Positions 1 through 64,000 of a DNA stretch of 64,000 bases are shown here, piece after piece. The stretch is taken from assembly GCA_019694165.1 (NCBI GenBank), contig JAIBCL010000001.1, forward strand, positions 558,001 through 622,000, given 5' to 3'. The notes beneath the pieces were generated by a model that saw only the letters and a list, made by a program, of their open reading frames with translations, ran no database searches and was not told the DNA's origin. The number at the start of each line of letters is the position of its first letter. The first letter of the stretch is position 1. Made by a program: the position numbers and the translations under genes. The DNA is from Verrucomicrobiaceae bacterium (GTDB taxonomy: Bacteria; Verrucomicrobiota; Verrucomicrobiia; Verrucomicrobiales; Verrucomicrobiaceae).

Positions 1-434
1 GGCTGCTCGGTCTGGCCCGGCAGGAGGGCTTCCGCGCGCTGGTCCGCATCAGCGCGGACAGCCCGTTCATGGATGTGGATGTGGTGCGAGAGGTGATGGA
101 GCTTTTCTCGCCGGACGTGGATCTGGCGACGAATGTCGGCAAACGGACCTTCCCAAAAGGACAATCCGTCGAGGTCATCCGCGTCTCCTCCCTGGCGGCC
201 GCCCACTCCGAGATGACCGCCGATGATCGCGAGCATGTGACCACTTTTTTCTACCGGAATCCACACCGTATCCGGATGGTGAATCTCGACAGCGGAACCA
301 GCCACGGCGAGGTGCGCATGGTGGTGGACACCGAGGATGACTGGCGGCGCTTCCAGCGGGCGGTGGAGACGCTCGGCCCCGGCCTCGATCTGATGAACTG
401 GAGACAAATCATGGCTTTGCTCGATGGACAGTAA
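1..434 (+). CDS. Cytidylyltransferase (CMP-sugar synthetase/SpsF type), C-terminal part
   Basis: The frame is open from the left edge (first full codon at base 3) to TAA at 432-434, giving 143 visible residues; the N-terminus lies outside the window. The visible part starts just before RISADSPFMD, which matches the conserved R-x-[ST]-x-D-[SC]-P segment of the CMP-sugar/SpsF cytidylyltransferase fold. It is followed by a TNVGKRTFPKGQSVEV segment, where the family has F-P-x-G-x-x-V-E. Such enzymes use CTP to activate acidic sugars such as nonulosonic acids. The NeuB-type synthase 4 kb downstream in the same run fits that role. The end overlaps the next gene by 11 bases. The exact sugar cannot be told, and an SpsF-like glycan protein with another substrate is possible. 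Confidence 0.75.
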   Translation, partial: LLGLARQEGFRALVRISADSPFMDVDVVREVMELFSPDVDLATNVGKRTFPKGQSVEVIRVSSLAAAHSEMTADDREHVTTFFYRNPHRIRMVNLDSGTSHGEVRMVVDTEDDWRRFQRAVETLGPGLDLMNWRQIMALLDGQ

Positions 435-1437
435 CGGGAACATTCGCGTGGGCATCATCGGCCTCGGCGTCGGCGAGCGGCACATCCGCTGCTTCCAGGC
501 GCACCCCCGCTGCCGCGTGACGGCGCTTTGCGATCTGGATGCCTCCAGGCTCGCGTCCACCAGCAGCCTCGTCCCCGATGCGCGCCTGACCCAGAATGCC
601 GATGAGCTGCTCACGGCTCCCGACATCGATGCAGTATCCATCGCCAGTTATGACGACGCGCACTGCCGCCAGGCTCTGCGCGCCATCGAGCACGGCAAGC
701 ATCTGCTGGTGGAGAAGCCGATGTGCGTGAGCGAAGACGAAGCCCGGAGCATCCGCCGCGCGCTGTCGGCACACCCCGAAATCAAGCTCACCTCGAACCA
801 TGTGCTGCGCCTTTCCTCCCGCTTTCAGGAGCTGAAGCGCCGCATCAGCGAGGGCGAGTTTGGCGACATCTACCACATGGAGGGCGACTACCAATACGGC
901 CGGCTCCACAAAATCACCCACGGCTGGCGCGGCCGGCTCGAGCACTATTCCGTGGTGCTCGGCGGTGCCATCCATGTGATCGACCTGCTCTTATGGCTCA
1001 CGGGTGACGAGGTGGCGGAAGTGACGGCCTGCGGCAACCGCATCGCCAGCCGCGGCTCCGGTTTCCGCTTCGACGACTTCGTGGTGGCTCTGTTGAAGCT
1101 GAAGAGCGGCGCCGTCGCCAAGGTGAGCGCGAATTTCGGCTGCCCGCGCCCGCACTTTCACGCAGTCGAAATCCACGGCACGCGGAAGCTTTTCATCAAC
1201 CGGCCCGATGCCGCCGAAATCCACGGCTCCACAGACAAAAACGCGACGCCGGAATTGATGCACACGCCCTATCGGGACTACCAAAAAAAGGAATTGATTT
1301 GCAGTTTTATCGACGCAATTCTCGGCTCCGGCCCGCCCTTGGTGAGCCCCGAGGATGTTTTTCGCACCCTGAGCGTCTGCTTCGCGATCAACAAAGCCGC
1401 GGCCACCGGCGCGACGGTCGCCCCTGAACCTCTCTGA
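424..1437 (+). CDS. Gfo/Idh/MocA-family NAD(P)-dependent oxidoreductase
   Basis: This 337-residue protein has the expected family length. An N-terminal Rossmann fold carries GIIGLGVG at residues 10-17 for the dinucleotide. The family EKP motif is at residues 97-99, with its Lys in the usual catalytic position. The C-terminal half is the alpha/beta substrate-binding domain. In glycan loci such enzymes oxidise or reduce nucleotide sugars, often making a 3-keto or 4-keto sugar for a PLP aminotransferase. The next gene is such an aminotransferase, 13 bases downstream, so the two probably act in sequence. The ATG at 424 lies within the end of the cytidylyltransferase gene. Substrate is inferred only from context. 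Confidence 0.9.
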   Translation: MDSNGNIRVGIIGLGVGERHIRCFQAHPRCRVTALCDLDASRLASTSSLVPDARLTQNADELLTAPDIDAVSIASYDDAHCRQALRAIEHGKHLLVEKPMCVSEDEARSIRRALSAHPEIKLTSNHVLRLSSRFQELKRRISEGEFGDIYHMEGDYQYGRLHKITHGWRGRLEHYSVVLGGAIHVIDLLLWLTGDEVAEVTACGNRIASRGSGFRFDDFVVALLKLKSGAVAKVSANFGCPRPHFHAVEIHGTRKLFINRPDAAEIHGSTDKNATPELMHTPYRDYQKKELICSFIDAILGSGPPLVSPEDVFRTLSVCFAINKAAATGATVAPEPL

Positions 1438-1450
1438 GCGCCCAGATTTC

Positions 1451-2614
1451 ATGCCCGAACCAGCTCGCGTCATCCCGTTTGCCAGACCTGTCATTGGCGA
1501 CGCTGAAAAGAATGTGGCCCTGGAAGTGCTGAATGGACACGTCCTCGTGCACGGCCCGCGCATTCATGACTTCGAGCACGCCTTTGCGGACTGGACGAAT
1601 GCGCCGGGAGCGGTGGCGCTCTCGTCCTGCACCGCCGGCCTGCATCTGGCCTACTTCGGTCGCGGACTCGGCGCGGGAGACGAGGTGATCGTGCCGGCGA
1701 TGACGCATGTGGCCACCGCGCACGCGGTGGAACTGGTCGGCGCCACGCCGGTCTTCGTCGATGCGGAGGCCGCGACTGGAAACATCGACATCGACCAGAT
1801 CGAAGCCGCCATCACGCCTCGCACCAAGGCGCTGTCAGTCGTCCACTACCTCGGGATGCCTGTGGACATGGACCGCATCAACGCCATCGCGCAAAAGCAC
1901 GGCTTGTTTGTGGTCGAGGATTGCGCACTGGCGATCGGCAGCTTCTTCAAGGGCGTCCACGCCGGATTGCACGGCGACATCGGCCTGTTTTCGTTTTATC
2001 CCGTGAAGCACATGACCACGCTCGAAGGCGGCATGGCGATCTCCAAACACGCCGACGTGCTCACGCGCATGACTCGCGAACGCGCGTTCGGCGTGGACCG
2101 CACGCACCGCGAGCGCGCCATCGCGGGCCAATACGATGTGACCTGCCTCGGCTTCAATTACCGCATGAACGAGCTGCAGGCCGCCGTGGGCATCGAGCAG
2201 GTGAAGCGGCTCGACAGCTTCCTCACCGCGCGCAAGGCAAACTACGACACCATCGCCGCCGGCCTGCGTGACGTGCCGGGCATTGCGCTGCTCCAGTCCA
2301 CGCACGGCGACTTCGTGAGCAGCTACTACTGCCAGAGCATTGTCCTCGAAGGCGCGTTGGCGGCGAAACGTTTTGAATTCGTCGAGGCGCTGAACAAGGC
2401 CGGCATCGGCACCAGCATCTATTACCCGCGGCCCGTGCCCGAGTTCGGCTACTACCGGCAGAAGTACGGCTGCTCGGACGGCCGCTTCCCAGGTGCAGCC
2501 CGCATCGCGCATCAGTCCATCGCGCTTCCCGTCGGACCTCATTTGCAGCCGGGCGATGCGGAATACATCGCCGCCGCCGTGCGCGAAACCGCAAGCCAGT
2601 TGACCCCTTCATGA
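1451..2614 (+). CDS. DegT/DnrJ/EryC1/StrS-family sugar aminotransferase
   Basis: This 387-residue protein belongs to the PLP-dependent fold-type I family that aminates keto-sugars on nucleotide carriers. The Schiff-base lysine is K186 in SFYPVKHMTTLEGG, close to the family S-F-x-x-x-K-x-x-x-x-x-E-G-G pattern. E156-D157 in VVEDCALAIG supply the acidic residue that contacts the pyridine nitrogen. Length is normal. Its last bases overlap the start of the epimerase gene by 4 (ATGA). Preceded by an oxidoreductase and followed by an epimerase and a GNAT acetyltransferase, it most likely installs the amino group that is then N-acylated. The sugar and ring position are unknown. Confidence 0.92.
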   Translation: MPEPARVIPFARPVIGDAEKNVALEVLNGHVLVHGPRIHDFEHAFADWTNAPGAVALSSCTAGLHLAYFGRGLGAGDEVIVPAMTHVATAHAVELVGATPVFVDAEAATGNIDIDQIEAAITPRTKALSVVHYLGMPVDMDRINAIAQKHGLFVVEDCALAIGSFFKGVHAGLHGDIGLFSFYPVKHMTTLEGGMAISKHADVLTRMTRERAFGVDRTHRERAIAGQYDVTCLGFNYRMNELQAAVGIEQVKRLDSFLTARKANYDTIAAGLRDVPGIALLQSTHGDFVSSYYCQSIVLEGALAAKRFEFVEALNKAGIGTSIYYPRPVPEFGYYRQKYGCSDGRFPGAARIAHQSIALPVGPHLQPGDAEYIAAAVRETASQLTPS

Positions 2615-3636
2615 GCACCACTTCCATCTCCAGCAAACGCATTTGCCTGATCGGCGGGGCGGGTTTCATCGGCCACAATCTGGCGCTGCACCTCCACTCG
2701 CTCGGCGCGGAGGTGTCCATCATCGACAGCCTGCAGGTGAACAACCTCATGGCCTTCTCCTCCGCCGATGTCGAGGCGGTGAACCGTGACCTCTACCTCA
2801 GCATCCTCAACGAACGCCAGCGCCTGCTGCGCGCCGCGAAGATTCCCGTCTTCATCCAGGACGCACGCGACTACCAGGTGCTCGGCCGCCTCATCGGCCA
2901 GATCAAGCCGCAGGTCGTCGTCCAGCTCGCCGCCGTTTCCCACGCGAACAAGTCGAACAAGGATCCCTACAGCACCTTCGACCACAGCTTCCGCACACTG
3001 GAGAACGCACTGGATGCCTCGCGTGACAATGTGGAGCACTTCATCTTCTTCTCCTCCAGCATGGTGTATGGCCACTTCAAGACGCCGAGCGTCAGTGAGG
3101 AAACCCTCTGCGAGCCGCTCGGCATTTACGGCGCGCTGAAGTATGGAGGCGAAAAGCTCGTCATCGCCTACAACCAGGTCTTCAACCTGCCCTACACCAT
3201 CGTGCGCCCCTCCGCGCTCTACGGCGAGCGTTGCGTCAGCCGACGCGTGGGCCAGATTTTCATCGAGAACGCCCTTACCGGCAAAGAAATCACCATCGCC
3301 GGCGACGGCACCGACTGCCTCGACTTCACCTACATCGGCGACCTCGTGCGCGGCATTGAGAACGTCATCACCCACGACGCCGCCAAGAACCAGATATTCA
3401 ATCTCACCTACGGCGAAGGCCGCTCGCTCGCCGACATGGCGAACATCATGCACGACCACTTCCCGAATCTCGAAGTGCATTACGTGAAGAAGGACAACCT
3501 CACGCCCGACCGCGGCACGCTCGACATCAGCAAGGCCCGCCGTCTGATCGACTTCAATCCGCAGTTCCCGCTCGAGCGCGGCTACGTCGACTACATCAAC
3601 TGGTACAAGGCGTTCTTCGCGGCGCAGTCGTCCTGA
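2611..3636 (+). CDS. NAD-dependent epimerase/dehydratase (extended SDR)
   Basis: This 341-residue protein has the extended-SDR NAD motif GGAGFIG at residues 15-21. The catalytic pair Y173 and K177 is in YGALK, with a Ser cluster (148-150) before it as the third catalytic residue. Family members epimerise, dehydrate or reduce nucleotide sugars. An insert around residues 45-80 (after the second beta strand) is longer than in GalE-type enzymes. It overlaps the aminotransferase by 4 bases, and its TGA shares one base with the ATG of the acetyltransferase, so the three are translationally coupled. Probable role: an epimerisation or dehydration step on the amino-sugar precursor. The reaction cannot be fixed from sequence alone. 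Confidence 0.88.
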   Translation: MSTTSISSKRICLIGGAGFIGHNLALHLHSLGAEVSIIDSLQVNNLMAFSSADVEAVNRDLYLSILNERQRLLRAAKIPVFIQDARDYQVLGRLIGQIKPQVVVQLAAVSHANKSNKDPYSTFDHSFRTLENALDASRDNVEHFIFFSSSMVYGHFKTPSVSEETLCEPLGIYGALKYGGEKLVIAYNQVFNLPYTIVRPSALYGERCVSRRVGQIFIENALTGKEITIAGDGTDCLDFTYIGDLVRGIENVITHDAAKNQIFNLTYGEGRSLADMANIMHDHFPNLEVHYVKKDNLTPDRGTLDISKARRLIDFNPQFPLERGYVDYINWYKAFFAAQSS

Positions 3637-4346
3637 TGCTCGCGCATGATCCATTCCTCTCCGGCCTGCTCGGGAAACCGGCCTATCATGCCAGTGCGCC
3701 GGACATCTCCGGCGATGTGCTTCGGGATGGTGTGCCTTCCTTCGTCGATGCCAAGGTAAAGACCGCTGACGTGCGTGCTTGCTCCGTGCTTGAGGCTTCG
3801 GGTTTCAGGCTCATCGACACCAATGTGCAGCTCGACGCCCCGACCAGCACCATCGCTGCCCTTCCAGCCGCGAGGGAACCGGGTCCGGCCATCCGCTTCG
3901 CCGCTCCGAACGACCGCGCCGGCGTGGAGGAAGTGGCGGGAAGTTGTTTTGTTTACAGCCGCTTCCATCTGGACCCCCAGGTCGAACCGGCGCGCGCCCA
4001 CGAGGTCAAGCGCCGGTGGGCCGGCAACTATTTCTCCGGCAACCGCGGACGCTGGATGATCGTGGCCGAGCACGACGGCGCTGTCGCGGCCTTTTTGCAA
4101 TTGCTGGCAAAAGACGACGCGATCATCATCGACCTCATCGGGGTCGCGGCCGCGCATCAGCGCCGCGGACTGGGCAGGGCGATGATCCGCCATGCCGCGC
4201 TCGAGTGCGGACCGGCGGCCCGCATGATCGTCGGCACGCAGATCGCCAACGCGCCCTCGTTGCGCGCCTATGCCGCGCTGGGCTTCCGCGTCTGCTCCTC
4301 ATCCTACGTCTTCCACTATCACGGCCCGGTGAATCACTGCGCATGA
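3636..4346 (+). CDS. GNAT-family N-acetyltransferase
   Basis: This 236-residue protein has a C-terminal GNAT domain with the acetyl-CoA pyrophosphate-binding segment QRRGLGRAM (family [QR]-x-x-G-x-[GA]) near residues 172-180. It also has a late N-x-x-x-L-R-x-Y element (NAPSLRAY). The N-terminal 80 residues are less conserved, as in WecD/PseH-like sugar acetyltransferases. Between an aminotransferase and a NeuB synthase, the expected job is N-acylation of the new sugar amine before aldol condensation with PEP. The ATG overlaps the previous stop by one base, and its TGA overlaps the next ATG (ATGA). Acyl donor and sugar are inferred, not seen. Confidence 0.82.
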   Translation: MLAHDPFLSGLLGKPAYHASAPDISGDVLRDGVPSFVDAKVKTADVRACSVLEASGFRLIDTNVQLDAPTSTIAALPAAREPGPAIRFAAPNDRAGVEEVAGSCFVYSRFHLDPQVEPARAHEVKRRWAGNYFSGNRGRWMIVAEHDGAVAAFLQLLAKDDAIIIDLIGVAAAHQRRGLGRAMIRHAALECGPAARMIVGTQIANAPSLRAYAALGFRVCSSSYVFHYHGPVNHCA

Positions 4347-5353
4347 AGATCGGTCACATCGACACCGACCAGGAAGTTTTCCTCATCGCCGAGGTCGGCA
4401 ACAATCACGAGGGCGATTTCCGACTCGCCTGCGAGCTTGTCCGCCTCGCCGCTGGCGCCGGCGCGCACGCGGTGAAGTTTCAGACCATCATCCCGGAGCG
4501 CCTCGTGCCGCCCTCACAAGAAGCGCGCCTCGCCACGCTGCGGAAGTTTCAATTCTCACCGGAACAGTTTCGGAAGCTCAGGGATGAAGCAGACCGCGCA
4601 GGCATTCTCTTCATGTCCACGCCCTTCGATCTCATCGCCGTGGACATGCTCGCCCCCCTGGTGCCCGCCTTCAAGATCGCCTCGGGCGACAACGACTTCT
4701 TCCCTCTCATTGAGCGCGCCGCCGCCACCGGCAAGCCGCTCATCATCTCCATGGGCCTCGGCCACTCCCCTCGCGCCAGCGAGCTGCGCGATTTCGTGGA
4801 CGCCATGTGGCAGAAGCACGGTGTCACCGACGGACAGCTCGCATTTCTGCACTGCGTCGTCAGTTACCCCACGCCGCCGGAGGACGCGGGCCTCTTCGGC
4901 ATGTGGCCGTTGCGCCTGCCGGGCGTCACCGTCGGCTACTCGGACCACACCATCGGCATCCGCGTCGCCCCGCTCGCCGTCGCCGCCGGCGCGCGCATCA
5001 TCGAGAAGCACTTCACCATCCGCCACGACTACTCCGAGTTCCGCGATCACCAGCTCTCGGCCAATCCTGACGAGTTGCGCGATCTTGCCAAAGCCATCCG
5101 CGAGGTCGATGCCATGCTGGGCCACGGCACCGCGCCGCTGCGCAAGAGCGAGGCCGGCAACGAGCTGGCCGTGCGCCGCTCCATCGCCGCCACGCGCGCG
5201 ATTTCCAAAGGTGAGATCATCACCGAGTCCGATCTCTGCTGGCTGCGCCCGCGCACCGGAATGAAGCCCGGCGAGGAGCACCTCGTGTGCGGCAGGCACG
5301 CCGCGCGCGACATCGCGGCCGGCGAAGCATTCACCCCTGACATGCTTTCCTGA
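4343..5353 (+). CDS. N-acetylneuraminate/legionaminate/pseudaminate synthase-type protein (NeuB family)
   Basis: This 336-residue protein has the NeuB TIM-barrel followed by a C-terminal SAF (antifreeze-like) domain. Landmarks are the N-terminal IAEVGNNHEGD, then AVKFQT, GYSDHT and EKHFT in order, all typical of the PEP-condensing nonulosonate synthases. The SAF domain starts near RRSIAATRAISKGE. The enzyme condenses a 6-carbon N-acetylated amino sugar with PEP to give a 9-carbon nonulosonic acid. The frame is open far upstream, but ATG 4343 is chosen: it overlaps the acetyltransferase stop by 4 bases and places the first conserved block at residue 15. Sequence reading cannot separate neuraminate, legionaminate and pseudaminate synthases. 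Confidence 0.9.
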   Translation: MKIGHIDTDQEVFLIAEVGNNHEGDFRLACELVRLAAGAGAHAVKFQTIIPERLVPPSQEARLATLRKFQFSPEQFRKLRDEADRAGILFMSTPFDLIAVDMLAPLVPAFKIASGDNDFFPLIERAAATGKPLIISMGLGHSPRASELRDFVDAMWQKHGVTDGQLAFLHCVVSYPTPPEDAGLFGMWPLRLPGVTVGYSDHTIGIRVAPLAVAAGARIIEKHFTIRHDYSEFRDHQLSANPDELRDLAKAIREVDAMLGHGTAPLRKSEAGNELAVRRSIAATRAISKGEIITESDLCWLRPRTGMKPGEEHLVCGRHAARDIAAGEAFTPDMLS

Positions 5354-5354
5354 C

Positions 5355-7178
5355 ATGTGCGGCATCGCGGGATATTGGGGCGCAAAGCCCCGTAGCAGGG
5401 AGCAGATCGACCGCACGCTCGATCTCATGCGCAATCGCGGCCCCGATCACCGCGACTCATGCTCCTTCGATCTAGGCGCAGCCCACGCCGACCTGCTGCA
5501 CACGCGCCTGAGCATCATCGACCTCGATCCTCGCTCGCACCAGCCCTTCACCATCGGCGACACCACCGTGATCTTTAACGGCGAGATCTACAACTACGTC
5601 GAACTGCGCCAGGAGCTGGAGAAGCGCGGCATCGCCCTGCGCACCGCGTCCGACACCGAGGCACTGCTGCACTACTACCGCCTCTTCGGCGAAAAGTGCG
5701 TCGAGCACTTCGAAGGCATGTGGGCCTTCGCCATCTGCGATGCGGCCAAAGGCACTCTGTTTCTTTCTCGTGATCGCTTCGGTGAGAAGCCGCTCTACTT
5801 CGTCCGCACCGCCGACGGCTTTGCCTTCGGCTCCGAGGTTAAATTCCTCCGCGCTCTATCCGGTGAACACCTCCGCGTCAACCGCCGGCACGTCCTTCGC
5901 AATCTCGTCCACGGCTACAAGTCGCTCTACAAAACGAGCGAGACTTGGTTTGTAGGTGTCGAGGAACTCCGCGCCGGCCACAGCATGACGCTCAACACGA
6001 ACGGCGAGGCGCGCACCGCCCGCTGGTGGCAGCCGCAGTGCCGCATCGACGGCTCAATGTCGCTCGACGACGCCATCTCCGGCTCGCGGCATCATTTGCT
6101 CGAGAGCGTGCGCCTGCGCCTGCGCTCCGATGTGCCGCTGGCCTTCTGCCTCAGCGGCGGCGTGGATTCCGCCGCACTCGTCTCCATCGCGGCCAAGCAG
6201 TTCAACTGCCGCCTGGAGACTTTCTCAATCATCGACACCGACGAGCGCTACAACGAGGAGGACAACATCATGGCCACCGTGCGCGACACCGGCTGCGCGC
6301 ACAACCTCCTGCGCATTCCTCAGGAGAACGTCATCGAGCGCCTCACGCGGCTCATCACCTACCACGACGCGCCCATCGCCACCATCACCTACTACGTCCA
6401 CTCCCTCATTTCGCAGGCCGTGCACGACAAAGGCTACCGCGTCGCGTTCTCCGGCACCTCCGCCGATGAGCTGTTCACCGGCTACTACGATCACTTCCTG
6501 CTCCATCTCAACGAAGTCCGGAACGATCCCGGCTACGCCCGCTACGAGGCAGACTGGCGCACGCACATCGACGCCTTCGTGCGCAATCCCATCCTCAAAA
6601 ACCCGCATCTCTACCGCGACAACCCCGGTTTCCGCGACCACGTCTTCGACGGCGCGGACGAGATTCGCGAATACCTCGCACGCGATTTTTCCGAGCCGTT
6701 CACCGAGGAGCGCTTCACCACGAGCCTGCTGCGCAATCGCATGATGAACGAGCTTTTCCACGAAGCCACGCCCGTCATCCTGCACGAGGACGATCTCAAC
6801 TCGATGCTCTACTCCGTCGAGAACCGCAGTCCGTATCTCGACTCGCGCCTCTTCGACTTCGCCTTCTCGATCCCTTCACGCCACCTCATCCACGACGGCT
6901 ACGGCAAGTACATCCTGCGCCAGGCGATGCAGGGCATCCTCAACGACCAAGTGCGCCTCGACCGCAAAAAGAAAGGCTTCAACGCCTCGATCAATTCCAT
7001 GGTGAATTTCAGCGACCCTGCGGTGCGCGACTACTTGCTCGATCCAAAGGCCGCCGTGTTCGATCTCATCAAGCGAGATGCCATCGCGCGCCTCTTCGAT
7101 CTCTCGCCGGTGCCGAATCACCTCAGCAAGTTCCTCTTCAACTTCATCAACGCCCGCATCTTCCTCGAGCAGAACTGA
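5355..7178 (+). CDS. asnB: Asparagine synthase (glutamine-hydrolysing) family amidotransferase
   Basis: This 607-residue protein has the N-terminal Ntn glutaminase domain starting with the processed Cys2 (MCGIAG). FNGEIYNYVELR and RDRFGEKPLY are intact. A C-terminal ATP-pyrophosphatase synthetase domain carries SGGVDS at residues 267-272. All expected catalytic elements are present, so it should couple glutamine hydrolysis to amide formation. In glycan clusters such proteins can amidate sugar carboxylates rather than aspartate. It starts two bases after the NeuB stop and lies three bases before a WbpG-type sugar amidotransferase, so a glycan substrate is likely. It is one of four AsnB-type proteins in the window. 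Confidence 0.9.
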   Translation: MCGIAGYWGAKPRSREQIDRTLDLMRNRGPDHRDSCSFDLGAAHADLLHTRLSIIDLDPRSHQPFTIGDTTVIFNGEIYNYVELRQELEKRGIALRTASDTEALLHYYRLFGEKCVEHFEGMWAFAICDAAKGTLFLSRDRFGEKPLYFVRTADGFAFGSEVKFLRALSGEHLRVNRRHVLRNLVHGYKSLYKTSETWFVGVEELRAGHSMTLNTNGEARTARWWQPQCRIDGSMSLDDAISGSRHHLLESVRLRLRSDVPLAFCLSGGVDSAALVSIAAKQFNCRLETFSIIDTDERYNEEDNIMATVRDTGCAHNLLRIPQENVIERLTRLITYHDAPIATITYYVHSLISQAVHDKGYRVAFSGTSADELFTGYYDHFLLHLNEVRNDPGYARYEADWRTHIDAFVRNPILKNPHLYRDNPGFRDHVFDGADEIREYLARDFSEPFTEERFTTSLLRNRMMNELFHEATPVILHEDDLNSMLYSVENRSPYLDSRLFDFAFSIPSRHLIHDGYGKYILRQAMQGILNDQVRLDRKKKGFNASINSMVNFSDPAVRDYLLDPKAAVFDLIKRDAIARLFDLSPVPNHLSKFLFNFINARIFLEQN

Positions 7179-7181
7179 GCC

Positions 7182-8300
7182 ATGCGCTACTGCACCCGCT
7201 GCATCCTTCCAGACACCCGCCCCGGCCTCGTGCTCGATGCCGAGGGCGTCTGCAGTGCGTGCCGGAACTTCGAGCTGCGCAAGACCATCGACTGGGCCTC
7301 ACGCGCAAAGGCGTTCGATGGCGTGATCGCCAACGCGAAGGCCCGCTCGAAGGGCTACGACTGCCTCATCCCCGTCAGTGGCGGCAAGGACAGCACCTGG
7401 CAGACGATAGTTTGTTTGGAAAAAGGACTGAACCCGCTATGTGTCACCTGGAAAACGCCCGCGCGCACCGAGATTGGCCGCCAAAACCTCGAAAACCTAA
7501 TTTCGCTCGGCGTCGATCATGTCGACTACCAAGTCAGCCCCGCGGTGGAGAAAAAATTCATGCTCGATGCGCTCAAGCGCTTCGGCTCCACGGCGATCCC
7601 GATGCACCTCGCGCTCTTCAACATTCCGCTCAAGATCGCCGCGCGCTTCGACATCCCGCTCATCATCTGGGGAGAGAACTCCGCTTTTGAATACGGCGAT
7701 CCCGGCGAAGAGCGCCTCGGCTTCAAGCTCGACTCCAACTGGCTTCGGAAATACGGCGTCACCCACGGCACCACCGCCGAGGACTGGATAGGCGACCGCC
7801 TCACGCGCAAGGAACTCACGCCCTACTTCGGACCCGATCCTGATGAACTCGACCGCCAGGGCGTGCTCGCCGTCTTCCTCGGCTACTACCTGCCCTGGGA
7901 CGTACGCACCAGCTACGACGCCGCGCGCGCACGCGGCTTCCGCGCCGACACCAGCGGCGCGCGCACCGGAATCTACGACTTTGCCGACATCGACGACGAT
8001 TTCATTTCGCTGCACCACTACTTGAAGTGGTACAAATTCGGCTTCCCGCGCAGCTTCGACAATCTCTCCCTGGAAATCCGCCACGGCCGCCTCACGCGCG
8101 ACGAAGCCATCACCATCGCCCGCCAGCACGGCGACGGCCTCCCGCAGAAGGACATCGAGAAATTCTGCGCCTTTGCCGGCATCAGCACGGGTGAGTTTTT
8201 CGACATCATCGAAAGGTACCGCAACCCGGACGTCTGGCAGCGCGACAGCCGCGGCTGGCGCATCCGTGACTTCCTCATCCACGACTGGAACTGGCGCTGA
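7182..8300 (+). CDS. N-acetyl sugar amidotransferase (WbpG/PseA family)
   Basis: This 372-residue protein has an N-terminal four-cysteine metal site (C4, C7, C24, C27) followed by a PP-loop ATP-pyrophosphatase motif SGGKDS at residues 66-71. That is the arrangement of the WbpG/PseA/LegA family. These enzymes convert an N-acetyl group of a sugar to an acetamidino group, using ammonia and ATP. PseA of Campylobacter acts on pseudaminic acid, and WbpG of Pseudomonas acts with HisH2/HisF2 on a mannuronic-acid derivative. This copy stands alone, without adjacent HisH/HisF, but next to asnB and downstream of neuB. That fits acetamidino modification of a nonulosonate. A second copy is fused to HisF 7 kb downstream. 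Confidence 0.9.
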   Translation: MRYCTRCILPDTRPGLVLDAEGVCSACRNFELRKTIDWASRAKAFDGVIANAKARSKGYDCLIPVSGGKDSTWQTIVCLEKGLNPLCVTWKTPARTEIGRQNLENLISLGVDHVDYQVSPAVEKKFMLDALKRFGSTAIPMHLALFNIPLKIAARFDIPLIIWGENSAFEYGDPGEERLGFKLDSNWLRKYGVTHGTTAEDWIGDRLTRKELTPYFGPDPDELDRQGVLAVFLGYYLPWDVRTSYDAARARGFRADTSGARTGIYDFADIDDDFISLHHYLKWYKFGFPRSFDNLSLEIRHGRLTRDEAITIARQHGDGLPQKDIEKFCAFAGISTGEFFDIIERYRNPDVWQRDSRGWRIRDFLIHDWNWR

Positions 8301-8301
8301 C

Positions 8302-8682
8302 ATGAAATTCGACGAAAAAAATCCACCACGCACCTTCCCCGTCGGCAATGCGCGCAAGTTCGACATGAAGGACTGCGGCACTCTGCGCCTCGATGCCGAT
8401 GAACAAATCACGCTCACCACCGAGAGCGGCGGCGAATACGACGTGGCGCGCAAGGACTGGGGCTTCTACGCCACGCCGTCGCTCAACGGGCGCCTGCCTT
8501 CTTTCGGCCTGCGCGGCGTGCTCATCAAGAACCGAGGCACCGGACGCTATTTCGTTTTCCTTGTCGAGCGCGGCAGGGACGCCGAGTTCGAAGACTACCT
8601 TCGCGTCGAAAACCTGGCCGTCATCGCGTGGCTGGACAGCGACGAAGCGCTCAAGAAACTGGAGGCCGCCGTTTCCACATGA
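8302..8682 (+). CDS. Small conserved protein of glycan loci, function unknown
   Basis: This is a 126-residue soluble protein without signal peptide or membrane segment. ATG 8302 follows the amidotransferase stop by one base; an upstream in-frame extension would run through that gene. It contains a Lys/Asp-rich start, a Y-D-V-x-R-K-D-W-G-F-Y-A-T-P-S core (residues 47-61) and a beta-rich C-terminus ending in a helix. From memory, small proteins with this core recur beside WbpG-like amidotransferases in polysaccharide clusters; I cannot verify that here. Its ATGA overlap with the next methyltransferase and its position suggest an accessory subunit or modulator of the amidotransferase. No catalytic motif is visible. 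Confidence 0.8.
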   Translation: MKFDEKNPPRTFPVGNARKFDMKDCGTLRLDADEQITLTTESGGEYDVARKDWGFYATPSLNGRLPSFGLRGVLIKNRGTGRYFVFLVERGRDAEFEDYLRVENLAVIAWLDSDEALKKLEAAVST

Positions 8683-9500
8683 GGCCCGCCGCGTGTCCAT
8701 GCTGCCTCGGGAGCGCCCTGACTCTCGCGCACACCTACCGCGAGCGGCCGGAGGGCGAGACAGCGTTCACCCGCCCTGCTGGCGAAGCCTATCACCGCGA
8801 GTTGTGGCGCTGCGAAACGTGCGGCCACTTCCTCTCCACTCATGCCATGTCGCTCGGCGCACTCTATGACGCGGGCTATGTGGACTCGACCTACGGCGGC
8901 CTCGACGGCATCCGCAAAAACTACGAGCGCATCATGGCGCTCGATCCCGCGAAGTCTGACAACGCGGGCCGCGTCGAGCGCGTGATCGCCTTCGCGGAGC
9001 AGCACTTCGGCGCCCGGCCGCTGCGCGTGCTGGACATCGGCTCTGGCCTCGGCGTTTTCCTCGGCAAGCTCAAGCGGTGCAAACCCGGGTGGACGCTCAC
9101 GGCACTGGAACCAGACCCGCGCTTCGCCCAACACGCGCGCGAGACGCTCAGCGTCGAGGCCGTGGCTGAGGACTACATGAAGCTGTCGTGGAAGCGCGAG
9201 TTCGATCTCATCACGCTCAACAAGGTGCTGGAACACATCGAGGAGCCGCGTGCGATGCTGGACAAGGTGCGCGCCGACCTCGCACCCGGAGGCATCGCCT
9301 ACATCGAGCTGCCTGACGGCGACGCCGCCTGCAGTGAAGGCTTTGGCCGCGAGGAATTCTTCATCGAGCACCACCACGTCTTCTCGATGGCATCCATGGA
9401 GCTTCTCCTCCACCGCCACGGCCTGCGCACTCTTGCCCTCGAGCGCCTGCGCGAGCCGAGCACGAAATTCACCCTGCGCTGCTTTGCGGAATCAATCTGA
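8679..9500 (+). CDS. SAM-dependent class I methyltransferase with N-terminal zinc-ribbon-like cysteines
   Basis: This 273-residue protein begins with a CPCC pair and a second CETC pair about 45 residues later, forming a probable zinc ribbon. A Rossmann methyltransferase follows: motif I VLDIGSGLG, acidic ALEPD, and a post-motif LNKVLEHIEEP that matches the Methyltransf_11/23-type E-H-x-x-x-P. Such zinc-ribbon methyltransferases are common in O-antigen loci and may O- or C-methylate sugars or lipid-linked intermediates. The ATG overlaps the stop of the small upstream gene. It is the first of a series of eight methyltransferases in the window. Substrate unknown. Confidence 0.88.
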   Translation: MRPAACPCCLGSALTLAHTYRERPEGETAFTRPAGEAYHRELWRCETCGHFLSTHAMSLGALYDAGYVDSTYGGLDGIRKNYERIMALDPAKSDNAGRVERVIAFAEQHFGARPLRVLDIGSGLGVFLGKLKRCKPGWTLTALEPDPRFAQHARETLSVEAVAEDYMKLSWKREFDLITLNKVLEHIEEPRAMLDKVRADLAPGGIAYIELPDGDAACSEGFGREEFFIEHHHVFSMASMELLLHRHGLRTLALERLREPSTKFTLRCFAESI

Positions 9501-9519
9501 ATCGCGGACACTGACTTGC

Positions 9520-10626
9520 ATGAGCCACTGGAATCGAACCGCCCGGCTGGATGCCGCTGACACACGTCAGATCGAGACGTGGACGCTCACGGCCGAAGAT
9601 GGCGCCAGACGGAACTTCGAGATCGATGTGAAGACGGGCAAGCCGCTCGATGTGATGAGCTTGAAAAACTCCAGTCTCGCCGACACGCGCGAGTACGCGG
9701 ACATGCTGGCCGCGCGCGCGCGCAAGCTCTACGGCTCCGGCCTGCGGCTGGTGGAAATGACCTCGTGTACCTGCTGCGGCAGGCCGCTGACGGATGCGGG
9801 GGAGTGCCTGCGAATCTTTGACGTGCCGTATCAGCGCTGCACCGGCTGCGGCCATGTGATGGTGACGCGACGGCCTGCGGGAGAGGATCTGGATTTTGAG
9901 GAGTCCGCCGAAGTGAGCCAGACCTACGTCGATCCCGCCACATGCGAAGTACGGCTGGCGCAGGTCATCGCGCCGAAGATGGACTGGGTGGACGGCGTGT
10001 TTGCGAAGTTGCGCGGCAGAAAAACGACGACTGTGATCGACGTGGGCGCGGGTGGAGGACATTTCGTCGAAGGCGCACGGCGCGCGGGCGCGACGGCGGC
10101 CGGCTTCGAGCTGAGCAAGGCGTCGCGTGCTTTCGCAAAGGCGGCCTTCGGCCTCGATCTTCGCAGCGACGATTTTCTAGCCGCGAATCTGGAGCCGGTG
10201 GACGTGATCACGATGTGGGGCCTGTTGGAGTATGTGCAGGAGCCGCGGCGCTTTCTCGACAAGGCTCGCGCAGTTCTGCAAAAGGAAGCCGGGATGCTCG
10301 TCGTCGAGGTGCCGCGCTTCGATGCGCTCGGCACCGCGGCGCAGGCGGTGAATCCATTCCATGTCGCGCGCCACATGGATCCTACGACGCACATCAACTG
10401 CTTCTCCGACGCGTCGCTCGCCACCGCGCTCGTGAGTTCCGGCTTCGCGCCGGTGGCGGCGTGGTATTTCGGAATGGATGCCTATGAACTCCTGGTGCAG
10501 TGCGCTCTGCGCGGCGGTGATGAGAAGGCGCTGTCCGCGACAGCAGAAATGATCCCCGCACTGCAATCGGCCCTGGACGCCGCGCGTTGCTGCGATGACA
10601 TCATCGTAGCCGCCGTGCCTGTTTGA
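9520..10626 (+). CDS. SAM-dependent class I methyltransferase with zinc-ribbon-like N-terminus
   Basis: This 368-residue protein starts at ATG 9520, 19 bases after the previous stop; the open frame further upstream overlaps the preceding gene and was not used. CTCCG and CTGCG pairs (about residues 84-109) form a likely zinc ribbon. Methyltransferase motif I is VIDVGAGGGHF, followed by FELSK and a MWGLLEYVQEP post-motif. The first 80 residues are an extra N-terminal region not shared with the neighbouring methyltransferase. The C-terminal 100 residues resemble the tails of sugar methyltransferases. Role in glycan methylation is inferred from position. It ends next to a sulfotransferase start. 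Confidence 0.85.
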   Translation: MSHWNRTARLDAADTRQIETWTLTAEDGARRNFEIDVKTGKPLDVMSLKNSSLADTREYADMLAARARKLYGSGLRLVEMTSCTCCGRPLTDAGECLRIFDVPYQRCTGCGHVMVTRRPAGEDLDFEESAEVSQTYVDPATCEVRLAQVIAPKMDWVDGVFAKLRGRKTTTVIDVGAGGGHFVEGARRAGATAAGFELSKASRAFAKAAFGLDLRSDDFLAANLEPVDVITMWGLLEYVQEPRRFLDKARAVLQKEAGMLVVEVPRFDALGTAAQAVNPFHVARHMDPTTHINCFSDASLATALVSSGFAPVAAWYFGMDAYELLVQCALRGGDEKALSATAEMIPALQSALDAARCCDDIIVAAVPV

Positions 10627-10637
10627 AGATCCGCGAC

Positions 10638-11786
10638 ATGACCGGTCCGCTTCCATTCTTCATCTTCGGCGTCGCGCGTTCGGGTACAAATCTCGTGGCA
10701 CGGATGCTCGACGCGCATCCTCATGCCGCAGTCGCGCTCGATCCGCTGCTGCCGTTGTTTCGCTCCTGGAGGAATCAGGTCGCCGAGCAGTCGGCGCACA
10801 CGCTCACGGGTGCGTGGAATCCGCAGTCATCGCTTCAGGACTACTATTTCTCCCGGGATGGCGCGGCCCTGTTGCGGATGATTCTCGACGCTGATCCGGC
10901 ACAGGCACTGCCGCCGGGCGGGCTGGAGCACCTGCAGCCTGCCGTGGTGGACCGCGCCGCGCTGGAGTCTCCGAACCTCGCCGCGGCGTTTGCAAAGTGG
11001 ACCGGCTCGACATGGGGGGAGCTTCTCGCGAGCACCGTGCGCATCATCAGCGACGGCAAGGCCGTCCATGCGGCAGGTGTGAAGGAGGTGTGGACAGTCG
11101 AGTTCATCCCCGCCATCCGCCGCGCGCTGCCGGATGCACGCTTCATCATCCTGCACCGCGACCCACGCGCCGTGGCAGCTTCGCAAATGGCGATGGCGCG
11201 CAAGGACCCGACCCAGGCGGCGCACTCGATCAGCTACATGCGGCACTGGCGCAAGCATGTGACGCTGGCGCGCCTGTTCAGCAGCGATTCATCGCTTGGA
11301 GACCAAGTCCTCGAAGTACGATACGAGGACATTTTGCTGTCACCGAAGCAGCATGCGGAGAATCTCGCCGGTTTCCTCGGCCTTGATTTCGATCCCGCGA
11401 TGCTCGCGCCGGGCAAGGAACAGGGCTGGGAGAGCAACAGCAGTTTCACCTCGGCCAAAGGCGGAGTCGATGCCCAGGCGGGCGAGCGCTGGCGCGGCAA
11501 GCTGCCTGCGCACGCGGTCGCGACGGTTGAGTTTCATTGCGGCATAGAGATGCGGAATCTCGGCTACGAGCCGACGCGCGCTGAGCCGGGGCGGCTCGAT
11601 GCCGAAGTGCTGCGGGGCATCGCCGAATCCAATGCCGCACCCGGCAAATGGCGCTCGGACTCGGGCGACGAAGCCGCCGACCTCGCGTGGGAATGCCTGC
11701 GCTGGCAGCTTGCCGGGCCTGCCGCCGTCGATGTCCCGAGTGACCTGATGCGGCGTTGCTTTCTCCAGCCGGAACTTCCAAACTAG
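10638..11786 (+). CDS. Sulfotransferase-family protein
   Basis: This protein of about 382 residues has a PAPS 5'-phosphosulfate-binding loop near its start, FIFGVARSGTNLV. The 3'-phosphate-binding element is FIILHRDPRAVAASQ. These are the two signatures of the P-loop sulfotransferase fold. It would move sulfate from PAPS to a hydroxyl or amine of a glycan. ATG 10638 is preferred; an in-frame TTG at 10623 overlaps the previous stop (TTGA) and would add five residues. The C-terminal 100 residues are poorly conserved. No PAPS-synthesis genes are in the window, so that supply must come from elsewhere. Presence in this run suggests the glycan is sulfated. Confidence 0.85.
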   Translation: MTGPLPFFIFGVARSGTNLVARMLDAHPHAAVALDPLLPLFRSWRNQVAEQSAHTLTGAWNPQSSLQDYYFSRDGAALLRMILDADPAQALPPGGLEHLQPAVVDRAALESPNLAAAFAKWTGSTWGELLASTVRIISDGKAVHAAGVKEVWTVEFIPAIRRALPDARFIILHRDPRAVAASQMAMARKDPTQAAHSISYMRHWRKHVTLARLFSSDSSLGDQVLEVRYEDILLSPKQHAENLAGFLGLDFDPAMLAPGKEQGWESNSSFTSAKGGVDAQAGERWRGKLPAHAVATVEFHCGIEMRNLGYEPTRAEPGRLDAEVLRGIAESNAAPGKWRSDSGDEAADLAWECLRWQLAGPAAVDVPSDLMRRCFLQPELPN

Positions 11787-11804
11787 CGCATATCTTTCCA
11801 CTCC

Positions 11805-12560
11805 ATGAGCACCACTTTCAGCTACGAAGAATACGTCACGGACAAACCCTTCCTCGACGCCTACAACGACTACCAGCGGCGCTATGCGTCCACGATCCGC
11901 GAAAGCGACCGCGTGCTGTTGAAGATGGTCTCAGACTGGATCGGGCAAAATCAGGGATCCACCGCACGACCGCGCCTCCTCGACATCGGCTGCTCGACGG
12001 GGAACTTCCTGCTCCACCTCAAGCGCCTCGCGGGAGACAAGCTCGCGATGACCGGTGGAGACTTGGCTGTATCGTCGCTGGATTCATGCCGGGCGAATCC
12101 CGAACTGGCTGGCATCGACTTTCAGGTCATGGACATCACGGAGCTGCCGGCGGAGGCGTTCGACATCGTGGTGGTGAACGCGGTGCTCTACATGTTCACC
12201 GACGAGCAATACCAAGCGGCGCTGCGCGGGCTGCGTCGTGCGCTGAGGCCAGGCGGCGCGGTGATGGTGTTCGATTTCGCGCACGAGTTTGCGCAGGACA
12301 TCGAGATCATCGAGAAGACGAGCAGTCATCCGAACGGACTGCGCCTCAGCTTCCGACCGATGGAGAAAATATCGCGAAGCACCGCCGAGGCCGGATTCTC
12401 GAAGGCAGAGTTCCAGCCCTTCGTGCTGCCGATCGATCTCCCCCGCCCCGCCGACAATGCGGAGATCATCACCTACACGGTGAAGAACGAGCAGGGCGCG
12501 CGCATGGCCTTCCGTGGCACGCTGTACCAGCCCTGGTGCCACATGATTTATCGCGCCTGA
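11805..12560 (+). CDS. SAM-dependent class I methyltransferase
   Basis: This 251-residue protein has motif I LLDIGCSTGNFL near residues 64-75, an acidic GGDLA segment after strand two, and a DIVVVNAVLYMF motif. It closes with the usual L-R-P-G-G beta hairpin. It lacks the zinc ribbon of its neighbours. An aromatic, acidic N-terminal segment (SYEEYVTDKPFLDAYNDYQ) precedes the fold. The spacing to the sulfotransferase (18 bases) and to the next gene (a few bases) puts it in the same transcript. The methyl acceptor is unknown; a sugar or a sugar-linked amino group is the contextual guess. Confidence 0.86.
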   Translation: MSTTFSYEEYVTDKPFLDAYNDYQRRYASTIRESDRVLLKMVSDWIGQNQGSTARPRLLDIGCSTGNFLLHLKRLAGDKLAMTGGDLAVSSLDSCRANPELAGIDFQVMDITELPAEAFDIVVVNAVLYMFTDEQYQAALRGLRRALRPGGAVMVFDFAHEFAQDIEIIEKTSSHPNGLRLSFRPMEKISRSTAEAGFSKAEFQPFVLPIDLPRPADNAEIITYTVKNEQGARMAFRGTLYQPWCHMIYRA

Positions 12561-12564
12561 TGTG

Positions 12565-13905
12565 ATGATGCCGCTGCTCCGTGATCTCTGCGCACCACGC
12601 ACGGCAGTCGTCGCCGACGGCAATGACGCGCTCTTTGCGCGGCTGGGCCGGGAGCTTCCGCTGGAAATCTTCCGCTTCGATTCAGGCGACTCGTTTAATG
12701 GCTGGATCGTGCCCGACAACTGGCGGGTGAAGCGCGCGCAGATTTTTCGCGATGGGAAACTGGTGTTCGACGGCGCAGGCCAGGCGCTCGCGGTGGGCTA
12801 TTACTCGAAGTCCTTCAGCGGCGACCTCGACTGGGAGGACCTGAAGCCGAAGCTGGTGACCAATCCCGCGCTGCCGGAGGCGACGATGTTTCACTGCATG
12901 TGGCAGTACCGCCCGTGGGATGCGGACTGGCGGCTGTGTGTGCCGCACACGGTTTATCAGACACTCGGACCGGGGCGCTATCGCGTCGAGTTGGAGACCG
13001 AGCGCGAACCGGGCGAGATGCTCGTGGCGCACTCGCACAAGGCCGGACACTCTGAGAAGACCATCGTCTTCAACGCGCACACCTGTCATCCGCACATGGC
13101 CAACGACGGCTTCGCGGGCGTGGCGATTTTTGTGAAGCTCATGCAGTGGCTCGCGACGCAGGACACCTTTTACAGCTACCGACTCGTCGCCGCACCGGAG
13201 CACATTGGCACGGTGTTTTACCTTCGCGATTTGCCGGTGGATGACGTGAACCGCCTCGTTTCAGGCTTCTTTCAGGAGATGCCCGGCACGCACGGCGCGA
13301 TCAAGGCGACATCGACTTTTCTCGGCGGACAAAAGCTCGACCTCGCCTTTGCCAACGCGCTGCGACATCACGCACGCAGGTACGAGCTGGTGCCGTGGCG
13401 CAAGGGCGCGGGCAACGACGAGACGGTGTGGGAAGCTCCGGGCTACGAGGTGCCTTTCGTCGAGGTGACGCGGTGCGAGGATCAGTTCGCGCCGTTTCGC
13501 GAATACCACTCCAGCCTCGACACGCCCGAATTGATGGACGCGGCGCAGATGGACGAGATGCTGCTCGTGTTGAAGAAAGTCGTCGATTCGCTCGAAAACG
13601 ACGCGGTGATTCACCGTCGCTTCGACGGACTCATCTGCTTGTCGAACCCGCAATACGACCTCTACATGGAGCGTCCCGATCCCGCCGTGGTGAAGGACCT
13701 CGATGCCGACGCAGAGAAGTGGGGCCATTTGCTCGATTGTTTGTTCCGCTACTTCGACGGCGGCAAGACCATTCTCGAGATCGCGCAGAAGCACGATCTG
13801 CCTTTCGATCGACTTCACCGGTACCTGAAGCGTTTTGAGGAAAAAGGACTTGTCACGCTGCAACGAAGCGAGATTGAGAGAGTGCTTCCGAAACGAGCAG
13901 CATGA
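12565..13905 (+). CDS. DUF4910/DUF2172 aminopeptidase-like protein with C-terminal winged helix
   Basis: This protein of about 446 residues resembles the M28-like aminopeptidase-domain proteins annotated DUF2172/DUF4910 with a C-terminal HTH domain. Probable zinc ligands are visible in NAHTCHPHMANDGFAG (His and Asp), the PEHIGT segment and the late REYHSSLDTP segment, in the order used by co-catalytic zinc peptidases. The last 80 residues form a helical segment (ILEIAQKHDLPFDRLHRYLKRF) followed by a strand, a winged-helix-like end. It has no signal peptide, so it acts in the cytoplasm. Such proteins recur in polysaccharide loci; a role as sugar amidohydrolase or peptidase-like processing enzyme is open. 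GTG 12562, ATG 12565 and ATG 12568 are alternative starts. Confidence 0.82.
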   Translation: MMPLLRDLCAPRTAVVADGNDALFARLGRELPLEIFRFDSGDSFNGWIVPDNWRVKRAQIFRDGKLVFDGAGQALAVGYYSKSFSGDLDWEDLKPKLVTNPALPEATMFHCMWQYRPWDADWRLCVPHTVYQTLGPGRYRVELETEREPGEMLVAHSHKAGHSEKTIVFNAHTCHPHMANDGFAGVAIFVKLMQWLATQDTFYSYRLVAAPEHIGTVFYLRDLPVDDVNRLVSGFFQEMPGTHGAIKATSTFLGGQKLDLAFANALRHHARRYELVPWRKGAGNDETVWEAPGYEVPFVEVTRCEDQFAPFREYHSSLDTPELMDAAQMDEMLLVLKKVVDSLENDAVIHRRFDGLICLSNPQYDLYMERPDPAVVKDLDADAEKWGHLLDCLFRYFDGGKTILEIAQKHDLPFDRLHRYLKRFEEKGLVTLQRSEIERVLPKRAA

Positions 13906-14531
13906 TCACCATCATCGACAGCGGCATTGCCAACATAGCCTCCGTGACCTCGGCTTTCCGACGCCTCGGCGCCGGCAATTGCGTGACGCGGCAGCCCTGC
14001 GATCTCGAAAGTGCGCATGCCATCGTGCTGCCAGGCGTGGGCGCCTTTGCCGATGGCATGGAAAGCCTGCGCAAGTGCGCGCTCATCGAGCCGGTCAGGC
14101 GGGCTGCCGTGCGCGGCACGCCGATCCTCGGCATCTGCCTCGGGATGCAGTTGCTGGCGGATGCAAGCGAGGAGTTCGGCGAGCACGCGGGACTCGGCCT
14201 CGTGCCGGGACGCGTGGTGCAATTGAGTCCCGGAGCCGCTGGCGACCGCGTGCCAAACATCGGCTGGTGTGACGTGGAGCCCCAAGCGGCATCGCGCGTC
14301 TTCGCCGGCACTGCTCCCGGCACGGCGTTCTACTTCGTCCACAGCTTCCACTTCCGCTGTGCTGACGAGAAAGACGTCAGCGCGAGCATCAAGTTCGGCG
14401 GCGCATCCGTGGCGGTCGCCGTGGAGAGAGGAAACGTGTTCGGCGTGCAGTTCCACCCGGAGAAGAGCCAGGATGCCGGTCTCGGCGTGCTGGAGAATTT
14501 TGTCCGCTTCGCAAAGGAGGTGAACGCATGA
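13902..14531 (+). CDS. hisH: HisH-type glutamine amidotransferase (glycan-pathway paralogue)
   Basis: This 209-residue class I glutaminase has the full triad: C79 in GICLGMQLL, and H185 and E187 in VQFHPEKSQ. PGVGAF marks the oxyanion region. It hydrolyses glutamine and passes ammonia to a HisF partner. It overlaps the aminopeptidase-like gene upstream (ATGA) and the HisF-WbpG fusion downstream (ATGA). No other histidine gene is present. In Pseudomonas aeruginosa the analogous trio HisH2/HisF2/WbpG makes an acetamidino sugar. I therefore read this as the ammonia source for the fused sugar amidotransferase, not a histidine biosynthesis enzyme. Confidence 0.9.
   Translation: MITIIDSGIANIASVTSAFRRLGAGNCVTRQPCDLESAHAIVLPGVGAFADGMESLRKCALIEPVRRAAVRGTPILGICLGMQLLADASEEFGEHAGLGLVPGRVVQLSPGAAGDRVPNIGWCDVEPQAASRVFAGTAPGTAFYFVHSFHFRCADEKDVSASIKFGGASVAVAVERGNVFGVQFHPEKSQDAGLGVLENFVRFAKEVNA
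14514..14523 (+). promoter_or_regulatory. Strong Shine-Dalgarno sequence for the HisF-WbpG fusion gene
   Basis: AAGGAGGTGA lies inside the end of hisH, four bases before ATG 14528. It is nearly a full anti-Shine-Dalgarno complement. Most genes in this window have no obvious ribosome site, so it stands out and fixes the start of the fusion gene. Confidence 0.75.
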
Positions 14532-16618
14532 GCACGGCGGGACGCAGCTTCGGCGCGGCGCATCCGCGTTTGATTCCCGTTCTGCTGCTGAAGCACGGCA
14601 TGATCGTGCGCAGCCAGCTTTTCAAGGTGCATCAGGTCATTGGCAATCCGATGAGCTCCGTGGAGCGCTACTCGCACTGGAACGTGGATGAACTCGTCGT
14701 GCTCGACATCAGCCGCGGCGAGGAAGGCCACGACCTGCGTCGTGACGACCTCCAGCAGCAATACGCGGGCGACACCGTGATCGACGTTCTCCGCGAAATC
14801 GCCAGCGTGTGCTTCATGCCGCTGACCTTCGGCGGCCGCATCCGTACACTGCGCGACATCGAGGCACGCCTCGCCGCAGGCGCGGACAAAGTCACGCTGA
14901 ACACCGCGGCGCTGGATGATCCCGCCTTTGTGCAGGCGGCGGCGCGGCGTTTTGGCTCGCAGTGCATTGTCGCTTCAATCGACGCGCGCAGGCTCCCCGA
15001 TGGCCGTCACGAGGTCTGCGCCGACGGCGCGCGACGCGCGACGGGCCGCGACCCGGCGGCGTGGGCATGTGAGGTTGAGTCGCTGGGCGCTGGAGAAATC
15101 TTCCTGAACTCCATCGACCGTGACGGTTCGGGCCACGGCTACGATCTCGAGCTGGTGCGCAGCGTGACGTCAGCGGTAAACATACCCGTCATCGCCTGCG
15201 GCGGCGTGGGACGCTACGATCACTTCCCTGCCGCTATTCTCGAAGGCGGAGCGTCCGCCGCTTCGGCGGCGAATATTTTTCATTTCTTCGAGCTGAGCTA
15301 CTCGCATGGCAAGCAGGCCTGCCTCGATGCCGGCGTGCCAATGCGTCCGCTCGGCCTCGGCTCGCGCCATCTGCCGCGCGAGCCGGAGTATGATCGCATG
15401 CGGGAAGATGCGCGCATCGCCGAGCGGCTGCGCCAGGCGAAAGAACAAGACTATGTCGCCGCGCGCCCTGAGTCTGCTTCGCGCAGGCGTCGCATCACCT
15501 GGTGCAAGGAATGTGTTTACCCCTCCATCTCCGCCGCGCCGATGGATTACGACGACAAGGGCGTCTGCACCGGCTGCCAGATGGCGCGGGTGAAGACGAG
15601 CATCGCACGCTCCGAGTGGGACCGCCGCCGCGGCCTGCTCAAGGATTTGATCGAGAAGTACCGTTGCCGCGACGGCAGCAGGCACGACGTGGTGATTGCG
15701 GTGTCCGGCGGCAAGGATTCGTATTTCCAGACGCATGTGCTCAAGGAGGAGTTCGGCCTCAATCCGCTGCTCGTGACCTATGACGGCAACAACTGGACCG
15801 ACGTCGGCTGGCGCAACATGATCCGCATGAGAGAGGTGTTCGATGTCGATCACGTCATCGTGCGCCCGTCGGTGGAGACGCTGAAGAAACTCAATCGCCT
15901 CGCTCTCATCATCATGGGCGACATGAACTGGCACGGCCACGTCGGCATCATGACCACGCCGATGAAGGTGGCAGTGCAAAACCGCATCCCGCTCGTGTTT
16001 TACGGCGAGCACGGCTACCTCGACCTGTGCGGGCAGTTCTCGATGGATGACTTTCCCGAGGTCACCTACCGTGACCGTCTCGAGCACTTCGCGCGCGGCT
16101 ATGAGTGGACGTATTTTGAGGGCCGCGAGGGACTCACCAGCCAGCAGCTCGCGATCTGGAAATACCCGACCGACCAGGAACTCTTCGATCTCGACCTGCG
16201 CGGCATTTTCCTTGGCAACTACGTGCATTGGGAGGCCAATGAACATATCAAACTCGTCACGGAGCGTTACGGCTTCGAGATGAACAACAAGCCTTTCGAC
16301 CGCACCTACCGCAAGATGTCGAACCTCGATGACATGCACGAGAACGGCGCGCACGACTATTTGAAGTTCATCAAGTTCGGGTATGGCCGAGCGACCGACC
16401 ACACCTGCAAGGACATCCGCGCCGGGCTGATGACGCGCGAGAAGGCCATCGAGCTGGTGAACCACTACGATCCCGTCAAACCCAGTGACCTGCGCCGCTG
16501 GCTCGATTACACCGGCATGACGGAAGACGAGTTCGACCGCATCGCCGACACCTTCCGTGATCCGCGCGTTTGGTGGCGCGAGGGCGGCGCGTGGAAGCGG
16601 CAGAACATTCTCGACTGA
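14528..16618 (+). CDS. HisF-WbpG fusion: ammonia-channel cyclase-like domain joined to N-acetyl sugar amidotransferase
   Basis: This 696-residue protein joins two enzymes usually encoded separately. Residues 1 to about 270 are a HisF-type TIM barrel: IASIDARR (D152), NSIDRDG and ACGGVGRYDHF align with HisF landmarks. A linker of about 50 residues follows. Residues about 320-696 are a WbpG-type amidotransferase with metal-site cysteines C326, C329, C347 and C350 and the PP-loop SGGKDS at 393-398. In HisF the first strand carries catalytic Asp (LDVKDG in Thermotoga); here it reads LLLKHG, so cyclase activity is unlikely. The barrel probably docks HisH and channels ammonia straight to the amidotransferase, which would convert a sugar N-acetyl to an acetamidino group. 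The start has a strong ribosome site. Confidence 0.93.
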   Translation: MSTAGRSFGAAHPRLIPVLLLKHGMIVRSQLFKVHQVIGNPMSSVERYSHWNVDELVVLDISRGEEGHDLRRDDLQQQYAGDTVIDVLREIASVCFMPLTFGGRIRTLRDIEARLAAGADKVTLNTAALDDPAFVQAAARRFGSQCIVASIDARRLPDGRHEVCADGARRATGRDPAAWACEVESLGAGEIFLNSIDRDGSGHGYDLELVRSVTSAVNIPVIACGGVGRYDHFPAAILEGGASAASAANIFHFFELSYSHGKQACLDAGVPMRPLGLGSRHLPREPEYDRMREDARIAERLRQAKEQDYVAARPESASRRRRITWCKECVYPSISAAPMDYDDKGVCTGCQMARVKTSIARSEWDRRRGLLKDLIEKYRCRDGSRHDVVIAVSGGKDSYFQTHVLKEEFGLNPLLVTYDGNNWTDVGWRNMIRMREVFDVDHVIVRPSVETLKKLNRLALIIMGDMNWHGHVGIMTTPMKVAVQNRIPLVFYGEHGYLDLCGQFSMDDFPEVTYRDRLEHFARGYEWTYFEGREGLTSQQLAIWKYPTDQELFDLDLRGIFLGNYVHWEANEHIKLVTERYGFEMNNKPFDRTYRKMSNLDDMHENGAHDYLKFIKFGYGRATDHTCKDIRAGLMTREKAIELVNHYDPVKPSDLRRWLDYTGMTEDEFDRIADTFRDPRVWWREGGAWKRQNILD

Positions 16619-16624
16619 AATGAC

Positions 16625-17662
16625 ATGAGCGACACCGCAACCGACCGGCTGCAGAAGCAGAAACTCAGCGAAAAAGAAATCTGTCCCGACGACTTGCTCA
16701 AGGGACAGGAGGAAGCCTTCGCGCGTGACGTGGCGCGCTTGCAGCAGCGGCTGGGCGAGTTCGTCAGCGAGCCATGCCCGGCGTGCGGCGCGGACACCGG
16801 CGCGCCCGCGTTTGAGAAGTGGCGCTTTCACTACACCACCTGTGCCGGCTGCGGCACCATTTACATGAAGCCGCGCCCCTCGCCCGCGGTGATGCAGAGC
16901 TACTACTCGAACTCCGAGAACTACGCCTACTGGGGCAAATACATCTTCCCCGCCTCCGAAGCGGCGCGGAAGGAAAAAATCCACCGACCGCGCCACGAAA
17001 AGATCGTCGAGATGACGCAGCGCTTCGGCGCGGGCCGCGGGCTTCTGCTGGAGGTCGGGCCGGGCTTCGGCACCTTCTGCGCGGTGGCGACGGAGGAAAA
17101 GAAATTCCAGCGAGTCGTCGGGATCGAGCCCACGCCCGAGATGGCGCAGGCATGCCGCGAGCGCGGAGCGGAAGTGATCGAGAAGCGCATCGAAGACATA
17201 GCCGATGCCGACGGGCTCACGGGCGCGGACGTGCTCGTGGCCTTCGAGGTCATCGAGCACCTCTACGCGCCGCGGAAATTCGTCGAGCAATGCGCGCGGC
17301 TGTTGAGGCCCGGCGGACTGCTCGTGCTCACCTGCCCGAACGGCCAGGGCTTCGACATCGCCGAACTGGGAGCCGAGTCGCTCGCCGTCGATCCCGAGCA
17401 TGTGAACCTCTTCAATCCCCAGTCGCTCTCGCAGCTCGCGGCATCGTGCGGCTTTGAGGTGAAGGAAGCCACCACGCCTGGCAGACTCGACGCCGAGTTT
17501 GTGCGCGAAGCTGTGCTCAAGGGAAAACACGATGTCTCGAAACAGCCATTTTTGAAGCGGGTGCTCATTGACGAATGGGAACGCCTCGGCTGGCCCTTCC
17601 AACAATTCCTCGCCGACCACGGCCTCTCCGCCCACCTGTGGATCGTGGCGCGGAAGAAATGA
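16625..17662 (+). CDS. SAM-dependent class I methyltransferase with zinc-ribbon-like N-terminus
   Basis: This 345-residue protein has an N-terminal helix-rich stretch of about 45 residues, then CPACG and CAGCG pairs about 28 residues apart, a probable zinc ribbon. The methyltransferase core follows with motif I LLEVGPGFGTF and the post-motif VAFEVIEHLYAP. HVNLFNPQSL is typical of the Methyltransf_23 group in O-antigen loci. It lies six bases after the fusion gene, and its TGA overlaps the next ATG. The methylated substrate is unknown. The family is often next to sugar aminotransferases and amidotransferases, as here. Confidence 0.87.
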   Translation: MSDTATDRLQKQKLSEKEICPDDLLKGQEEAFARDVARLQQRLGEFVSEPCPACGADTGAPAFEKWRFHYTTCAGCGTIYMKPRPSPAVMQSYYSNSENYAYWGKYIFPASEAARKEKIHRPRHEKIVEMTQRFGAGRGLLLEVGPGFGTFCAVATEEKKFQRVVGIEPTPEMAQACRERGAEVIEKRIEDIADADGLTGADVLVAFEVIEHLYAPRKFVEQCARLLRPGGLLVLTCPNGQGFDIAELGAESLAVDPEHVNLFNPQSLSQLAASCGFEVKEATTPGRLDAEFVREAVLKGKHDVSKQPFLKRVLIDEWERLGWPFQQFLADHGLSAHLWIVARKK

Positions 17663-18573
17663 CGATCATGACTCCGATCGATCCAGAACAGAGCGTCAAA
17701 ACGTGCTACTCGACCTGGGGCACGAGCTATTACGACGACTACTACACCGACAAGGCGCCGTATCCGCCCGTGCATCGCGACCTGATACGGCGCGAGCTGC
17801 AGAAGCACGCGCCGAAAAGCTTGCTCGATGCCGGTTGCGGCCCCGCATCCATTCTCCGCGACCTCGGCGATCTCGGCATCGACCTCTACGGCTTCGACCT
17901 CACGCCGGAGATGATCGCCGAGTGCAAGCGCGTCATGACGGAGCGCGGACATCCAGTCGAGCGCTTCTGGCAGGGCAGCGTCACGAACCGCGAGCACTTT
18001 CGCGCACCAACCGGAGGCCCGTCCGTGTTCGATGCTGCCATCTGCGTCGGCGTGCTGCCGCACATTCCGGCGGAGCAAGACAGCGTCGTCTTCAAGAACC
18101 TGCATGAGAGCGTGCGCCCCGGAGCGATGGTGATGGTCGAGGCGCGCAACATGCTTTTCTCCCTCTTCACGCTGAACCGTTACTCGCAGCAGTTCTTCGC
18201 CGACGAGCTGCTGCCGCTCGCAGCCCTGCGCGAGATCGCGGGCGAGGCGAAAACAGAGTCCGTTCTCGACGGCGTGAAGGCGCGCTTCCGCATGGATGTG
18301 CCGCCGGTCCGCAAAGGCAAGGAAGGCGAGCCCGGCTACGACGAGGTGCTCTCGCGCACGCACAATCCGCTCGTCGCACGCGAGCAGTTTGCCGCGGCGG
18401 GCTTCAAGGATGTCGAAGTGCTCTTCTACCATTTTCACGCCTTCCCGCCGATGATGCAGGACGAGGCGCCCGATGCGTTCCGGCGCTTGAGCGTGCAGAT
18501 GGAATCCAACCCGAGGGACTGGCGCGGCTACTTCATGGCCTCGGCCTTCTTCCTCAAAGGCATCGCCGCATGA
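17659..18573 (+). CDS. SAM-dependent class I methyltransferase
   Basis: This 304-residue protein has motif I LLDAGCGPASIL, acidic FDLTP, and a late AICVGVLPHIP post-motif. It has no zinc ribbon. The N-terminus CYSTWGTSYYDDYYTD resembles the start of small-molecule methyltransferases of the Methyltransf_25/11 type. ATG 17659 forms an ATGA overlap with the upstream stop; ATG 17668 is an alternative three codons in. The C-terminal segment (residues about 180-290) is long for the family and may cover the active site. Ends in an ATGA overlap with yet another methyltransferase, so the three are coupled. Substrate unknown. Confidence 0.85.
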   Translation: MTIMTPIDPEQSVKTCYSTWGTSYYDDYYTDKAPYPPVHRDLIRRELQKHAPKSLLDAGCGPASILRDLGDLGIDLYGFDLTPEMIAECKRVMTERGHPVERFWQGSVTNREHFRAPTGGPSVFDAAICVGVLPHIPAEQDSVVFKNLHESVRPGAMVMVEARNMLFSLFTLNRYSQQFFADELLPLAALREIAGEAKTESVLDGVKARFRMDVPPVRKGKEGEPGYDEVLSRTHNPLVAREQFAAAGFKDVEVLFYHFHAFPPMMQDEAPDAFRRLSVQMESNPRDWRGYFMASAFFLKGIAA

Positions 18574-19250
18574 TCGCGAGGACCGGCTGGCTCAACTACT
18601 GCATCTGGGAGCACAGCGAGACGGTGAAGCAGCTCTACGAGCGCCGCGCTGCCCTGCAGGAGGAAGAAATGACCTGCGCCGCGCAAGCTGCCGAGTGGCT
18701 GGCCGGGCGCGTACAGCCTGGCGACACGCTGCTCGATGCCGGATGTGGCAGCGGATACTTTTTTCATTCGCTGGCAAAGCGAAACATTCCAGCCGCCTAC
18801 TTCGGCATCGACGCCGCGCCGTCGCTCGTCGAGATCGGCCGCCGCATCCTGCCGCGCTTCGGTCTGCCGGAAGAGAATCTTCAGGTGCTGCGCTTCGACG
18901 ATCTCGACGGTGCGGTGGATCACGTCGTGTGCATGAACGTGCTGTCGAACCTCGACAACTACCACCGTCCGCTGGAGCGCTTCTTGAAAATGGCGCGCAA
19001 GACCGTGGTGCTGCGCGAGTCGTGCAAGGAGCAGGGAGAGTACCACTACGTCGTGGACAAGTACCTCGACGACGGCGTGCCGTTGAAGGTGCATGTGAAT
19101 GCCTACCCGCTGGCCGAAGTGATGGATTTCATCCGATCCTGCGGATTCGATGTGACGTGCGAAATGGATCGCCGAACCCAGGACCAGCCGGAGAACGTCA
19201 TCGACCACCCGCACTATTGGAAGTTTCTCATGGCCGTGAGGCGCGCTTGA
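18570..19250 (+). CDS. SAM-dependent class I methyltransferase
   Basis: This 226-residue protein has motif I LLDAGCGSGYFF and FGIDAAPS after strand two. DHVVCMNVLSNLDN is the post-motif. The fold is compact and has no zinc ribbon. A notable E-S-C-K-E-Q-G-E-Y-H-Y segment follows the methyltransferase core. It is the last of a coupled trio of methyltransferases (16625-19250) and ends 42 bases before an AsnB-like gene. An N-, O- or C-methyl acceptor cannot be decided. Confidence 0.84.
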   Translation: MIARTGWLNYCIWEHSETVKQLYERRAALQEEEMTCAAQAAEWLAGRVQPGDTLLDAGCGSGYFFHSLAKRNIPAAYFGIDAAPSLVEIGRRILPRFGLPEENLQVLRFDDLDGAVDHVVCMNVLSNLDNYHRPLERFLKMARKTVVLRESCKEQGEYHYVVDKYLDDGVPLKVHVNAYPLAEVMDFIRSCGFDVTCEMDRRTQDQPENVIDHPHYWKFLMAVRRA

Positions 19251-19292
19251 ATCTCCGGCGCGCCAGATCTTCTTCACTCATCCCTAAACCGC

Positions 19293-21125
19293 ATGTCCCG
19301 CATCTCTGGAATCACCCACCCACAGCCGCCGACCGAGGCGGCGAAGTTCTTCGCGTTCGGCACGCCGGCTGGCGGGTCCGTCCATCGAATCAAACGCGAG
19401 GGTGCCGGTCTTGCGTGGGCCGGTTTTGGCGCACCTCGCGCGGCGACGCGCGGATCGTTTGGCGTTGTTCTCGACGGCATCATCTACAACGCATCCGAAC
19501 TGGCCGCCGGCAAACCGGACGCCGAGGTCATTCTTGATCTGTTCGAGCGCTTCGGTTTCACCGGAATGCTCGAACGCCTCAACGGGGACTTTGCGCTGGC
19601 GTTGTTCGATGAGAAGGAGCAGACACTCTGGCTGGCGCGGGATCGCTTTGGTGCGAAGCCGCTTTACTACACCGCGTCGTCTCCGTGGGGATTTGCCTTC
19701 GCTTCGCGCTGCGGTGCGCTGCTCGCCTTGCCTGGCGTGTCGTCGGCACCGGTCGCGCAATACGTCGCGCTGATGGCGGCGAGCCATTACCGGCACTTCG
19801 ACAACGAGCCGGAGAAGAGTCCTTACAAAGATATCGCCCAGCTTCCCGCCGCACACTGGCTGCGCTTCAAGGGCGGACAGGTGACCACCGGCACCTACTG
19901 GCAGTTGCACGACCTGCCAGACTGGGATGAGCCGGCGGAAACTCTCGCGCTGCGTTATCGCGACCTGCTGCTCGACGCCACGCGGCTGCGCATCGCCCGG
20001 TGCGGCAAGGCGGCCTTCACATTGTCGGGCGGCATGGATTCATCGTCGGTGCTGAGTTCTGCGGTCAAGGTCACGGGGCAGAAGCAGCACGCTGTTTCTT
20101 CGGTGTACGAGGACAAGACATTCGACGAATCGGAGGACATTCAGACCATCCTCTCTGAAACCGTGAGCCAGTGGCATCAGGTCAATGTGTCCGATCCCGA
20201 CGTGTTCTCGCTCGTCGCGAAGATGGTGGCGGCACACGATGAACCGGTCGCCACTGCGACGTGGCTCAGCCATTTCCTCGTCGTCCGGCAGGCGTCGGAG
20301 TCAGGGTTCACACATCTGTTCGGCGGCCTCGGCGGCGATGAATTGAATGCGGGCGAATATGAGCATTTCTTTTTTTTCTTCGCGGATCTCAAGCAAGCCG
20401 GGCAGTTCGACAAGCTCCGTCACGAGGTGAACAAGTGGGTCGAGTACCACGACCATCCCATCCACCGCAAGAGCTACGCCGTGATGGAGGGGATGCTGCT
20501 GCGATCGTGCGACCTTGCCATCCCCGGACGCTGCCTGGCCGACCGCGCGCGGATGACGCGCTATGCCGACGCGCTGAATCCCGGCTTCTTTGACCTGCGC
20601 GCATTCGAACCGCGGATGCCGCACACCTTCACGAGCTACCTGAAGACGCGGACGTATCAGGACATCTTCCTCGAGACCTCGCCTTGCTGTCTGCGCGCAC
20701 AGGACCGGCAGGGCATGGCGCATGGCATCGAGCATGTGATGCCGTTCTTCGACCACCGGCTGGTCGAGTTCATGTTCCGCGTGCCCGGCACGCTGAAGGT
20801 GCGCGATGGTGTGACGAAGACTCTGTTGCGCGAGGCGATGAAAGGCATCGTGCCCGACACCACGCGAACGCGGATCAAGAAGACCGGTTGGAATGCACCC
20901 GGACATCTGTGGTTCTCCGGCAAAGGGCGCGAGAAGCTGCTGGACCTTGTGCATTCGGCGGCTTTTCGGTCACGCGGCATCTATGATGTCGCCCGCGTCG
21001 AGGAATTGATCGAGGAGCACGAGCAAATCGTGAGCCAGTCTCTGGTGAAGGAAAACCACATGATGTTCCTCTGGCAGCTCGTGAATCTGGAGATGTGGCT
21101 GGGCTCGTCGATTCCGCAGAGATGA
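19293..21125 (+). CDS. AsnB-like protein lacking the glutaminase cysteine
   Basis: This 610-residue protein has the two-domain asparagine-synthetase layout. The N-terminal half keeps VVLDGIIYNASEL, LNGDFALALFD and ARDRFGAKPLYY of the Ntn fold. The synthetase half has SGGMDSSS at residues 245-252 and GGLGGDELN. It starts MSRISGI instead of MCGI, so the Cys2 nucleophile is absent, as in beta-lactam synthetases and other glutamine-independent relatives. It may therefore use free ammonia, another amine or an intramolecular nucleophile to form an amide. It closes the 21-kb forward run and faces a reverse-strand gene 18 bases on. No upstream in-frame Cys-containing start was found close by. Confidence 0.88.
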   Translation: MSRISGITHPQPPTEAAKFFAFGTPAGGSVHRIKREGAGLAWAGFGAPRAATRGSFGVVLDGIIYNASELAAGKPDAEVILDLFERFGFTGMLERLNGDFALALFDEKEQTLWLARDRFGAKPLYYTASSPWGFAFASRCGALLALPGVSSAPVAQYVALMAASHYRHFDNEPEKSPYKDIAQLPAAHWLRFKGGQVTTGTYWQLHDLPDWDEPAETLALRYRDLLLDATRLRIARCGKAAFTLSGGMDSSSVLSSAVKVTGQKQHAVSSVYEDKTFDESEDIQTILSETVSQWHQVNVSDPDVFSLVAKMVAAHDEPVATATWLSHFLVVRQASESGFTHLFGGLGGDELNAGEYEHFFFFFADLKQAGQFDKLRHEVNKWVEYHDHPIHRKSYAVMEGMLLRSCDLAIPGRCLADRARMTRYADALNPGFFDLRAFEPRMPHTFTSYLKTRTYQDIFLETSPCCLRAQDRQGMAHGIEHVMPFFDHRLVEFMFRVPGTLKVRDGVTKTLLREAMKGIVPDTTRTRIKKTGWNAPGHLWFSGKGREKLLDLVHSAAFRSRGIYDVARVEELIEEHEQIVSQSLVKENHMMFLWQLVNLEMWLGSSIPQR

Positions 21126-21143
21126 GCGGCATTCAGACCGGGG

Positions 21144-22523
21144 CTATTTCTTCGGCCGCCAGCGATGGAAGGCACGCTTGAACATGGATTTCTTCTGCCA
21201 CTCGACGGCGGAACGCACGGTCTTTTCCAGCTTGTCGTTCTTCTTTGCCAGCGCCTTCGCGTCCTTGCGTTGCTTTTTGCACTCCTTGCGGAGCGAAGCA
21301 ATCTCGGCGTCCAGCCGGCTCTTGACGGCCAGCGCGGAGTTCAGCTCCTCGTCAACCTGCGCCAGCCGGGTGGTGCGTGCAGCCATTTCCTTCTCCAATT
21401 CGGCGACACGCGCGGCCTGGACATCGAGACGCTTCTCGATTTCCCTGGCCTCGGGCGCGACGCCGAGCTTCGGAAACCAGTAATCGAAGCCGCCCCGCAC
21501 CTTCATCTCCGGATATTTGACCGGATCGTACTTCCAGCCCAGCAGGCGCGCGATTTCCAGCGGGTCCTTCTTGTACTGGAGGCCCAGTTCAAAAGAGGCC
21601 CAGTCCTGGCAGGGCACCGCTTCATGCGGCTCCTTGAACAGAAAAGGAAACTTCGCCTGAAGATTGTCCCGCTGGTTGAACTCGCTGGTGACGTCGAAAA
21701 ACAGCCGCGCCTCGTTCACGTCCGAGAAGTAAACACCAAAGTCTTCCAGGGCCGTCGGCGGCTGCGGCCCGTAAAAGGAAATCTTCGAGCCGCAGAAGCC
21801 TGCGAACGCCACATGCGACGAGACGACATGCGTCGTCATGAATTCGAATGAACTGAAAATCGTCCTCATGCGGTTGAAGCAATTGAGGTCGGAGGCATTC
21901 CCGCCGCTGATCACCGGAATGCCGGCGTCGCGGAAACTCCGAACCCAGCGGCCGGTCTGAAAACAGGCGGAGTGAACACAGACCGCCATCTGGGAGAAGC
22001 GGTCCTTGAGTTTGAGAATTTCTGCAATGTATCCGCTCTCCATGCGCTGGCGCTTGGTGTCGTCCTTGAACCATTCATGCGTCGGACAGATGAGCAGGCT
22101 CCCATCCTTCCGCTCGACATCCCTGACCGGCTCGTAGATGAATGGCAGCCCGGTGAGGTGGACGCTTTCCACTCCCAGATCACGCATGAAGTGGAACTCA
22201 GCCTCGCCTCCAACAAGGACCGGCCAATGCGTGCTGCCGGGATTTTTTTTCATCCAGTAGGCATAGGTTTCCGGGCGGCGCGGAAACCGTTTGTCGAAGT
22301 AGTGCTTCGAGGCCGGCCATCCGTGGTACCAGTGGGCGAAGCCCAGCGGGGCCTTGTCGAGACCGATGAGCCTGCCGATCACGGCATCCACACCGTTCAT
22401 GGCGCACTCGCTGGTGTAGAGATCATCGTCCGGACGGAGGCACTTCGGCGGCAGGCGCTCGAGGAGCCAGGCGATCGAATCTTCGACGGCGGTTGTTTCG
22501 GGAACTGCGGAGGTGTCGCTCAT
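21144..22523 (-). CDS. Unrecognised glycosyltransferase-like protein with C-terminal coiled coil
   Basis: ATG 22523 (MSDTSAVPE) gives 459 residues; an open frame upstream to 22748 has poor protein character and was left out. Residues 1 to about 350 form an alpha/beta region with LICPTHEWFKDD, AVCVHSACFQTGRWV and VISGGNASDLN, reminiscent of GT-B glycosyl- or glycerophosphotransferases. I cannot name the family. Residues about 365-445 are a strong Lys/Glu/Ala-rich coiled coil, followed by a basic tail ending RWRPKK. It is the only reverse gene between two forward blocks. A role in polymer assembly is inferred from position and the coiled-coil tail shared with other glycosyltransferases here. 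Confidence 0.75.
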   Translation of the reverse strand: MSDTSAVPETTAVEDSIAWLLERLPPKCLRPDDDLYTSECAMNGVDAVIGRLIGLDKAPLGFAHWYHGWPASKHYFDKRFPRRPETYAYWMKKNPGSTHWPVLVGGEAEFHFMRDLGVESVHLTGLPFIYEPVRDVERKDGSLLICPTHEWFKDDTKRQRMESGYIAEILKLKDRFSQMAVCVHSACFQTGRWVRSFRDAGIPVISGGNASDLNCFNRMRTIFSSFEFMTTHVVSSHVAFAGFCGSKISFYGPQPPTALEDFGVYFSDVNEARLFFDVTSEFNQRDNLQAKFPFLFKEPHEAVPCQDWASFELGLQYKKDPLEIARLLGWKYDPVKYPEMKVRGGFDYWFPKLGVAPEAREIEKRLDVQAARVAELEKEMAARTTRLAQVDEELNSALAVKSRLDAEIASLRKECKKQRKDAKALAKKNDKLEKTVRSAVEWQKKSMFKRAFHRWRPKK

Positions 22524-22708
22524 GGCGGGAAGGAAGATGGCCGCAGTCAGAAGGCAAGTGCGGCGGAGGGGCACGAAAACTGCCCTTCCATGCAAGTCGA
22601 GTGATATCGCGTGTTTTCCAAAAATTGTTTTGCCGCGCAGTTTCTCGTGGATAAAGCAGGCAGGCGGGCCGCTCCGGTGAAATGGCGGCCCGCCTTCCAT
22701 CCGTGCCC

Positions 22709-23971
22709 ATGCCAGTCTCATTCGATGCAGCCGATGACTCAAAGCCACGCTCCCTGGCGTGTCGATCCTGCGGCAGCGACCGCTTGATTTCGGTGATCGA
22801 TCTCGGCAGGCAGCCGCTGGCGAACAATCTGCTGCGCCCGGGCGACCTGGATGCTCCCGAGCCGGTGTTCCCGCTCGAGGTCGCGGTCTGCGAGGCGTGC
22901 TGGCTGATGCAGATCGTGCATGTGGTGCCGCCCGTGTCGCTGTTCAGCGACTATGTTTATTTCTCGTCGTTCTCCGACCAGATGCTGGCCCATGCGCGCG
23001 ACGCTGCCCTGCGTTACATCCGCGAGAAAGACTTGGGAGGCGGCAGCTTCGTGGTCGAGATTGCGAGCAACGACGGCTACCTGCTGCGCAACTTCGTCGA
23101 GGCCGGCGTCCCCTGCCTCGGCATCGAGCCGGCGGCAAATATCGCAGCGGTGGCGCGACAAGCCGGCGTGGACACGCGATGCGAGTTTTTCGGCCGGGAC
23201 ACGGCGCAGCGCCTGGCCGCTGAGCGCGGCCAGGCCGACCTGATACTGGGCAACAACGTCTTCGCCCACGCGCCCGGCATCAATGACTTCGTCGGCGGGA
23301 TCAAATCGCTGCTCAAACCTGGCGGCTGGGCGGTGCTGGAGTTCCCCTACGGCGTGGACATGATCGTCGAGACCGAGTTCGACACGATCTACCACGAGCA
23401 TGTGTTTTACTTCACGCTCACGCCGCTGCCGCCGCTCTTCGCCCGGCACGATCTCGAAGTCTTCCACGTCGAGCGCATCCCCATTCACGGCGGATCGCTG
23501 CGGCTGTTCGTGGCACACCGCGGATCACAATCCGTGCGAGACAGCGTGGCGGAACTTCTGGCCGAGGAAGCGTCTCTTGGTGTGAACGCCGCCGTGTTCT
23601 ATCAGGATTTCCGGAGGCGCGCGGAAGTTGTCAGGCATGATTTGACCACGTTTCTAAATGCTCAGTCTGCCGCCGGAAAGCGGGTGGCAGCCTACGGTGC
23701 ATCAGCCAAAGGCAGCACGCTGCTCAACTACGTCGGCGCACCGGCGCGGTCGCTGGAATTCATCGCCGACCGCAGCACCCACAAGCAGGGCAAGTTCAGC
23801 CCGGGCCTGCACATCCCCATCGTTCCTGCGGAGGAACTGGCGGCGCGGATGCCGGACTACGCCATCCTGCTGGTGTGGAATTTCGCGCAGGAGGTGATGC
23901 GCCAGCAGGCGGCCTATCCCGCCGGCGGGGGCCGCTTTGTGCTGCCCCTGCCGGAAGCTCGCATCGTCTGA
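22709..23971 (+). CDS. Sugar C-methyltransferase (TylCIII/NovU-like, zinc-binding)
   Basis: This protein of about 420 residues has the three-part layout of SAM-dependent sugar C-methyltransferases. An N-terminal zinc-binding part carries CRSCG and CEACW. The central Rossmann part contains VVEIASNDGYLL (motif I) and GNNVFAHAPGI. The C-terminal part has the GASAKGSTLLNY motif. The catalytic region FDTIYHEHVFYF is present. Such enzymes add a methyl to C3 of a 4-keto-6-deoxysugar nucleotide. ATG 22709 is used; ATG 22682 would add nine residues of low character. It is followed by a 3,5-epimerase and a reductase-like SDR, and rfbFG lie 5 kb on. Confidence 0.88.
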   Translation: MPVSFDAADDSKPRSLACRSCGSDRLISVIDLGRQPLANNLLRPGDLDAPEPVFPLEVAVCEACWLMQIVHVVPPVSLFSDYVYFSSFSDQMLAHARDAALRYIREKDLGGGSFVVEIASNDGYLLRNFVEAGVPCLGIEPAANIAAVARQAGVDTRCEFFGRDTAQRLAAERGQADLILGNNVFAHAPGINDFVGGIKSLLKPGGWAVLEFPYGVDMIVETEFDTIYHEHVFYFTLTPLPPLFARHDLEVFHVERIPIHGGSLRLFVAHRGSQSVRDSVAELLAEEASLGVNAAVFYQDFRRRAEVVRHDLTTFLNAQSAAGKRVAAYGASAKGSTLLNYVGAPARSLEFIADRSTHKQGKFSPGLHIPIVPAEELAARMPDYAILLVWNFAQEVMRQQAAYPAGGGRFVLPLPEARIV

Positions 23972-23975
23972 AATC

Positions 23976-24515
23976 GTGAAGTTCACCCGCACATCACTCG
24001 CCGAAGTGCTCATCATCGAGCCGGAGCCCAAGCGTGACGATCGCGGCTTCCTTGCGCGCACTTACTGCGAACGCGAGTTTGAGGCGCACGAACTGAACAC
24101 CCGCTGGGTGCAGCAAAACCACACGAAGACCTGCTCTGCGGGGACCATTCGCGGGTTGCACTATCAGGCACTCCCCTGCCCCGAAATCAAACTGGTGCGC
24201 TGCCTTGCCGGCCGCGTGTTTGACGTGGTGGTGGACGTGCGGGCCGGATCGCCAACCTTTGGCCGCTGGGTCTCGTGTGAACTCTCCTCCGAGTCCATGC
24301 ATGCGCTCTATGTGCCAGCGGGTTTCGCGCATGGATTCCAGTGTCTGGAGGACGATTGTGAGCTTTTTTATCTCATGTCAGACTATTATGATCCCGATCT
24401 GGCCCGCGGCTTGCGCTGGGATGATTCAGACGTGGCAATTGCGTGGCCCCTGCCAGTCAAGGGAATGTCAGATCGCGATCGAAGCCTGCCGCTGCTCGGG
24501 CAGCTCTCGGATTGA
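23976..24515 (+). CDS. dTDP-4-dehydrorhamnose 3,5-epimerase (RfbC/RmlC) family protein
   Basis: This 179-residue cupin matches RmlC length. It has RDDRGFLARTY near the start and the catalytic His in TIRGLHYQ. VFDVVVDVRAGSPTFG and YVPAGFAHGFQ lead to a late Y-Y-D-P-D segment. GTG 23976 is chosen because it follows the previous stop by four bases and starts the first family strand (KFTRTSLAEVLIIEP). No rmlA, rmlB or rmlD is in the window, but rfbF and rfbG are. It probably epimerises a CDP-linked 4-keto-6-deoxysugar at C3 or C5, not dTDP-rhamnose. Confidence 0.88.
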   Translation: MKFTRTSLAEVLIIEPEPKRDDRGFLARTYCEREFEAHELNTRWVQQNHTKTCSAGTIRGLHYQALPCPEIKLVRCLAGRVFDVVVDVRAGSPTFGRWVSCELSSESMHALYVPAGFAHGFQCLEDDCELFYLMSDYYDPDLARGLRWDDSDVAIAWPLPVKGMSDRDRSLPLLGQLSD

Positions 24516-24536
24516 GACCTCACTTCAGAATCCACG

Positions 24537-25424
24537 ATGAGAATCTTCGTCACTGGCGCCACTGGCTTTCTGGGCCGCGCATTTTGCGAGTCCGCCGCGC
24601 GTGCTGGACACGATTTGCTGGGTTTGTCGAGATCTCGCGAGGCAACATCGCCCGAAGGTTGTTCGCTCGTCGAAGGATCGCTTGCGAACATCCCCTGGGA
24701 TGCCATCGAACGTTTCGCCGCCGACGCAGCTTTGCATCTGGCATGGATCGCCACGCCCGGGAATTATCTCAATTCCCCCGACAATGCCGTGTGGGTGGAG
24801 CAAAGCGAGGCGCTCTTTCAAGGACTCGCGCGCAGGGGTATCCGCCAGATCGCCGGCACGGGCACCTGCATCGAATACGCTCCGTCAGATCTCCCGTTGA
24901 GCGAAGACAAATCTCCGCTCGCGCCAGCGTCCCCTTACGCAGCGGCAAAGGTGGAGACGTGCCGGCGTCTGGAATCACTGGCAGCAACTGAGGACATCTC
25001 GTGGTCATGGTTTCGCGTGTTCTATCCCTATGGCGAAGGGGAACATCCTGACCGAATGCCTTCCGCGTTGCTGCGCAAATTCTGCGCCGGAGAGGCCGTC
25101 GAATTGAAGACGCCGGACAGCGTCAAGGACTACATCCACATCACGGATGTAGCTCGCGGCATGCTTGCAGCTCTCGAAGGCCGAATTACCGGGCCGGTGA
25201 ACATCGGCACTGGCAACGGCGTGCGCATCATGGAACTGGCACGCATGCTCGCGCGCTGCTGTGATTGCGATGCTGCGCTTGTGACCAAGGCCGAAAAACT
25301 GACCATGGATCCCTTTCCAACCACCGTCGCCGACATCACCAAACTGCAGGCAAACGGATGGCGTCCTTCAATCGCATTGGAGGATGGCATCCAGCGCTTG
25401 TGGAAGTCGCTTAAGCGGGAATGA
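24537..25424 (+). CDS. NAD-dependent epimerase/reductase (SDR) of deoxysugar synthesis
   Basis: This 295-residue extended SDR has TGATGFLG at residues 6-13 and the catalytic Y-A-A-A-K in SPYAAAKVE. GTGTCIEY supplies the preceding Ser/Thr region, and DYIHITDVARGM matches nucleotide-sugar reductases/epimerases. It falls near the CDP-abequose/CDP-paratose synthase-like part of the family. After a C-methyltransferase and a 3,5-epimerase, it is best read as the 4-keto-reductase that finishes a CDP-6-deoxy (C-methyl) sugar. Base composition here is less GC-rich than in the first 21 kb. Confidence 0.85.
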   Translation: MRIFVTGATGFLGRAFCESAARAGHDLLGLSRSREATSPEGCSLVEGSLANIPWDAIERFAADAALHLAWIATPGNYLNSPDNAVWVEQSEALFQGLARRGIRQIAGTGTCIEYAPSDLPLSEDKSPLAPASPYAAAKVETCRRLESLAATEDISWSWFRVFYPYGEGEHPDRMPSALLRKFCAGEAVELKTPDSVKDYIHITDVARGMLAALEGRITGPVNIGTGNGVRIMELARMLARCCDCDAALVTKAEKLTMDPFPTTVADITKLQANGWRPSIALEDGIQRLWKSLKRE

Positions 25425-25449
25425 TCCAGCGGATGAAGTTCACCATAGC

Positions 25450-26610
25450 ATGGAGATGAAAGATCAATGCCCGGGATGCTCTTGCGCGTCGCTGACAGAA
25501 CCGTGGGTGCTGCCGGCACAGCCAGTGGTGCTGAACTATCGATTTCCCAGTGTTGCTTCCGCAGCCGCCGTGCGGCGCGTGGACATGCACCTGACCGAAT
25601 GCCCCGAATGTGGTCTCATCTTCAATGCCTCACTGGACGAAACAGCCATTCCGTACGACGAGCATTACGACAACCGCCAGAGCTTTTCCCCCGCGTTCGA
25701 GGCCATGCTGCGCGACACGGCAGACACCCTCGATCGCCATCATCGTCTTCGGGACGGAACCATTCTGGAAGTCGGCTGTGGCAAAGGCGATTTCCTGCGG
25801 ATGATTTGCGGGCGCACTGGTGCGAAAGGCATCGGTTACGATACATCATGCGAGCACGATGGCTTGGATGAGACGGGACGCGTCCGCTTCTTCAAGAGAT
25901 ATGTCTCTGCTGCTGACGTTTCAAAATCGTTGAAGCTCGTATTGTGCCGCCATGTTGTGGAGCATGTGCCTTCCATTGGCGCATTCTTCCAACTACTCCA
26001 TGACATCGCCGTCGCGGGAGGCGGAGCACCGGTTTACGTTGAGACGCCGGCTTGGGAATGGATCGTCCGTCACGAGGCGTTCTGGGACGTCTTCTACGAA
26101 CACTGCAATTACTTTCCTCTGCGTACGCTTCGGACCCTGGCTGAACGAGCGGGATTTTCCGTGCTGGATCACCGGCTCGTTTTTGGCGGACAGTATCAGG
26201 CGCTGGAACTAAACCCGCGAAGTGTTAATGAATCAGCACCTTTAGTGGCAGGCGCGGCATTAGGTCCTTCGCTCAAATCATTTGCCGAGTCCATCGATCG
26301 ATCACGCCGCGCGGTGGAAATCAGGCTGGCCCGGGCTGGGGCGGACCTCGGCTGGGCGCTCTGGGGTGCCGGTGCCAAAGGAGTATCACTCGCCAACACG
26401 TTGACGGCCTGCCCGCCGGCCTGCGTAGTGGATGCGAACCCCGACAAGCAAGGTCACTACTTGGCAGGAACGGGCATCCCCGTGGTTTCACCTCAAGACC
26501 AGCGCCTGGAAAAGCTGCCTGTGGTGCTCGTGGCCAATCCTAACTATCTCACGGAAGTAGGCGAGACGCTCGCTTCGAGAGGACTATCCCCCCAGTTGCT
26601 CACCATCTAA
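25450..26610 (+). CDS. Class I SAM-dependent methyltransferase with zinc-ribbon-like N-terminus
   Basis: ATG 25450 gives 386 residues; ATG 25456 is possible. CPGCSC near the start and CPECG about 45 residues later form a metal-binding pair, then motif I ILEVGCGKGDFL and LCRHVVEHVPS. The C-terminal 110 residues carry GWALWGAGAKGVSLAN, the same GAGAKG feature as in C-methyltransferases, and a second alpha/beta fold. The layout therefore matches the sugar C-methyltransferase family, although catalytic residues differ from the gene at 22709. Codon use is more mixed than in the first 21 kb, a hint of separate origin. Substrate unknown. Confidence 0.83.
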   Translation: MEMKDQCPGCSCASLTEPWVLPAQPVVLNYRFPSVASAAAVRRVDMHLTECPECGLIFNASLDETAIPYDEHYDNRQSFSPAFEAMLRDTADTLDRHHRLRDGTILEVGCGKGDFLRMICGRTGAKGIGYDTSCEHDGLDETGRVRFFKRYVSAADVSKSLKLVLCRHVVEHVPSIGAFFQLLHDIAVAGGGAPVYVETPAWEWIVRHEAFWDVFYEHCNYFPLRTLRTLAERAGFSVLDHRLVFGGQYQALELNPRSVNESAPLVAGAALGPSLKSFAESIDRSRRAVEIRLARAGADLGWALWGAGAKGVSLANTLTACPPACVVDANPDKQGHYLAGTGIPVVSPQDQRLEKLPVVLVANPNYLTEVGETLASRGLSPQLLTI

Positions 26611-26618
26611 GCAACCCC

Positions 26619-28001
26619 ATGAACCGCCCGTTGGTCAGCATCGTCATCCCTTTTTTCAAGGACAGAAGGCACGTCGAGTTCGCCATTCAGAGCGCGCTCG
26701 ACCAGATGCATGAGAACCTGCAGATCATCCTCGTGGACAATGCTTCCCCGGACGGATCGGACGAGATCGCCGCCCGTTTCGCGGATCCGCGCATCGAGCG
26801 GGTGCGGCTCGCCGAAAACCACGGTGCCGCCGCCGGATTGCAGGCCGGTTACGAGCGTGCGCGCGGCGAGTGGATCGGCCTGCTGCCCGCGGATGACCGG
26901 TGGCTGCCACGATTCGTCAGCACGTTGATGGCGGCAGTGGCGGACAAGCCGGAGGTGGACATCGTCTTCTCCAATTTCCGTGACATCGACGACGACGGGA
27001 ATGTCTATGACTGGCCGGGACGCGGCGGCCCAAAGTGGAAGGAGCTGACGCAGGAGCCGTACGAGTCCGGTGCCTTCCAGGATGAACTCGTCTCGTTCTC
27101 CATGATCCACCAGTTCCAGACGATGCTCTGGCGGAAGGAACTGATGTGGCGCATCATGCCCTTCGCCATCGGCGTGATTCCTTGCGACTGGGTGATGGCG
27201 CTGCGCGCATTCCACCGCGGGGCGAAGCTGCACTTCGTCGATGAGTGCCTCGTCGAGAACCGCGTGCATGCGGCGCAGGTCGGCCTGTCCATGAGCCAGA
27301 CGACCTATGCGAAGCACTACTTGTTCGTGCATTTCAGCGAGTACTGCTTTCCGCTGGTGCGTAACGGTCGGCCGATCGCTCCCCGTTGCGCCACCGTCGT
27401 GGCGGACTACCTGGAATCCGACGGCCTCTTCACAGTCCTGGAGCGCGTCCGGCTGCTGCTGTTGCGCCAGAAGCTTGAGCGCGGCCAATGGCCTTTTGTG
27501 AACCTCAAGGACTACCTCGAACACCTGGCCGACAACACGCTGCGCGAACACGAAGTCGCCGCCGTGTCATCTTTGCTTGCAGACAAGGCGCGAGCCGATG
27601 CCAGACGTATCGCGGAGGACGCCATCCAGCAGGAGTCTGCCACCGAGACGGCAAAGGAAAGGCGGCAGCTCACCGACCAGATCGACCGGCTGAGCAAAGA
27701 GCAGCAACACACCGCCAATGCCTGGAAGAAATGGAGCCGCGCACTCAAGCAGCACGTTCAAGGAAGCCTCGGCGCCATGCGCCGGCTGAGGGACCTCCAG
27801 CACAAGAGCACCGCGAAGCGAATCCTTCGTCTGCTGGGATCACACCGGCATGAGGAACGCCATCTGGCCGAAGGCGTCGTTCGCCGCCTCAAAGACACGG
27901 AAGCCTGTCTGCATTCAAGTCCGCCGGCAGCCGGTGACGCGAAAGCGCCCTGTTGCAAGGATCATCCCGCGATCAGCGCGCCCACCCGCTGCCCTGACTG
28001 A
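26619..28001 (+). CDS. GT2-family glycosyltransferase with C-terminal coiled coil
   Basis: This 460-residue protein has a GT-A domain in residues 1-250. PLVSIVIPFFKD starts it, ILVDNASPDGS binds the nucleotide, and GLLPADDRW is the metal-binding acidic motif. SFSMIHQFQTMLWRK and DWVMALRAF mark the acceptor region. Residues about 305-390 are charged and helical, predicted coiled coil, followed by a Lys/Arg/Ser-rich tail. It transfers one sugar from a nucleotide donor during repeat-unit assembly. Its last 29 bases overlap the end of the reverse-strand rfbG gene, so the two transcripts converge and would form a short antisense duplex. Confidence 0.88.
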   Translation: MNRPLVSIVIPFFKDRRHVEFAIQSALDQMHENLQIILVDNASPDGSDEIAARFADPRIERVRLAENHGAAAGLQAGYERARGEWIGLLPADDRWLPRFVSTLMAAVADKPEVDIVFSNFRDIDDDGNVYDWPGRGGPKWKELTQEPYESGAFQDELVSFSMIHQFQTMLWRKELMWRIMPFAIGVIPCDWVMALRAFHRGAKLHFVDECLVENRVHAAQVGLSMSQTTYAKHYLFVHFSEYCFPLVRNGRPIAPRCATVVADYLESDGLFTVLERVRLLLLRQKLERGQWPFVNLKDYLEHLADNTLREHEVAAVSSLLADKARADARRIAEDAIQQESATETAKERRQLTDQIDRLSKEQQHTANAWKKWSRALKQHVQGSLGAMRRLRDLQHKSTAKRILRLLGSHRHEERHLAEGVVRRLKDTEACLHSSPPAAGDAKAPCCKDHPAISAPTRCPD

Positions 28002-29073
28002 CAGCGTCCTGCATGAAGGCGGCTATTTGCTCCACGCTCGCCCTGAGCATGTCAGGTCCCGGCATGGCATGGCGCGCACGATACCAGTCGGCGGTGATCC
28101 CGACTGACTGCTCGAAGTCCCACACCGGTTTCCAGCCCAGAACATCGGCCGCCTTCTCCGTGGACAGATGCAGGAAGCGGGCCTCGTGAGGCTGGCCGGT
28201 GTTGTCCTCAGCCTCCCATGCACCGGGCCAGTGATGCAAAAACGTGGTGACCAGGTCTTCCACCGTACGCCAAGAGCCGGCCGCCGGGCCGAAATTGAAA
28301 GCGCTGCACGCCGGCGAATCCCTGCCCTCAATGATAAGACGCATGCCAACCACCAGATAGCCGCCGAGACAATCGAGCACATGCTGCCATGGACGAACGG
28401 CGGCGGGATTGCGCACCTTCAGCGGCTTTCCAGCGATGAGCGCGCGCACGAGATCAGGCAGGATGCGGTCTTCGGCGTAGTCCCCGCCGCCGATCACGTT
28501 CCCCGCACGAACCGTGGCGACAGGCCCCAGACCTTCCCGCGAAGAAGAGAACGACCGGCGCCATGACTGCGCAACGAGTTCTGCGGCGGCTTTGCTGGCC
28601 GAATAAACATCGTGTCCGCCCAGCGGATCGTTTTCGTGGCAAGCCTGCTCGAAACCAAGATTCTCGTAGCATTTGTCGGTGGTCACCACCACGACGGCTG
28701 CTCCGGGGGCTGCATGACGCGCCGCCTCAAGAATGTGCGCGGTGCCCAGGACGTTCACCGCGACAGTCTCGACCGGCACTTGATAAGAACGACGCACAAG
28801 AGGCTGCGCAGCGAGGTGGAAGATGATCTCAGGCTTGCACTCCGCCACGGCTCGGGACAAGCGGTCAAGGTCACGGATGTCCCCGATGGTTTCCGAGCCG
28901 ATCGACTCGCGGGCGAAAAGTTCACGCACGCCAGGCACGGTGGGTGCCTCGAGACTATAGCCCGTGACCCTGGCACCGAGCTGTTTCAACCACAGGCAAA
29001 GCCAGCCGCCCTTAAATCCGGTGTGTCCGGTGACCAGCACACGCCGGCCCGCGTAGATGCCGCCGAACGCCAT
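27973..29073 (-). CDS. rfbG: CDP-glucose 4,6-dehydratase
   Basis: This 366-residue protein has the expected length. The SDR NAD motif is TGHTGFKGGWL near residues 14-24, diagnostic of CDP-glucose dehydratases. The catalytic Y-S-A-S-K (VYSASKAAAE) follows a T-T-D-K-C-Y-E-N segment, all hallmarks of RfbG. It removes water from CDP-glucose to give CDP-4-keto-6-deoxyglucose. ATG 29073 is chosen because it shares one base with the rfbF stop (TGATG) and has GGAGGAA six bases upstream. Longer open frame upstream is rfbF in another register. No RfbH partner is in the window, so the route leads elsewhere than to 3,6-dideoxysugars. Confidence 0.93.
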   Translation of the reverse strand: MAFGGIYAGRRVLVTGHTGFKGGWLCLWLKQLGARVTGYSLEAPTVPGVRELFARESIGSETIGDIRDLDRLSRAVAECKPEIIFHLAAQPLVRRSYQVPVETVAVNVLGTAHILEAARHAAPGAAVVVVTTDKCYENLGFEQACHENDPLGGHDVYSASKAAAELVAQSWRRSFSSSREGLGPVATVRAGNVIGGGDYAEDRILPDLVRALIAGKPLKVRNPAAVRPWQHVLDCLGGYLVVGMRLIIEGRDSPACSAFNFGPAAGSWRTVEDLVTTFLHHWPGAWEAEDNTGQPHEARFLHLSTEKAADVLGWKPVWDFEQSVGITADWYRARHAMPGPDMLRASVEQIAAFMQDAVSQGSGWAR

Positions 29074-29846
29074 CACCATTTCCTCCATGGCGCGCACCCG
29101 TCCGTCCACATTTTCTCCAGAATCTGCTGCTCGCGGTAGGTGTCCATGCACTGCCAGAACCCTTCGTGCTGGAAAGCCCGCATCTGACCATCCGCGGCCA
29201 GCCGTTCGAGCGGTTCCCGCTCGAACACGCAATCTTCTCCGCCGAGGTAATCCTTCACCCGGGAGTGCAGGACCATGAATCCGCCGTTGATGAATCCCGA
29301 CTCCCTGGCGGGCTTTTCGTGAAACGTACGTACTGCTGTGCCCTCGAGACCGAGTTCGCCGAAACGTCCGGCAGGTCTGACTGCGGTAAGAGTGCCGATG
29401 GCACCGTGGCTGCGGTGAAATTCCACAAGCGCAGCAAGGTCCGCGTCCGTGAGGCCGTCGCCGTAGGTGAAAAGAAAATTCCCTTCCCCAACATGGTCGA
29501 TGGCGCGCCGGAGCCGGCCTCCGGTCTGGGTGTGCAGGCCTGTCTCCAGCAGCGTGACGGACCAATCCTCTTCGTCGTGGGAATTGTGAAAGGTGATCTG
29601 CGGCGTCTTCCCCAGGCGGAGCGTCACGTCACTTCGATTCCACAGGTAGTTCCGGAAGTACTCCTTGATGATCTCCCCCTTGTAGCCCAGACACAGGATA
29701 AACTCCCTGTGCCCGTGACAGGCATACGACTTCATGATGTGCCAGATGATCGGCTGGCCGCCCACCGGCACCATGGGCTTGGGACGAAACTCCGTTTCCT
29801 CGCGCAGCCGCGTTCCCAATCCACCACACAAGATAACAACCTTCAT
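29073..29846 (-). CDS. rfbF: Glucose-1-phosphate cytidylyltransferase
   Basis: This 257-residue protein has the family's normal length. It begins MKVVILCGGLGTRL, the nucleotide-binding loop of sugar-1-phosphate nucleotidyltransferases. EFRPKPMVPVGG follows, with the conserved Lys that contacts the phosphate. TYGDGLTDADL and FINGGFMVL are RfbF signatures. It makes CDP-glucose from CTP and glucose-1-phosphate for rfbG, coupled by a TGATG overlap. ATG 29846 is used; the frame continues 19 codons upstream without conserved sequence. A 153-bp inserted element begins 64 bases upstream of this start. Confidence 0.94.
   Translation of the reverse strand: MKVVILCGGLGTRLREETEFRPKPMVPVGGQPIIWHIMKSYACHGHREFILCLGYKGEIIKEYFRNYLWNRSDVTLRLGKTPQITFHNSHDEEDWSVTLLETGLHTQTGGRLRRAIDHVGEGNFLFTYGDGLTDADLAALVEFHRSHGAIGTLTAVRPAGRFGELGLEGTAVRTFHEKPARESGFINGGFMVLHSRVKDYLGGEDCVFEREPLERLAADGQMRAFQHEGFWQCMDTYREQQILEKMWTDGCAPWRKW
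29080..29086 (-). promoter_or_regulatory. Ribosome-binding site deciding the rfbG start
   Basis: On the reverse strand GGAGGAA sits six bases before ATG 29073, inside the last codons of rfbF. Two other in-frame ATGs (29079 and 29088) lie too close to it or before it. This supports ATG 29073 and translational coupling. Confidence 0.6.
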
Positions 29847-29901
29847 TCGCGCGAACGTAGGATTAATCGACAAGTCGGCAACAACAAACCCCGGTTCCAA
29901 C

Positions 29902-29910
29902 ACGCATCAC
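29902..29910. repeat. Left copy of 9-bp target-site duplication
   Basis: ACGCATCAC directly abuts the left inverted repeat of the MITE-like element and is identical to 30064-30072. An exact duplication suggests a fairly recent insertion. Confidence 0.75.
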
Positions 29911-30063
29911 CAGGGCTTACGCATGAATTGCTTCTGAGTGAATTCCCACGGATTCAGGGCGACCACGGATCGGACTTCTTCTGAATCCATCTGTGGAATC
30001 CTGAATCTTGCGGGGCAAATCATAGATTTGAGGCTTGTGCCTTCGGTTCATGCGTAAGCCCTG
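29911..30063. mobile_element. MITE-like insertion with 17-bp terminal inverted repeats
   Basis: The 17 bases at 29911-29927 (CAGGGCTTACGCATGAA) are exactly repeated in reverse complement at 30047-30063. The element is 153 bp and has no coding capacity. It is flanked by a perfect 9-bp direct repeat ACGCATCAC at 29902-29910 and 30064-30072, the expected target duplication. The interior holds further partial palindromes around GGATTCA/TGAATCC. It is a non-autonomous element mobilised by some transposase elsewhere. From memory, CAGGG ends and 8-10-bp duplications recall the ISAs1 family; unverified. No transposase gene occurs in the window. Confidence 0.85.
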
Positions 30064-30072
30064 ACGCATCAC
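30064..30072. repeat. Right copy of 9-bp target-site duplication
   Basis: ACGCATCAC directly follows the right inverted repeat of the MITE-like element and matches 29902-29910 exactly. Confidence 0.75.
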
Positions 30073-30105
30073 TGTCTCACTTCGGGCGCATGGTCTTCGT
30101 CCTGC

Positions 30106-31773
30106 TCACGGCTCCTTGAGATAGGGCGAGTCCTTCGGCAGCCGGCTCTCCAACAGCGGATGCTTCACCGGCGGCCGCGTACGTGCGGACTCTGACGTCA
30201 AGGGATGGTAGAGATTGATGATGTCCTCCTCCTTGCCGCGGAGAATGCGGTCGTGAATCTTCCCGAACAGGTGCTGCGCAGCGGGGAACGAGTGGTACTT
30301 CTCGACGTACTCCCGGCCTGCCCTCCCGAGTGCTTCACGAAGCGCGGGGCGCGTGACGAGGATGCGGAGGTTCTCCTTCAATATCTCCGGCGTGGTGGAG
30401 AAGATGGGGCACTCGTTGAGGAACGAATAGCGCCGGTAGATCCGCGTGTAGTACTCGTCGTGCAGATTTGCCATCACCGCCAGGCCCGACGCCATGCCTT
30501 CGATGCCGCTGAGGGCATAGGCGGTGGCGATGAACTGCTCGGCGAGAATGTCGCACTCGCTCATCAGTCGGCGCACCTCGGAGTTTGGCACGCGCTCCAG
30601 CAGCACCAGTTCGATTTGCAGTCCTTCTTTCTTCAGTTCCTCCACCGCATGGACAAGGAACTCGGTGCCCTTGAAGCCGCGATGATTGGGCGTGTGCATG
30701 ACGCGCACGGCGCCATTTCTCCCATCGGCGCCTGAATAAGTCTGCCGCGCCTGCCACAGAGAAGTGTCGATGTGGAAGAAGGTGAAGAGGGCCACGTCCC
30801 AGCGGCCCATTGCATCGACCATGTAACCGGCGAGCACGGCATCACCGTGCTGCTGCCAGTACGTGACGCGCGCCTGGATTTTCGGCTCGATCAGCGCCTG
30901 GGCAGCATAGTTCGAGAGCAGGCCGTGGCGCACGCAGGGATCCTGCACCCTCGAGTAGCAATAGTAGTCGCCGCCGTACGGCAGGATCACCGACTTGATG
31001 CCGGCGCGCTTGAACAACTGCGCCTCATATTCCCAAAGGTCCGTCTGCCCGAGTACGGATCCGGTGCATGGAACATGCACTACCGAGGCATGACGAATGA
31101 CGTAAAGAAATGCGAGCATGTACGGCAGCGTGCCATGCGCCCACATCTCATCCCGGTCCTTGAACCTGAACCATGCCGGCATGACGTCCTCATAATACAA
31201 GTCGTAGTCGTCCCGCCGGTTGATGGAGGCCGGCTCCACCATCAACGTTTTGGATTCGACTCCGGCGGCATTCATCGCCCGGCTCCAGTAGCTGTTCGAG
31301 ATGATCGCCGTGGGTCCCCACACCATGGTACTGCGTTTCTTCTCAGCCGCTTCGACCATGGCCTCCAGGAATCCGACCGCCTCCGGCACCCAGTTGCTCT
31401 GAAAAGCCAGCCACGCCTGCACCGCACGCAGCTCGTCGAGCCGGCCGGTCTTTCCCGCATTGGCATCGAGGAGGCGGAGGGCTGCGGGCACCTGCCCTTT
31501 TCTCCAGAGGGCCATGACTCCGTCGTACATGGCCTGCTCGTCCTGAAACAAGACGGGCTCCGGTTCGCCGGACCGAGCCGCATATGTGGATTGCCTCTCC
31601 GTGGTCAGAGTGGTCAAAGCGCTCCGCAGCTTGAGCACCTTGTCGCGGAGGCTGCCCACTTCCCGGCGCAGCTTCCCGTGCATTTCTTTGTTCACGAGGT
31701 CGCTCTTGAGATTGGTCTGGGTCGAGAGTCTGCGTGCGAGATAGCCGAAGAAGCGCCGGGAAAGTTTGCTCAT
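30106..31773 (-). CDS. GT4-like glycosyltransferase with N-terminal coiled coil
   Basis: ATG 31773 (MSKLSRRFF) gives 555 residues; frame upstream to 31947 overlaps the divergent gene's leader and was not used. Residues about 10-60 are a short coiled coil. Residues about 80-140 are TPR-like helices. The rest is a GT-B fold with HTPNHRGFKGTEF and LLERVPNSEVRRL, and with GIEGMASGLAVMANL, the E-x(n)-G loop that holds the nucleotide sugar. It shares the GxKGT...VPN...V pattern with the divergently transcribed gene at 31925, so the two look like paralogues. Specific donor and acceptor unknown. Confidence 0.83.
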   Translation of the reverse strand: MSKLSRRFFGYLARRLSTQTNLKSDLVNKEMHGKLRREVGSLRDKVLKLRSALTTLTTERQSTYAARSGEPEPVLFQDEQAMYDGVMALWRKGQVPAALRLLDANAGKTGRLDELRAVQAWLAFQSNWVPEAVGFLEAMVEAAEKKRSTMVWGPTAIISNSYWSRAMNAAGVESKTLMVEPASINRRDDYDLYYEDVMPAWFRFKDRDEMWAHGTLPYMLAFLYVIRHASVVHVPCTGSVLGQTDLWEYEAQLFKRAGIKSVILPYGGDYYCYSRVQDPCVRHGLLSNYAAQALIEPKIQARVTYWQQHGDAVLAGYMVDAMGRWDVALFTFFHIDTSLWQARQTYSGADGRNGAVRVMHTPNHRGFKGTEFLVHAVEELKKEGLQIELVLLERVPNSEVRRLMSECDILAEQFIATAYALSGIEGMASGLAVMANLHDEYYTRIYRRYSFLNECPIFSTTPEILKENLRILVTRPALREALGRAGREYVEKYHSFPAAQHLFGKIHDRILRGKEEDIINLYHPLTSESARTRPPVKHPLLESRLPKDSPYLKEP

Positions 31774-31924
31774 GATGTGTAAACGGAGAATTCTGCCGGG
31801 ATACGGGCAGGAAAAGACCGTATGAGTAACGGGCCGGACAAGCGTTGCAAGCAGCGACGCAGCGCTCGACCGGTCTTCACATCGCCGGTGGACCTTGCGG
31901 GTTTTTCCACTATCGAATGCCTTC

Positions 31925-33526
31925 ATGACATCTCCCAGGGTTTTCATCGGTCTGTTTGAGATCGCCGGCTACTACTCCAGTCTGCACCTGGGGTTGGAGG
32001 CTCGTGGCTGCAGGACGACCATGGTGAGCCTCGCGAGCCACCGTTTCTCCTACGCCGAGAAACCCTGCGGCTGGACCGGGCGGCTGATCCAGTGGCACTT
32101 TCGACGCGCGCTTCAGGTGAGCGGTCATGTCTGGCCGCAGTGGATGCCGCCTTGGTTGCGCAGGTTCACCGGCTGGCTGGCCGTTTGGCTGGCTGCATTG
32201 CGCCATGACGTCTTTTTTTTCTCATGCGGCCTAAGCTTCGCCGACGGCATCGTGTGCCGGGACATGGAGCCGCTCCGACGCCTGAAGCGGAAGGTCATTT
32301 TCATCTTCAATGGCTCGGATTCACGCGCGCCATACTGTGACCGCACCGGCTATTTCCTTGAAAACCGCATCACCTCCGCTGCTGCGTTGAAGGAACTCAC
32401 GCGGCAGAAGGCCGCCCGGCTGAGCCGGGTGCATGAGCTGGCCGATCTCGTCATCGACTATCCGCTCTCCGGCCACTTCCACACGAGGCGCTTCATCAAC
32501 TTCATCCGGCTCGGCATTCCCACCGTCGTGCCATCCGAGGACGAACTGCCCCCGCCACCTGGGAGCATGTACCCGGCCCGGCCCATCCACATTCTCCACT
32601 GTCCCTCCGATACTGGCATCAAAGGTTCCACCGAAATCCACCGCGTGATCGACCACCTCAAAGCGCAAGGATGGAACATTGAGTTCATCGAACTGCGCGG
32701 CGTGCCCAACGCCACGGTGATGGAATGCATCAAGAACAGCGACTTGGTCATCGACCAGCTTTACAGCGACACGCCGATGGCGGGCCTCGCGCGTGAGGCG
32801 GCGCAGTTTGCGCGACCGGTGATCATTGCCGGCTACGCGTGGGAGGAATTGCGAGACCATCTGCCGCCGGAAGAATGGCCGCCGGCGATCACCTGCCATC
32901 CCGACCGGCTCGAGGAATGCGTGCGCGATTTCCTCCAACAAGGTCCCGCCGCGTGGCAGGAAGCAGGACTGCGCGGTTACAGGTTCATCAAAGACCGCTG
33001 GAGCGCCGCTCAATGCGCCGGCCGGCTGCTCGATGCGCTCGCGCGGCCCGACGAGTGCGGCATCTGGGTGGATCCGCAATCCTGCCGGTATGTGTGGGGC
33101 TGCGGCATGCATGCGCTGGAAACCATCGAGTCGGCCCAGGTGATGATGCGCACGAAAGGAGAAGCCGGCTTCTGCCTCTATGCAAAACCGGAACTGCTTG
33201 CGAAGACTGCCGCCCTTGGTTCCATGGATCTCATGGAAGCCCAGCCGGCCGCGATTCCTGAACTCTCGAGCTTCGACGCCCAGACATTGAGCGTGGTGAC
33301 TTCACTCGTCGAACGCAATGCGAGCCTGCAAGTGGAGAATGCCACGATGACCGCCCGGCTCGCGAGCCTGGAGGCTCAAGCTGCCGCCGGGGCGAAAATC
33401 GAGTCGGTCGAGGCAGAGCTGGCCGAGGCGAAGGCGAAGCTCGAGAACTTCCGCGCCATGATCAAGCGACGCGACGAGCGCATTGAAAAACTCGAGAAGA
33501 AGCTCGGCGGAAAGAAGGGATCCTGA
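31925..33526 (+). CDS. GT-B glycosyltransferase with C-terminal coiled coil
   Basis: ATG 31925 (MTSPRVFIGLFEIAG) gives 533 residues. The N-terminal half includes FIGLFEIAGYYSSL and FIFNGSDSRAPYCD. The C-terminal Rossmann half has HCPSDTGIKGSTEI, IELRGVPNATVMECI and VIDQLYSDTPMAGLAREAA, the donor-binding region. Residues about 450-530 are a heptad-rich coiled coil (EAELAEAKAKLENFRAMI) with a Lys-rich end. Relation to the gene at 30106 is clear in the donor domain. It is divergently transcribed from it across a 151-bp gap (31774-31924) in which I see no convincing sigma70 promoter. Likely adds a sugar to the repeat unit. Confidence 0.82.
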   Translation: MTSPRVFIGLFEIAGYYSSLHLGLEARGCRTTMVSLASHRFSYAEKPCGWTGRLIQWHFRRALQVSGHVWPQWMPPWLRRFTGWLAVWLAALRHDVFFFSCGLSFADGIVCRDMEPLRRLKRKVIFIFNGSDSRAPYCDRTGYFLENRITSAAALKELTRQKAARLSRVHELADLVIDYPLSGHFHTRRFINFIRLGIPTVVPSEDELPPPPGSMYPARPIHILHCPSDTGIKGSTEIHRVIDHLKAQGWNIEFIELRGVPNATVMECIKNSDLVIDQLYSDTPMAGLAREAAQFARPVIIAGYAWEELRDHLPPEEWPPAITCHPDRLEECVRDFLQQGPAAWQEAGLRGYRFIKDRWSAAQCAGRLLDALARPDECGIWVDPQSCRYVWGCGMHALETIESAQVMMRTKGEAGFCLYAKPELLAKTAALGSMDLMEAQPAAIPELSSFDAQTLSVVTSLVERNASLQVENATMTARLASLEAQAAAGAKIESVEAELAEAKAKLENFRAMIKRRDERIEKLEKKLGGKKGS

Positions 33527-33571
33527 TCACTCCCGTCCGGCGTCGGGCGCTTCGTCCGAAACGCGCAGGTT

Positions 33572-35710
33572 TCATTCGGTCTTGTCCTGCGCTGGTGCGG
33601 AGCCAGGCGCATCTCTTTTGCCCAGCAGCCGGTCCAGCAGCTTTGTCAGCAGTCCCCGGCGACGTGACAGCTCGGCGATTTTCTTCTCACGCTTGCGCAG
33701 TTTGTCTTTGAGAGACTTGCGTTCACTTTGGAGCTTTTCGATCTGCTGCCGCCTCCGCTCGAGCCAGTCGTTGAGCGTAGCGACATGCGCACAAAGTTCT
33801 TCGACACGAGAAGGTTTGCGTGGTGCCACGGTCCCGTCTGCGAGCAAACCCCAACCGCCGAAGGCCGGCATCATCATGATCGTGCGGAAAAACGCGGCGC
33901 GTGCCGGCCCCTCACGCGAAGAATCCGATGTCAGACGCTGCAGCGACGAGTAAAGCGGCTTCCCGGCCTGCTGCCAGTTGAACACCTGCCGGTGAAAACG
34001 CAGCGAATTGCGCTGCATCACGAACAATGCCTCGCGGTCACCGGATAGTCTGGCGACTGCTTCCACAAACTGACCGGCGTCGTTGATGTCGGCAGCCAGG
34101 CCATTGCCCGCCTCGTAGATGCATTCCTCCACGAAGACAAGTTTGTTCGCCAGAATCGCCAGGCCGGCCGTGCAGTATTGAGAGAGCTTGTTTGGACAGC
34201 AGAAAGTGTTGTTCGGCCCGATCGCCTCATATGGAATGAGGCCCACATGCGCCTCTCGAGCCGCACGCACCATCTCCTCTTCCTTCACCGGATCGAGGAA
34301 GAATATCCTCCGGTCCAGCAAGCCTGACTCACGGGCCAGCGACGCCAGCTCCGGGTAGATGCCCGCCCTGTGGCCGCGGAAATGAAGGATGGCGTTCTCG
34401 GGCGTGTGCGGCCAGAGTTTCACCAGTTTCTCAAGCCCGCGCTCCTCGGCATAGTTCCCCATGAAGAGAAAGATGGTCCGGTCGCCACTATCTTTGACGA
34501 CGGCAGGCTCGGCATCCCCAGATCCGGTCAGAGGTTCACAATTCGGCACACTGCCGAAGGGCACGCCGAACACCTCGCTCATGTGGCTGGCGAGAGGGCG
34601 TGACACGGTGAACACGGCATCGCATTCGGCAATCAACTGGCGCTCCACTCCGCGCCAAAACTCACGCTCCCAGGTGCTGAAACGAGGAAAACTCTCCGAC
34701 CAGAATTCGTGCGAGTCGTAGATGAGCGGCACCTTCCACATTCTCTTGAGAATGCAGGCCGGCAACAGGCTGTCTGGATCAGAGGCGACGAGCGCATCAA
34801 TGCGCTCGAATCGCACCGCAGCGTGAAGCAGGGCCGCGCCGCAGACGGCGAAGTGGCGGCACAGCGAGGAAAAATCCACGTCCCTCACGTCCGCAGCGGA
34901 AGGGCCGCAGACGGAACCGCTTCGCGGCTGGCGCAGTCTGCCGATGGCATCCAATCGGCACCAGAGCGCCGCAGCCGGCCCCGTCTCCTCATCGGCCAGA
35001 ACCTCCCAGCCCGCTGCCTTCCCATCAAAGCACGCCAGATTCTCGGTCACGACAAGGCGCCCGCCCTCGGTGATCTCGACGGACTCTGCCAGGGGATCAT
35101 CGGGTTGATTCGAACAGCCCAGGGTGTGAACGATCATGCCCTCGGGCGCAAACGCCGCCACCCAGCCGATGCGTGGATCTTTGTGCGGCGCATGCGCACA
35201 AAGCTGCAGTACATGGACGGAGGTCGTGGCACCGCACGGCAAAATTCTTGCGCGATTGCCCTTCTCCGCCTCGGACTGCGCCACCAGGTTGTCGAGAGCA
35301 TCGGCCGTCCATGGTTCCGTCACGATTCGAAAACCATTCTCCTTCGCAAACGACAAAACGTCGATCTGTTCGCCCCCGATCCCGCGGCGCAGCAGAATCT
35401 TCACTCCCTGGAAGCCTGCCAGCGACGCCGGCATATACCCTGCCACCTCGTCAAAGGCGTCGAAGTCTCCAGCAAGCGAGTCATGGAGGATGATCCCGTC
35501 GCAGTCCACCCAGTCCCACGACGGATCAAGGGTGAGAGGCCCCGGCCAGCCGAAAAAATTAAAGACGTCGATGCGGTGCGTCGATCCAAGCTGAAGCGAG
35601 CGCAGCTCGTCAGTCGCTCTGCTGTCCGCCGCTTCGTCGATGCGGCAGAGAAGAAAAAGCCTCCCTGTAAGATGGGCCGCCTTTGTCGTTCTGGCCTGAG
35701 CGCTGTTCAT
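33572..35710 (-). CDS. Large GT4-type glycosyltransferase with N-terminal extra region and coiled-coil tail
   Basis: ATG 35710 (MNSAQARTT) gives 712 residues; the frame upstream overlaps the asparagine synthetase gene and was not used. Residues 1 to about 260 are an extra domain that starts like a GT-B N-terminal half (GRLFLLCRID) and contains DWVDCDGIILHDSL. Residues about 270-600 form a GT-B module with IYDSHEFWSES, FLFMGNYAEERGLEKLV and NTFCCPNKLSQYCTAGLAIL, a GT4-like donor loop. The last 80 residues are a basic coiled coil (RRQQIEKLQSERKSLKDKL). It probably descends from two half-modules or carries a second acceptor domain. It lies 34 bases downstream of asnB-type 35745. Confidence 0.8.
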   Translation of the reverse strand: MNSAQARTTKAAHLTGRLFLLCRIDEAADSRATDELRSLQLGSTHRIDVFNFFGWPGPLTLDPSWDWVDCDGIILHDSLAGDFDAFDEVAGYMPASLAGFQGVKILLRRGIGGEQIDVLSFAKENGFRIVTEPWTADALDNLVAQSEAEKGNRARILPCGATTSVHVLQLCAHAPHKDPRIGWVAAFAPEGMIVHTLGCSNQPDDPLAESVEITEGGRLVVTENLACFDGKAAGWEVLADEETGPAAALWCRLDAIGRLRQPRSGSVCGPSAADVRDVDFSSLCRHFAVCGAALLHAAVRFERIDALVASDPDSLLPACILKRMWKVPLIYDSHEFWSESFPRFSTWEREFWRGVERQLIAECDAVFTVSRPLASHMSEVFGVPFGSVPNCEPLTGSGDAEPAVVKDSGDRTIFLFMGNYAEERGLEKLVKLWPHTPENAILHFRGHRAGIYPELASLARESGLLDRRIFFLDPVKEEEMVRAAREAHVGLIPYEAIGPNNTFCCPNKLSQYCTAGLAILANKLVFVEECIYEAGNGLAADINDAGQFVEAVARLSGDREALFVMQRNSLRFHRQVFNWQQAGKPLYSSLQRLTSDSSREGPARAAFFRTIMMMPAFGGWGLLADGTVAPRKPSRVEELCAHVATLNDWLERRRQQIEKLQSERKSLKDKLRKREKKIAELSRRRGLLTKLLDRLLGKRDAPGSAPAQDKTE

Positions 35711-35744
35711 CCCGTGCGGCGAAGGTGCGGTTCTCTCGCCTGCG

Positions 35745-37676
35745 TCACGAAGCAGATGCATGTGCCTCCGCAGCCAGCTTGCGGAAATGCGGCTGCCTGT
35801 CGTGAAACTCCCGCTGCCACAATTCCAACGAGAGCAGCCCCCACAGAGTACGGCCAAACGCGGGCTCCTTCCCAAGCCGGGACGCAACTCTTGCATTGTC
35901 CACGAACGGACGCGACTTCGCCTGCCGGCTGGTCAAGACATCGAGCACGAACTCGCGCGCCTCACCCTTGCTCCACTCGGAAAAGGGCGTCGGGAAACCC
36001 ATCTTGTCCTTGCGCGCAACCACGGACTCCGGCAACAGCGGCGCCACCACTTTCTTGAAGACGTGCTTCATGTCACCGTTGGCGAACTTCACCCTGGCCG
36101 GGATGGTGGCCGCGAGTTCGACAAGCGGATGATCGAGCAACGGCACGCGGGACTCGAGACCGTGCGCCATGCTCATCCGGTCCTCCACTTGCAGCAGCGC
36201 GGGCAGCAGCGTCTTGAAGTCGAAGTGTGTCATCAAATCAAAGTAGCTTTCGTGGTGAACATTGTCGCCGTGAAATATCCGCCGGAAGCTTTCAAAGGCG
36301 CAGTAGTCGCCAAACACCTCCCAGCGGATCTCATCACCGAGCATCGGGGAACGGTTGATCAGGCGGAAGTAGCGCCGGTCCATGTCATCGAAGAGTCCTT
36401 CACGCCAGAACTCCTGGAGCATCGGCTTGTAGGGCCGCAGCGCCGTCAGGTTCGGGATGATCGACTCGTAAGTCACGATGTATTGGGCATTGCCCGATGT
36501 CCCGTCGATGGCGGCTTTCAAGCACTGCTCGAAATAGGCGATCAAGTAGCGCACGTAGCCGCCGAAAACCTCATCCCCTCCCTGCCCGCCGAGCACCACC
36601 TTCCGGTGCCGGGCGGCGAGCGCTGAGACCATGTACTGCGAGAACGATCCGGGACCGGCCACGGGAAAGTCAAGATGACGGATGGTGTCCCCAATGTGCT
36701 TGATGAAATCGCCGCAGGTAATTTCCATCTCATGAAGCCGGAAGCCGTTTTGCCGCGCCACTTCGCGGGCATGGTGGCTCTCGTCGTATTGCGCTCCGAG
36801 GGCAAACTTGCCCACAAAGCCCTCCATTCCACAGCCAGGCACCATGCGCACAGCGGCAGCGGCGATCGCGCTGGAGTCCAGTCCGCCGGAGACATAAGCA
36901 CCCACAGGCACGTCGCTGCGGAGATGCAGCCGGACGGAATCCTCCAGCTTCTCGCTGAGCCGCTCCTCAAACTCAGCCTCCGTGCCCTTCAAATCGAGGT
37001 TGTAGAAGACGTCCCAGTACCGCTTCGGCACCGGCGCCCCCTCCGCACTCAGGGCAAGAGTGTGCCCTGGAAGCAGTTCCTGGACACCGCGAAACAACGT
37101 CTTGCCATGAAGGCAGAACTGGAAAGTCAGGTAATCGCGGAGTCCGTCGAAATCCGTGGCGATCTCCGGGACGAACGGCAGCAGGGCCTTGATCTCGGAG
37201 GCGAAGCGGAAGACTCCGCCTTGAGATGTGAAGTAAAACGGCTTGATGCCAAACCGGTCGCGCGCGCAGAAAAGCTCCCTCCGGCGCTCATCCCAGATGG
37301 CGAAGGCAAACATGCCGCGAAAATGGCTGACGCAATCCGGCCCCCATTTCTCGTAGGCCCTGAGGATGACTTCGGTGTCCGACCGTGTGTGAAACCGGTG
37401 CGCACCGAGTTCATCGCGAAGCTCGATGTAGTTGTAGATTTCCCCGTTGAAGCTCACCCAATTCCCGTGCTCGTCTCCCATGGGCTGGGCGCCGCTCTCG
37501 ATGTCGATGATGCTCAACCTGCGGTGGGCGAGTCCGGCGCCGCCGTCGGGATGAAGCCAAACGCCCTCTCCGTCAGGACCGCGATGCGCGAGCAGCGCGT
37601 TCATCACACGCAGAGACGCCGCGCCGCCACGCACGGGTTCGGAATTGAGGGAGAAGAATCCGGCAATGCCACACAT
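35745..37676 (-). CDS. asnB: Asparagine synthase (glutamine-hydrolysing) family protein
   Basis: ATG 37676 places Cys2 next to the initiator (MCGIAGFF), as the Ntn glutaminase needs; the frame upstream was excluded. Length is 643 residues. FNGEIYNYIELRDEL, ARDRFGIKPFYF and SGGLDSSA (263-268 for the loop) are intact. DRMSMAHGLESRVPLLDH is the C-terminal family signature. It closely fits the AsnB/WbpS-like group (TIGR01536) used in glycan loci, so a sugar-acid or other glycan amide is possible, as is plain asparagine synthesis. It is divergent from the AsnB-glycosyltransferase fusion across 160 bases. Confidence 0.92.
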   Translation of the reverse strand: MCGIAGFFSLNSEPVRGGAASLRVMNALLAHRGPDGEGVWLHPDGGAGLAHRRLSIIDIESGAQPMGDEHGNWVSFNGEIYNYIELRDELGAHRFHTRSDTEVILRAYEKWGPDCVSHFRGMFAFAIWDERRRELFCARDRFGIKPFYFTSQGGVFRFASEIKALLPFVPEIATDFDGLRDYLTFQFCLHGKTLFRGVQELLPGHTLALSAEGAPVPKRYWDVFYNLDLKGTEAEFEERLSEKLEDSVRLHLRSDVPVGAYVSGGLDSSAIAAAAVRMVPGCGMEGFVGKFALGAQYDESHHAREVARQNGFRLHEMEITCGDFIKHIGDTIRHLDFPVAGPGSFSQYMVSALAARHRKVVLGGQGGDEVFGGYVRYLIAYFEQCLKAAIDGTSGNAQYIVTYESIIPNLTALRPYKPMLQEFWREGLFDDMDRRYFRLINRSPMLGDEIRWEVFGDYCAFESFRRIFHGDNVHHESYFDLMTHFDFKTLLPALLQVEDRMSMAHGLESRVPLLDHPLVELAATIPARVKFANGDMKHVFKKVVAPLLPESVVARKDKMGFPTPFSEWSKGEAREFVLDVLTSRQAKSRPFVDNARVASRLGKEPAFGRTLWGLLSLELWQREFHDRQPHFRKLAAEAHASAS

Positions 37677-37836
37677 CGGGTCATGTCTATACCAGCCATG
37701 AGGCGCGCGCCACCGGGTCCTTGCTCCATTGAGCGCCATGCACGATGCGGGCACCGGCCGGCCGATTCCACGCCTCCGCAAGTTTCACTGGCAAAGGCCC
37801 CTGTCCTGCTTAAACGCAGGCCACCAGTTTCTCCTC

Positions 37837-40800
37837 ATGTGCGGCATCGTCGGCGTATTCAGCAGTTCAAAGACCGTCAAGGCATCCTCTGTGGCGCCGG
37901 CGTTGAGTGTGCTGAGGCATCGCGGGCCCGATGACGAAGGACTGCTCATCCACGACACCGCCCGGCGTGAGACGACGCTCCTCGGCGGTGATGACACTCC
38001 GCCGGAACTCGGCCTCCGGCACTGGCGCGATGCGGGAGACGCGGCGGGCCACATCATCCTCGGTCACCGACGGCTCTCCATCCTCGATCTCTCCCCGCGC
38101 GGCCATCAGCCGATGGTTTCGGCGGACGGCACCTGCTGGATCGTCTTCAACGGCGAGATCTACAATTACGTGGAACTGCGCGACGAGCTGCGCGCGCTGG
38201 GCCACGAGTTTCACACCGGATCGGACACCGAGGTCATCCTCCACGCCTGGCAGCAGTGGGGGCGCGACTGTCTCGGGCGGTTCAATGGTGACTGGGCCTT
38301 CTGCATCCTCGACACCCGCGAGGCCATGCCCACGATCTTTCTCGCGCGCGACCGCTACGGCATCAAGCCGCTGTTTTTCGCGCGGACTGACGATGCGTTC
38401 TGGTTCGCTTCCGAGGCGAAGGCCCTCGTCGGGCACGCCGTGCCCTTCAAGCCCCGCGAGCACGCCGTGGTGCGCTTTCTCTTCGGCGGCGAGCTGCCGC
38501 CGGGCAATGGCAGCGACACCTTTTTTGAAAACATCCAGCAGCTCCCGCCGGGCGAGGCCATCACCGTGCGGCCCGACGGCGTGGAGCGCCTGCTCTGGTA
38601 TGACCTGCGCGCGGCGGCGGAAAAAATCGCGCACCCCGATGGTACGGCTGCGGTGGATCAGATGGCGCGGCAGGTGGACTCGGCCGTGAAGCTCCGTCTG
38701 CGCGCGGATGTGCCGGTGGGCAGTTGCCTCAGCGGCGGCGTGGACTCCTCCTCCATCGTCGGCACGATGCGCGGCCTGCTCGACGCCGGTGGCGGCGGCG
38801 CGCTGCACACCTTTAGCGCGGTGTATCGCGAGCAGGGGAACTTCAACGAGTCGGAGTGGATCAAGCAGGTCGTGGCGCACAGCCGCTCCACCGCGCACTA
38901 TCTCTACCCGGACGACGTGCCGCTCACCGAGATGTTCGACCGCATGGTGTGGCATCAGGACGAGCCGTTCCAGACTGCCAGCATCTTCGCCCAATGGTGC
39001 GTGATGCGTGAAGCGCGCAAAGAAGGCGTCACCGTCCTGCTCGACGGCCAGGCTGCGGACGAACTCTTCGGCGGCTACCAGCCGGGATCGTACCAGGAGC
39101 AGTTTCTCGAATGGCTCCAGCAACGCGCCTGGGGCCGCTTCCTGCGCGAGTGGGTGCGGCGCAAGTTCGCCACACGGCACTCGTGGTTCGCGGTCATCCG
39201 CGAGCTGTGCCAGAGCCTGGTGAGCGGCGCGACGGGCGCGCTCTGGGTGAAGCAGGAGCGCTTTCACCTGGAGACGCTGCTGCGCGAGACGGCGCTGCGG
39301 CAGGACGTCGTGGACCGCTGGTTCAGTCCGCCGCCGCCGCTGGACCTGGCGAAGCTGGCAGAGGAAGAAACCGCCGCCCGCCAGAAGCTGGCGGAGCATC
39401 GGGAGAAGCTCGCGAAATGGACGAAGAGTCTGGCTGCCTCCAGATCCGGGCAGGAAGGCCGGCGTGACGAAACCGGGAAGCTCGAGCGCCAGATCGCCGC
39501 CAAGCGTCAGCACATCGAGTCGAACATGAGAAAACTCGAAGGGCTGGCCGACAAGCGGCGGCGCTGGCTCGACCAACAGGCCGTCAAGTCCGGCAGCCTC
39601 CGCGGCCGGCTGCTCGCGCTGCCGGCGGACATTGAGCGCGCCTGGCAGCGGCTCCGGCGCAATCCCCGCCACTGCCTGCGGGACTATCTGCTCGGGCAGA
39701 CGCGCAACACCAGCCTGCCGCACCTGCTGCGCTTTGAGGACCGCAACTCGATGGCCTTCTCCGTCGAGGCGCGCGTGCCGTTCACGGATCATCAGCTGGT
39801 CGAGTGGGCCTTCAGCCACGCCAACGAGTTCAAGATTCACCAGGGCTGGACCAAGTGGGTGCTGCGCGAGGCCATGCACGGCCGCGCGCCTTCTTCCGTG
39901 CTCTGGCGGCGCGACAAGACCGGGTTTGAAACGCCGGACATCACCATGACGCGCCGGCTCATCGAGCACCGCGCCCTGCATCCGGCGCAGTCGGAATTCC
40001 TCCGCCGCTACCTCGATGCGGAGCGCGTCACCGCGATGTGCCGGCGGCTCGAAGACGGCACGGCCACGCGCGATGACGCGCGGCTCGTCTGGCGCTGGCT
40101 GGTGCTCGACTCATGGCACGCGCAATTCACCAAGGCCGGTGCCGCGATTGCCGCTGACGCGACGGAGTCCGCCGCGCCGCCACCGGTCGAGTTGGCCCAG
40201 ACACAACTTGAGGAAGCCCCCGCCGTCACCACCGGCGACGGCGTGACTGCGGCCGCCACGCCCGCCAGGAAGCGCATCTGCATCATCGCCTTCAGCCCCA
40301 CGGCGATGGATGCGCGCGTGCAAAGACAGGCGCGCGCGCTTTCGAAGACCTGGGAGGTGACCGTGGCGGGCTTCGGCCGCAATCCCTTCACGGCGCAGGA
40401 CGACGTTCGCTGGCACGAGCTGCTGCTCGACGATCCGGGCCGCCTCATCCCGCTGCGGATGCAAGGCGTGCGCTTGTGGCTGTCCCGCTGGTTCCCGCGG
40501 CTGCTGGAGACTTACCAGCTCGAGTTTGCCCACTTCCGGCACGCCTGGCATCTGGTGCACTCGGCCAATTTCGACGTCGTCTATTGCAATGACGTGGACA
40601 CGCTGATGCTCGGCGTGGCCGCGCGGCGGGACCATCCGCCGACGAAGATCATCCTCGACCTCCACGAGTATCCCACGCGCGAGCTCGACTCCCGCGGCGG
40701 CGGCGAGTCGCACGAATGGCTGAAGGTGCGCAAGCCGCTGGTGACCGGCATCATGAAGAACTTCAGCCCGCTGGCCGACGGCACGCTCACCGTCACGCCC

Positions 40801-41496
40801 ACCTTCGTGCCGCTGTTCGTCGAAGAGTTCGGCATGAAGGCGCCCGTGGTGATCTGCAATGCGCCGGACTACGTGCCGCTGCCGCCGAGGACGCGCCCGC
40901 CTGACGGCAAGGTACGCCTCATTCATCACGGCGCGTGCTCCAGCTTCCGCAAGCTCGAGCTGATGATCCAGGCCATGGCGTGGCTTGACGACCGCTTCAC
41001 GCTGGACTTCATGCTCGTGGGCACGGAACGTGACTACGACGCCTTCCTGCGCCGCGAGGCCGCGAAGCTGCGTCCGGGCCGCGTGAACTTCCTCCGGCCC
41101 GTGCCGCCGGACCGGATCGCCGCGACCATCTCGCACTACGACATCGGCGTCTTCCTGCTGCGGCCGGATTTGTTCAACTACGAGCACGCGCTGCCGAACA
41201 AGTTCTTCGACTTCATCGCCGCGGGCCTCGGCGTGGCCATCGGTCCCACGCCGCCGATGGCCAGGCTCACCCGCGAGCACGGCATCGGCTGGATCGCCGA
41301 CGACTTCGAGCCGCGCACCTTTGCCGCGATGCTCGGACGGCTGACGGCTGAAGAAATCGCCGAAAAGCAGGCGGCCTCCCGCAGGCTCAGTGAAACCCTC
41401 AACGCGGCCACCGAGATGGCGAAGCTCGTCGCGTTCGTCGATCAAGTGGCACGCGGGCCGGAGGCCGCGCGCACGCCGGACGCCGACGAGGCCTGA
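37837..41496 (+). CDS. Fusion of asparagine-synthetase-type amidotransferase and GT4-type glycosyltransferase
   Basis: This 1219-residue protein starts MCGIVGVF at ATG 37837 with Cys2 in place. Residues 1 to about 760 are a complete AsnB: FNGEIYNYVELRDEL, ARDRYGIKPLFF, SGGVDSSS at 299-306 and DGQAADELFGGY. The family signature NSMAFSVEARVPFTDHQL comes after an unusual charged coiled-coil insert at about residues 506-580. A Pro/Ala/Thr-rich linker (about 765-810) leads to a GT-B domain. That domain starts KRICIIAFSPTAMDARVQRQ, has DLHEYPTRELDSR, and ends with LPNKFFDFIAAGLGVAIG, a GT4-like donor loop. One polypeptide may thus amidate and transfer a sugar, or hold both enzymes in an assembly. 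Confidence 0.93.
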   Translation: MCGIVGVFSSSKTVKASSVAPALSVLRHRGPDDEGLLIHDTARRETTLLGGDDTPPELGLRHWRDAGDAAGHIILGHRRLSILDLSPRGHQPMVSADGTCWIVFNGEIYNYVELRDELRALGHEFHTGSDTEVILHAWQQWGRDCLGRFNGDWAFCILDTREAMPTIFLARDRYGIKPLFFARTDDAFWFASEAKALVGHAVPFKPREHAVVRFLFGGELPPGNGSDTFFENIQQLPPGEAITVRPDGVERLLWYDLRAAAEKIAHPDGTAAVDQMARQVDSAVKLRLRADVPVGSCLSGGVDSSSIVGTMRGLLDAGGGGALHTFSAVYREQGNFNESEWIKQVVAHSRSTAHYLYPDDVPLTEMFDRMVWHQDEPFQTASIFAQWCVMREARKEGVTVLLDGQAADELFGGYQPGSYQEQFLEWLQQRAWGRFLREWVRRKFATRHSWFAVIRELCQSLVSGATGALWVKQERFHLETLLRETALRQDVVDRWFSPPPPLDLAKLAEEETAARQKLAEHREKLAKWTKSLAASRSGQEGRRDETGKLERQIAAKRQHIESNMRKLEGLADKRRRWLDQQAVKSGSLRGRLLALPADIERAWQRLRRNPRHCLRDYLLGQTRNTSLPHLLRFEDRNSMAFSVEARVPFTDHQLVEWAFSHANEFKIHQGWTKWVLREAMHGRAPSSVLWRRDKTGFETPDITMTRRLIEHRALHPAQSEFLRRYLDAERVTAMCRRLEDGTATRDDARLVWRWLVLDSWHAQFTKAGAAIAADATESAAPPPVELAQTQLEEAPAVTTGDGVTAAATPARKRICIIAFSPTAMDARVQRQARALSKTWEVTVAGFGRNPFTAQDDVRWHELLLDDPGRLIPLRMQGVRLWLSRWFPRLLETYQLEFAHFRHAWHLVHSANFDVVYCNDVDTLMLGVAARRDHPPTKIILDLHEYPTRELDSRGGGESHEWLKVRKPLVTGIMKNFSPLADGTLTVTPTFVPLFVEEFGMKAPVVICNAPDYVPLPPRTRPPDGKVRLIHHGACSSFRKLELMIQAMAWLDDRFTLDFMLVGTERDYDAFLRREAAKLRPGRVNFLRPVPPDRIAATISHYDIGVFLLRPDLFNYEHALPNKFFDFIAAGLGVAIGPTPPMARLTREHGIGWIADDFEPRTFAAMLGRLTAEEIAEKQAASRRLSETLNAATEMAKLVAFVDQVARGPEAARTPDADEA

Positions 41497-41505
41497 GCAC
41501 GGCGC

Positions 41506-42873
41506 TCACCGGTCGCTCGGCTTCGGCACGAGATGCGCACCGATCTGGATGAGCCGCGGCGGCGCGCCCGCATCCGCCGGCACGCTCACCCGGCACTCGC
41601 AGTCGCGCACGGCCTGCTCCGAGCGCGGAATGAAGGACAGCCACGACACATCGGGCACCGACGAGTGCCACGCGCGCGCCACCGGCGATTCGCTCGAGCC
41701 GTCGGCAAACGTGAACCGGCACATGGCGGACGTGCTGGCATGAGCGCCGGCAAACACGACGAGCAGCTCTTTCACCGCCGCCGCATGGTCCCGTGCGTGC
41801 AGCGCGAAGCCGCGCGTGGCGCCCGGCTCGATCGCGATGCCCTCGCCCGCCGCGACAGCCCGCCAGTTCAGCACGCGGTTCCAGTCACCTTTGCCATCGC
41901 CGTCGATCGCGAAAAAAGTGCGCGTGGGATTGATGCCCAGCGGCGCGGCGGGGATGATTTCGATTTCACGCAGGGCGGCCAGATCGAGCGCGCCGCCGCC
42001 CTCGCGGCCGAACTGCAGCGCGACGCACTCGCGCGGCTCGTCGAGAAAGAGGAACTGCTCGCTGGGCGGCTCGCGATGATACTTCAGCACCGGCGGCGCG
42101 AGAGCATGCTCCTCGCGCCTGCCGTCGGCTGAAGTCAAAGCGGCGCGCAGCGGCAGCGGCTCACCCGCATTCGCGCCGACGTGAACGGCGGAGATGAGCA
42201 CCGGCTGCGGCCAGCGGCATTCGAGGGCGCCTTTGAGATTCGCGGGCGCCACGCCGCCGAGGCCGGACGGCCTGGCGATTTGAACAGAACGGCCATCTTC
42301 TGTTGCGACAGACAATGCGGCATGGGCGGCGAGATTCGGGCTGAAGCTGAAGCGGTTCGCGAACATGCGGATCGGATGATGAAAGGCCTCTGAAAGATTG
42401 TCGGTGTCACAGCGCTCGCGATCGAAGCAGGCCAGCACGTAGGGAGGCATGCCGCCGGTTTCGAGCCGCCCGTAGAATTCGCGGCCGGCCTCGAAGAGCC
42501 GCAGTTGATCCGGCTGGGTGATGTCCTGGCCGCGGAGGTCCTTGGCGAAGAACACGTTGAAGTAGTGCTCATCTTCCACGAACACCGAAGGCATGGCCCG
42601 CACGGCGAAAATGAACTGCTCCACCATCGCCGGCTGCCAGATGCCGTCGACGAGGCGCCCGTATTTGCGCGGCACGTAAGTCTGCACGGCGGCCACCAGC
42701 GGCCGCTCATCCGGCACCGCCGCTTCCTCGAGCCATGCCGCCAGCGCGCTCCGCGCAGGAATCCGGCCGAAGCCGCGATGAAACTGCACGAGCACGCGCG
42801 CGCGCTCGACCGCCTCATGCAGGACGACAATCAGCACGACGGCGGCCACGACTCTGGCGGCGACGGTCTTCAT
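41506..42873 (-). CDS. Membrane-anchored protein of unknown function
   Basis: ATG 42873 (MKTVAARVV) gives 455 residues and overlaps the upstream stop (ATGA); an open frame further upstream is Arg-rich low-quality sequence. Residues 4-21 form one hydrophobic segment, a membrane anchor or uncleaved signal. The remainder is predicted extracytoplasmic and beta-rich, with FAIDGDGKGDWNRVLNW and two segments that look like carbohydrate-binding jelly rolls. No enzyme motif is recognised. Coupling with the GT39-like gene suggests it works with that membrane enzyme on a lipid-linked or surface glycan. Confidence 0.72.
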   Translation of the reverse strand: MKTVAARVVAAVVLIVVLHEAVERARVLVQFHRGFGRIPARSALAAWLEEAAVPDERPLVAAVQTYVPRKYGRLVDGIWQPAMVEQFIFAVRAMPSVFVEDEHYFNVFFAKDLRGQDITQPDQLRLFEAGREFYGRLETGGMPPYVLACFDRERCDTDNLSEAFHHPIRMFANRFSFSPNLAAHAALSVATEDGRSVQIARPSGLGGVAPANLKGALECRWPQPVLISAVHVGANAGEPLPLRAALTSADGRREEHALAPPVLKYHREPPSEQFLFLDEPRECVALQFGREGGGALDLAALREIEIIPAAPLGINPTRTFFAIDGDGKGDWNRVLNWRAVAAGEGIAIEPGATRGFALHARDHAAAVKELLVVFAGAHASTSAMCRFTFADGSSESPVARAWHSSVPDVSWLSFIPRSEQAVRDCECRVSVPADAGAPPRLIQIGAHLVPKPSDR

Positions 42874-44771
42874 GACGCGCCGCCGGCCTCGACCCCGCCG
42901 GCCTCGACCCCGCCGGCCGCGCACATGCGCCGCGCCGCGCCCAGGCGCAACGCGGGCCAGAAGGCCCTGCCACACTGGACAGCCAGAATGAAGAACAAGG
43001 GATACACCGCCAGCACCAGCCGCTCATCCACCGCGCCGGGCAGCGTGATGCTCTTGAAAAAGTACAGCGTCCAGCACACGGCCAGCAGCAGCAGGACGGC
43101 GGTCTTGACCGGATGGAACTCCACGCTCCCGCTCCCCGATGCCGGACTCCGCACGATCGGCCGGCGGACCAACGCGCTGACGGACCATACGACGGCAAAG
43201 CCGAGGCTCATCACGGCGGCGATCCAGACCGACCGGTCGGCGGTCGTAAGATAAGCGCCTGACAACCACAGGCTCCAGGAGGCCGCCGCCGGCACGACCT
43301 GCTGCGGCGTCTCCGCCGTGTAGAGATTCTGCACGCTGGTCATGTTCGGCACGATCCAGCGGAGGGTGTAGTCCAGGTAGGGATTGCACAGGAAAAAGAC
43401 CGCGACGCACACGGCCACGAAGGCCGCCGCGCGCGCGACCGCGAATGACACAGGCACCGCCGCGCGCGACGACCGCATCTGCCACGCTCGCCAGGCGATG
43501 CAAAACACCAGCAGCGGAAAGACCAGGAAGGAGATGAACTTGATGGCCACAGACATCGCGGCGCAGACGGTCGCCAGCAGGAAGGAGCGGTCGCTCCATT
43601 TGTCGAGCAGATCGAGCGAGTAACTCATGGCGAGCACCGCGAAGGCGGCCATCGAGACGTCGGGGTAGAACGGGTAGGACGAGTACTTGAGGAAGCCGTA
43701 CGACGTGGCCGCATACGCGGTGGCCACCACTGCCTCGACGCCGCCGAAGTGCCGCCTTGCCAGCACCCACACGGCGGCGAGCATCAAGAGCGAATTGAGC
43801 AGCTTGATGCCGCGCACAAAGGCGTTGAGCGCCGCGGTGGACACATGAAAGCCCAGCAGCCCGCCGGCTGCGGGCAGCGCCGCGAAGGGGTGGTAGGCGA
43901 TGGCGCCGTAGGCATTGTTGGACACCACGAAGGGATCCATGCTCGGCACGGTGCCGGCCAGTTCCAGCCGCGCCATCATGTAGCCGTCGTCATCACGCGA
44001 AGTCACCATCTGCATGCGCGCATCCTGGCCGAGAAACCGCCACTGATGCGACCCGTAGTAGGCGAGGAACAACGTGCCGATGATGAGGAATCCCGGATGC
44101 CGCAGGTCATGCACGAGCGGCCTGAGCACAATGCCAATCAACCATGCTCCCAGCATCACCACCACCAATGCGGAGGACAATGGCTGGGCCATGCGAGTGG
44201 CGGTAGCCGCCCACGGCTTGACGATCACCAGCCAGTGCGTCGTGGCACTGCCGTCAGGAAACTGGTTGGAGAAGTAGAGCAGATCGCCTTTCAGAAAATA
44301 TCTGCCACCGCCGTCACGCGCGACGGCCAGCACCCCGCGGCTTGGCTCTTCATACGGCGCGGTTTGCAACGACGGAAAGGCAAGCGGGTGGCTCCCGTGC
44401 GTCTCCACCACATGCCAGGAGCGTCCGAGCAGCTTCTTCAGAACAACGTCGCTGAGTTTTACCCGCGAGGCATGACCTTCCACGAATTTCGCAACCCGCG
44501 CGTCGATCTTCACGACTTCGGCGGCGAAGAAGCGGATGACCGGCCCCGTGCACAACACGAGCAGCAGCAGCACGCCGAATCGCGCCGCCAGCCATTTCAC
44601 CGTCCGCTTCCCGACCAGCGCCTCGTAACACCCGATGACGATCATCAGGCAGGCGATCATGATCCACGAAGCGGCGAAATCGGAGCCATTGCCGCCGAAC
44701 GCCTGCTTCAGCCAGACAGAGATGAGGGCCACTGACTGAAATGCAGGGTCGATGACGAGAGACTTGAACAT
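42870..44771 (-). CDS. Polytopic membrane protein, GT39/ArnT-like glycosyltransferase
   Basis: ATG 44771 (MFKSLVIDP) gives 633 residues; a longer frame upstream lacks hydrophobic character. It has about ten hydrophobic segments, with a long first extracytoplasmic loop after segment two and a charged RDDDGYMMARLEL loop. The acidic pair there resembles the catalytic D-D/D-E of GT39-like (PMT/ArnT) lipid-linked sugar transferases. Later loops include GFLKYSSYPFYPDVSM. The C-terminus GGVEAGGVEAGG is coded by a short tandem repeat. It probably moves a sugar from a polyprenyl carrier on the periplasmic side. It couples to the anchored protein downstream. Confidence 0.75.
   Translation of the reverse strand: MFKSLVIDPAFQSVALISVWLKQAFGGNGSDFAASWIMIACLMIVIGCYEALVGKRTVKWLAARFGVLLLLVLCTGPVIRFFAAEVVKIDARVAKFVEGHASRVKLSDVVLKKLLGRSWHVVETHGSHPLAFPSLQTAPYEEPSRGVLAVARDGGGRYFLKGDLLYFSNQFPDGSATTHWLVIVKPWAATATRMAQPLSSALVVVMLGAWLIGIVLRPLVHDLRHPGFLIIGTLFLAYYGSHQWRFLGQDARMQMVTSRDDDGYMMARLELAGTVPSMDPFVVSNNAYGAIAYHPFAALPAAGGLLGFHVSTAALNAFVRGIKLLNSLLMLAAVWVLARRHFGGVEAVVATAYAATSYGFLKYSSYPFYPDVSMAAFAVLAMSYSLDLLDKWSDRSFLLATVCAAMSVAIKFISFLVFPLLVFCIAWRAWQMRSSRAAVPVSFAVARAAAFVAVCVAVFFLCNPYLDYTLRWIVPNMTSVQNLYTAETPQQVVPAAASWSLWLSGAYLTTADRSVWIAAVMSLGFAVVWSVSALVRRPIVRSPASGSGSVEFHPVKTAVLLLLAVCWTLYFFKSITLPGAVDERLVLAVYPLFFILAVQCGRAFWPALRLGAARRMCAAGGVEAGGVEAGGAS
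42882..42919. repeat. 15-bp tandem repeat, about 2.5 copies
   Basis: GCCGGCCTCGACCCC occurs at 42882-42896 and 42897-42911, with a partial third copy to 42919. It codes the C-terminal GVEAG repeats of the GT39-like protein. Slippage could vary the length of the tail in multiples of five residues without shifting frame. Confidence 0.7.
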
Positions 44772-44907
44772 GAGGAGGCGCGCACTTCCTCCAGAACGGC
44801 GACCTTGGTTGGGCACCGTGGAGCGCCGCATCCAATTCGGCCCCCCTTCGGCGTCAAGCGGCTTCTGACGCGATCTGCCGCAGCCCCGGAGCAAGGCACC
44901 GTGCATC

Positions 44908-46011
44908 TCACCCCAGCAGGGCGACGGCGATGGAGTCCACCAGGGGTTTTCCCGCGCGTGTGAGCCGGATCATGCCGGCTTCGGTGCTTAGCAGGCCGTC
45001 GGCTTCGAGCGCCGCAAGCATCCTGCGCTGCGCCGGCTCGACGAGGGCGGCGGGCAGCCCGCGCGCGGTGCGCAGCTCGAGACCGAAACGCTCGATCAGA
45101 CGCTTGCCCGGCGTGATGATCTCCTCGCCCTGCACGGGCGGCGGCATGCCGCTGTTCAGCGCGGCCACGTAGCGGGCGGTATCGCTCACGTTTTGCCAGC
45201 GGAGCGAGTGGTGCGTGGAGAAGGCGCCGGGACCGAGACCAAGGTAGTCGCTGCCCAGCCAGTAGCTCTCGTTGTGCAGCGAACGATGGCCGGGCCTGGC
45301 GTAATTGGAAATCTCGTAGTGTTCGAATCCGGCGGCTTCGAGGAGGTCGAGCGCCAGATAAAAAAAGCGCGCGTCGGCGTCTGCATCCGCGCGGAACTCG
45401 CCGCGTGAGAGACGTTGGAAAAACTCGGTGTCCTCCTCGTAGTTCAGGTTGTAGGCGGAGATGTGGTCGGGGTTCAACTCCAGCGTGCTTTCCAGCGTGC
45501 CACGCCATGTTTCCATCGTCTGGCCGGGAATCGAGAACATGAGGTCGATGTTCACGCCGGGAAATCCTGCTTCACGCAGAATGCCGAAGGTCTCCCTCGC
45601 GCCGGCAGGCGTGTGGTCGCGGCCGAGCGTCGCGAGCGTGGCGTCATCCCAGGCCTGCACGCCGAGGCTCACACGCGTGACGCCGAGCCGCCGCATCATC
45701 GTCGCCTTCGAGGCGGTGATGGTGCGCGGATTCGCCTCGACGCTGAACTCGACTCCGTCATCCCATGCAAAGACGCCGCGCAGCCCCTCGAGCAGACGCT
45801 CAAGATGCACCTCGCTCAAGGCCGTGGGAGTGCCGCCGCCGAGGAAGACCGTGCGCAATTTGGTTTCGATCCGATCTTCCTGGAGGCGTGCCTCCTGCAG
45901 CACGGCATCGACGAAGCCCGCCATGTCGGTGCGTCCGTGCGTGTGCTTGTAAAAGCTGCAGTACGGACACACGCGATGGCAGAACGGGATATGGACGTAG
46001 AGATGATGCAC
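44908..46011 (-). CDS. hemW: Radical SAM family heme chaperone HemW
   Basis: This 367-residue protein matches HemW length. The radical-SAM cluster is C11, C15 and C18 in HIPFCHRVCPYC, followed by SFY rather than the extra Cys of HemN. GGGTPT and EANPRT are present, then NIDLMFSIPGQT and NYARPGHRSLHN. HemW delivers heme to respiratory enzymes, in contrast with coproporphyrinogen oxidase HemN. It is cytoplasmic and has no clear operon partner; the GT39-like gene starts 136 bases downstream on the same strand. The gene marks the switch from glycan to housekeeping content. Confidence 0.9.
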   Translation of the reverse strand: MHHLYVHIPFCHRVCPYCSFYKHTHGRTDMAGFVDAVLQEARLQEDRIETKLRTVFLGGGTPTALSEVHLERLLEGLRGVFAWDDGVEFSVEANPRTITASKATMMRRLGVTRVSLGVQAWDDATLATLGRDHTPAGARETFGILREAGFPGVNIDLMFSIPGQTMETWRGTLESTLELNPDHISAYNLNYEEDTEFFQRLSRGEFRADADADARFFYLALDLLEAAGFEHYEISNYARPGHRSLHNESYWLGSDYLGLGPGAFSTHHSLRWQNVSDTARYVAALNSGMPPPVQGEEIITPGKRLIERFGLELRTARGLPAALVEPAQRRMLAALEADGLLSTEAGMIRLTRAGKPLVDSIAVALLG

Positions 46012-46187
46012 GACCGCGGCCGGTGCTTCCGCGATGCAATGCGCAGAGTCAACGCATTAACAGGGCGCGCGCCGGGACCATTCGAGGAGAGCGACAGGGT
46101 TCACGAGTCGATCCGCCGGCCGAATCCTGCTTGACTCCTGCCTTTTGAAATCTGAATCCTCAGGCCGCACGACAACCATTCACGCCG

Positions 46188-47591
46188 GTGCAAAAACGCT
46201 CGAATCCACCCGCCCCTCGTCGCGTGCCGTCCGCCGGCCACGACGCGCATCAACCGAAAAAAAGCCTTGGTCAAAACTTCCTGCTCGATGCTGAACTGGC
46301 ACGCTGGATCGCCGACCGGATCGAGCCGGACTCGGCGGACGCGGTGCTGGAGATCGGCCCGGGGCACGGCGCGCTGACGGAACATCTGGCCGGCCGGACG
46401 CGGGAACTCATTCTGGTGGAGAAGGACACGGCTCTGGCCGCCGCCCTGCGTGCGAGATTCGCCGGACGCCACGATGTCCTGGTGATCCACGACGATGCCA
46501 CACGCATCGACTTGAGGTCCTTTTACTGCCGCGGCGGCGTGAGCGTCATCGGCAATCTTCCATACTCGACGGGGACCGAGATCATGCGCCACCTGCTCAC
46601 GCCCCCGACCCCGGTGACGCGCGCGATTTTCATGCTGCAAAAGGAAGTGTGCGACCGCCTGTGCGCCAAGGCGGGGGACGACGCCTTCGGGGCGCTCTCC
46701 CTCCTGGTGCAGCAGGACTGGGAAGTAGAAATGCTCCGCGTGGTGCCGCCTTCGGTCTTCAAGCCGAAGCCAAAGGTGGACTCGGCGGTGGTGCGGCTGG
46801 TGCCTCGGCCGCCCGGCACGCTGCCCGTTTTCGATCGCGTCTGGTTTCGGCGACTCGTGCGCATGGGCTTCTCTCAGCGCAGGAAGCAATTGAAGAACCT
46901 GCTGCCCGATGCACCGGGTGGCTGGACGGCGCTGGCAGCCAGGCTGTGCGTGCCTGCGACGGTCCGCGCCGAGGAACTGTCACTGGCGCAATGGGTGGCC
47001 GTGGCGCGATGGTACGAGCAGCGCAACGACACGGACCGGGGCCAAAAGGCGACGGAACTCTTCGACGTGGTCGATGAGCGAAACATCGTCACCTGCCAGC
47101 GTCCGCGCGGCGAAGTCCACGCCCTCGGATTGCGACACCGCGCGGTGCATGTGTTTGTTTTCAACAAGCGGGGTGAAGTCTATTTGCAGAAACGCAGCCA
47201 CTTGAAGGATGCCCATCCCCTCGTTTGGGACAGCAGCGCGGCGGGCCATCTCGATGTCGGCGAGTCATACTCGGACTGCGCCGTGCGCGAGGTCCGCGAG
47301 GAACTCGGCGTCGAAATCGCGGCGACGCAAAGAACAGCCGGGATCCCTGCCACGGAGCAGACGGGATGGGAGTTTGTCGAACTACACACCGCGGAGCACA
47401 ACGGCCCGATGAACTGTGCGCCCGATGAGATCGAGACCGGCGGCTGGTTTCGACCTGCCGATGTGACCGGATGGGTGCGCGCGCGCCCACAGGATTTCGC
47501 CAGCGGGTTCATCGAGTGCTGGCGCGCGTGGCTGGCCTGTCGTCCGGGAGATCACCAGACTGCCGAAGAGGCCTTGCCTGATCAATCATGA
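46188..47591 (+). CDS. rsmA: RsmA (KsgA) 16S rRNA dimethyladenosine transferase fused to a NUDIX hydrolase
   Basis: This 467-residue protein starts at GTG 46188. Residues about 24-280 are KsgA/RsmA: KKSLGQNFLLD, motif I EIGPGHGALT, catalytic NLPYS and FKPKPKVDSAVV. It dimethylates two adjacent adenines near the 3' end of 16S rRNA. Residues about 290-455 are a NUDIX domain of the Idi-like type with the box G-x5-E-x7-R-E-V-R-E-E-L-G-V at about 352-374. The two halves meet without a stop or frameshift. KsgA alone is about 270 residues, so this is a true fusion. NUDIX substrate is unknown. It is divergent from hemW across 176 bases. Confidence 0.9.
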   Translation: MQKRSNPPAPRRVPSAGHDAHQPKKSLGQNFLLDAELARWIADRIEPDSADAVLEIGPGHGALTEHLAGRTRELILVEKDTALAAALRARFAGRHDVLVIHDDATRIDLRSFYCRGGVSVIGNLPYSTGTEIMRHLLTPPTPVTRAIFMLQKEVCDRLCAKAGDDAFGALSLLVQQDWEVEMLRVVPPSVFKPKPKVDSAVVRLVPRPPGTLPVFDRVWFRRLVRMGFSQRRKQLKNLLPDAPGGWTALAARLCVPATVRAEELSLAQWVAVARWYEQRNDTDRGQKATELFDVVDERNIVTCQRPRGEVHALGLRHRAVHVFVFNKRGEVYLQKRSHLKDAHPLVWDSSAAGHLDVGESYSDCAVREVREELGVEIAATQRTAGIPATEQTGWEFVELHTAEHNGPMNCAPDEIETGGWFRPADVTGWVRARPQDFASGFIECWRAWLACRPGDHQTAEEALPDQS

Positions 47592-47609
47592 TCGCGCAGG
47601 AGAAAGGTA

Positions 47610-47639
47610 TTGACGACGAGCGAGCCGACTCGCTAAATA
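47610..47639 (+). promoter_or_regulatory. Possible sigma70 promoter of the Pro/Ala-rich membrane-protein gene
   Basis: TTGACG at 47610-47615 and TAAATA at 47634-47639 are 18 bases apart, followed by AT-rich DNA to ATG 47671. A GCGAG/CTCGC mini-palindrome sits in the spacer. Spacing is slightly long. Confidence 0.4.
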
Positions 47640-47670
47640 GTGGCCGAATTATCCGATTTTATTCACAGCC

Positions 47671-48543
47671 ATGAGCGAACCCGAAAATCCCTCGTCCTCC
47701 ACGCCCAAGACTTCTTCCGTTCCGCTGAAGAAGGAGACCGTCCGCATCACCTTGCGTGCGCGTCCGGGCGCCGGTGTCACCCAGTCGCGGGAGGCCACGT
47801 CGCCTGTCGCTCCTGGCGTGCCTTCGATGACGACAAGCTCCATCACGCCTCCCACCGCGCGCCGCGCTACTGCGCCGATCCAGCTTCCTTCCGCCCCGCT
47901 CCCGCCGCCGGCTCCGAAAGCCCCTACCTCGCCCGTAACGCTGCCCCCGGCCACCGCGCCGCTCGCTGCGGGTGGTCCACCACGCCCGCCGTCGGCTCCT
48001 TCGGCCCCGCGCGCCGCTGCCCCGGGCGCGCCCCCGACGGCCCCCCGCCCTGCCGGGCCGCCGGCAGCTAAGACAGAAACGGGTGCCATGACCGCCCCGC
48101 TCTCCAAGCCGCCCGCCACGGGTCCGCGTGCGGCCGTTCCCGGTGCTGGCACGGGACCGATGGCTGGTGGTGCCGCCACCGCATCTCTGCCCAAGGCCAC
48201 GGTGAAGCTCCAGCAGACACAGCCCATGGCCCGCGTGCCGATGGCACCGCCGCCGAGTGCTCCCGTGAAGCGCGCCGCCGCCGCCGAGTCACAACAGTTT
48301 TACGAAGATGAAAAAGACCCCGAAGCCGGTCTCGTGGGCATGTCCGTGCTGTGCCTGATCGTAGCCATCGTGCTGACCGCCATCCAGGTGCTGGGTTCCG
48401 ACAAAGTCGCTTCCGCAGCCCCCGGTGAGTCCTCGCCCATCATGGTGCCGGCCGACGAGAAGGTGAACTGGGAGGTTTACAACGCCGCCACGGACACATG
48501 GCAGAGCAAATTCAAGGAAGCTCTGCCGGTCATCCCTGAATGA
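47671..48543 (+). CDS. Pro/Ala-rich single-pass membrane protein
   Basis: This 290-residue protein starts MSEPENPSSS. It has a short Lys/Arg-containing segment (KKETVRITLRARPG) and then about 150 residues of Pro, Ala, Thr and Gly-rich, unstructured sequence. Residues about 222-242 are hydrophobic (MSVLCLIVAIVLTAIQV), a single membrane pass. About 45 residues follow on the far side, ending ALPVIPE. No domain is recognised. The layout suggests a cytoplasmic flexible tether anchored by one helix. A 29-residue membrane peptide is encoded 44 bases downstream. I recall related proteins in other Verrucomicrobiota but cannot assign a role. Confidence 0.82.
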   Translation: MSEPENPSSSTPKTSSVPLKKETVRITLRARPGAGVTQSREATSPVAPGVPSMTTSSITPPTARRATAPIQLPSAPLPPPAPKAPTSPVTLPPATAPLAAGGPPRPPSAPSAPRAAAPGAPPTAPRPAGPPAAKTETGAMTAPLSKPPATGPRAAVPGAGTGPMAGGAATASLPKATVKLQQTQPMARVPMAPPPSAPVKRAAAAESQQFYEDEKDPEAGLVGMSVLCLIVAIVLTAIQVLGSDKVASAAPGESSPIMVPADEKVNWEVYNAATDTWQSKFKEALPVIPE

Positions 48544-48587
48544 TTCCAGCCGCCGTCGTCATCCACCACTTTCCATCCCACCGCACC

Positions 48588-48677
48588 ATGATCTTCGCTT
48601 GGATCGTCTTTCTGCTTTCAGTCGCCACGCTGGTCCTCAACATCCTCGCCAAGACCGGCGGCGGTCTCGGTGGCTGA
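48588..48677 (+). CDS. 29-residue single-pass membrane peptide
   Basis: ATG 48588 to TGA 48675-48677 encodes 29 residues. Residues 2-20 are hydrophobic (IFAWIVFLLSVATLVLNIL), followed by AKTGGGLGG. It is too short for usual gene callers. It sits just downstream of the Pro/Ala-rich membrane-protein gene in the same direction. Base composition and the clean hydrophobic profile support it as real. It could be a small membrane subunit of the same complex. Confidence 0.6.
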   Translation: MIFAWIVFLLSVATLVLNILAKTGGGLGG

Positions 48678-48764
48678 TTTCGAAAGAAATCTCACGGCCG
48701 GTTCACGTCACCGAACCGTACCGCGACCGCCCGGCCACGCGCGTCCGCACCTCTGGTTCGGACG

Positions 48765-49016
48765 TCACTTCAGCATGAACCGGCGCACCACCAGGAGCGC
48801 TATCGATCCCGCCGTCGCGATCCCGATGCTCTGCAGACTGAAGTCATGCACGGTCCCGATTCCCGCCTTCGTGCCGATCCAACCGCCGAGCAAGGCGCCG
48901 AGAACACCCAGCAGGATCGTCATGATGAAACCGCCTCCATCGCGCCCGGGCATCAAAAACTTCGCCAGCACACCTGCGATCAGGCCCATTCCCATCCATG
49001 CAACAAGTCCGTTCAT
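48765..49016 (-). CDS. GlsB/YeaQ/YmgE-family small membrane protein
   Basis: This 83-residue protein has three hydrophobic segments. GLIAGVLAKFLMPGRDGGGF near residues 11-30 matches the transglycosylase-associated (PF04226) family core, followed by LLGVLGALLGGWIGT. Members are linked to stress responses but have no established reaction. The length is typical. It is monocistronic between a forward peptide gene and a reverse SDR. ATG 49016 is clear, with no better start. Confidence 0.88.
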   Translation of the reverse strand: MNGLVAWMGMGLIAGVLAKFLMPGRDGGGFIMTILLGVLGALLGGWIGTKAGIGTVHDFSLQSIGIATAGSIALLVVRRFMLK

Positions 49017-49109
49017 AATTTTCCCCGAGGCTATGAAATCCGGCGTTCCTCGTCAATCTTGAATCCACTTTCGCCTTCGGCCACAAACAGCCCCTGCCCG
49101 GGCAGCGCG

Positions 49110-49889
49110 TCACCAGAGCAGCCGCCCGCCGTCCAACACAATGACCTGGCCGGTCATGTAGCTGCTGGCATCGCTGGCGAGATACACGGCGAGGCCGCCG
49201 ATCTCGTGCGGCTGGCCCCAGCGGCCCATGGGAATGGATGACGCGACTTCGCCCTCGAACTCGGGCTTCTCGGTGATCCAGCGGCGGTTGGCATCGGTCA
49301 AAAAAGAACCGGGTGCGACGGCGTTCACGGTGACGCCGGATGAAGCCCAGTCAGCGGCGACGGACTTCGTGAACATGCTCAGCGCGGCCTTGCTCGTCTC
49401 GTAAGCGCGGCCGCGCATGGCTCTGCCGGCCCATTGCGCGGAGATCGACGACACATTGATGATGCGACCGCTGCCGCGCTTCAGCATTGGCGCACCGAGC
49501 AGCTTCGTGCAGAGAAAGGCGTGGGTGAGATTCAGGTCGATGATGCGCTGCCATTCATTCAGCGCCAGATCTTCGGTGGGCGTGTTGATGCGGCGACCGC
49601 CGACATTGTTCACGAGGATGTCGATGCGATCGAACTCACTCAACGCCCGCGCACACATGCTTTCCGCTTCGGCGGGAATGCCGAGATCGGCCTGCAAGGT
49701 GGCCACGGTGTGGCCTTCGCTTTGCAACTGGCTTGCAGCGTCATCGAGATGGGCGGCGTCACGACCGGTGATGATCAAACTCGCACCGGCCTCGCCCAAA
49801 GCGCGGGCGATCTCGAATCCGAGCCCGCGAGTGGCTCCTGTCACCAGCGCGCGCCGACCATCGAGACGAAACTGGTCGAGAATCGGCAT
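49110..49889 (-). CDS. Classical SDR oxidoreductase (gluconate 5-dehydrogenase-like)
   Basis: This 259-residue protein has TGATRGLG near residues 17-24 (NAD(P) loop), NNVGG at about 92-96, and catalytic Ser in INVSSISAQW. The Y-E-T-S-K pair gives the active-site Tyr and Lys. VAPGSFLTD and SYMTGQVIVLDGG are typical of the FabG/Ga5DH-like group. The substrate could be gluconate, 2-keto-gluconate or a 3-oxoacyl group. A gluconokinase lies 5.4 kb away, which gives weak support to gluconate. It follows sdhB in the same direction after 28 bases, so it may be read with the sdh genes. Confidence 0.85.
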   Translation of the reverse strand: MPILDQFRLDGRRALVTGATRGLGFEIARALGEAGASLIITGRDAAHLDDAASQLQSEGHTVATLQADLGIPAEAESMCARALSEFDRIDILVNNVGGRRINTPTEDLALNEWQRIIDLNLTHAFLCTKLLGAPMLKRGSGRIINVSSISAQWAGRAMRGRAYETSKAALSMFTKSVAADWASSGVTVNAVAPGSFLTDANRRWITEKPEFEGEVASSIPMGRWGQPHEIGGLAVYLASDASSYMTGQVIVLDGGRLLW

Positions 49890-49917
49890 CGCAGGAACGC
49901 GTGAGTCATTTCAGAAA

Positions 49918-50700
49918 TCAATCTCCACCACCACCTGCGACGGCCTCTTTCTCGACGACTGCCGAGCAGAGGTAATCGCGGTTCAGCTTGCTGATCCAGT
50001 CAACGCTGATGTCCTTCGGGCACGCGGCTTCGCACTCGTAGTGATTGCTGCAATTGCCGAAGCCCTGCGCATCCATCTCGCGCACCATGCCGAGCGTGCG
50101 GCGCGTCTTTTCGGGCTGGCCTTGCGGCAGGGAATTGAGCTGTCCGGCTTTTGCCGACACGAAGAGCATCGCGCTCGCATTCGGGCACGCCGCGACACAA
50201 GCACCGCAGCCGATGCATTCAGCCGCATCCATGGCGGCATCGGCGATTTCTTTGCCGATGGGCAGAGCGTTCGCATCGATCGCCGAACCCGTGCGCACGG
50301 TGACGAAACCGCCGGCGCGTTGGATTTCGTCGAACGAGGAGCGATCTACTGCGAGATCCTTGATCACTGGGAACGACTTCGCGCGGAAAGGCTCGACGTA
50401 AATCGTGTCGCCGCTCTTGAACTTCCGCATGTGGAGCTGGCAGGTTGTCGTCGTCTTCTCCGGCCCGTGCGGGCGGCCATTGATGACCATCGAGCACATG
50501 CCGCAGATGCCTTCGCGGCAGTCGTGGTCGAAGGCGATGGGCTCCTCGCCCTTCGAGATGAGGCGCTCGTTCACGATGTCCATCATTTCGAGGAACGAGG
50601 CATGATCCGGGATGTCCCGGGCTTCGATGTCCTGGAAGCGACCAGCCGCATTCGCGCTGCTCTGGCGCCAGACTTTGAGTGTGAGATTGAGAAGAGACAT
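49918..50700 (-). CDS. sdhB: Succinate dehydrogenase/fumarate reductase iron-sulfur subunit
   Basis: This 260-residue protein carries all three clusters. The 2Fe-2S ligands are C61, C66, C69 and C87. The 4Fe-4S group is C162, C165, C168 and, with C227, C172 arranged as usual, and C217 and C223 complete the 3Fe-4S set. It passes electrons from SdhA to the membrane cytochrome. The sequence resembles the b-type of Bacteroidetes and Verrucomicrobia (CREGICGMC and [16 protein letters not shown]). It follows sdhA after 18 bases. It is the last gene of the sdhCAB unit, perhaps with the SDR beyond. Confidence 0.95.
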
Positions 50701-50718
50701 GACGATGAAAGGCGAAGA

Positions 50719-52632
50719 TTACTTGTAGCTGCGGACGGCGAGGTGGACTTCGTCGAACTTGAGTTCCTCCTTATGCAGGGCCGGCTTCGCGAAGTTGCCG
50801 GTGTATTCCCACGCGGCGGCGTAGGTGAAGTTGGCGTCGTCGCGTTTGGCTTCGCCGTCTTCGTATTGATGCTCCACGCGGAAATGGCCACCGCAGCTTT
50901 CCTCGCGCTCGCGGGCATCGAGGCAGAGCAGCTCGGCGAATTCGAGAAAGTCAGCCACGCGACCGGCCTTCTCCAGCTCCTGATTGAAGGCTTCGCCGGA
51001 GCCGGGGATGGTGACGTTGTTCCAGAATTCTTCGCGAAGCGCAGGAATGCGGCCCAGCGCCTCGGTCAGGCCTTCGCGACTGCGGGCCATGCCGCACTTG
51101 TCCCAAACGAGGAGACCCAACTCGCGGTGAAAGCTGTCCACGCTGCGCTTGCCCTTGATGCCGAGAAGTCGGCTGGTGCGTGCGTTGACATCTTCGAGCG
51201 CCTTTTTGAATTCCGGATACTCCGTCGTGATGCTGCCGGGCTTCTCGCCGACGAGATAATTCGCGATCGTCGTCGGGATCACGAAATAGCCATCCGCCAG
51301 GCCTTGCATGAGCGCGCTGGCACCGAGGCGATTCGCGCCGTGGTCGGAGAAGTTCGCTTCACCGAGCACGTGGAGGCCGGGCAGGTTGCTCATCAAATTG
51401 TAGTCCACCCACAGGCCGCCCATTGTGTAGTGGACGGCGGGGTAGATGCGCATCGGCTGCTGGTAGGCGTTCTCGCCCGTGATGCGCTCATACATGTCGA
51501 AAAGATTGCCGTAGCGCTCGGCGATCGTCTTCTGGCCGAAGTTCTTGATCGCCTCCGCGAAGTCGAGATACACGCCGCGACCACCGGGGCCAACGCCGCG
51601 GCCGTCGTCGCACGCTTCCTTCGCCGCGCGGCTCGAGATGTCACGCGGAGCGAGATTGCCGAAGCTTGGATACTTGCGCTCGAGATAGTAGTCGCGTTCT
51701 TCGTCGGGGATCTGGCTCGGATGGCGGTTGTCGCCTTTCTTCTTCGGCGCCCACACGCGACCGTCGTTGCGGAGCGACTCCGACATCAGCGTCAGCTTGC
51801 TTTGATAATCACCGCTGACCGGAATGCACGTCGGATGGATCTGCGTGTAGCAGGGGTTCGCGAAAAACGCGCCCTTCTTGTGCGCGCGCCAGGTGGCGGT
51901 GACGTTGCAGCCCTTCGCATTCGTCGAGAGGTAGAAGACATTCCCGTAGCCGCCGGTGCAAAGCAGGACGCAATCCGCAGCGTGCGCCTCGATTTTGCCG
52001 GTGACGAGATCGCGAGTGATGATGCCCTTCGCGTGACCGTTCACGACGACGAGTTCCACCATTTCGCAACGCGAATACATCTTCACGCCGCCGTTGGCGA
52101 TCTCCTTGTTCAGCGCCGAATACGCGCCGAGCAAAAGCTGCTGACCCGTCTGGCCACGAGCATAGAAAGTGCGGCTGACCTGAGCGCCGCCGAAGGAGCG
52201 ATTCGCCAGTGCGCCGCCGTATTCGCGAGCGAATGGCACGCCCTGCGCGACGCATTGGTCGATGATGTTCACGCTGACCTCGGCCAGACGATGCACATTG
52301 CCTTCGCGAGCACGGAAGTCGCCGCCCTTCACTGTGTCATAAAAGAGGCGATAGACCGAGTCGCCGTCGTTTTGGTAGTTCTTCGCCGCATTGATGCCGC
52401 CCTGAGCTGCGATGGAGTGCGCGCGACGGGGGCTGTCTTGGAAGCAGAAGCATTTCACCTTGTAGCCGAGTTCCGAGAGCGAAGCCGCTGCTGCTGAGCC
52501 GGCGAGGCCGCTGCCCACCACGATGACCGAATACTTCCGCTTGTTCTTCGGATTGATCAGCTTCGAGTCGCGCTTGTGCTTGGACCACTTTTCAGCGATC
52601 GGGCCAGAGGGAATTTTGGAGTCGAGGGGCAT
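50719..52632 (-). CDS. sdhA: Succinate dehydrogenase/fumarate reductase flavoprotein subunit
   Basis: This 637-residue protein has the FAD dinucleotide loop [17 protein letters not shown] near residue 40. [18 protein letters not shown] gives the FAD-linking His. [12 protein letters not shown] and the catalytic region [18 protein letters not shown] follow, with [12 protein letters not shown]-like [11 protein letters not shown] later. These match the large B-type SdhA of Bacteroidetes, Chlamydiae and relatives. It oxidises succinate to fumarate in the TCA cycle or runs in reverse. ATG 52632 follows a palindromic intergenic repeat. It lies between sdhC and sdhB. Confidence 0.95.
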
Positions 52633-52656
52633 GGGCAGGTCGATTTTGACGGGATT

Positions 52657-52737
52657 ACAAGATTGGCAGGATTAACAGGAGAGCGTCTTGGTTTTCATTT
52701 CTTCATCATGTGAATCCTGAAAATCCTGCAATCCTGT
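52657..52737. repeat. Imperfect inverted repeat (REP-like) between sdhC and sdhA
   Basis: The 24 bases at 52657-52680 (core GGCAGGATTAACAGGA) are nearly the reverse complement of 52715-52737 (core TCCTGAAAATCCTGC). The arms flank 34 bases. A transcript could fold into a long stem that would protect or separate the sdhC and sdhAB parts of the mRNA. Only this copy is in the window. Confidence 0.7.
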
Positions 52738-52745
52738 CGAATGAT

Positions 52746-53450
52746 TCATCTTCCGTAGCCGCACAGCCAGATGGCGATCGGGATCGAGCAATTGCCAATA
52801 AGAATGATGGCGGCGAAGCCACCGGCGATGGCCTGGAAGAGAGGGCGCGTTTTGCTGTTTGAGAGGCCGAGCGTCTGGAACATGCTCGCCACGCCGTGGC
52901 TGAGATGCGTGCAGAGCAGCACCATCGCGATGATGTAGAAGATCGAAGCCGGAGCCCAGGAGAAGCCCGCGATCACCATCTTGTAAACGTCATGCACCTG
53001 CTCGCCGTGGAGCATCGTCTTGTAGGTGTCGTAGTCATTGAAGGCGCGGGCGGTAAAATGCAGGATGTGGTAGATGAAGAACGCCAGAAGCGTCAGGCCG
53101 CTGAGGATCATCGTGCGCGAGGCGGCGCTGGAGGCGTCCTTGTGGGTGACGCCATAGCGCTGCTCGCGGGATGCGCGGTTTTTCTTCGTGATCTGCACCG
53201 TGAGGATCACATGAAGAATGATGCTGCCGAAGATCACCACGCGCGCCACCCAGACACCCATGCCGTGGCCCACGGTGTGAAGGAAGTGGCCGTATTCATT
53301 GATCGCATCGCGTCCGGCGAAGATGAGCAGATTGCCGATCATGTGACCTATCACGAACCCGACGAGCACGATGCCGGTGAGTGCGATGAGGATTTTCTTA
53401 CCGATGGAGGAATCGTAAAACCGGGAGATGGAGGTGGCGACGGCGGTCAT
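52746..53450 (-). CDS. sdhC: Succinate dehydrogenase cytochrome b558 subunit
   Basis: This 234-residue protein has five hydrophobic segments, the layout of the fused single-subunit b558 family. GHMIGNLLIFAG supplies a heme-ligand His, and later FIYHILHFTAR and THLSHGVASMFQTLG add more. It anchors SdhAB to the membrane and passes electrons to quinone. ATG 53450 opens the sdhCAB unit. The divergent DUF1080 gene starts 229 bases away. No separate SdhD is present or needed in this type. Confidence 0.92.
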   Translation of the reverse strand: MTAVATSISRFYDSSIGKKILIALTGIVLVGFVIGHMIGNLLIFAGRDAINEYGHFLHTVGHGMGVWVARVVIFGSIILHVILTVQITKKNRASREQRYGVTHKDASSAASRTMILSGLTLLAFFIYHILHFTARAFNDYDTYKTMLHGEQVHDVYKMVIAGFSWAPASIFYIIAMVLLCTHLSHGVASMFQTLGLSNSKTRPLFQAIAGGFAAIILIGNCSIPIAIWLCGYGR

Positions 53451-53477
53451 GACAAAATAGAGAGACGAGAAAGGGCG

Positions 53478-53508
53478 GTTATCATTGCGATACGCGCTGC
53501 GATGGCAA
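53478..53508 (-). promoter_or_regulatory. Possible sigma70 promoter of sdhC
   Basis: On the reverse strand TTGCCA (53508-53503) and GATAAC (53483-53478) are 19 bases apart, 28 bases before ATG 53450. The -10 match is four of six and the spacer is long. Confidence 0.3.
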
Positions 53509-53678
53509 GGGGCGATGGCCGGATTTTGCGGAAGATCGTGCGCGGAGAATACATGCGCCGTGACACTCCCTCGCCTGCTTCAGTGCCGTCCGGATGCTGT
53601 GGACGGAATGAAGGTGCATCTCGCGCTTTGCCCGTGAAAGATTGGCGCGCGTGCCTCCGACTCCTGTGCCCACTCATC

Positions 53679-55118
53679 ATGAAACTTCACCGCTTCCTTC
53701 CCCTGATCGCCCTGGCCGCCGCCGCTCCGGTGCTCGCTGAAAACAATGTGCCGCCGGCGGGCTTCACGGCCCTGTTCAATGGCAAGGACCTCTCCGGTTG
53801 GTACGGCTGGGGCACACAGGACCCGACCGATCTCGCGAAGATGTCCGACGCCGAGCGCGCAGAGTACAAAAAAAAGTCCGTCGAAGGCGGACTGAAGGAC
53901 GCGAAAGGCAATGACAAGGGCGACCACGTCAACGCGCACTGGCGCGTCGAGAACGGCGAACTGGTAAATGACGGCAAGGGCCTCTACCTCACGACCGACA
54001 AGGACTACGGCGACTTTGAGCTGCTGGTCGAATACAAGATGCTGCCGCTTGGTGACAGCGGCATCTACCTGCGCGGCCTGCCGCAGGTACAAATCTGGGA
54101 CTATACGGAAGAGGCCAAGTTCAAGCTCGGTGCAGACAAAGGCTCGGGCTCGCTGTGGAACAACAAGGGCGAGGAAGGCAAGTTCCCTCTCAAGCGGATG
54201 GACAAGCCCTTCGGCGAGTGGAACACCTTCGCCATCATGATGGTCGGCGAGCGCGTGACCGTTAAGTTCAACGGCGAGATCGTCGTGAACAACGCGCCGA
54301 TGGAAAACTACTTTGCCAACGCCAAGGCCGGCTACAAGGCCTTCGCCAAGCCCGGCGCTCCTGCCGGTGCGAAGCAGGAGGAAAAGAAGCCCAATGGCTT
54401 CATGATCGACCCCGCCTTCCCCAAAGGCCCGATCCAGCTCCAGACGCACGGCAGCGAGATCCGCTGGCGCAATGTCTATGTCCGCGAAATCGGCGCGGAG
54501 GAGGCCAACAAGATCCTCGCCGCGCGCAATGCAGAGGGTTTCAAGGAGTACATCAATGGCAAGGACCTCAGCGACTGGCAGGGAGCCGTGGACAGCTATG
54601 AAGTCGTAAACGGCGCGGTTCGGTGCAAGCAAGGCAAGGGCGGTGATTTGCTCACCAAAGACGAGTTCGAGAACGGCATTATCCGCGTGGAATTCAAGCT
54701 CCCACCCGCCGGGAACAACGGCATCGCCTTGCGCACGCCGCTGGGCGGCCACTCCGCTTCGGACGGCCTGGAGCTTCAGATCATCGACAGCGATGGCTAC
54801 AACGCCAAGATGGCCGCCGCCGGCAAGAAAGGGCTGGAGCCGTATCAGTACCACGGCTCGCTTTATCACTGCGTCGGCGCAAAACACGGCTACCTGCGTC
54901 CGGTCGGCGAATGGAACTTTGAGGAGATCGAAGTGCAGGGCCAGAAGATCAAAGTCACGCTCAATGGCACCAAGATTCTCGACGTGGACATCGACACCTT
55001 TGACCGCAGCCAGTTCGCCCATCCGCCGAAGGGGCTGGATCACACGAAGGGCTACATCGGTTTCGCCGGTCACACCGATCCGGTCGAGTTCCGCAGCTTC
55101 AAGGTGAAGCGTCTTTGA
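53679..55118 (+). CDS. Secreted protein with two DUF1080 (3-keto-disaccharide hydrolase) domains
   Basis: ATG 53679 (MKLHRFLPL) gives 479 residues; a long open frame upstream is antisense to sdhC and not coding. Residues 1-20 are a signal peptide ending VLAE. The first domain (about 26-285) has FTALFNGKDLSGWYGW and the second (about 295-479) FKEYINGKDLSDWQG. Both are concanavalin-like DUF1080 folds. The family is abundant in Verrucomicrobiota and Planctomycetota and includes 3-keto-glycoside hydrolases. The first domain contains an internal charged stretch after G-T-Q-D-P-T. Exported role in carbohydrate breakdown is likely. It is monocistronic. Confidence 0.9.
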   Translation: MKLHRFLPLIALAAAAPVLAENNVPPAGFTALFNGKDLSGWYGWGTQDPTDLAKMSDAERAEYKKKSVEGGLKDAKGNDKGDHVNAHWRVENGELVNDGKGLYLTTDKDYGDFELLVEYKMLPLGDSGIYLRGLPQVQIWDYTEEAKFKLGADKGSGSLWNNKGEEGKFPLKRMDKPFGEWNTFAIMMVGERVTVKFNGEIVVNNAPMENYFANAKAGYKAFAKPGAPAGAKQEEKKPNGFMIDPAFPKGPIQLQTHGSEIRWRNVYVREIGAEEANKILAARNAEGFKEYINGKDLSDWQGAVDSYEVVNGAVRCKQGKGGDLLTKDEFENGIIRVEFKLPPAGNNGIALRTPLGGHSASDGLELQIIDSDGYNAKMAAAGKKGLEPYQYHGSLYHCVGAKHGYLRPVGEWNFEEIEVQGQKIKVTLNGTKILDVDIDTFDRSQFAHPPKGLDHTKGYIGFAGHTDPVEFRSFKVKRL

Positions 55119-55142
55119 GTCGCACTGGGGGGCCGGTCCCGC

Positions 55143-55163
55143 GTGGCGCGGGGCCCGCGCCAC
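55143..55163. repeat. Perfect 21-nt GC palindrome downstream of the DUF1080 gene
   Basis: Ten-base arms GTGGCGCGGG and CCCGCGCCAC at 55143-55152 and 55154-55163 flank a single G, 25 bases past the stop. No T-run follows, so it is not a standard terminator. The rest of the gap to 55262 is GC-rich with more partial palindromes (TGCCC...GGGGCA), suggesting a repeat-rich spacer. Confidence 0.6.
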
Positions 55164-55262
55164 ATCTCCAGCGAACGGAAGCCCTGACTCATCGTGCAAT
55201 GCCCGCCCCGGGGGTGGGGCACTCTTGTCCCGTTGGCGATTCGTGCAGTCCCCGCCCGCAGC

Positions 55263-55856
55263 TCAGGAGCATTCGACGGGGCGGGAACCTCCTTGCCCGC
55301 CTGCGGGCACACCAGGGGAGAGGCGGACGTGGACTTCGCTCAGGATCGCTTCGGGCGTCTGATCGACACTCACCCGGACGGCATCCGCGGGCTCTTCGAG
55401 AATGGCGAACTGGCTGTCCACCAGGCTCGCCGGCATGTAGTGGCCTTTGCGGGCGGCCATCCGCTCCTTGATGAGATCGCGGGAGCCGTCGAGAAAGACA
55501 AACACCAGCTCATGCCCGGTGTCGCCATCTCGCAGCGCGGCGCGGTAGGACTCCTTCAGCGCGGAGCACGCAAGCACGTACCACGGCGTGCGCCCGCGCA
55601 TCTCGACGATACGGGCGCGCAGGGCGGCAAACCACGGCCACCGATCCTCGTCCGTGAGTGGAATTCCCGCGGACATCTTCGCGACGTTTTCCTTTGGATG
55701 AAAATGGTCCGCATCCTCAAAGACGCCGCCCACGGAATCGGCAAACATCCGGCCGATCAGACTCTTTCCGCAGCCGCACACACCCATAAAAATGACGGTA
55801 CGTGGAGACGGAGACAAGGGAGTGCGAAGGGCGGGGCATGGGGTCGTCATGGGCAT
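55263..55856 (-). CDS. gntK: Gluconokinase
   Basis: This 197-residue protein has a P-loop GVCGCGKS near residues 25-32, as in the GntK family. FEDADHFHPKENVAKMSAGIPLTD is the gluconate-binding signature, along with WYVLACSALKESYR. It phosphorylates gluconate to 6-phosphogluconate. ATG 55856 or ATG 55850 two codons later may be the start; the first 18 residues are not conserved. It is transcribed alone, with a possible promoter just upstream. Confidence 0.92.
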   Translation of the reverse strand: MPMTTPCPALRTPLSPSPRTVIFMGVCGCGKSLIGRMFADSVGGVFEDADHFHPKENVAKMSAGIPLTDEDRWPWFAALRARIVEMRGRTPWYVLACSALKESYRAALRDGDTGHELVFVFLDGSRDLIKERMAARKGHYMPASLVDSQFAILEEPADAVRVSVDQTPEAILSEVHVRLSPGVPAGGQGGSRPVECS

Positions 55857-55882
55857 GGGGGTATGATGTGCGGGGGTCGGAA

Positions 55883-55913
55883 ATTATCATTCGTACTTTT
55901 CAGACTTCGACAA
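55883..55913 (-). promoter_or_regulatory. Possible sigma70 promoter of gntK
   Basis: On the reverse strand TTGTCG (55913-55908) and GATAAT (55888-55883, five of six) are 19 bases apart, about 26 bases before ATG 55856. The surrounding DNA is AT-rich relative to the window. Confidence 0.35.
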
Positions 55914-56021
55914 GACCATGAGCTGCACGCTCTGCTTCGCCGGCCGGCATCCCGTTTTTGCAAAGGAGTGTCGGCCGCACCTGCCTTCGGGGCGCTTCAG
56001 TCCGCAAGCTCCTGATGCCCG

Positions 56022-56747
56022 CTACTCCCGGGCCACCATGCCGAGGAAAATCTCCTCCAACCGCCCGCCGGCGCCTTCGTGTTTCGCGCGCAGCTCGGCC
56101 ATGGTGCCGAGGGCGATGATCTTGCCTTCGTTCAGGATGGCGATGCGATCGGCCAGTTCCTCCGCGATGTTCAGCAGGTGCGTGCTCATGAGCACGGTCA
56201 TGCCCGCCTGGCTGCGCGCTTTCATTTCTTGTTTCACGGTTCGGGCGTGGATCGGGTCGAGGCCGACCATCGGCTCGTCGATGACAAAGACGCGCGGATC
56301 GTGCAGCAGTGCCGAGGCGATGGCCAGCCGCTGCCGCGTGCCATGGCTGAGATTCTCGATGCGCTGCTGGCAGTGCTCGTCGAGCGCGAATTTCGCAAAC
56401 AGATCGCGCGTGGCCCCGGCGGCGCGAGCGAGGTCCATTTCGTAAAGTTCGGCGATGAAGCGCATGAACTCTGGCGGTGTGAGCTTCTCATAAAACACCG
56501 CCACATCCGGCACGTAGCCGAGCAGCGACTTCGCCAGCAGCGGTGTCTCCTGGATGTCGTGCCCGCAGATGCGCACGCGACCCGCGGTGGGCTTCATCAG
56601 ACCTGTCAACAGCTTGATGGCCGTTGTCTTGCCAGCGCCGTTCGGGCCGAGGAAGGCGAAGAACTCACCCTGCGGAATGGACAGGCTCAGTTCCTCGAGC
56701 GCCAGCAGGTCGCCGTAGCGCATGGTCAGTCCTTCGATCTCGATCAT
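56022..56747 (-). CDS. ABC transporter ATP-binding protein
   Basis: This 241-residue protein has Walker A GPNGAGKTTAI near residues 34-44. The signature is LSHGTRQRLAIA, Walker B is VFVIDEPMVGLD, and a D-loop and H-loop (STHLLN) follow. It is of the CcmA/export type used with ABC-2 permeases. It is the second gene after a membrane-anchored unknown at 56766, separated by 18 bases, so the two form a unit. No permease gene is in this window. Substrate unknown. Confidence 0.92.
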   Translation of the reverse strand: MIEIEGLTMRYGDLLALEELSLSIPQGEFFAFLGPNGAGKTTAIKLLTGLMKPTAGRVRICGHDIQETPLLAKSLLGYVPDVAVFYEKLTPPEFMRFIAELYEMDLARAAGATRDLFAKFALDEHCQQRIENLSHGTRQRLAIASALLHDPRVFVIDEPMVGLDPIHARTVKQEMKARSQAGMTVLMSTHLLNIAEELADRIAILNEGKIIALGTMAELRAKHEGAGGRLEEIFLGMVARE

Positions 56748-56765
56748 GAAACAAATGCCAGAACG

Positions 56766-57563
56766 TTACGGTGCGAGCTGTGCGCCGAGGCCGTGGATGG
56801 TCGGCTCCAGAAGATGCAACCCCTGCGGGAGATCAACGCGCGCCAGCTCGCCGGCCTCGGTGAAAAGCATCTTGATGTCATAGAGTCCCGCGAACTGCAT
56901 GTGCAGCACATAGCATTTTCGCTTTTTGCCCGCCAGCACCATCGCACCCTCGCGCGCCTCTGTGTGCGCGAGGGTGGACAGGGTCGCGCCGCGACTGCCC
57001 GTCGTCCCGAGCAGCCCTCCCAGCGGCAGTGCGCCGCCTTTGAGCAGCGAGTCCACCGCTCCGCCGTCCATGACGACTTTTCCACCTTTCCGAACCTCGA
57101 TGACCGGTGCCCCGCCACCGTCCTTCCACGACACCGTCGCCGCCACGCCCTCCCTCGTTGCCGCAGGTCCCTCTCCGGGCCGCCAGCCGGTCTGAAAGAT
57201 CACGCTGCGCCACTGCTGGCCCTCGCCCAGTTCGCCGACGAGCCGCCAGGACAAGTCAGCCCCCTGGGGGCCGAACATGCGGCCTTCGATGATACCGGAA
57301 GCCTGGAGGTCGTACACCGCCGGCTGTCCGTCGATGCTTGGTTGCTTGCGCACGGTGAAAGTGGAGTGCCCCAGCTTCTCCTGATCGCGATAGAGCAACA
57401 GTGTGGTGGCCATGCCCTTCTGGCCGAGAAACAGATCGAGGACAAACTTCGGCGGCACCTCGGCAAAACGCGACTCCTCCGGGAAGTATGTGTCACGGAT
57501 CAGAAGTCCGGCCATCACCGCCCAAAACAGAACCCCCAGTGCGCTGATGATCCGCCAGAACAT
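56766..57563 (-). CDS. Membrane-anchored protein of unknown function, partner of ABC ATPase
   Basis: This 265-residue protein has an N-terminal hydrophobic segment (residues about 3-22, FWRIISALGVLFWAVMAG), then a beta-rich extracytoplasmic region. Y-D-L-Q-A-S-G and FAGLYDIKMLFTEAGELARVDLP look like a lipoprotein-carrier or outer-membrane-type fold. No catalytic motif is visible. The gene starts at ATG 57563 and ends 18 bases before the ABC ATPase. It might be the exported substrate-binding or accessory component of that ABC system. Confidence 0.75.
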   Translation of the reverse strand: MFWRIISALGVLFWAVMAGLLIRDTYFPEESRFAEVPPKFVLDLFLGQKGMATTLLLYRDQEKLGHSTFTVRKQPSIDGQPAVYDLQASGIIEGRMFGPQGADLSWRLVGELGEGQQWRSVIFQTGWRPGEGPAATREGVAATVSWKDGGGAPVIEVRKGGKVVMDGGAVDSLLKGGALPLGGLLGTTGSRGATLSTLAHTEAREGAMVLAGKKRKCYVLHMQFAGLYDIKMLFTEAGELARVDLPQGLHLLEPTIHGLGAQLAP

Positions 57564-57706
57564 GGCGCGAATCTGCCGCCGTCGCTGGACTTCGTCAATC
57601 AGCGCCCGGGCGGCGGGATGATCGGATTCCGGAATGACATGGTTTCATCGGGGAGCCGCCTTCCCCAAAACTCACCGTCCACCACGCGCCAACCCGCCAT
57701 CCCGGC

Positions 57707-60700
57707 TCACTCCGCCACCCGCGCTTTGAATTCGTCGGAGTTCCCTTTCAGCTCGGGCGCATACATCGCTTCCGCTTTTGCAGGCAGAGCGCTGAAGCGT
57801 CCGGGGATTTCGGCTTTTACGCGGTAGCTGAGGTTGTGGGTGCCGCGTGGGAGGCGGTCGGCGAAGAAGGCGACTTTTTCGTCGCGAAACTCCTGGTAGG
57901 CGGGCAGGCCTTTCCAATTCCAACCGCTGCGCACCTCGACGGGCTCGTAGCCGGCGGGCTTCATGTCTTCGATGATCACGTACTCGTAGTCGTTCTTGCT
58001 CTCGACGCTCAACTCCACTTCGACAAGGTCACCGCTCTTGATCTCGGCGTCGCTCGCGATGGCGATGCGGTTGTATTTGAAGCCCTGCTGCTTCACCACC
58101 TGGCCGCGCGCTCCGGAGACAATGGTGTCCGGCTTTTCTTCGACCAGTCGATAGAAGGTGCGGCGCACTTTCACTTCGAGACCGGCCGCGGGGATTTGGT
58201 CTTCCTTGCTGAAGACGGTGAGATAGGCGTTCGCATACAGCGGCGACGATGCCGCCACCATGTAGGGCGGGCTGTCCTCAGCCCGCCGCGTTGGGCCTGA
58301 AGATGGGCGACCGTTCTGTGAAGAACTCGAAGCCACAGAACGTCCGTCGGCGCTTGGAGGACCAAGCGCTCTGCCTTCTGACACGTTCGCTCCCTTCTTC
58401 CCAGTCGGAGTCTTCCGAAGCTCGATCACATGCTCGCCGCCGCCGAGATCGTCGCCTTCCATCACGAGTGTGCCGTCGAAAGCGAAGAGGTTCTCGCGCG
58501 TGATGGTCACTTCCTTCTTCTTCACGCCATCGACGAGCACTTCGACTTTCGCGCTCGGGTCGGACTCGCCACTGGCTTTCACATACAGCGCGAGCGACTC
58601 GATCACGGCTGCGGTGTCCTTCGTGCTGTTCCAGTAGGTGCCGTTGCGGCGATTGTTCAGCAGATACTTGGCGATGCGCGGCGCGAGATCGCCCTTCGGC
58701 TCGACGGCGGAAAGGAGCTTCAAGAAGGCGGCCTGCGTCTCGATCACGTCGTCATACCAATACCACCAGCTTCCTCCGGCGAGGTCGAGGTAGGCGGTCT
58801 GGTTCTCGTCGTCCTGCTTCAGGTACTGCCGCAGATTCCGCAGCGCCATGTCGCGCCGGTCCTTCTCGCCGACGGCATGACACGCGAGGCCGAGGAGCGC
58901 TTGATTGTAGCGGGAGAGCTTGAGGCGGTGCTCATAAAGGCGGTCGCGCATTTCTTTGTCGCCCTGCTTTTGCTCGACGAGAACAGAGTGAATCAGCGCA
59001 TCGAGATTGTCGGGATGGTCTTTGTGCCGGTCGGCCCTTTCGGGCAGACGAAGACGGCGAAGCTCTTCGGTCTCGTGCCGCTTGAGGTATTGCGTGGCCG
59101 ATTGAATCAAACCGTCCGGCACATTCGCGCCGGATGCTTTGGCGACGCTCAATCCATGCAACACGAGCGCGGTGATGTGCGGCGATGATTCGCGTCCGCC
59201 GGGGAACCAACCCCAGCCGCCGTCGCCGCTGCGCATGGCTTCGAGTCGCTCGAGTCCGGCACGGGCCATGCGTTTCACTTCGTCTTCGTCGAAGACGGGT
59301 TGCTTCGGCTTGCCCTTGAGATCCTTGCCCTGCCAGCGCTTGCCGCGCTGCTTTGCATCGCCGATTTCCTGCGCATTCAGGTTCGTGCGTTTGTCGCGTA
59401 CAGCCTTCAAATCGACGCCGAGATCCTTCAGCACGCCGAGCGTGATCACGGTGGGCACGAAGCGATTCAGCGTCTGCTCGGTGCAGCCATACGGATAATC
59501 GGCCAGATACGGAAGCGCATCGACGAGCGACATCGCGAGCGTCGGCGACCAGCGCACTTCGAGTCGCGTCGATTCCGGCCTGCGCTCAGCGGGCACGCGC
59601 ACCTTTATCTGAGCGCTCGCTTGATCCGGGCGCATCACGAGGCTCCAGCTGTCCGTCTTCAGTGCGCCATGGACATAGACGGGGAACTTCATCTCCATCG
59701 CGTCGGAGTCGTCTTGTGCGAGGGCTTTGACGCGGATGGTGGCTTCGCCGGGTGCGGTGACTTTGACTTTCCAGTCCACGCGCGCCTCAGCGTATGCTGC
59801 CACCTGTCGGACTTGTCCGACGGGCCCGACTCGTCCGACCTCCTCCAATGTGCCGCCCTCCAACTCCAGCACCGCCTTCACCTCCTGCGGCTTGTCCATC
59901 TCGTTGTGAATGTTCGCGGAGATCGTCACCTCGTCCTTCTCGACAAAGAATCGCGGCGCCTGCAGTCGGACCATGAGGTTCTTCCGCGTCACGATCTCCA
60001 CTTTCGCCTCGCCCACTTGGGTCTGCGGACCCATCACCCAGCTTCGCAGGCTCCAGGTCGTGAGATTGTCCGGCAGCGCAAAGTCGAGCGTTGCCTCGCC
60101 CAGATCATTCGTTTTCACATTCGCCAGCCACAAGGCGCTGTCGGCGAGATTGGAGCGGATCGTGGGTTGTGGGCCTACGGTGGCTCCATTCTGTTCACGA
60201 GCTAAAAGGAGACCATCTCTGTCCACCTTTCCTTTTCCAAATGCACGTCCAGCCACAACAGGACTCTCCATCGGTGCCGCAGCGGCCGGTGCCATGACAG
60301 GAGCCGGCGCGGACGCCGGAATACCCGCGCTTCGGTCAAATCCATCCATCGCCACCACCCCGCCAGCCGTCAGCGTCACCGCGCCCGAGTACGAATTTCC
60401 CCCGCCCAATCCCCCGCTCAAAGTCAGCGTCACGTTCCCCTCATCGTCCGCCACCGACCAGCCGAACATCCCCAGCGCCTGCATCCACTTCTCGTCCTTC
60501 TTCAGCATCCCGACTTCACACGCGCGCAGCGAATCTTGGATGGAAGGACTGTGGCTCCGCTTCCAGCCCCAGAAGAAGTTGCGGATGTCGCTCTGGTTCG
60601 AGCCGCCGGAGATGTATTCGAGCGCTTTGTCGTAGCCGGTGAGGATCACGTCGCCGACGAAGGGCTCACCGTGCTGATCCTTTACGCGCAATTTCACGGA

Positions 60701-63700
60701 GGGCTTCTGTTGCGGGAGGTATTCCTTTTTGTCGGTGATGAGTTCGACCGTCGCGATGTGCTTGCTCGGCGGCACGATGATCTGCCGCGTCACGCGATGC
60801 ACCTTCGCGTCACTGACCGTGAACGCCTCGATGAAAAGGTTCGGCTGATCCTTCTCCGTGATCTTGAAGCGATGCGTGGCGCTCTTGCCATCGAGCTGAA
60901 TCCACACAGGATCCGGGTAGATGCCGTTCGCCGCACGGATGAAGAGACCGACGCGCGCGTTCTCGCGATTCGCATTCACGAGCACCTCGACTTCATCGCC
61001 GGGCGCATACTCGTCCTTCTGCACCGCGAGTTCGAGATCGTCAAAGCGCAGCCCCTTGCCGTTGCGAAACTCCTCGCCGCGCACGGTCGCAAAGGCCACG
61101 CCTTCGATCTCGTGGCCGGCGTCATCCTTGAGCATGACGGAGATTCGGTATTGGCCGGCTTTGTCCCACTTCAACGCGCTCTTGGTTCTCGTGAGGTTCT
61201 CGCTCATCTCGCGGAGCGAGATGGCTACCTTATGGACCTCGCGCTCGCTCGGCTTGCCATCGGCGTTGTAGCTCACACGGAAGACTTTGATCTCGCCTTC
61301 GGCCTTCACGGGTTTTCCGTCAAGAGTGCGTGCATCGACGCTCACCCTCGCAGCTTCACCGGACTCGTAATAGCCGCGATCCAGCCACACATAGACTTCA
61401 AACGGACGGCGCGCAGCGAGCACGGTGCCATTGCCAAAGATGGTGCGGCGCGAGCTGTCGGTCACTTCGGCGGTGATCGAGTATTTGTGATCCTGATCGC
61501 CGTGAATCTCCTTCGCCAGCGCGGTGTCCACCTTGATCGTGATCGTGCCATCAGCACCGATCGCTCTTTCGCCTGACGCGACGAGTTCCGGTGGATCGCT
61601 GCGCCACGGCATCCATGGCCACGGCGCGATACAGCGGCACCACGAGCCCGAGCCTGGATACCAGTCATAGTAAAACGTTCGCCAGCCGTAGCCTTCGCCG
61701 AAGAGCCAGTCCCAGCGACCACCGGGGAACCAGCGATCGTTCTGCACCGTGCGCTCGATGCGATACTTCACCTTCCCCTCCTTCACCGGCCCACCGAAGT
61801 AGTAATCCGCCTTCACCTTCACCTCGAAGGCCTCGCCCAGCGCCACCGGCTTCTCCGGCGCATCCACCTTCACCTCGAACTCCGGTTTTTTGTATTCTTC
61901 GACGCGGAAGGTGTGGCTGCCATACACATCGTCGCGTCGCACGATGCTGATCGCGTAGGTTCCGAGCGTTGCGTCTTCCGCGAGAGCCAATTCCCCGCTC
62001 AGAGAACCCGACTCATCGGCTTCCAGCTTCTTTTCGAAGATCTTCTCGCCACGCGGATTGTTGATCGTGATCTCGAACTGCTTGCCCGCCCAGCGATTGA
62101 AATTCGCCTTCGGATCATAGTTGGAGGATCGAATCCACGCCTTCCACTTCACCGTCTGCGCCGGTCGATACACCGGCCTGTCCGTGACCGCATACACGCG
62201 GCCCTGCTTCTCTTCCGGCTCGGAGTAATCGCTGAACCAAATCCCCTGAAAGCCCCGCACGGCCACGCGGCCCTTCTTGTCTTTTGCAAACACCAGCCAC
62301 TGGTTCCGATCCTCCATCCTGCCTTTCGATTCCTTGAGCACGCCCTCCGCATCCGGCTGATCGCTGAACTCCTTGAACGAGTAGTTGTAGCGCGGCGTCT
62401 TGCGGAAGATGCCCGGCTCCTTCCACTCGCGGCGATAGCCGAAGAAGTTCACGTCCGCATCAGCGACGGCTGCACCGGACACAGCATCGGCGAGACAATA
62501 GAGCTGCTGATTTTTCTGCTTCGCCTCGACGATCACCAGATCCTCGATCCACAACAGCGCCCTCGCCGTGTTCCCCTTCTCCACCTTGCCCTCGATGAAA
62601 TACGCGCCGCCGTTTTGCAGCGAAGTGGCGATCTCGATTCGCTTGTCCCAATGATCCGCCGCCGGCTCCAGCGCCGTCTCCCAGCGAGCGACCACAGCGC
62701 CGAGATACTTTTGCTGATCTTGCTCCAGCAAACGGCGGCCGATGCTGCTCACATCGCCACGCCACCATTCCTGATTGCCCTGTGGCTCGGAGCGCAACCA
62801 CGCCTTCGTGTCCTCCACCAGCTTCAGCACATCCACCTTCCGCGCGGTGAAGGAAATCTTCTGTGCATTGCGAAACACGAGGGAGAGCTTCGCACCCTTC
62901 CCTGCTGGTTGCGGTGCCTGCGGCTCGAAGCGGGCGAGATTGTCGATGATCTGATGCAGCAGGTCTGTGAGGTTTTCCCGACGCTTGCCATCCTGTTCGA
63001 GTGCAATGGCGCGGCGCAAGGTTTCGGCGGCCCTCGGATACTGCCGGCGATCGGTCAGTTCCTCGGCGATCTGCCGCAGCGCGCGGATGCGCTGATCGCG
63101 ATCGGCAGCCTCGTCGTCCGCCAGCAGGCGATAGATGGCGAAGAACGACTGCCCGTCCGGCAGCACGAAGCGCTTCGGCCCGGTGGCGAGCTTCGCCACC
63201 GTCTCGTCCTCGCGCAGCGTGTGCACCGCGGCGATGCCGGCCTTGCTCTTTGCATCGTCCGGCGTCGAGCGACCCCACCAGCCGTGCATCGCGAGCGAGC
63301 GGACGGAAAACCACGACCTGAGCATCAGTGCCTTGCTCTCTTTTGCCTTCGCCGCGTAAGTGCCGCCGAGAGACTCCATCTCCCGCCACAGCCAGAAGAG
63401 CCGCGCGCCATCTGAGTCCGCCTTTTCAAACGACTCCGCCGCCGAGTAGAAGACGGGATTGTTCTTCTCATCCACCGGGTAGCCGCTCGCTCCCGAGTCG
63501 CCGCCTTCCTGCTCGTCGTAGTCGGGCAGCTTCGTCAGATCGGTGAGCGCCTGGAGCTTCCACGCCATGCGAAAGCCATTCGACTGCGAGCCGAGCGACA
63601 GGGACATCCAGTCAATCAGGTCGGCCTTCTCATGCACCGCAGCGTCCCCCGGCATTTTCTGACGGGCGGCAACGAGCAATTGCAGCGTGCGCACTCTGTC

Positions 63701-64000
63701 GCGAAGCATCACATTCTTCCACCCGCCACGATTCCGCTGCTGCCCGCGCTGGAACTTTCCGTCGATCACCACGCCGTAGTGCGGCAGCGAGAAGTAGGAG
63801 CCGCCCGCCTGCCGCAGCACGCGCCAGTCTCCGGGAAAATCCGCCGCCGCCTTCTCGATGGTCTGGTCTGCCTCGTCGAAGGCGGAAAGCTTCTTCAGCG
63901 AATCGACCGCAAGTTGAAGCGCGAAGGCCCGCGTCTGACCATCGGCACTCGTCGCGGAATCAAGCAATCGCTTTGTCGCGTCGGCTGCCTCCCGATGGTT
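57707..64000 (-). CDS. Thioester alpha-2-macroglobulin family protein, N-terminus outside the window
   Basis: About 2096 residues are visible, and the frame stays open to the right edge, so the start is missing. From the visible N-terminal side, helical TPR-like sequence comes first. The MG2 region is marked by TDRPVYRPAQTVKWKAWI. The family alpha-2-macroglobulin core follows, then the thioester motif CTEQ (Cys codon 59483-59485) in YPYGCTEQTLNRF. A helical thioester domain and receptor-like beta domains close the protein. Such proteins trap proteases in the periplasm or on the surface. An array of palindromes is inserted in frame at 58259-58390, adding about 44 residues. The protein is much larger than the 1500-1650 residues of E. 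coli YfhM. Confidence 0.93.
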   Translation of the reverse strand, partial: NHREAADATKRLLDSATSADGQTRAFALQLAVDSLKKLSAFDEADQTIEKAAADFPGDWRVLRQAGGSYFSLPHYGVVIDGKFQRGQQRNRGGWKNVMLRDRVRTLQLLVAARQKMPGDAAVHEKADLIDWMSLSLGSQSNGFRMAWKLQALTDLTKLPDYDEQEGGDSGASGYPVDEKNNPVFYSAAESFEKADSDGARLFWLWREMESLGGTYAAKAKESKALMLRSWFSVRSLAMHGWWGRSTPDDAKSKAGIAAVHTLREDETVAKLATGPKRFVLPDGQSFFAIYRLLADDEAADRDQRIRALRQIAEELTDRRQYPRAAETLRRAIALEQDGKRRENLTDLLHQIIDNLARFEPQAPQPAGKGAKLSLVFRNAQKISFTARKVDVLKLVEDTKAWLRSEPQGNQEWWRGDVSSIGRRLLEQDQQKYLGAVVARWETALEPAADHWDKRIEIATSLQNGGAYFIEGKVEKGNTARALLWIEDLVIVEAKQKNQQLYCLADAVSGAAVADADVNFFGYRREWKEPGIFRKTPRYNYSFKEFSDQPDAEGVLKESKGRMEDRNQWLVFAKDKKGRVAVRGFQGIWFSDYSEPEEKQGRVYAVTDRPVYRPAQTVKWKAWIRSSNYDPKANFNRWAGKQFEITINNPRGEKIFEKKLEADESGSLSGELALAEDATLGTYAISIVRRDDVYGSHTFRVEEYKKPEFEVKVDAPEKPVALGEAFEVKVKADYYFGGPVKEGKVKYRIERTVQNDRWFPGGRWDWLFGEGYGWRTFYYDWYPGSGSWCRCIAPWPWMPWRSDPPELVASGERAIGADGTITIKVDTALAKEIHGDQDHKYSITAEVTDSSRRTIFGNGTVLAARRPFEVYVWLDRGYYESGEAARVSVDARTLDGKPVKAEGEIKVFRVSYNADGKPSEREVHKVAISLREMSENLTRTKSALKWDKAGQYRISVMLKDDAGHEIEGVAFATVRGEEFRNGKGLRFDDLELAVQKDEYAPGDEVEVLVNANRENARVGLFIRAANGIYPDPVWIQLDGKSATHRFKITEKDQPNLFIEAFTVSDAKVHRVTRQIIVPPSKHIATVELITDKKEYLPQQKPSVKLRVKDQHGEPFVGDVILTGYDKALEYISGGSNQSDIRNFFWGWKRSHSPSIQDSLRACEVGMLKKDEKWMQALGMFGWSVADDEGNVTLTLSGGLGGGNSYSGAVTLTAGGVVAMDGFDRSAGIPASAPAPVMAPAAAAPMESPVVAGRAFGKGKVDRDGLLLAREQNGATVGPQPTIRSNLADSALWLANVKTNDLGEATLDFALPDNLTTWSLRSWVMGPQTQVGEAKVEIVTRKNLMVRLQAPRFFVEKDEVTISANIHNEMDKPQEVKAVLELEGGTLEEVGRVGPVGQVRQVAAYAEARVDWKVKVTAPGEATIRVKALAQDDSDAMEMKFPVYVHGALKTDSWSLVMRPDQASAQIKVRVPAERRPESTRLEVRWSPTLAMSLVDALPYLADYPYGCTEQTLNRFVPTVITLGVLKDLGVDLKAVRDKRTNLNAQEIGDAKQRGKRWQGKDLKGKPKQPVFDEDEVKRMARAGLERLEAMRSGDGGWGWFPGGRESSPHITALVLHGLSVAKASGANVPDGLIQSATQYLKRHETEELRRLRLPERADRHKDHPDNLDALIHSVLVEQKQGDKEMRDRLYEHRLKLSRYNQALLGLACHAVGEKDRRDMALRNLRQYLKQDDENQTAYLDLAGGSWWYWYDDVIETQAAFLKLLSAVEPKGDLAPRIAKYLLNNRRNGTYWNSTKDTAAVIESLALYVKASGESDPSAKVEVLVDGVKKKEVTITRENLFAFDGTLVMEGDDLGGGEHVIELRKTPTGKKGANVSEGRALGPPSADGRSVASSSSQNGRPSSGPTRRAEDSPPYMVAASSPLYANAYLTVFSKEDQIPAAGLEVKVRRTFYRLVEEKPDTIVSGARGQVVKQQGFKYNRIAIASDAEIKSGDLVEVELSVESKNDYEYVIIEDMKPAGYEPVEVRSGWNWKGLPAYQEFRDEKVAFFADRLPRGTHNLSYRVKAEIPGRFSALPAKAEAMYAPELKGNSDEFKARVAE
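58259..58390. repeat. Palindrome-array repeat inserted in frame in the alpha-2-macroglobulin gene
   Basis: Three perfect hairpins are packed here. GGCGGGCTG/CAGCCCGCC lie at 58266-58274 and 58279-58287 (TCCT loop). CGTTCTGTG/CACAGAACG are at 58312-58320 and 58334-58342. GCGCTTGG/CCAAGCGC lie at 58350-58357 and 58362-58369 (AGGA loop). The encoded stretch (ALGPPSADGRSVASSSSQNG and onward) is low-complexity and interrupts the conserved LRKTPTGKKG...SPLYANAYLTVF region. It looks like an intergenic palindromic repeat that inserted without breaking the frame. Confidence 0.75.

Follow-up and report, generated by a model that had tools for sequence, protein, structure and literature searches.

The window, a 64,000-nucleotide stretch of a Verrucomicrobiaceae genome, encodes a HisH-type glutaminase followed by a single protein in which a HisF-like barrel is joined to a WbuX/WbpG-type N-acetyl-sugar amidotransferase. 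What we observed of sequence anatomy, conservation, gene context and confidence of the two-domain model agrees, from the parts present and the residues kept and lost to the domain arrangement and the surrounding cluster, in pointing to one glutamine-dependent amidotransferase made of two polypeptides, for which we infer a tunnel, a reaction and a substrate: it probably channels ammonia to amidinate an N-acetylated nonulosonic acid or a precursor of one.

The HisH glutaminase and the joined HisF–WbuX protein

13902-14531, + strand: HisH-type class I glutaminase subunit, 209 aa (TIGR01855 match, motifs, conservation)
14512-14531, + strand: Shine-Dalgarno sequence AAAGGAGGTGA within the 3′ end of hisH, with ATGA stop/start overlap (sequence read directly)
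14528-15328, + strand: HisF-like (beta-alpha)8 barrel domain, residues ~10-267 (profile, structure match, alignment)
15329-15496, + strand: linker, residues ~268-323, with a predicted helix at 290-306 (alignment, model)
15497-16618, + strand: WbuX/WbpG-type N-acetyl-sugar amidotransferase domain (TIGR03573, Z of 38.5 to 8wex, motifs)

The HisH protein belongs to TIGR01855, scoring 204.5 bits against a cut-off of 105.4 in a profile scan, and its sequence carries PGVG, the oxyanion-strand motif of HisH, at 44, GICLG at 77 and FHPEK at 184. Residues Cys79, His185 and Glu187 form the HisH triad, which was kept without exception in 13 of 13 aligned HisH proteins, bearing out the first-pass annotation, which had called the triad intact. 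The hisH and fusion genes overlap by four bases (ATGA, 14528-14531), with the HisH stop codon at 14529-14531 and the fusion ATG at 14528-14530. The unusually strong ribosome site that had been noted ahead of the fusion gene is indeed present, with AAAGGAGGTGA lying a few bases 5′ of the ATG, and the ATGA overlap suggests that the two genes may be translationally coupled.

The fusion is a single 2091-base open reading frame at 14528-16618, encoding the one 696-residue barrel–amidotransferase protein first described; profile scanning assigned residues 13-253 to WbuZ/HisF and residues 325-673 to WbuX. The WbuX domain scored 296.1 bits against the curated TIGR03573 cut-off of 203.2, placing it in that family, and is predicted to form an acetamidino group on an N-acetyl sugar. 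The earlier claim that both domains retain their key motifs stood for this domain, which has a tetracysteine set (C326/C329/C347/C350) and a PP-loop (SGGKDS at 393-398), but not for the barrel, which lacks the catalytic Asp11 of HisF.

Spread of fused and split forms

A homologue scan of one genome per species found this joined protein at 15 further loci, carried by Pseudomonadota, Cyanobacteriota (including two uncultured Prochlorococcus assemblies), Thermodesulfobacteriota and Actinomycetota and 54-79% identical to the window fusion; one additional genome has a fused copy at 47% identity. Two loci, L023 and L035, gave equal BLAST values and are seemingly one sequence under two bin names, and 14 loci were aligned. 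All aligned rows span the junction, with three rows ending at contig ends, and WbuX and WbuZ were each matched at E <= 1e-20 in the window fusion and the 14 loci (15/15 aligned). A HisH gene lies upstream of the fusion wherever the contig extends far enough.

The junction (residues ~275-325) is open in all 15 homologous loci, which rules out a frameshift or assembly error there. Sampling 388 genomes of the host phylum turned up the fusion in just one, as might be expected if the joined frame were a sequencing, assembly or frameshift artefact, and we found no other support for that reading; the 15 records with an open junction, however, include the isolate genome of Rhabdaerophilum calidifontis as well as the uncultured Prochlorococcus assemblies, leaving the chance of an artefact negligible. 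The fusion was similarly infrequent in genomes sampled from the family of the Propionivibrio carrier (1 of 200), around a Prochlorococcus carrier (2 of 201) and around Rhabdaerophilum (1 of 249), all of these counts including the centre genome and coming from subsets searched with strict E-value cut-offs that may drop distant cases. Rare in each sample yet spread over phyla, the fusion is not a clade-specific invention, and the suggestion that a database search might find it confined to a clade did not hold.

Split forms of the system occur in three host-phylum genomes, with HisH, HisF2 and WbuX encoded by separate adjacent genes whose products are ~49-54% identical to the fusion domains. The split rows fall near the fusions in both domain trees, although much of each tree is unresolved and support is insufficient to choose between fusion as one event and split forms that are secondary. 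More distant relatives, L054 and L056, have one HisH–HisF pair between two WbuX genes. Plasmid records contain HisF and amidotransferase genes that are adjacent but separate (~28-35%), viral contigs yielded no relative, and phage records gave HisF-like matches only.

The window fusion and its copies in other phyla share 75-79% identity, whereas the canonical HisF of the host shares only 59-64% with its counterparts in those carriers (G533-G536); this pattern favours horizontal transfer of the cluster. We detected no compositional island, the G+C content of the cluster being similar to that of its surroundings. The fusion is thus a conserved, horizontally scattered, joined variant of the known HisH/HisF2/WbpG system, and we found no published account of a HisF–WbuX fusion in the open-access literature.

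The barrel as a candidate ammonia conduit

The barrel scored below the cut-offs of TIGR03572 (WbuZ; 251.5 against 299.7), NF038364 (AglZ-HisF2; 212.4 against 310) and TIGR00735 (canonical HisF; 220.3 against 294.55), and on these scores we treat it as a divergent, HisF2-like domain, a member of neither the WbuZ nor the AglZ-HisF2 equivalog. In imidazole glycerol phosphate (ImGP) synthase, ammonia tunnels through the barrel, with R5/E46/K99/E167 as the ammonia gate and D98 at the HisH interface; Asp11 is needed for ImGP cyclisation. After mapping residue numbers onto HisF-LUCA, we found the gate Arg5/Glu46/Lys99/Glu167 (Arg14/Glu55/Lys121/Glu190 in the window fusion) and the interface residue Asp98 to be identical in every fusion covering these positions. 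Asp130 and Asp176 are likewise shared by all fusions that extend over them, and the phosphate-binding motifs are retained in part. Asp11 is replaced by leucine in every fusion covering the position (Leu20 in the window fusion), and the host genome also encodes a separate canonical HisF.

We then assigned residues to barrel faces using the strands and helices of the predicted model. Residues invariant among the fusions are frequent in the strands and in the loops at both barrel ends and rare in helices. Those that are also unlike canonical HisF number 12 in exit-face loops (R28, S29, H35, Q36, I38, N40, D69, R71, R72, D73, D74 and N249) against 1, W51, in HisH-face loops (Fisher p = 0.03, on a small post-hoc count from related sequences with two canonical HisF rows). 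Five of the 12 fall within a 13-residue insertion bearing HDLRRDD in the beta2-alpha2 loop. Because most of these residues are also common to split HisF2, the exit face was reshaped independently of fusion, and the linker is the only part particular to the fusion: Arg273, Arg284 and Arg300 of the linker are identical in all fusions, and the split HisF2 rows have nothing equivalent to most of it. The exit-face signal might stem in part from the missing cyclase site alone.

The AlphaFold2 model of the fusion, predicted as a single chain from a 28-row alignment, had a mean pLDDT of 88.8 and a pTM of 0.89, and that of a 55%-identical homologue had values of 85.0 and 0.86. The modelled barrel matched HisF structures with Z of ~32-36, and the C-terminal part matched 8WEX with Z of 38.5 and an rmsd of 2.3 over 350 residues at 30% identity. 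A pTM this high would be unexpected if domains of ~270 and ~370 residues lacked a fixed position, and the mutual placement of the two domains thus appears to be confidently predicted. As a general rule, the last helix of such barrels ends on the N-terminal, HisH-side face, so the ~56-residue linker must pass along the barrel to reach the exit face; its length would allow the second domain to sit there. Together, the kept gate, the newly fixed exit-face residues and the confidently placed domains back the idea, present from the outset, that the barrel delivers ammonia directly to the PP-loop domain.

In the mechanism we propose, HisH and the HisF–WbuX fusion would act as one glutamine-dependent amidotransferase. 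HisH would bind the N-terminal barrel face and hydrolyse glutamine, and the released ammonia would pass through the conserved gate, cross a barrel that has lost its cyclase chemistry and emerge from the C-terminal face, against which the fused PP-loop domain would be held. That domain would adenylate the N-acetyl oxygen of the sugar with ATP, and ammonia would displace AMP, converting the acetamido to an acetamidino group; an ATP-to-AMP mechanism has been proposed from the 8WEX structure of LpNASAT (PMC10607449). The acceptor would most likely be an N-acetylated nonulosonic acid, or a precursor, from the surrounding NeuB cluster. A colony-morphology screen in Sphingomonas recovered insertions in each of three separate genes, for WbuX, HisF2 and HisH (PMC11340318).

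The gene cluster and the candidate acceptor

A single cluster extends from the left edge of the window to 21125, with the following genes around hisH and the fusion:

1-275, + strand: CTP_transf_3 (NeuA-like cytidylyltransferase), 3′ part, crossing the left window edge (PF02348, G000:C22:557769-558275)
424-1437, + strand: GFO/IDH/MocA oxidoreductase (profile scan)
1451-2614, + strand: DegT/PseC-like aminotransferase
2611-3636, + strand: SDR 4,6-dehydratase-like enzyme
3636-4346, + strand: GNAT N-acyltransferase (WecD-like)
4340-5353, + strand: NeuB-type nonulosonate synthase with SAF, start codon uncertain (PF03102, 193 bits; SAF, PF08666, 37 bits)
5355-7178, + strand: asparagine-synthase-like (AsnB-like) amidotransferase 1
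7182-8300, + strand: second, unfused WbuX-type N-acetyl-sugar amidotransferase, 372 aa (TIGR03573, 324.2 bits)
8293-8682, + strand: conserved protein of ~128 aa, start uncertain, with no Pfam or NCBIfam match
8676-12560, + strand: two methyltransferases, then a sulfotransferase (10623-11786, +), then a third methyltransferase (11805-12560, +)
12562-13905, + strand: DUF4910/DUF2172 protein, immediately 5′ of hisH in many carriers
16625-19250, + strand: three methyltransferases after the fusion gene
19293-21125, + strand: asparagine-synthase-like (AsnB-like) amidotransferase 2

The matches to PF03102, PF08666 and PF02348 supply the combination of NeuB with SAF and a CMP-sugar synthetase that marks a nonulosonic-acid cluster. 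The fusion has the same neighbours in two proteobacteria: the gene order is almost unchanged in Propionivibrio aalborgensis, and Rhabdaerophilum calidifontis differs by a few relocated or additional genes. NeuB is collinear in two carriers and was found in 11 of 13 carrier genomes, in some on the same contig. The R. calidifontis cluster also holds PAPS-reductase-domain and sulfate-adenylyltransferase/APS-kinase-like genes, which would fit a supply of PAPS for the sulfotransferase. The proposed link to acetamidino-sugar synthesis is supported, and the neighbouring genes narrow it to a nonulosonic acid. The description of the system as self-contained was overstated: HisH is encoded apart from the fusion, as its own polypeptide, and the cluster contains a second WbuX with no HisF of its own.

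We detected no flagellin gene in the host genome in a search for which control genomes gave matches, which argues against flagellin glycosylation there; a cell-surface polysaccharide or other glycoconjugate is thus likelier than a flagellar glycan. No structured RNA was detected within the window at gathering scores.

Other readings of the same parts differ over the role of the barrel and the identity of the acceptor. A barrel that retained its own chemistry on a phosphorylated or nucleotide substrate would make the protein a bifunctional enzyme rather than a conduit joined to a synthase, as the retained Asp130 and Asp176 and the partly preserved phosphate-binding motifs might suggest, but the replacement of Asp11 by leucine in every fusion covering it and the separate canonical HisF of the host render this very improbable. 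Fusion might instead merely co-localise the activities, with the barrel activating and tethering HisH and ammonia released to solvent or to a pool serving both WbuX enzymes. Such sharing would suit the second WbuX (7182-8300) and the related genomes in which one HisH–HisF pair is flanked by two WbuX genes; we nevertheless consider it unlikely given the fully conserved gate, the new invariant residues on the exit face and the confidently fixed arrangement of domains in the models.

The system could also be as we propose but act on another sugar with an acetamido group, for instance FucNAc or a 3-acetamido uronic acid. GFO oxidoreductases and DegT aminotransferases are also found in diacetamido-uronate pathways, and the known WbpG/WbuX substrates are ManNAc3NAcA and FucNAc (PMC10607449), yet NeuB and NeuA-like genes share the cluster and NeuB is collinear in two carriers, and such an acceptor seems to us a minority prospect. 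More speculatively, the genes might form a horizontally spread cassette for a heavily decorated nonulosonic acid, in which joining HisF to just one WbuX reserves the ammonia from glutamine for a single position and the second WbuX draws its nitrogen from a different source. The decorating genes on that account are the two WbuX-type and two AsnB-type amidotransferases, the sulfotransferase and several methyltransferases.

The fusion bears on a wider question, as the ammonia source of WbpG-type enzymes appears, in our reading, to have been largely inferred from gene neighbourhood; the one paper with a solved structure leaves it aside. That HisF occurs naturally joined to the acceptor enzyme indicates that the PP-loop domain and the exit of the barrel act together, and this two-protein system would allow a tunnel through a repurposed barrel to be tested directly. 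The cluster, whose gene order is shared by bacteria of different phyla, suggests that some environmental bacteria, a Propionivibrio among them, make a nonulosonic acid that has not been described and is probably sulfated and amidinated. For granular sludges, sialylation and sulfation of the extracellular matrix are reported (PMC10483923).

The closest known systems, WbpG/HisH2/HisF2 of Pseudomonas aeruginosa and WbuX/WbuY/WbuZ of E. coli, combine the same class I glutaminase, HisF-like barrel and tetracysteine PP-loop amidotransferase, but as three proteins, whereas here HisF and WbuX are one chain; their substrates are ManNAc3NAcA or FucNAc, whereas here the gene neighbourhood suggests a nonulosonic acid. 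LpNASAT of Legionella pneumophila (8WEX) has the same fold as the WbuX domain, with PP-loop and tetracysteine, but is a stand-alone enzyme without a HisF domain, and the main text of the paper describing it mentions neither HisH, HisF nor glutamine (PMC10607449). The amidine-bearing PseAm and LegAm of Campylobacter pathways are nonulosonic acids like the product proposed here, a class that has been reviewed (PMC3958885); they are found on flagellin glycans, in contrast to the host genome here, with no detected flagellin gene. Finally, the ImGP synthases HisH–HisF (1gpw, 1ka9) and yeast HIS7 (1jvn) share with the present system HisH, the barrel and the R5/E46/K99/E167 gate. In those enzymes the barrel is itself the acceptor enzyme, whereas the present barrel has lost Asp11 and is followed, beyond its C terminus, by a second enzyme in the same chain; HIS7 joins HisH to HisF, not HisF to an acceptor.

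Gene order and neighbours of the fusion

The order of the nonulosonic-acid cluster of about 19 genes (window 1-21125) is largely kept between the host and two proteobacteria, Propionivibrio aalborgensis (L024/L077) and Rhabdaerophilum calidifontis (L026/L074). Within it lie the following genes:

7182-8300: stand-alone WbuX-type amidotransferase, the second WbuX in the cluster of the HisF-WbuX fusion
8293-8682: conserved protein of about 128 aa
12562-13905: DUF4910/DUF2172 protein

The stand-alone WbuX, which scored 324.2 bits against TIGR03573, is without a HisF of its own, and proteins of this type were also found in several of the other genomes that carry the fusion. The small protein reached at most 79% identity, with the top value in Propionivibrio, and no Pfam or NCBIfam match was obtained when the longer frame 8173-8679 was used as the query. 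The DUF4910/DUF2172 protein shares around 70-73% identity with copies in several fusion carriers from other phyla, and hisH usually lies immediately 3' of its gene.

Labels of two genomes

Match values were identical over the common stretch of loci L023 and L035, which come from two metagenome-assembled genomes labelled as a Gammaproteobacterium and a Rhodocyclaceae bacterium; one of them may be mislabelled or mis-binned.

Additional genes in the proteobacterial clusters

No second NeuB gene was noted 3' of AsnB2 in the window; the Rhabdaerophilum and Propionivibrio clusters (L059 and L060) have one directly 3' of the AsnB2 homologue. The Rhabdaerophilum cluster also contains a gene with a PAPS-reductase domain and a CysN/CysC-like gene (L026:940-3737), a pair that would fit as the source of PAPS for the sulfotransferase.
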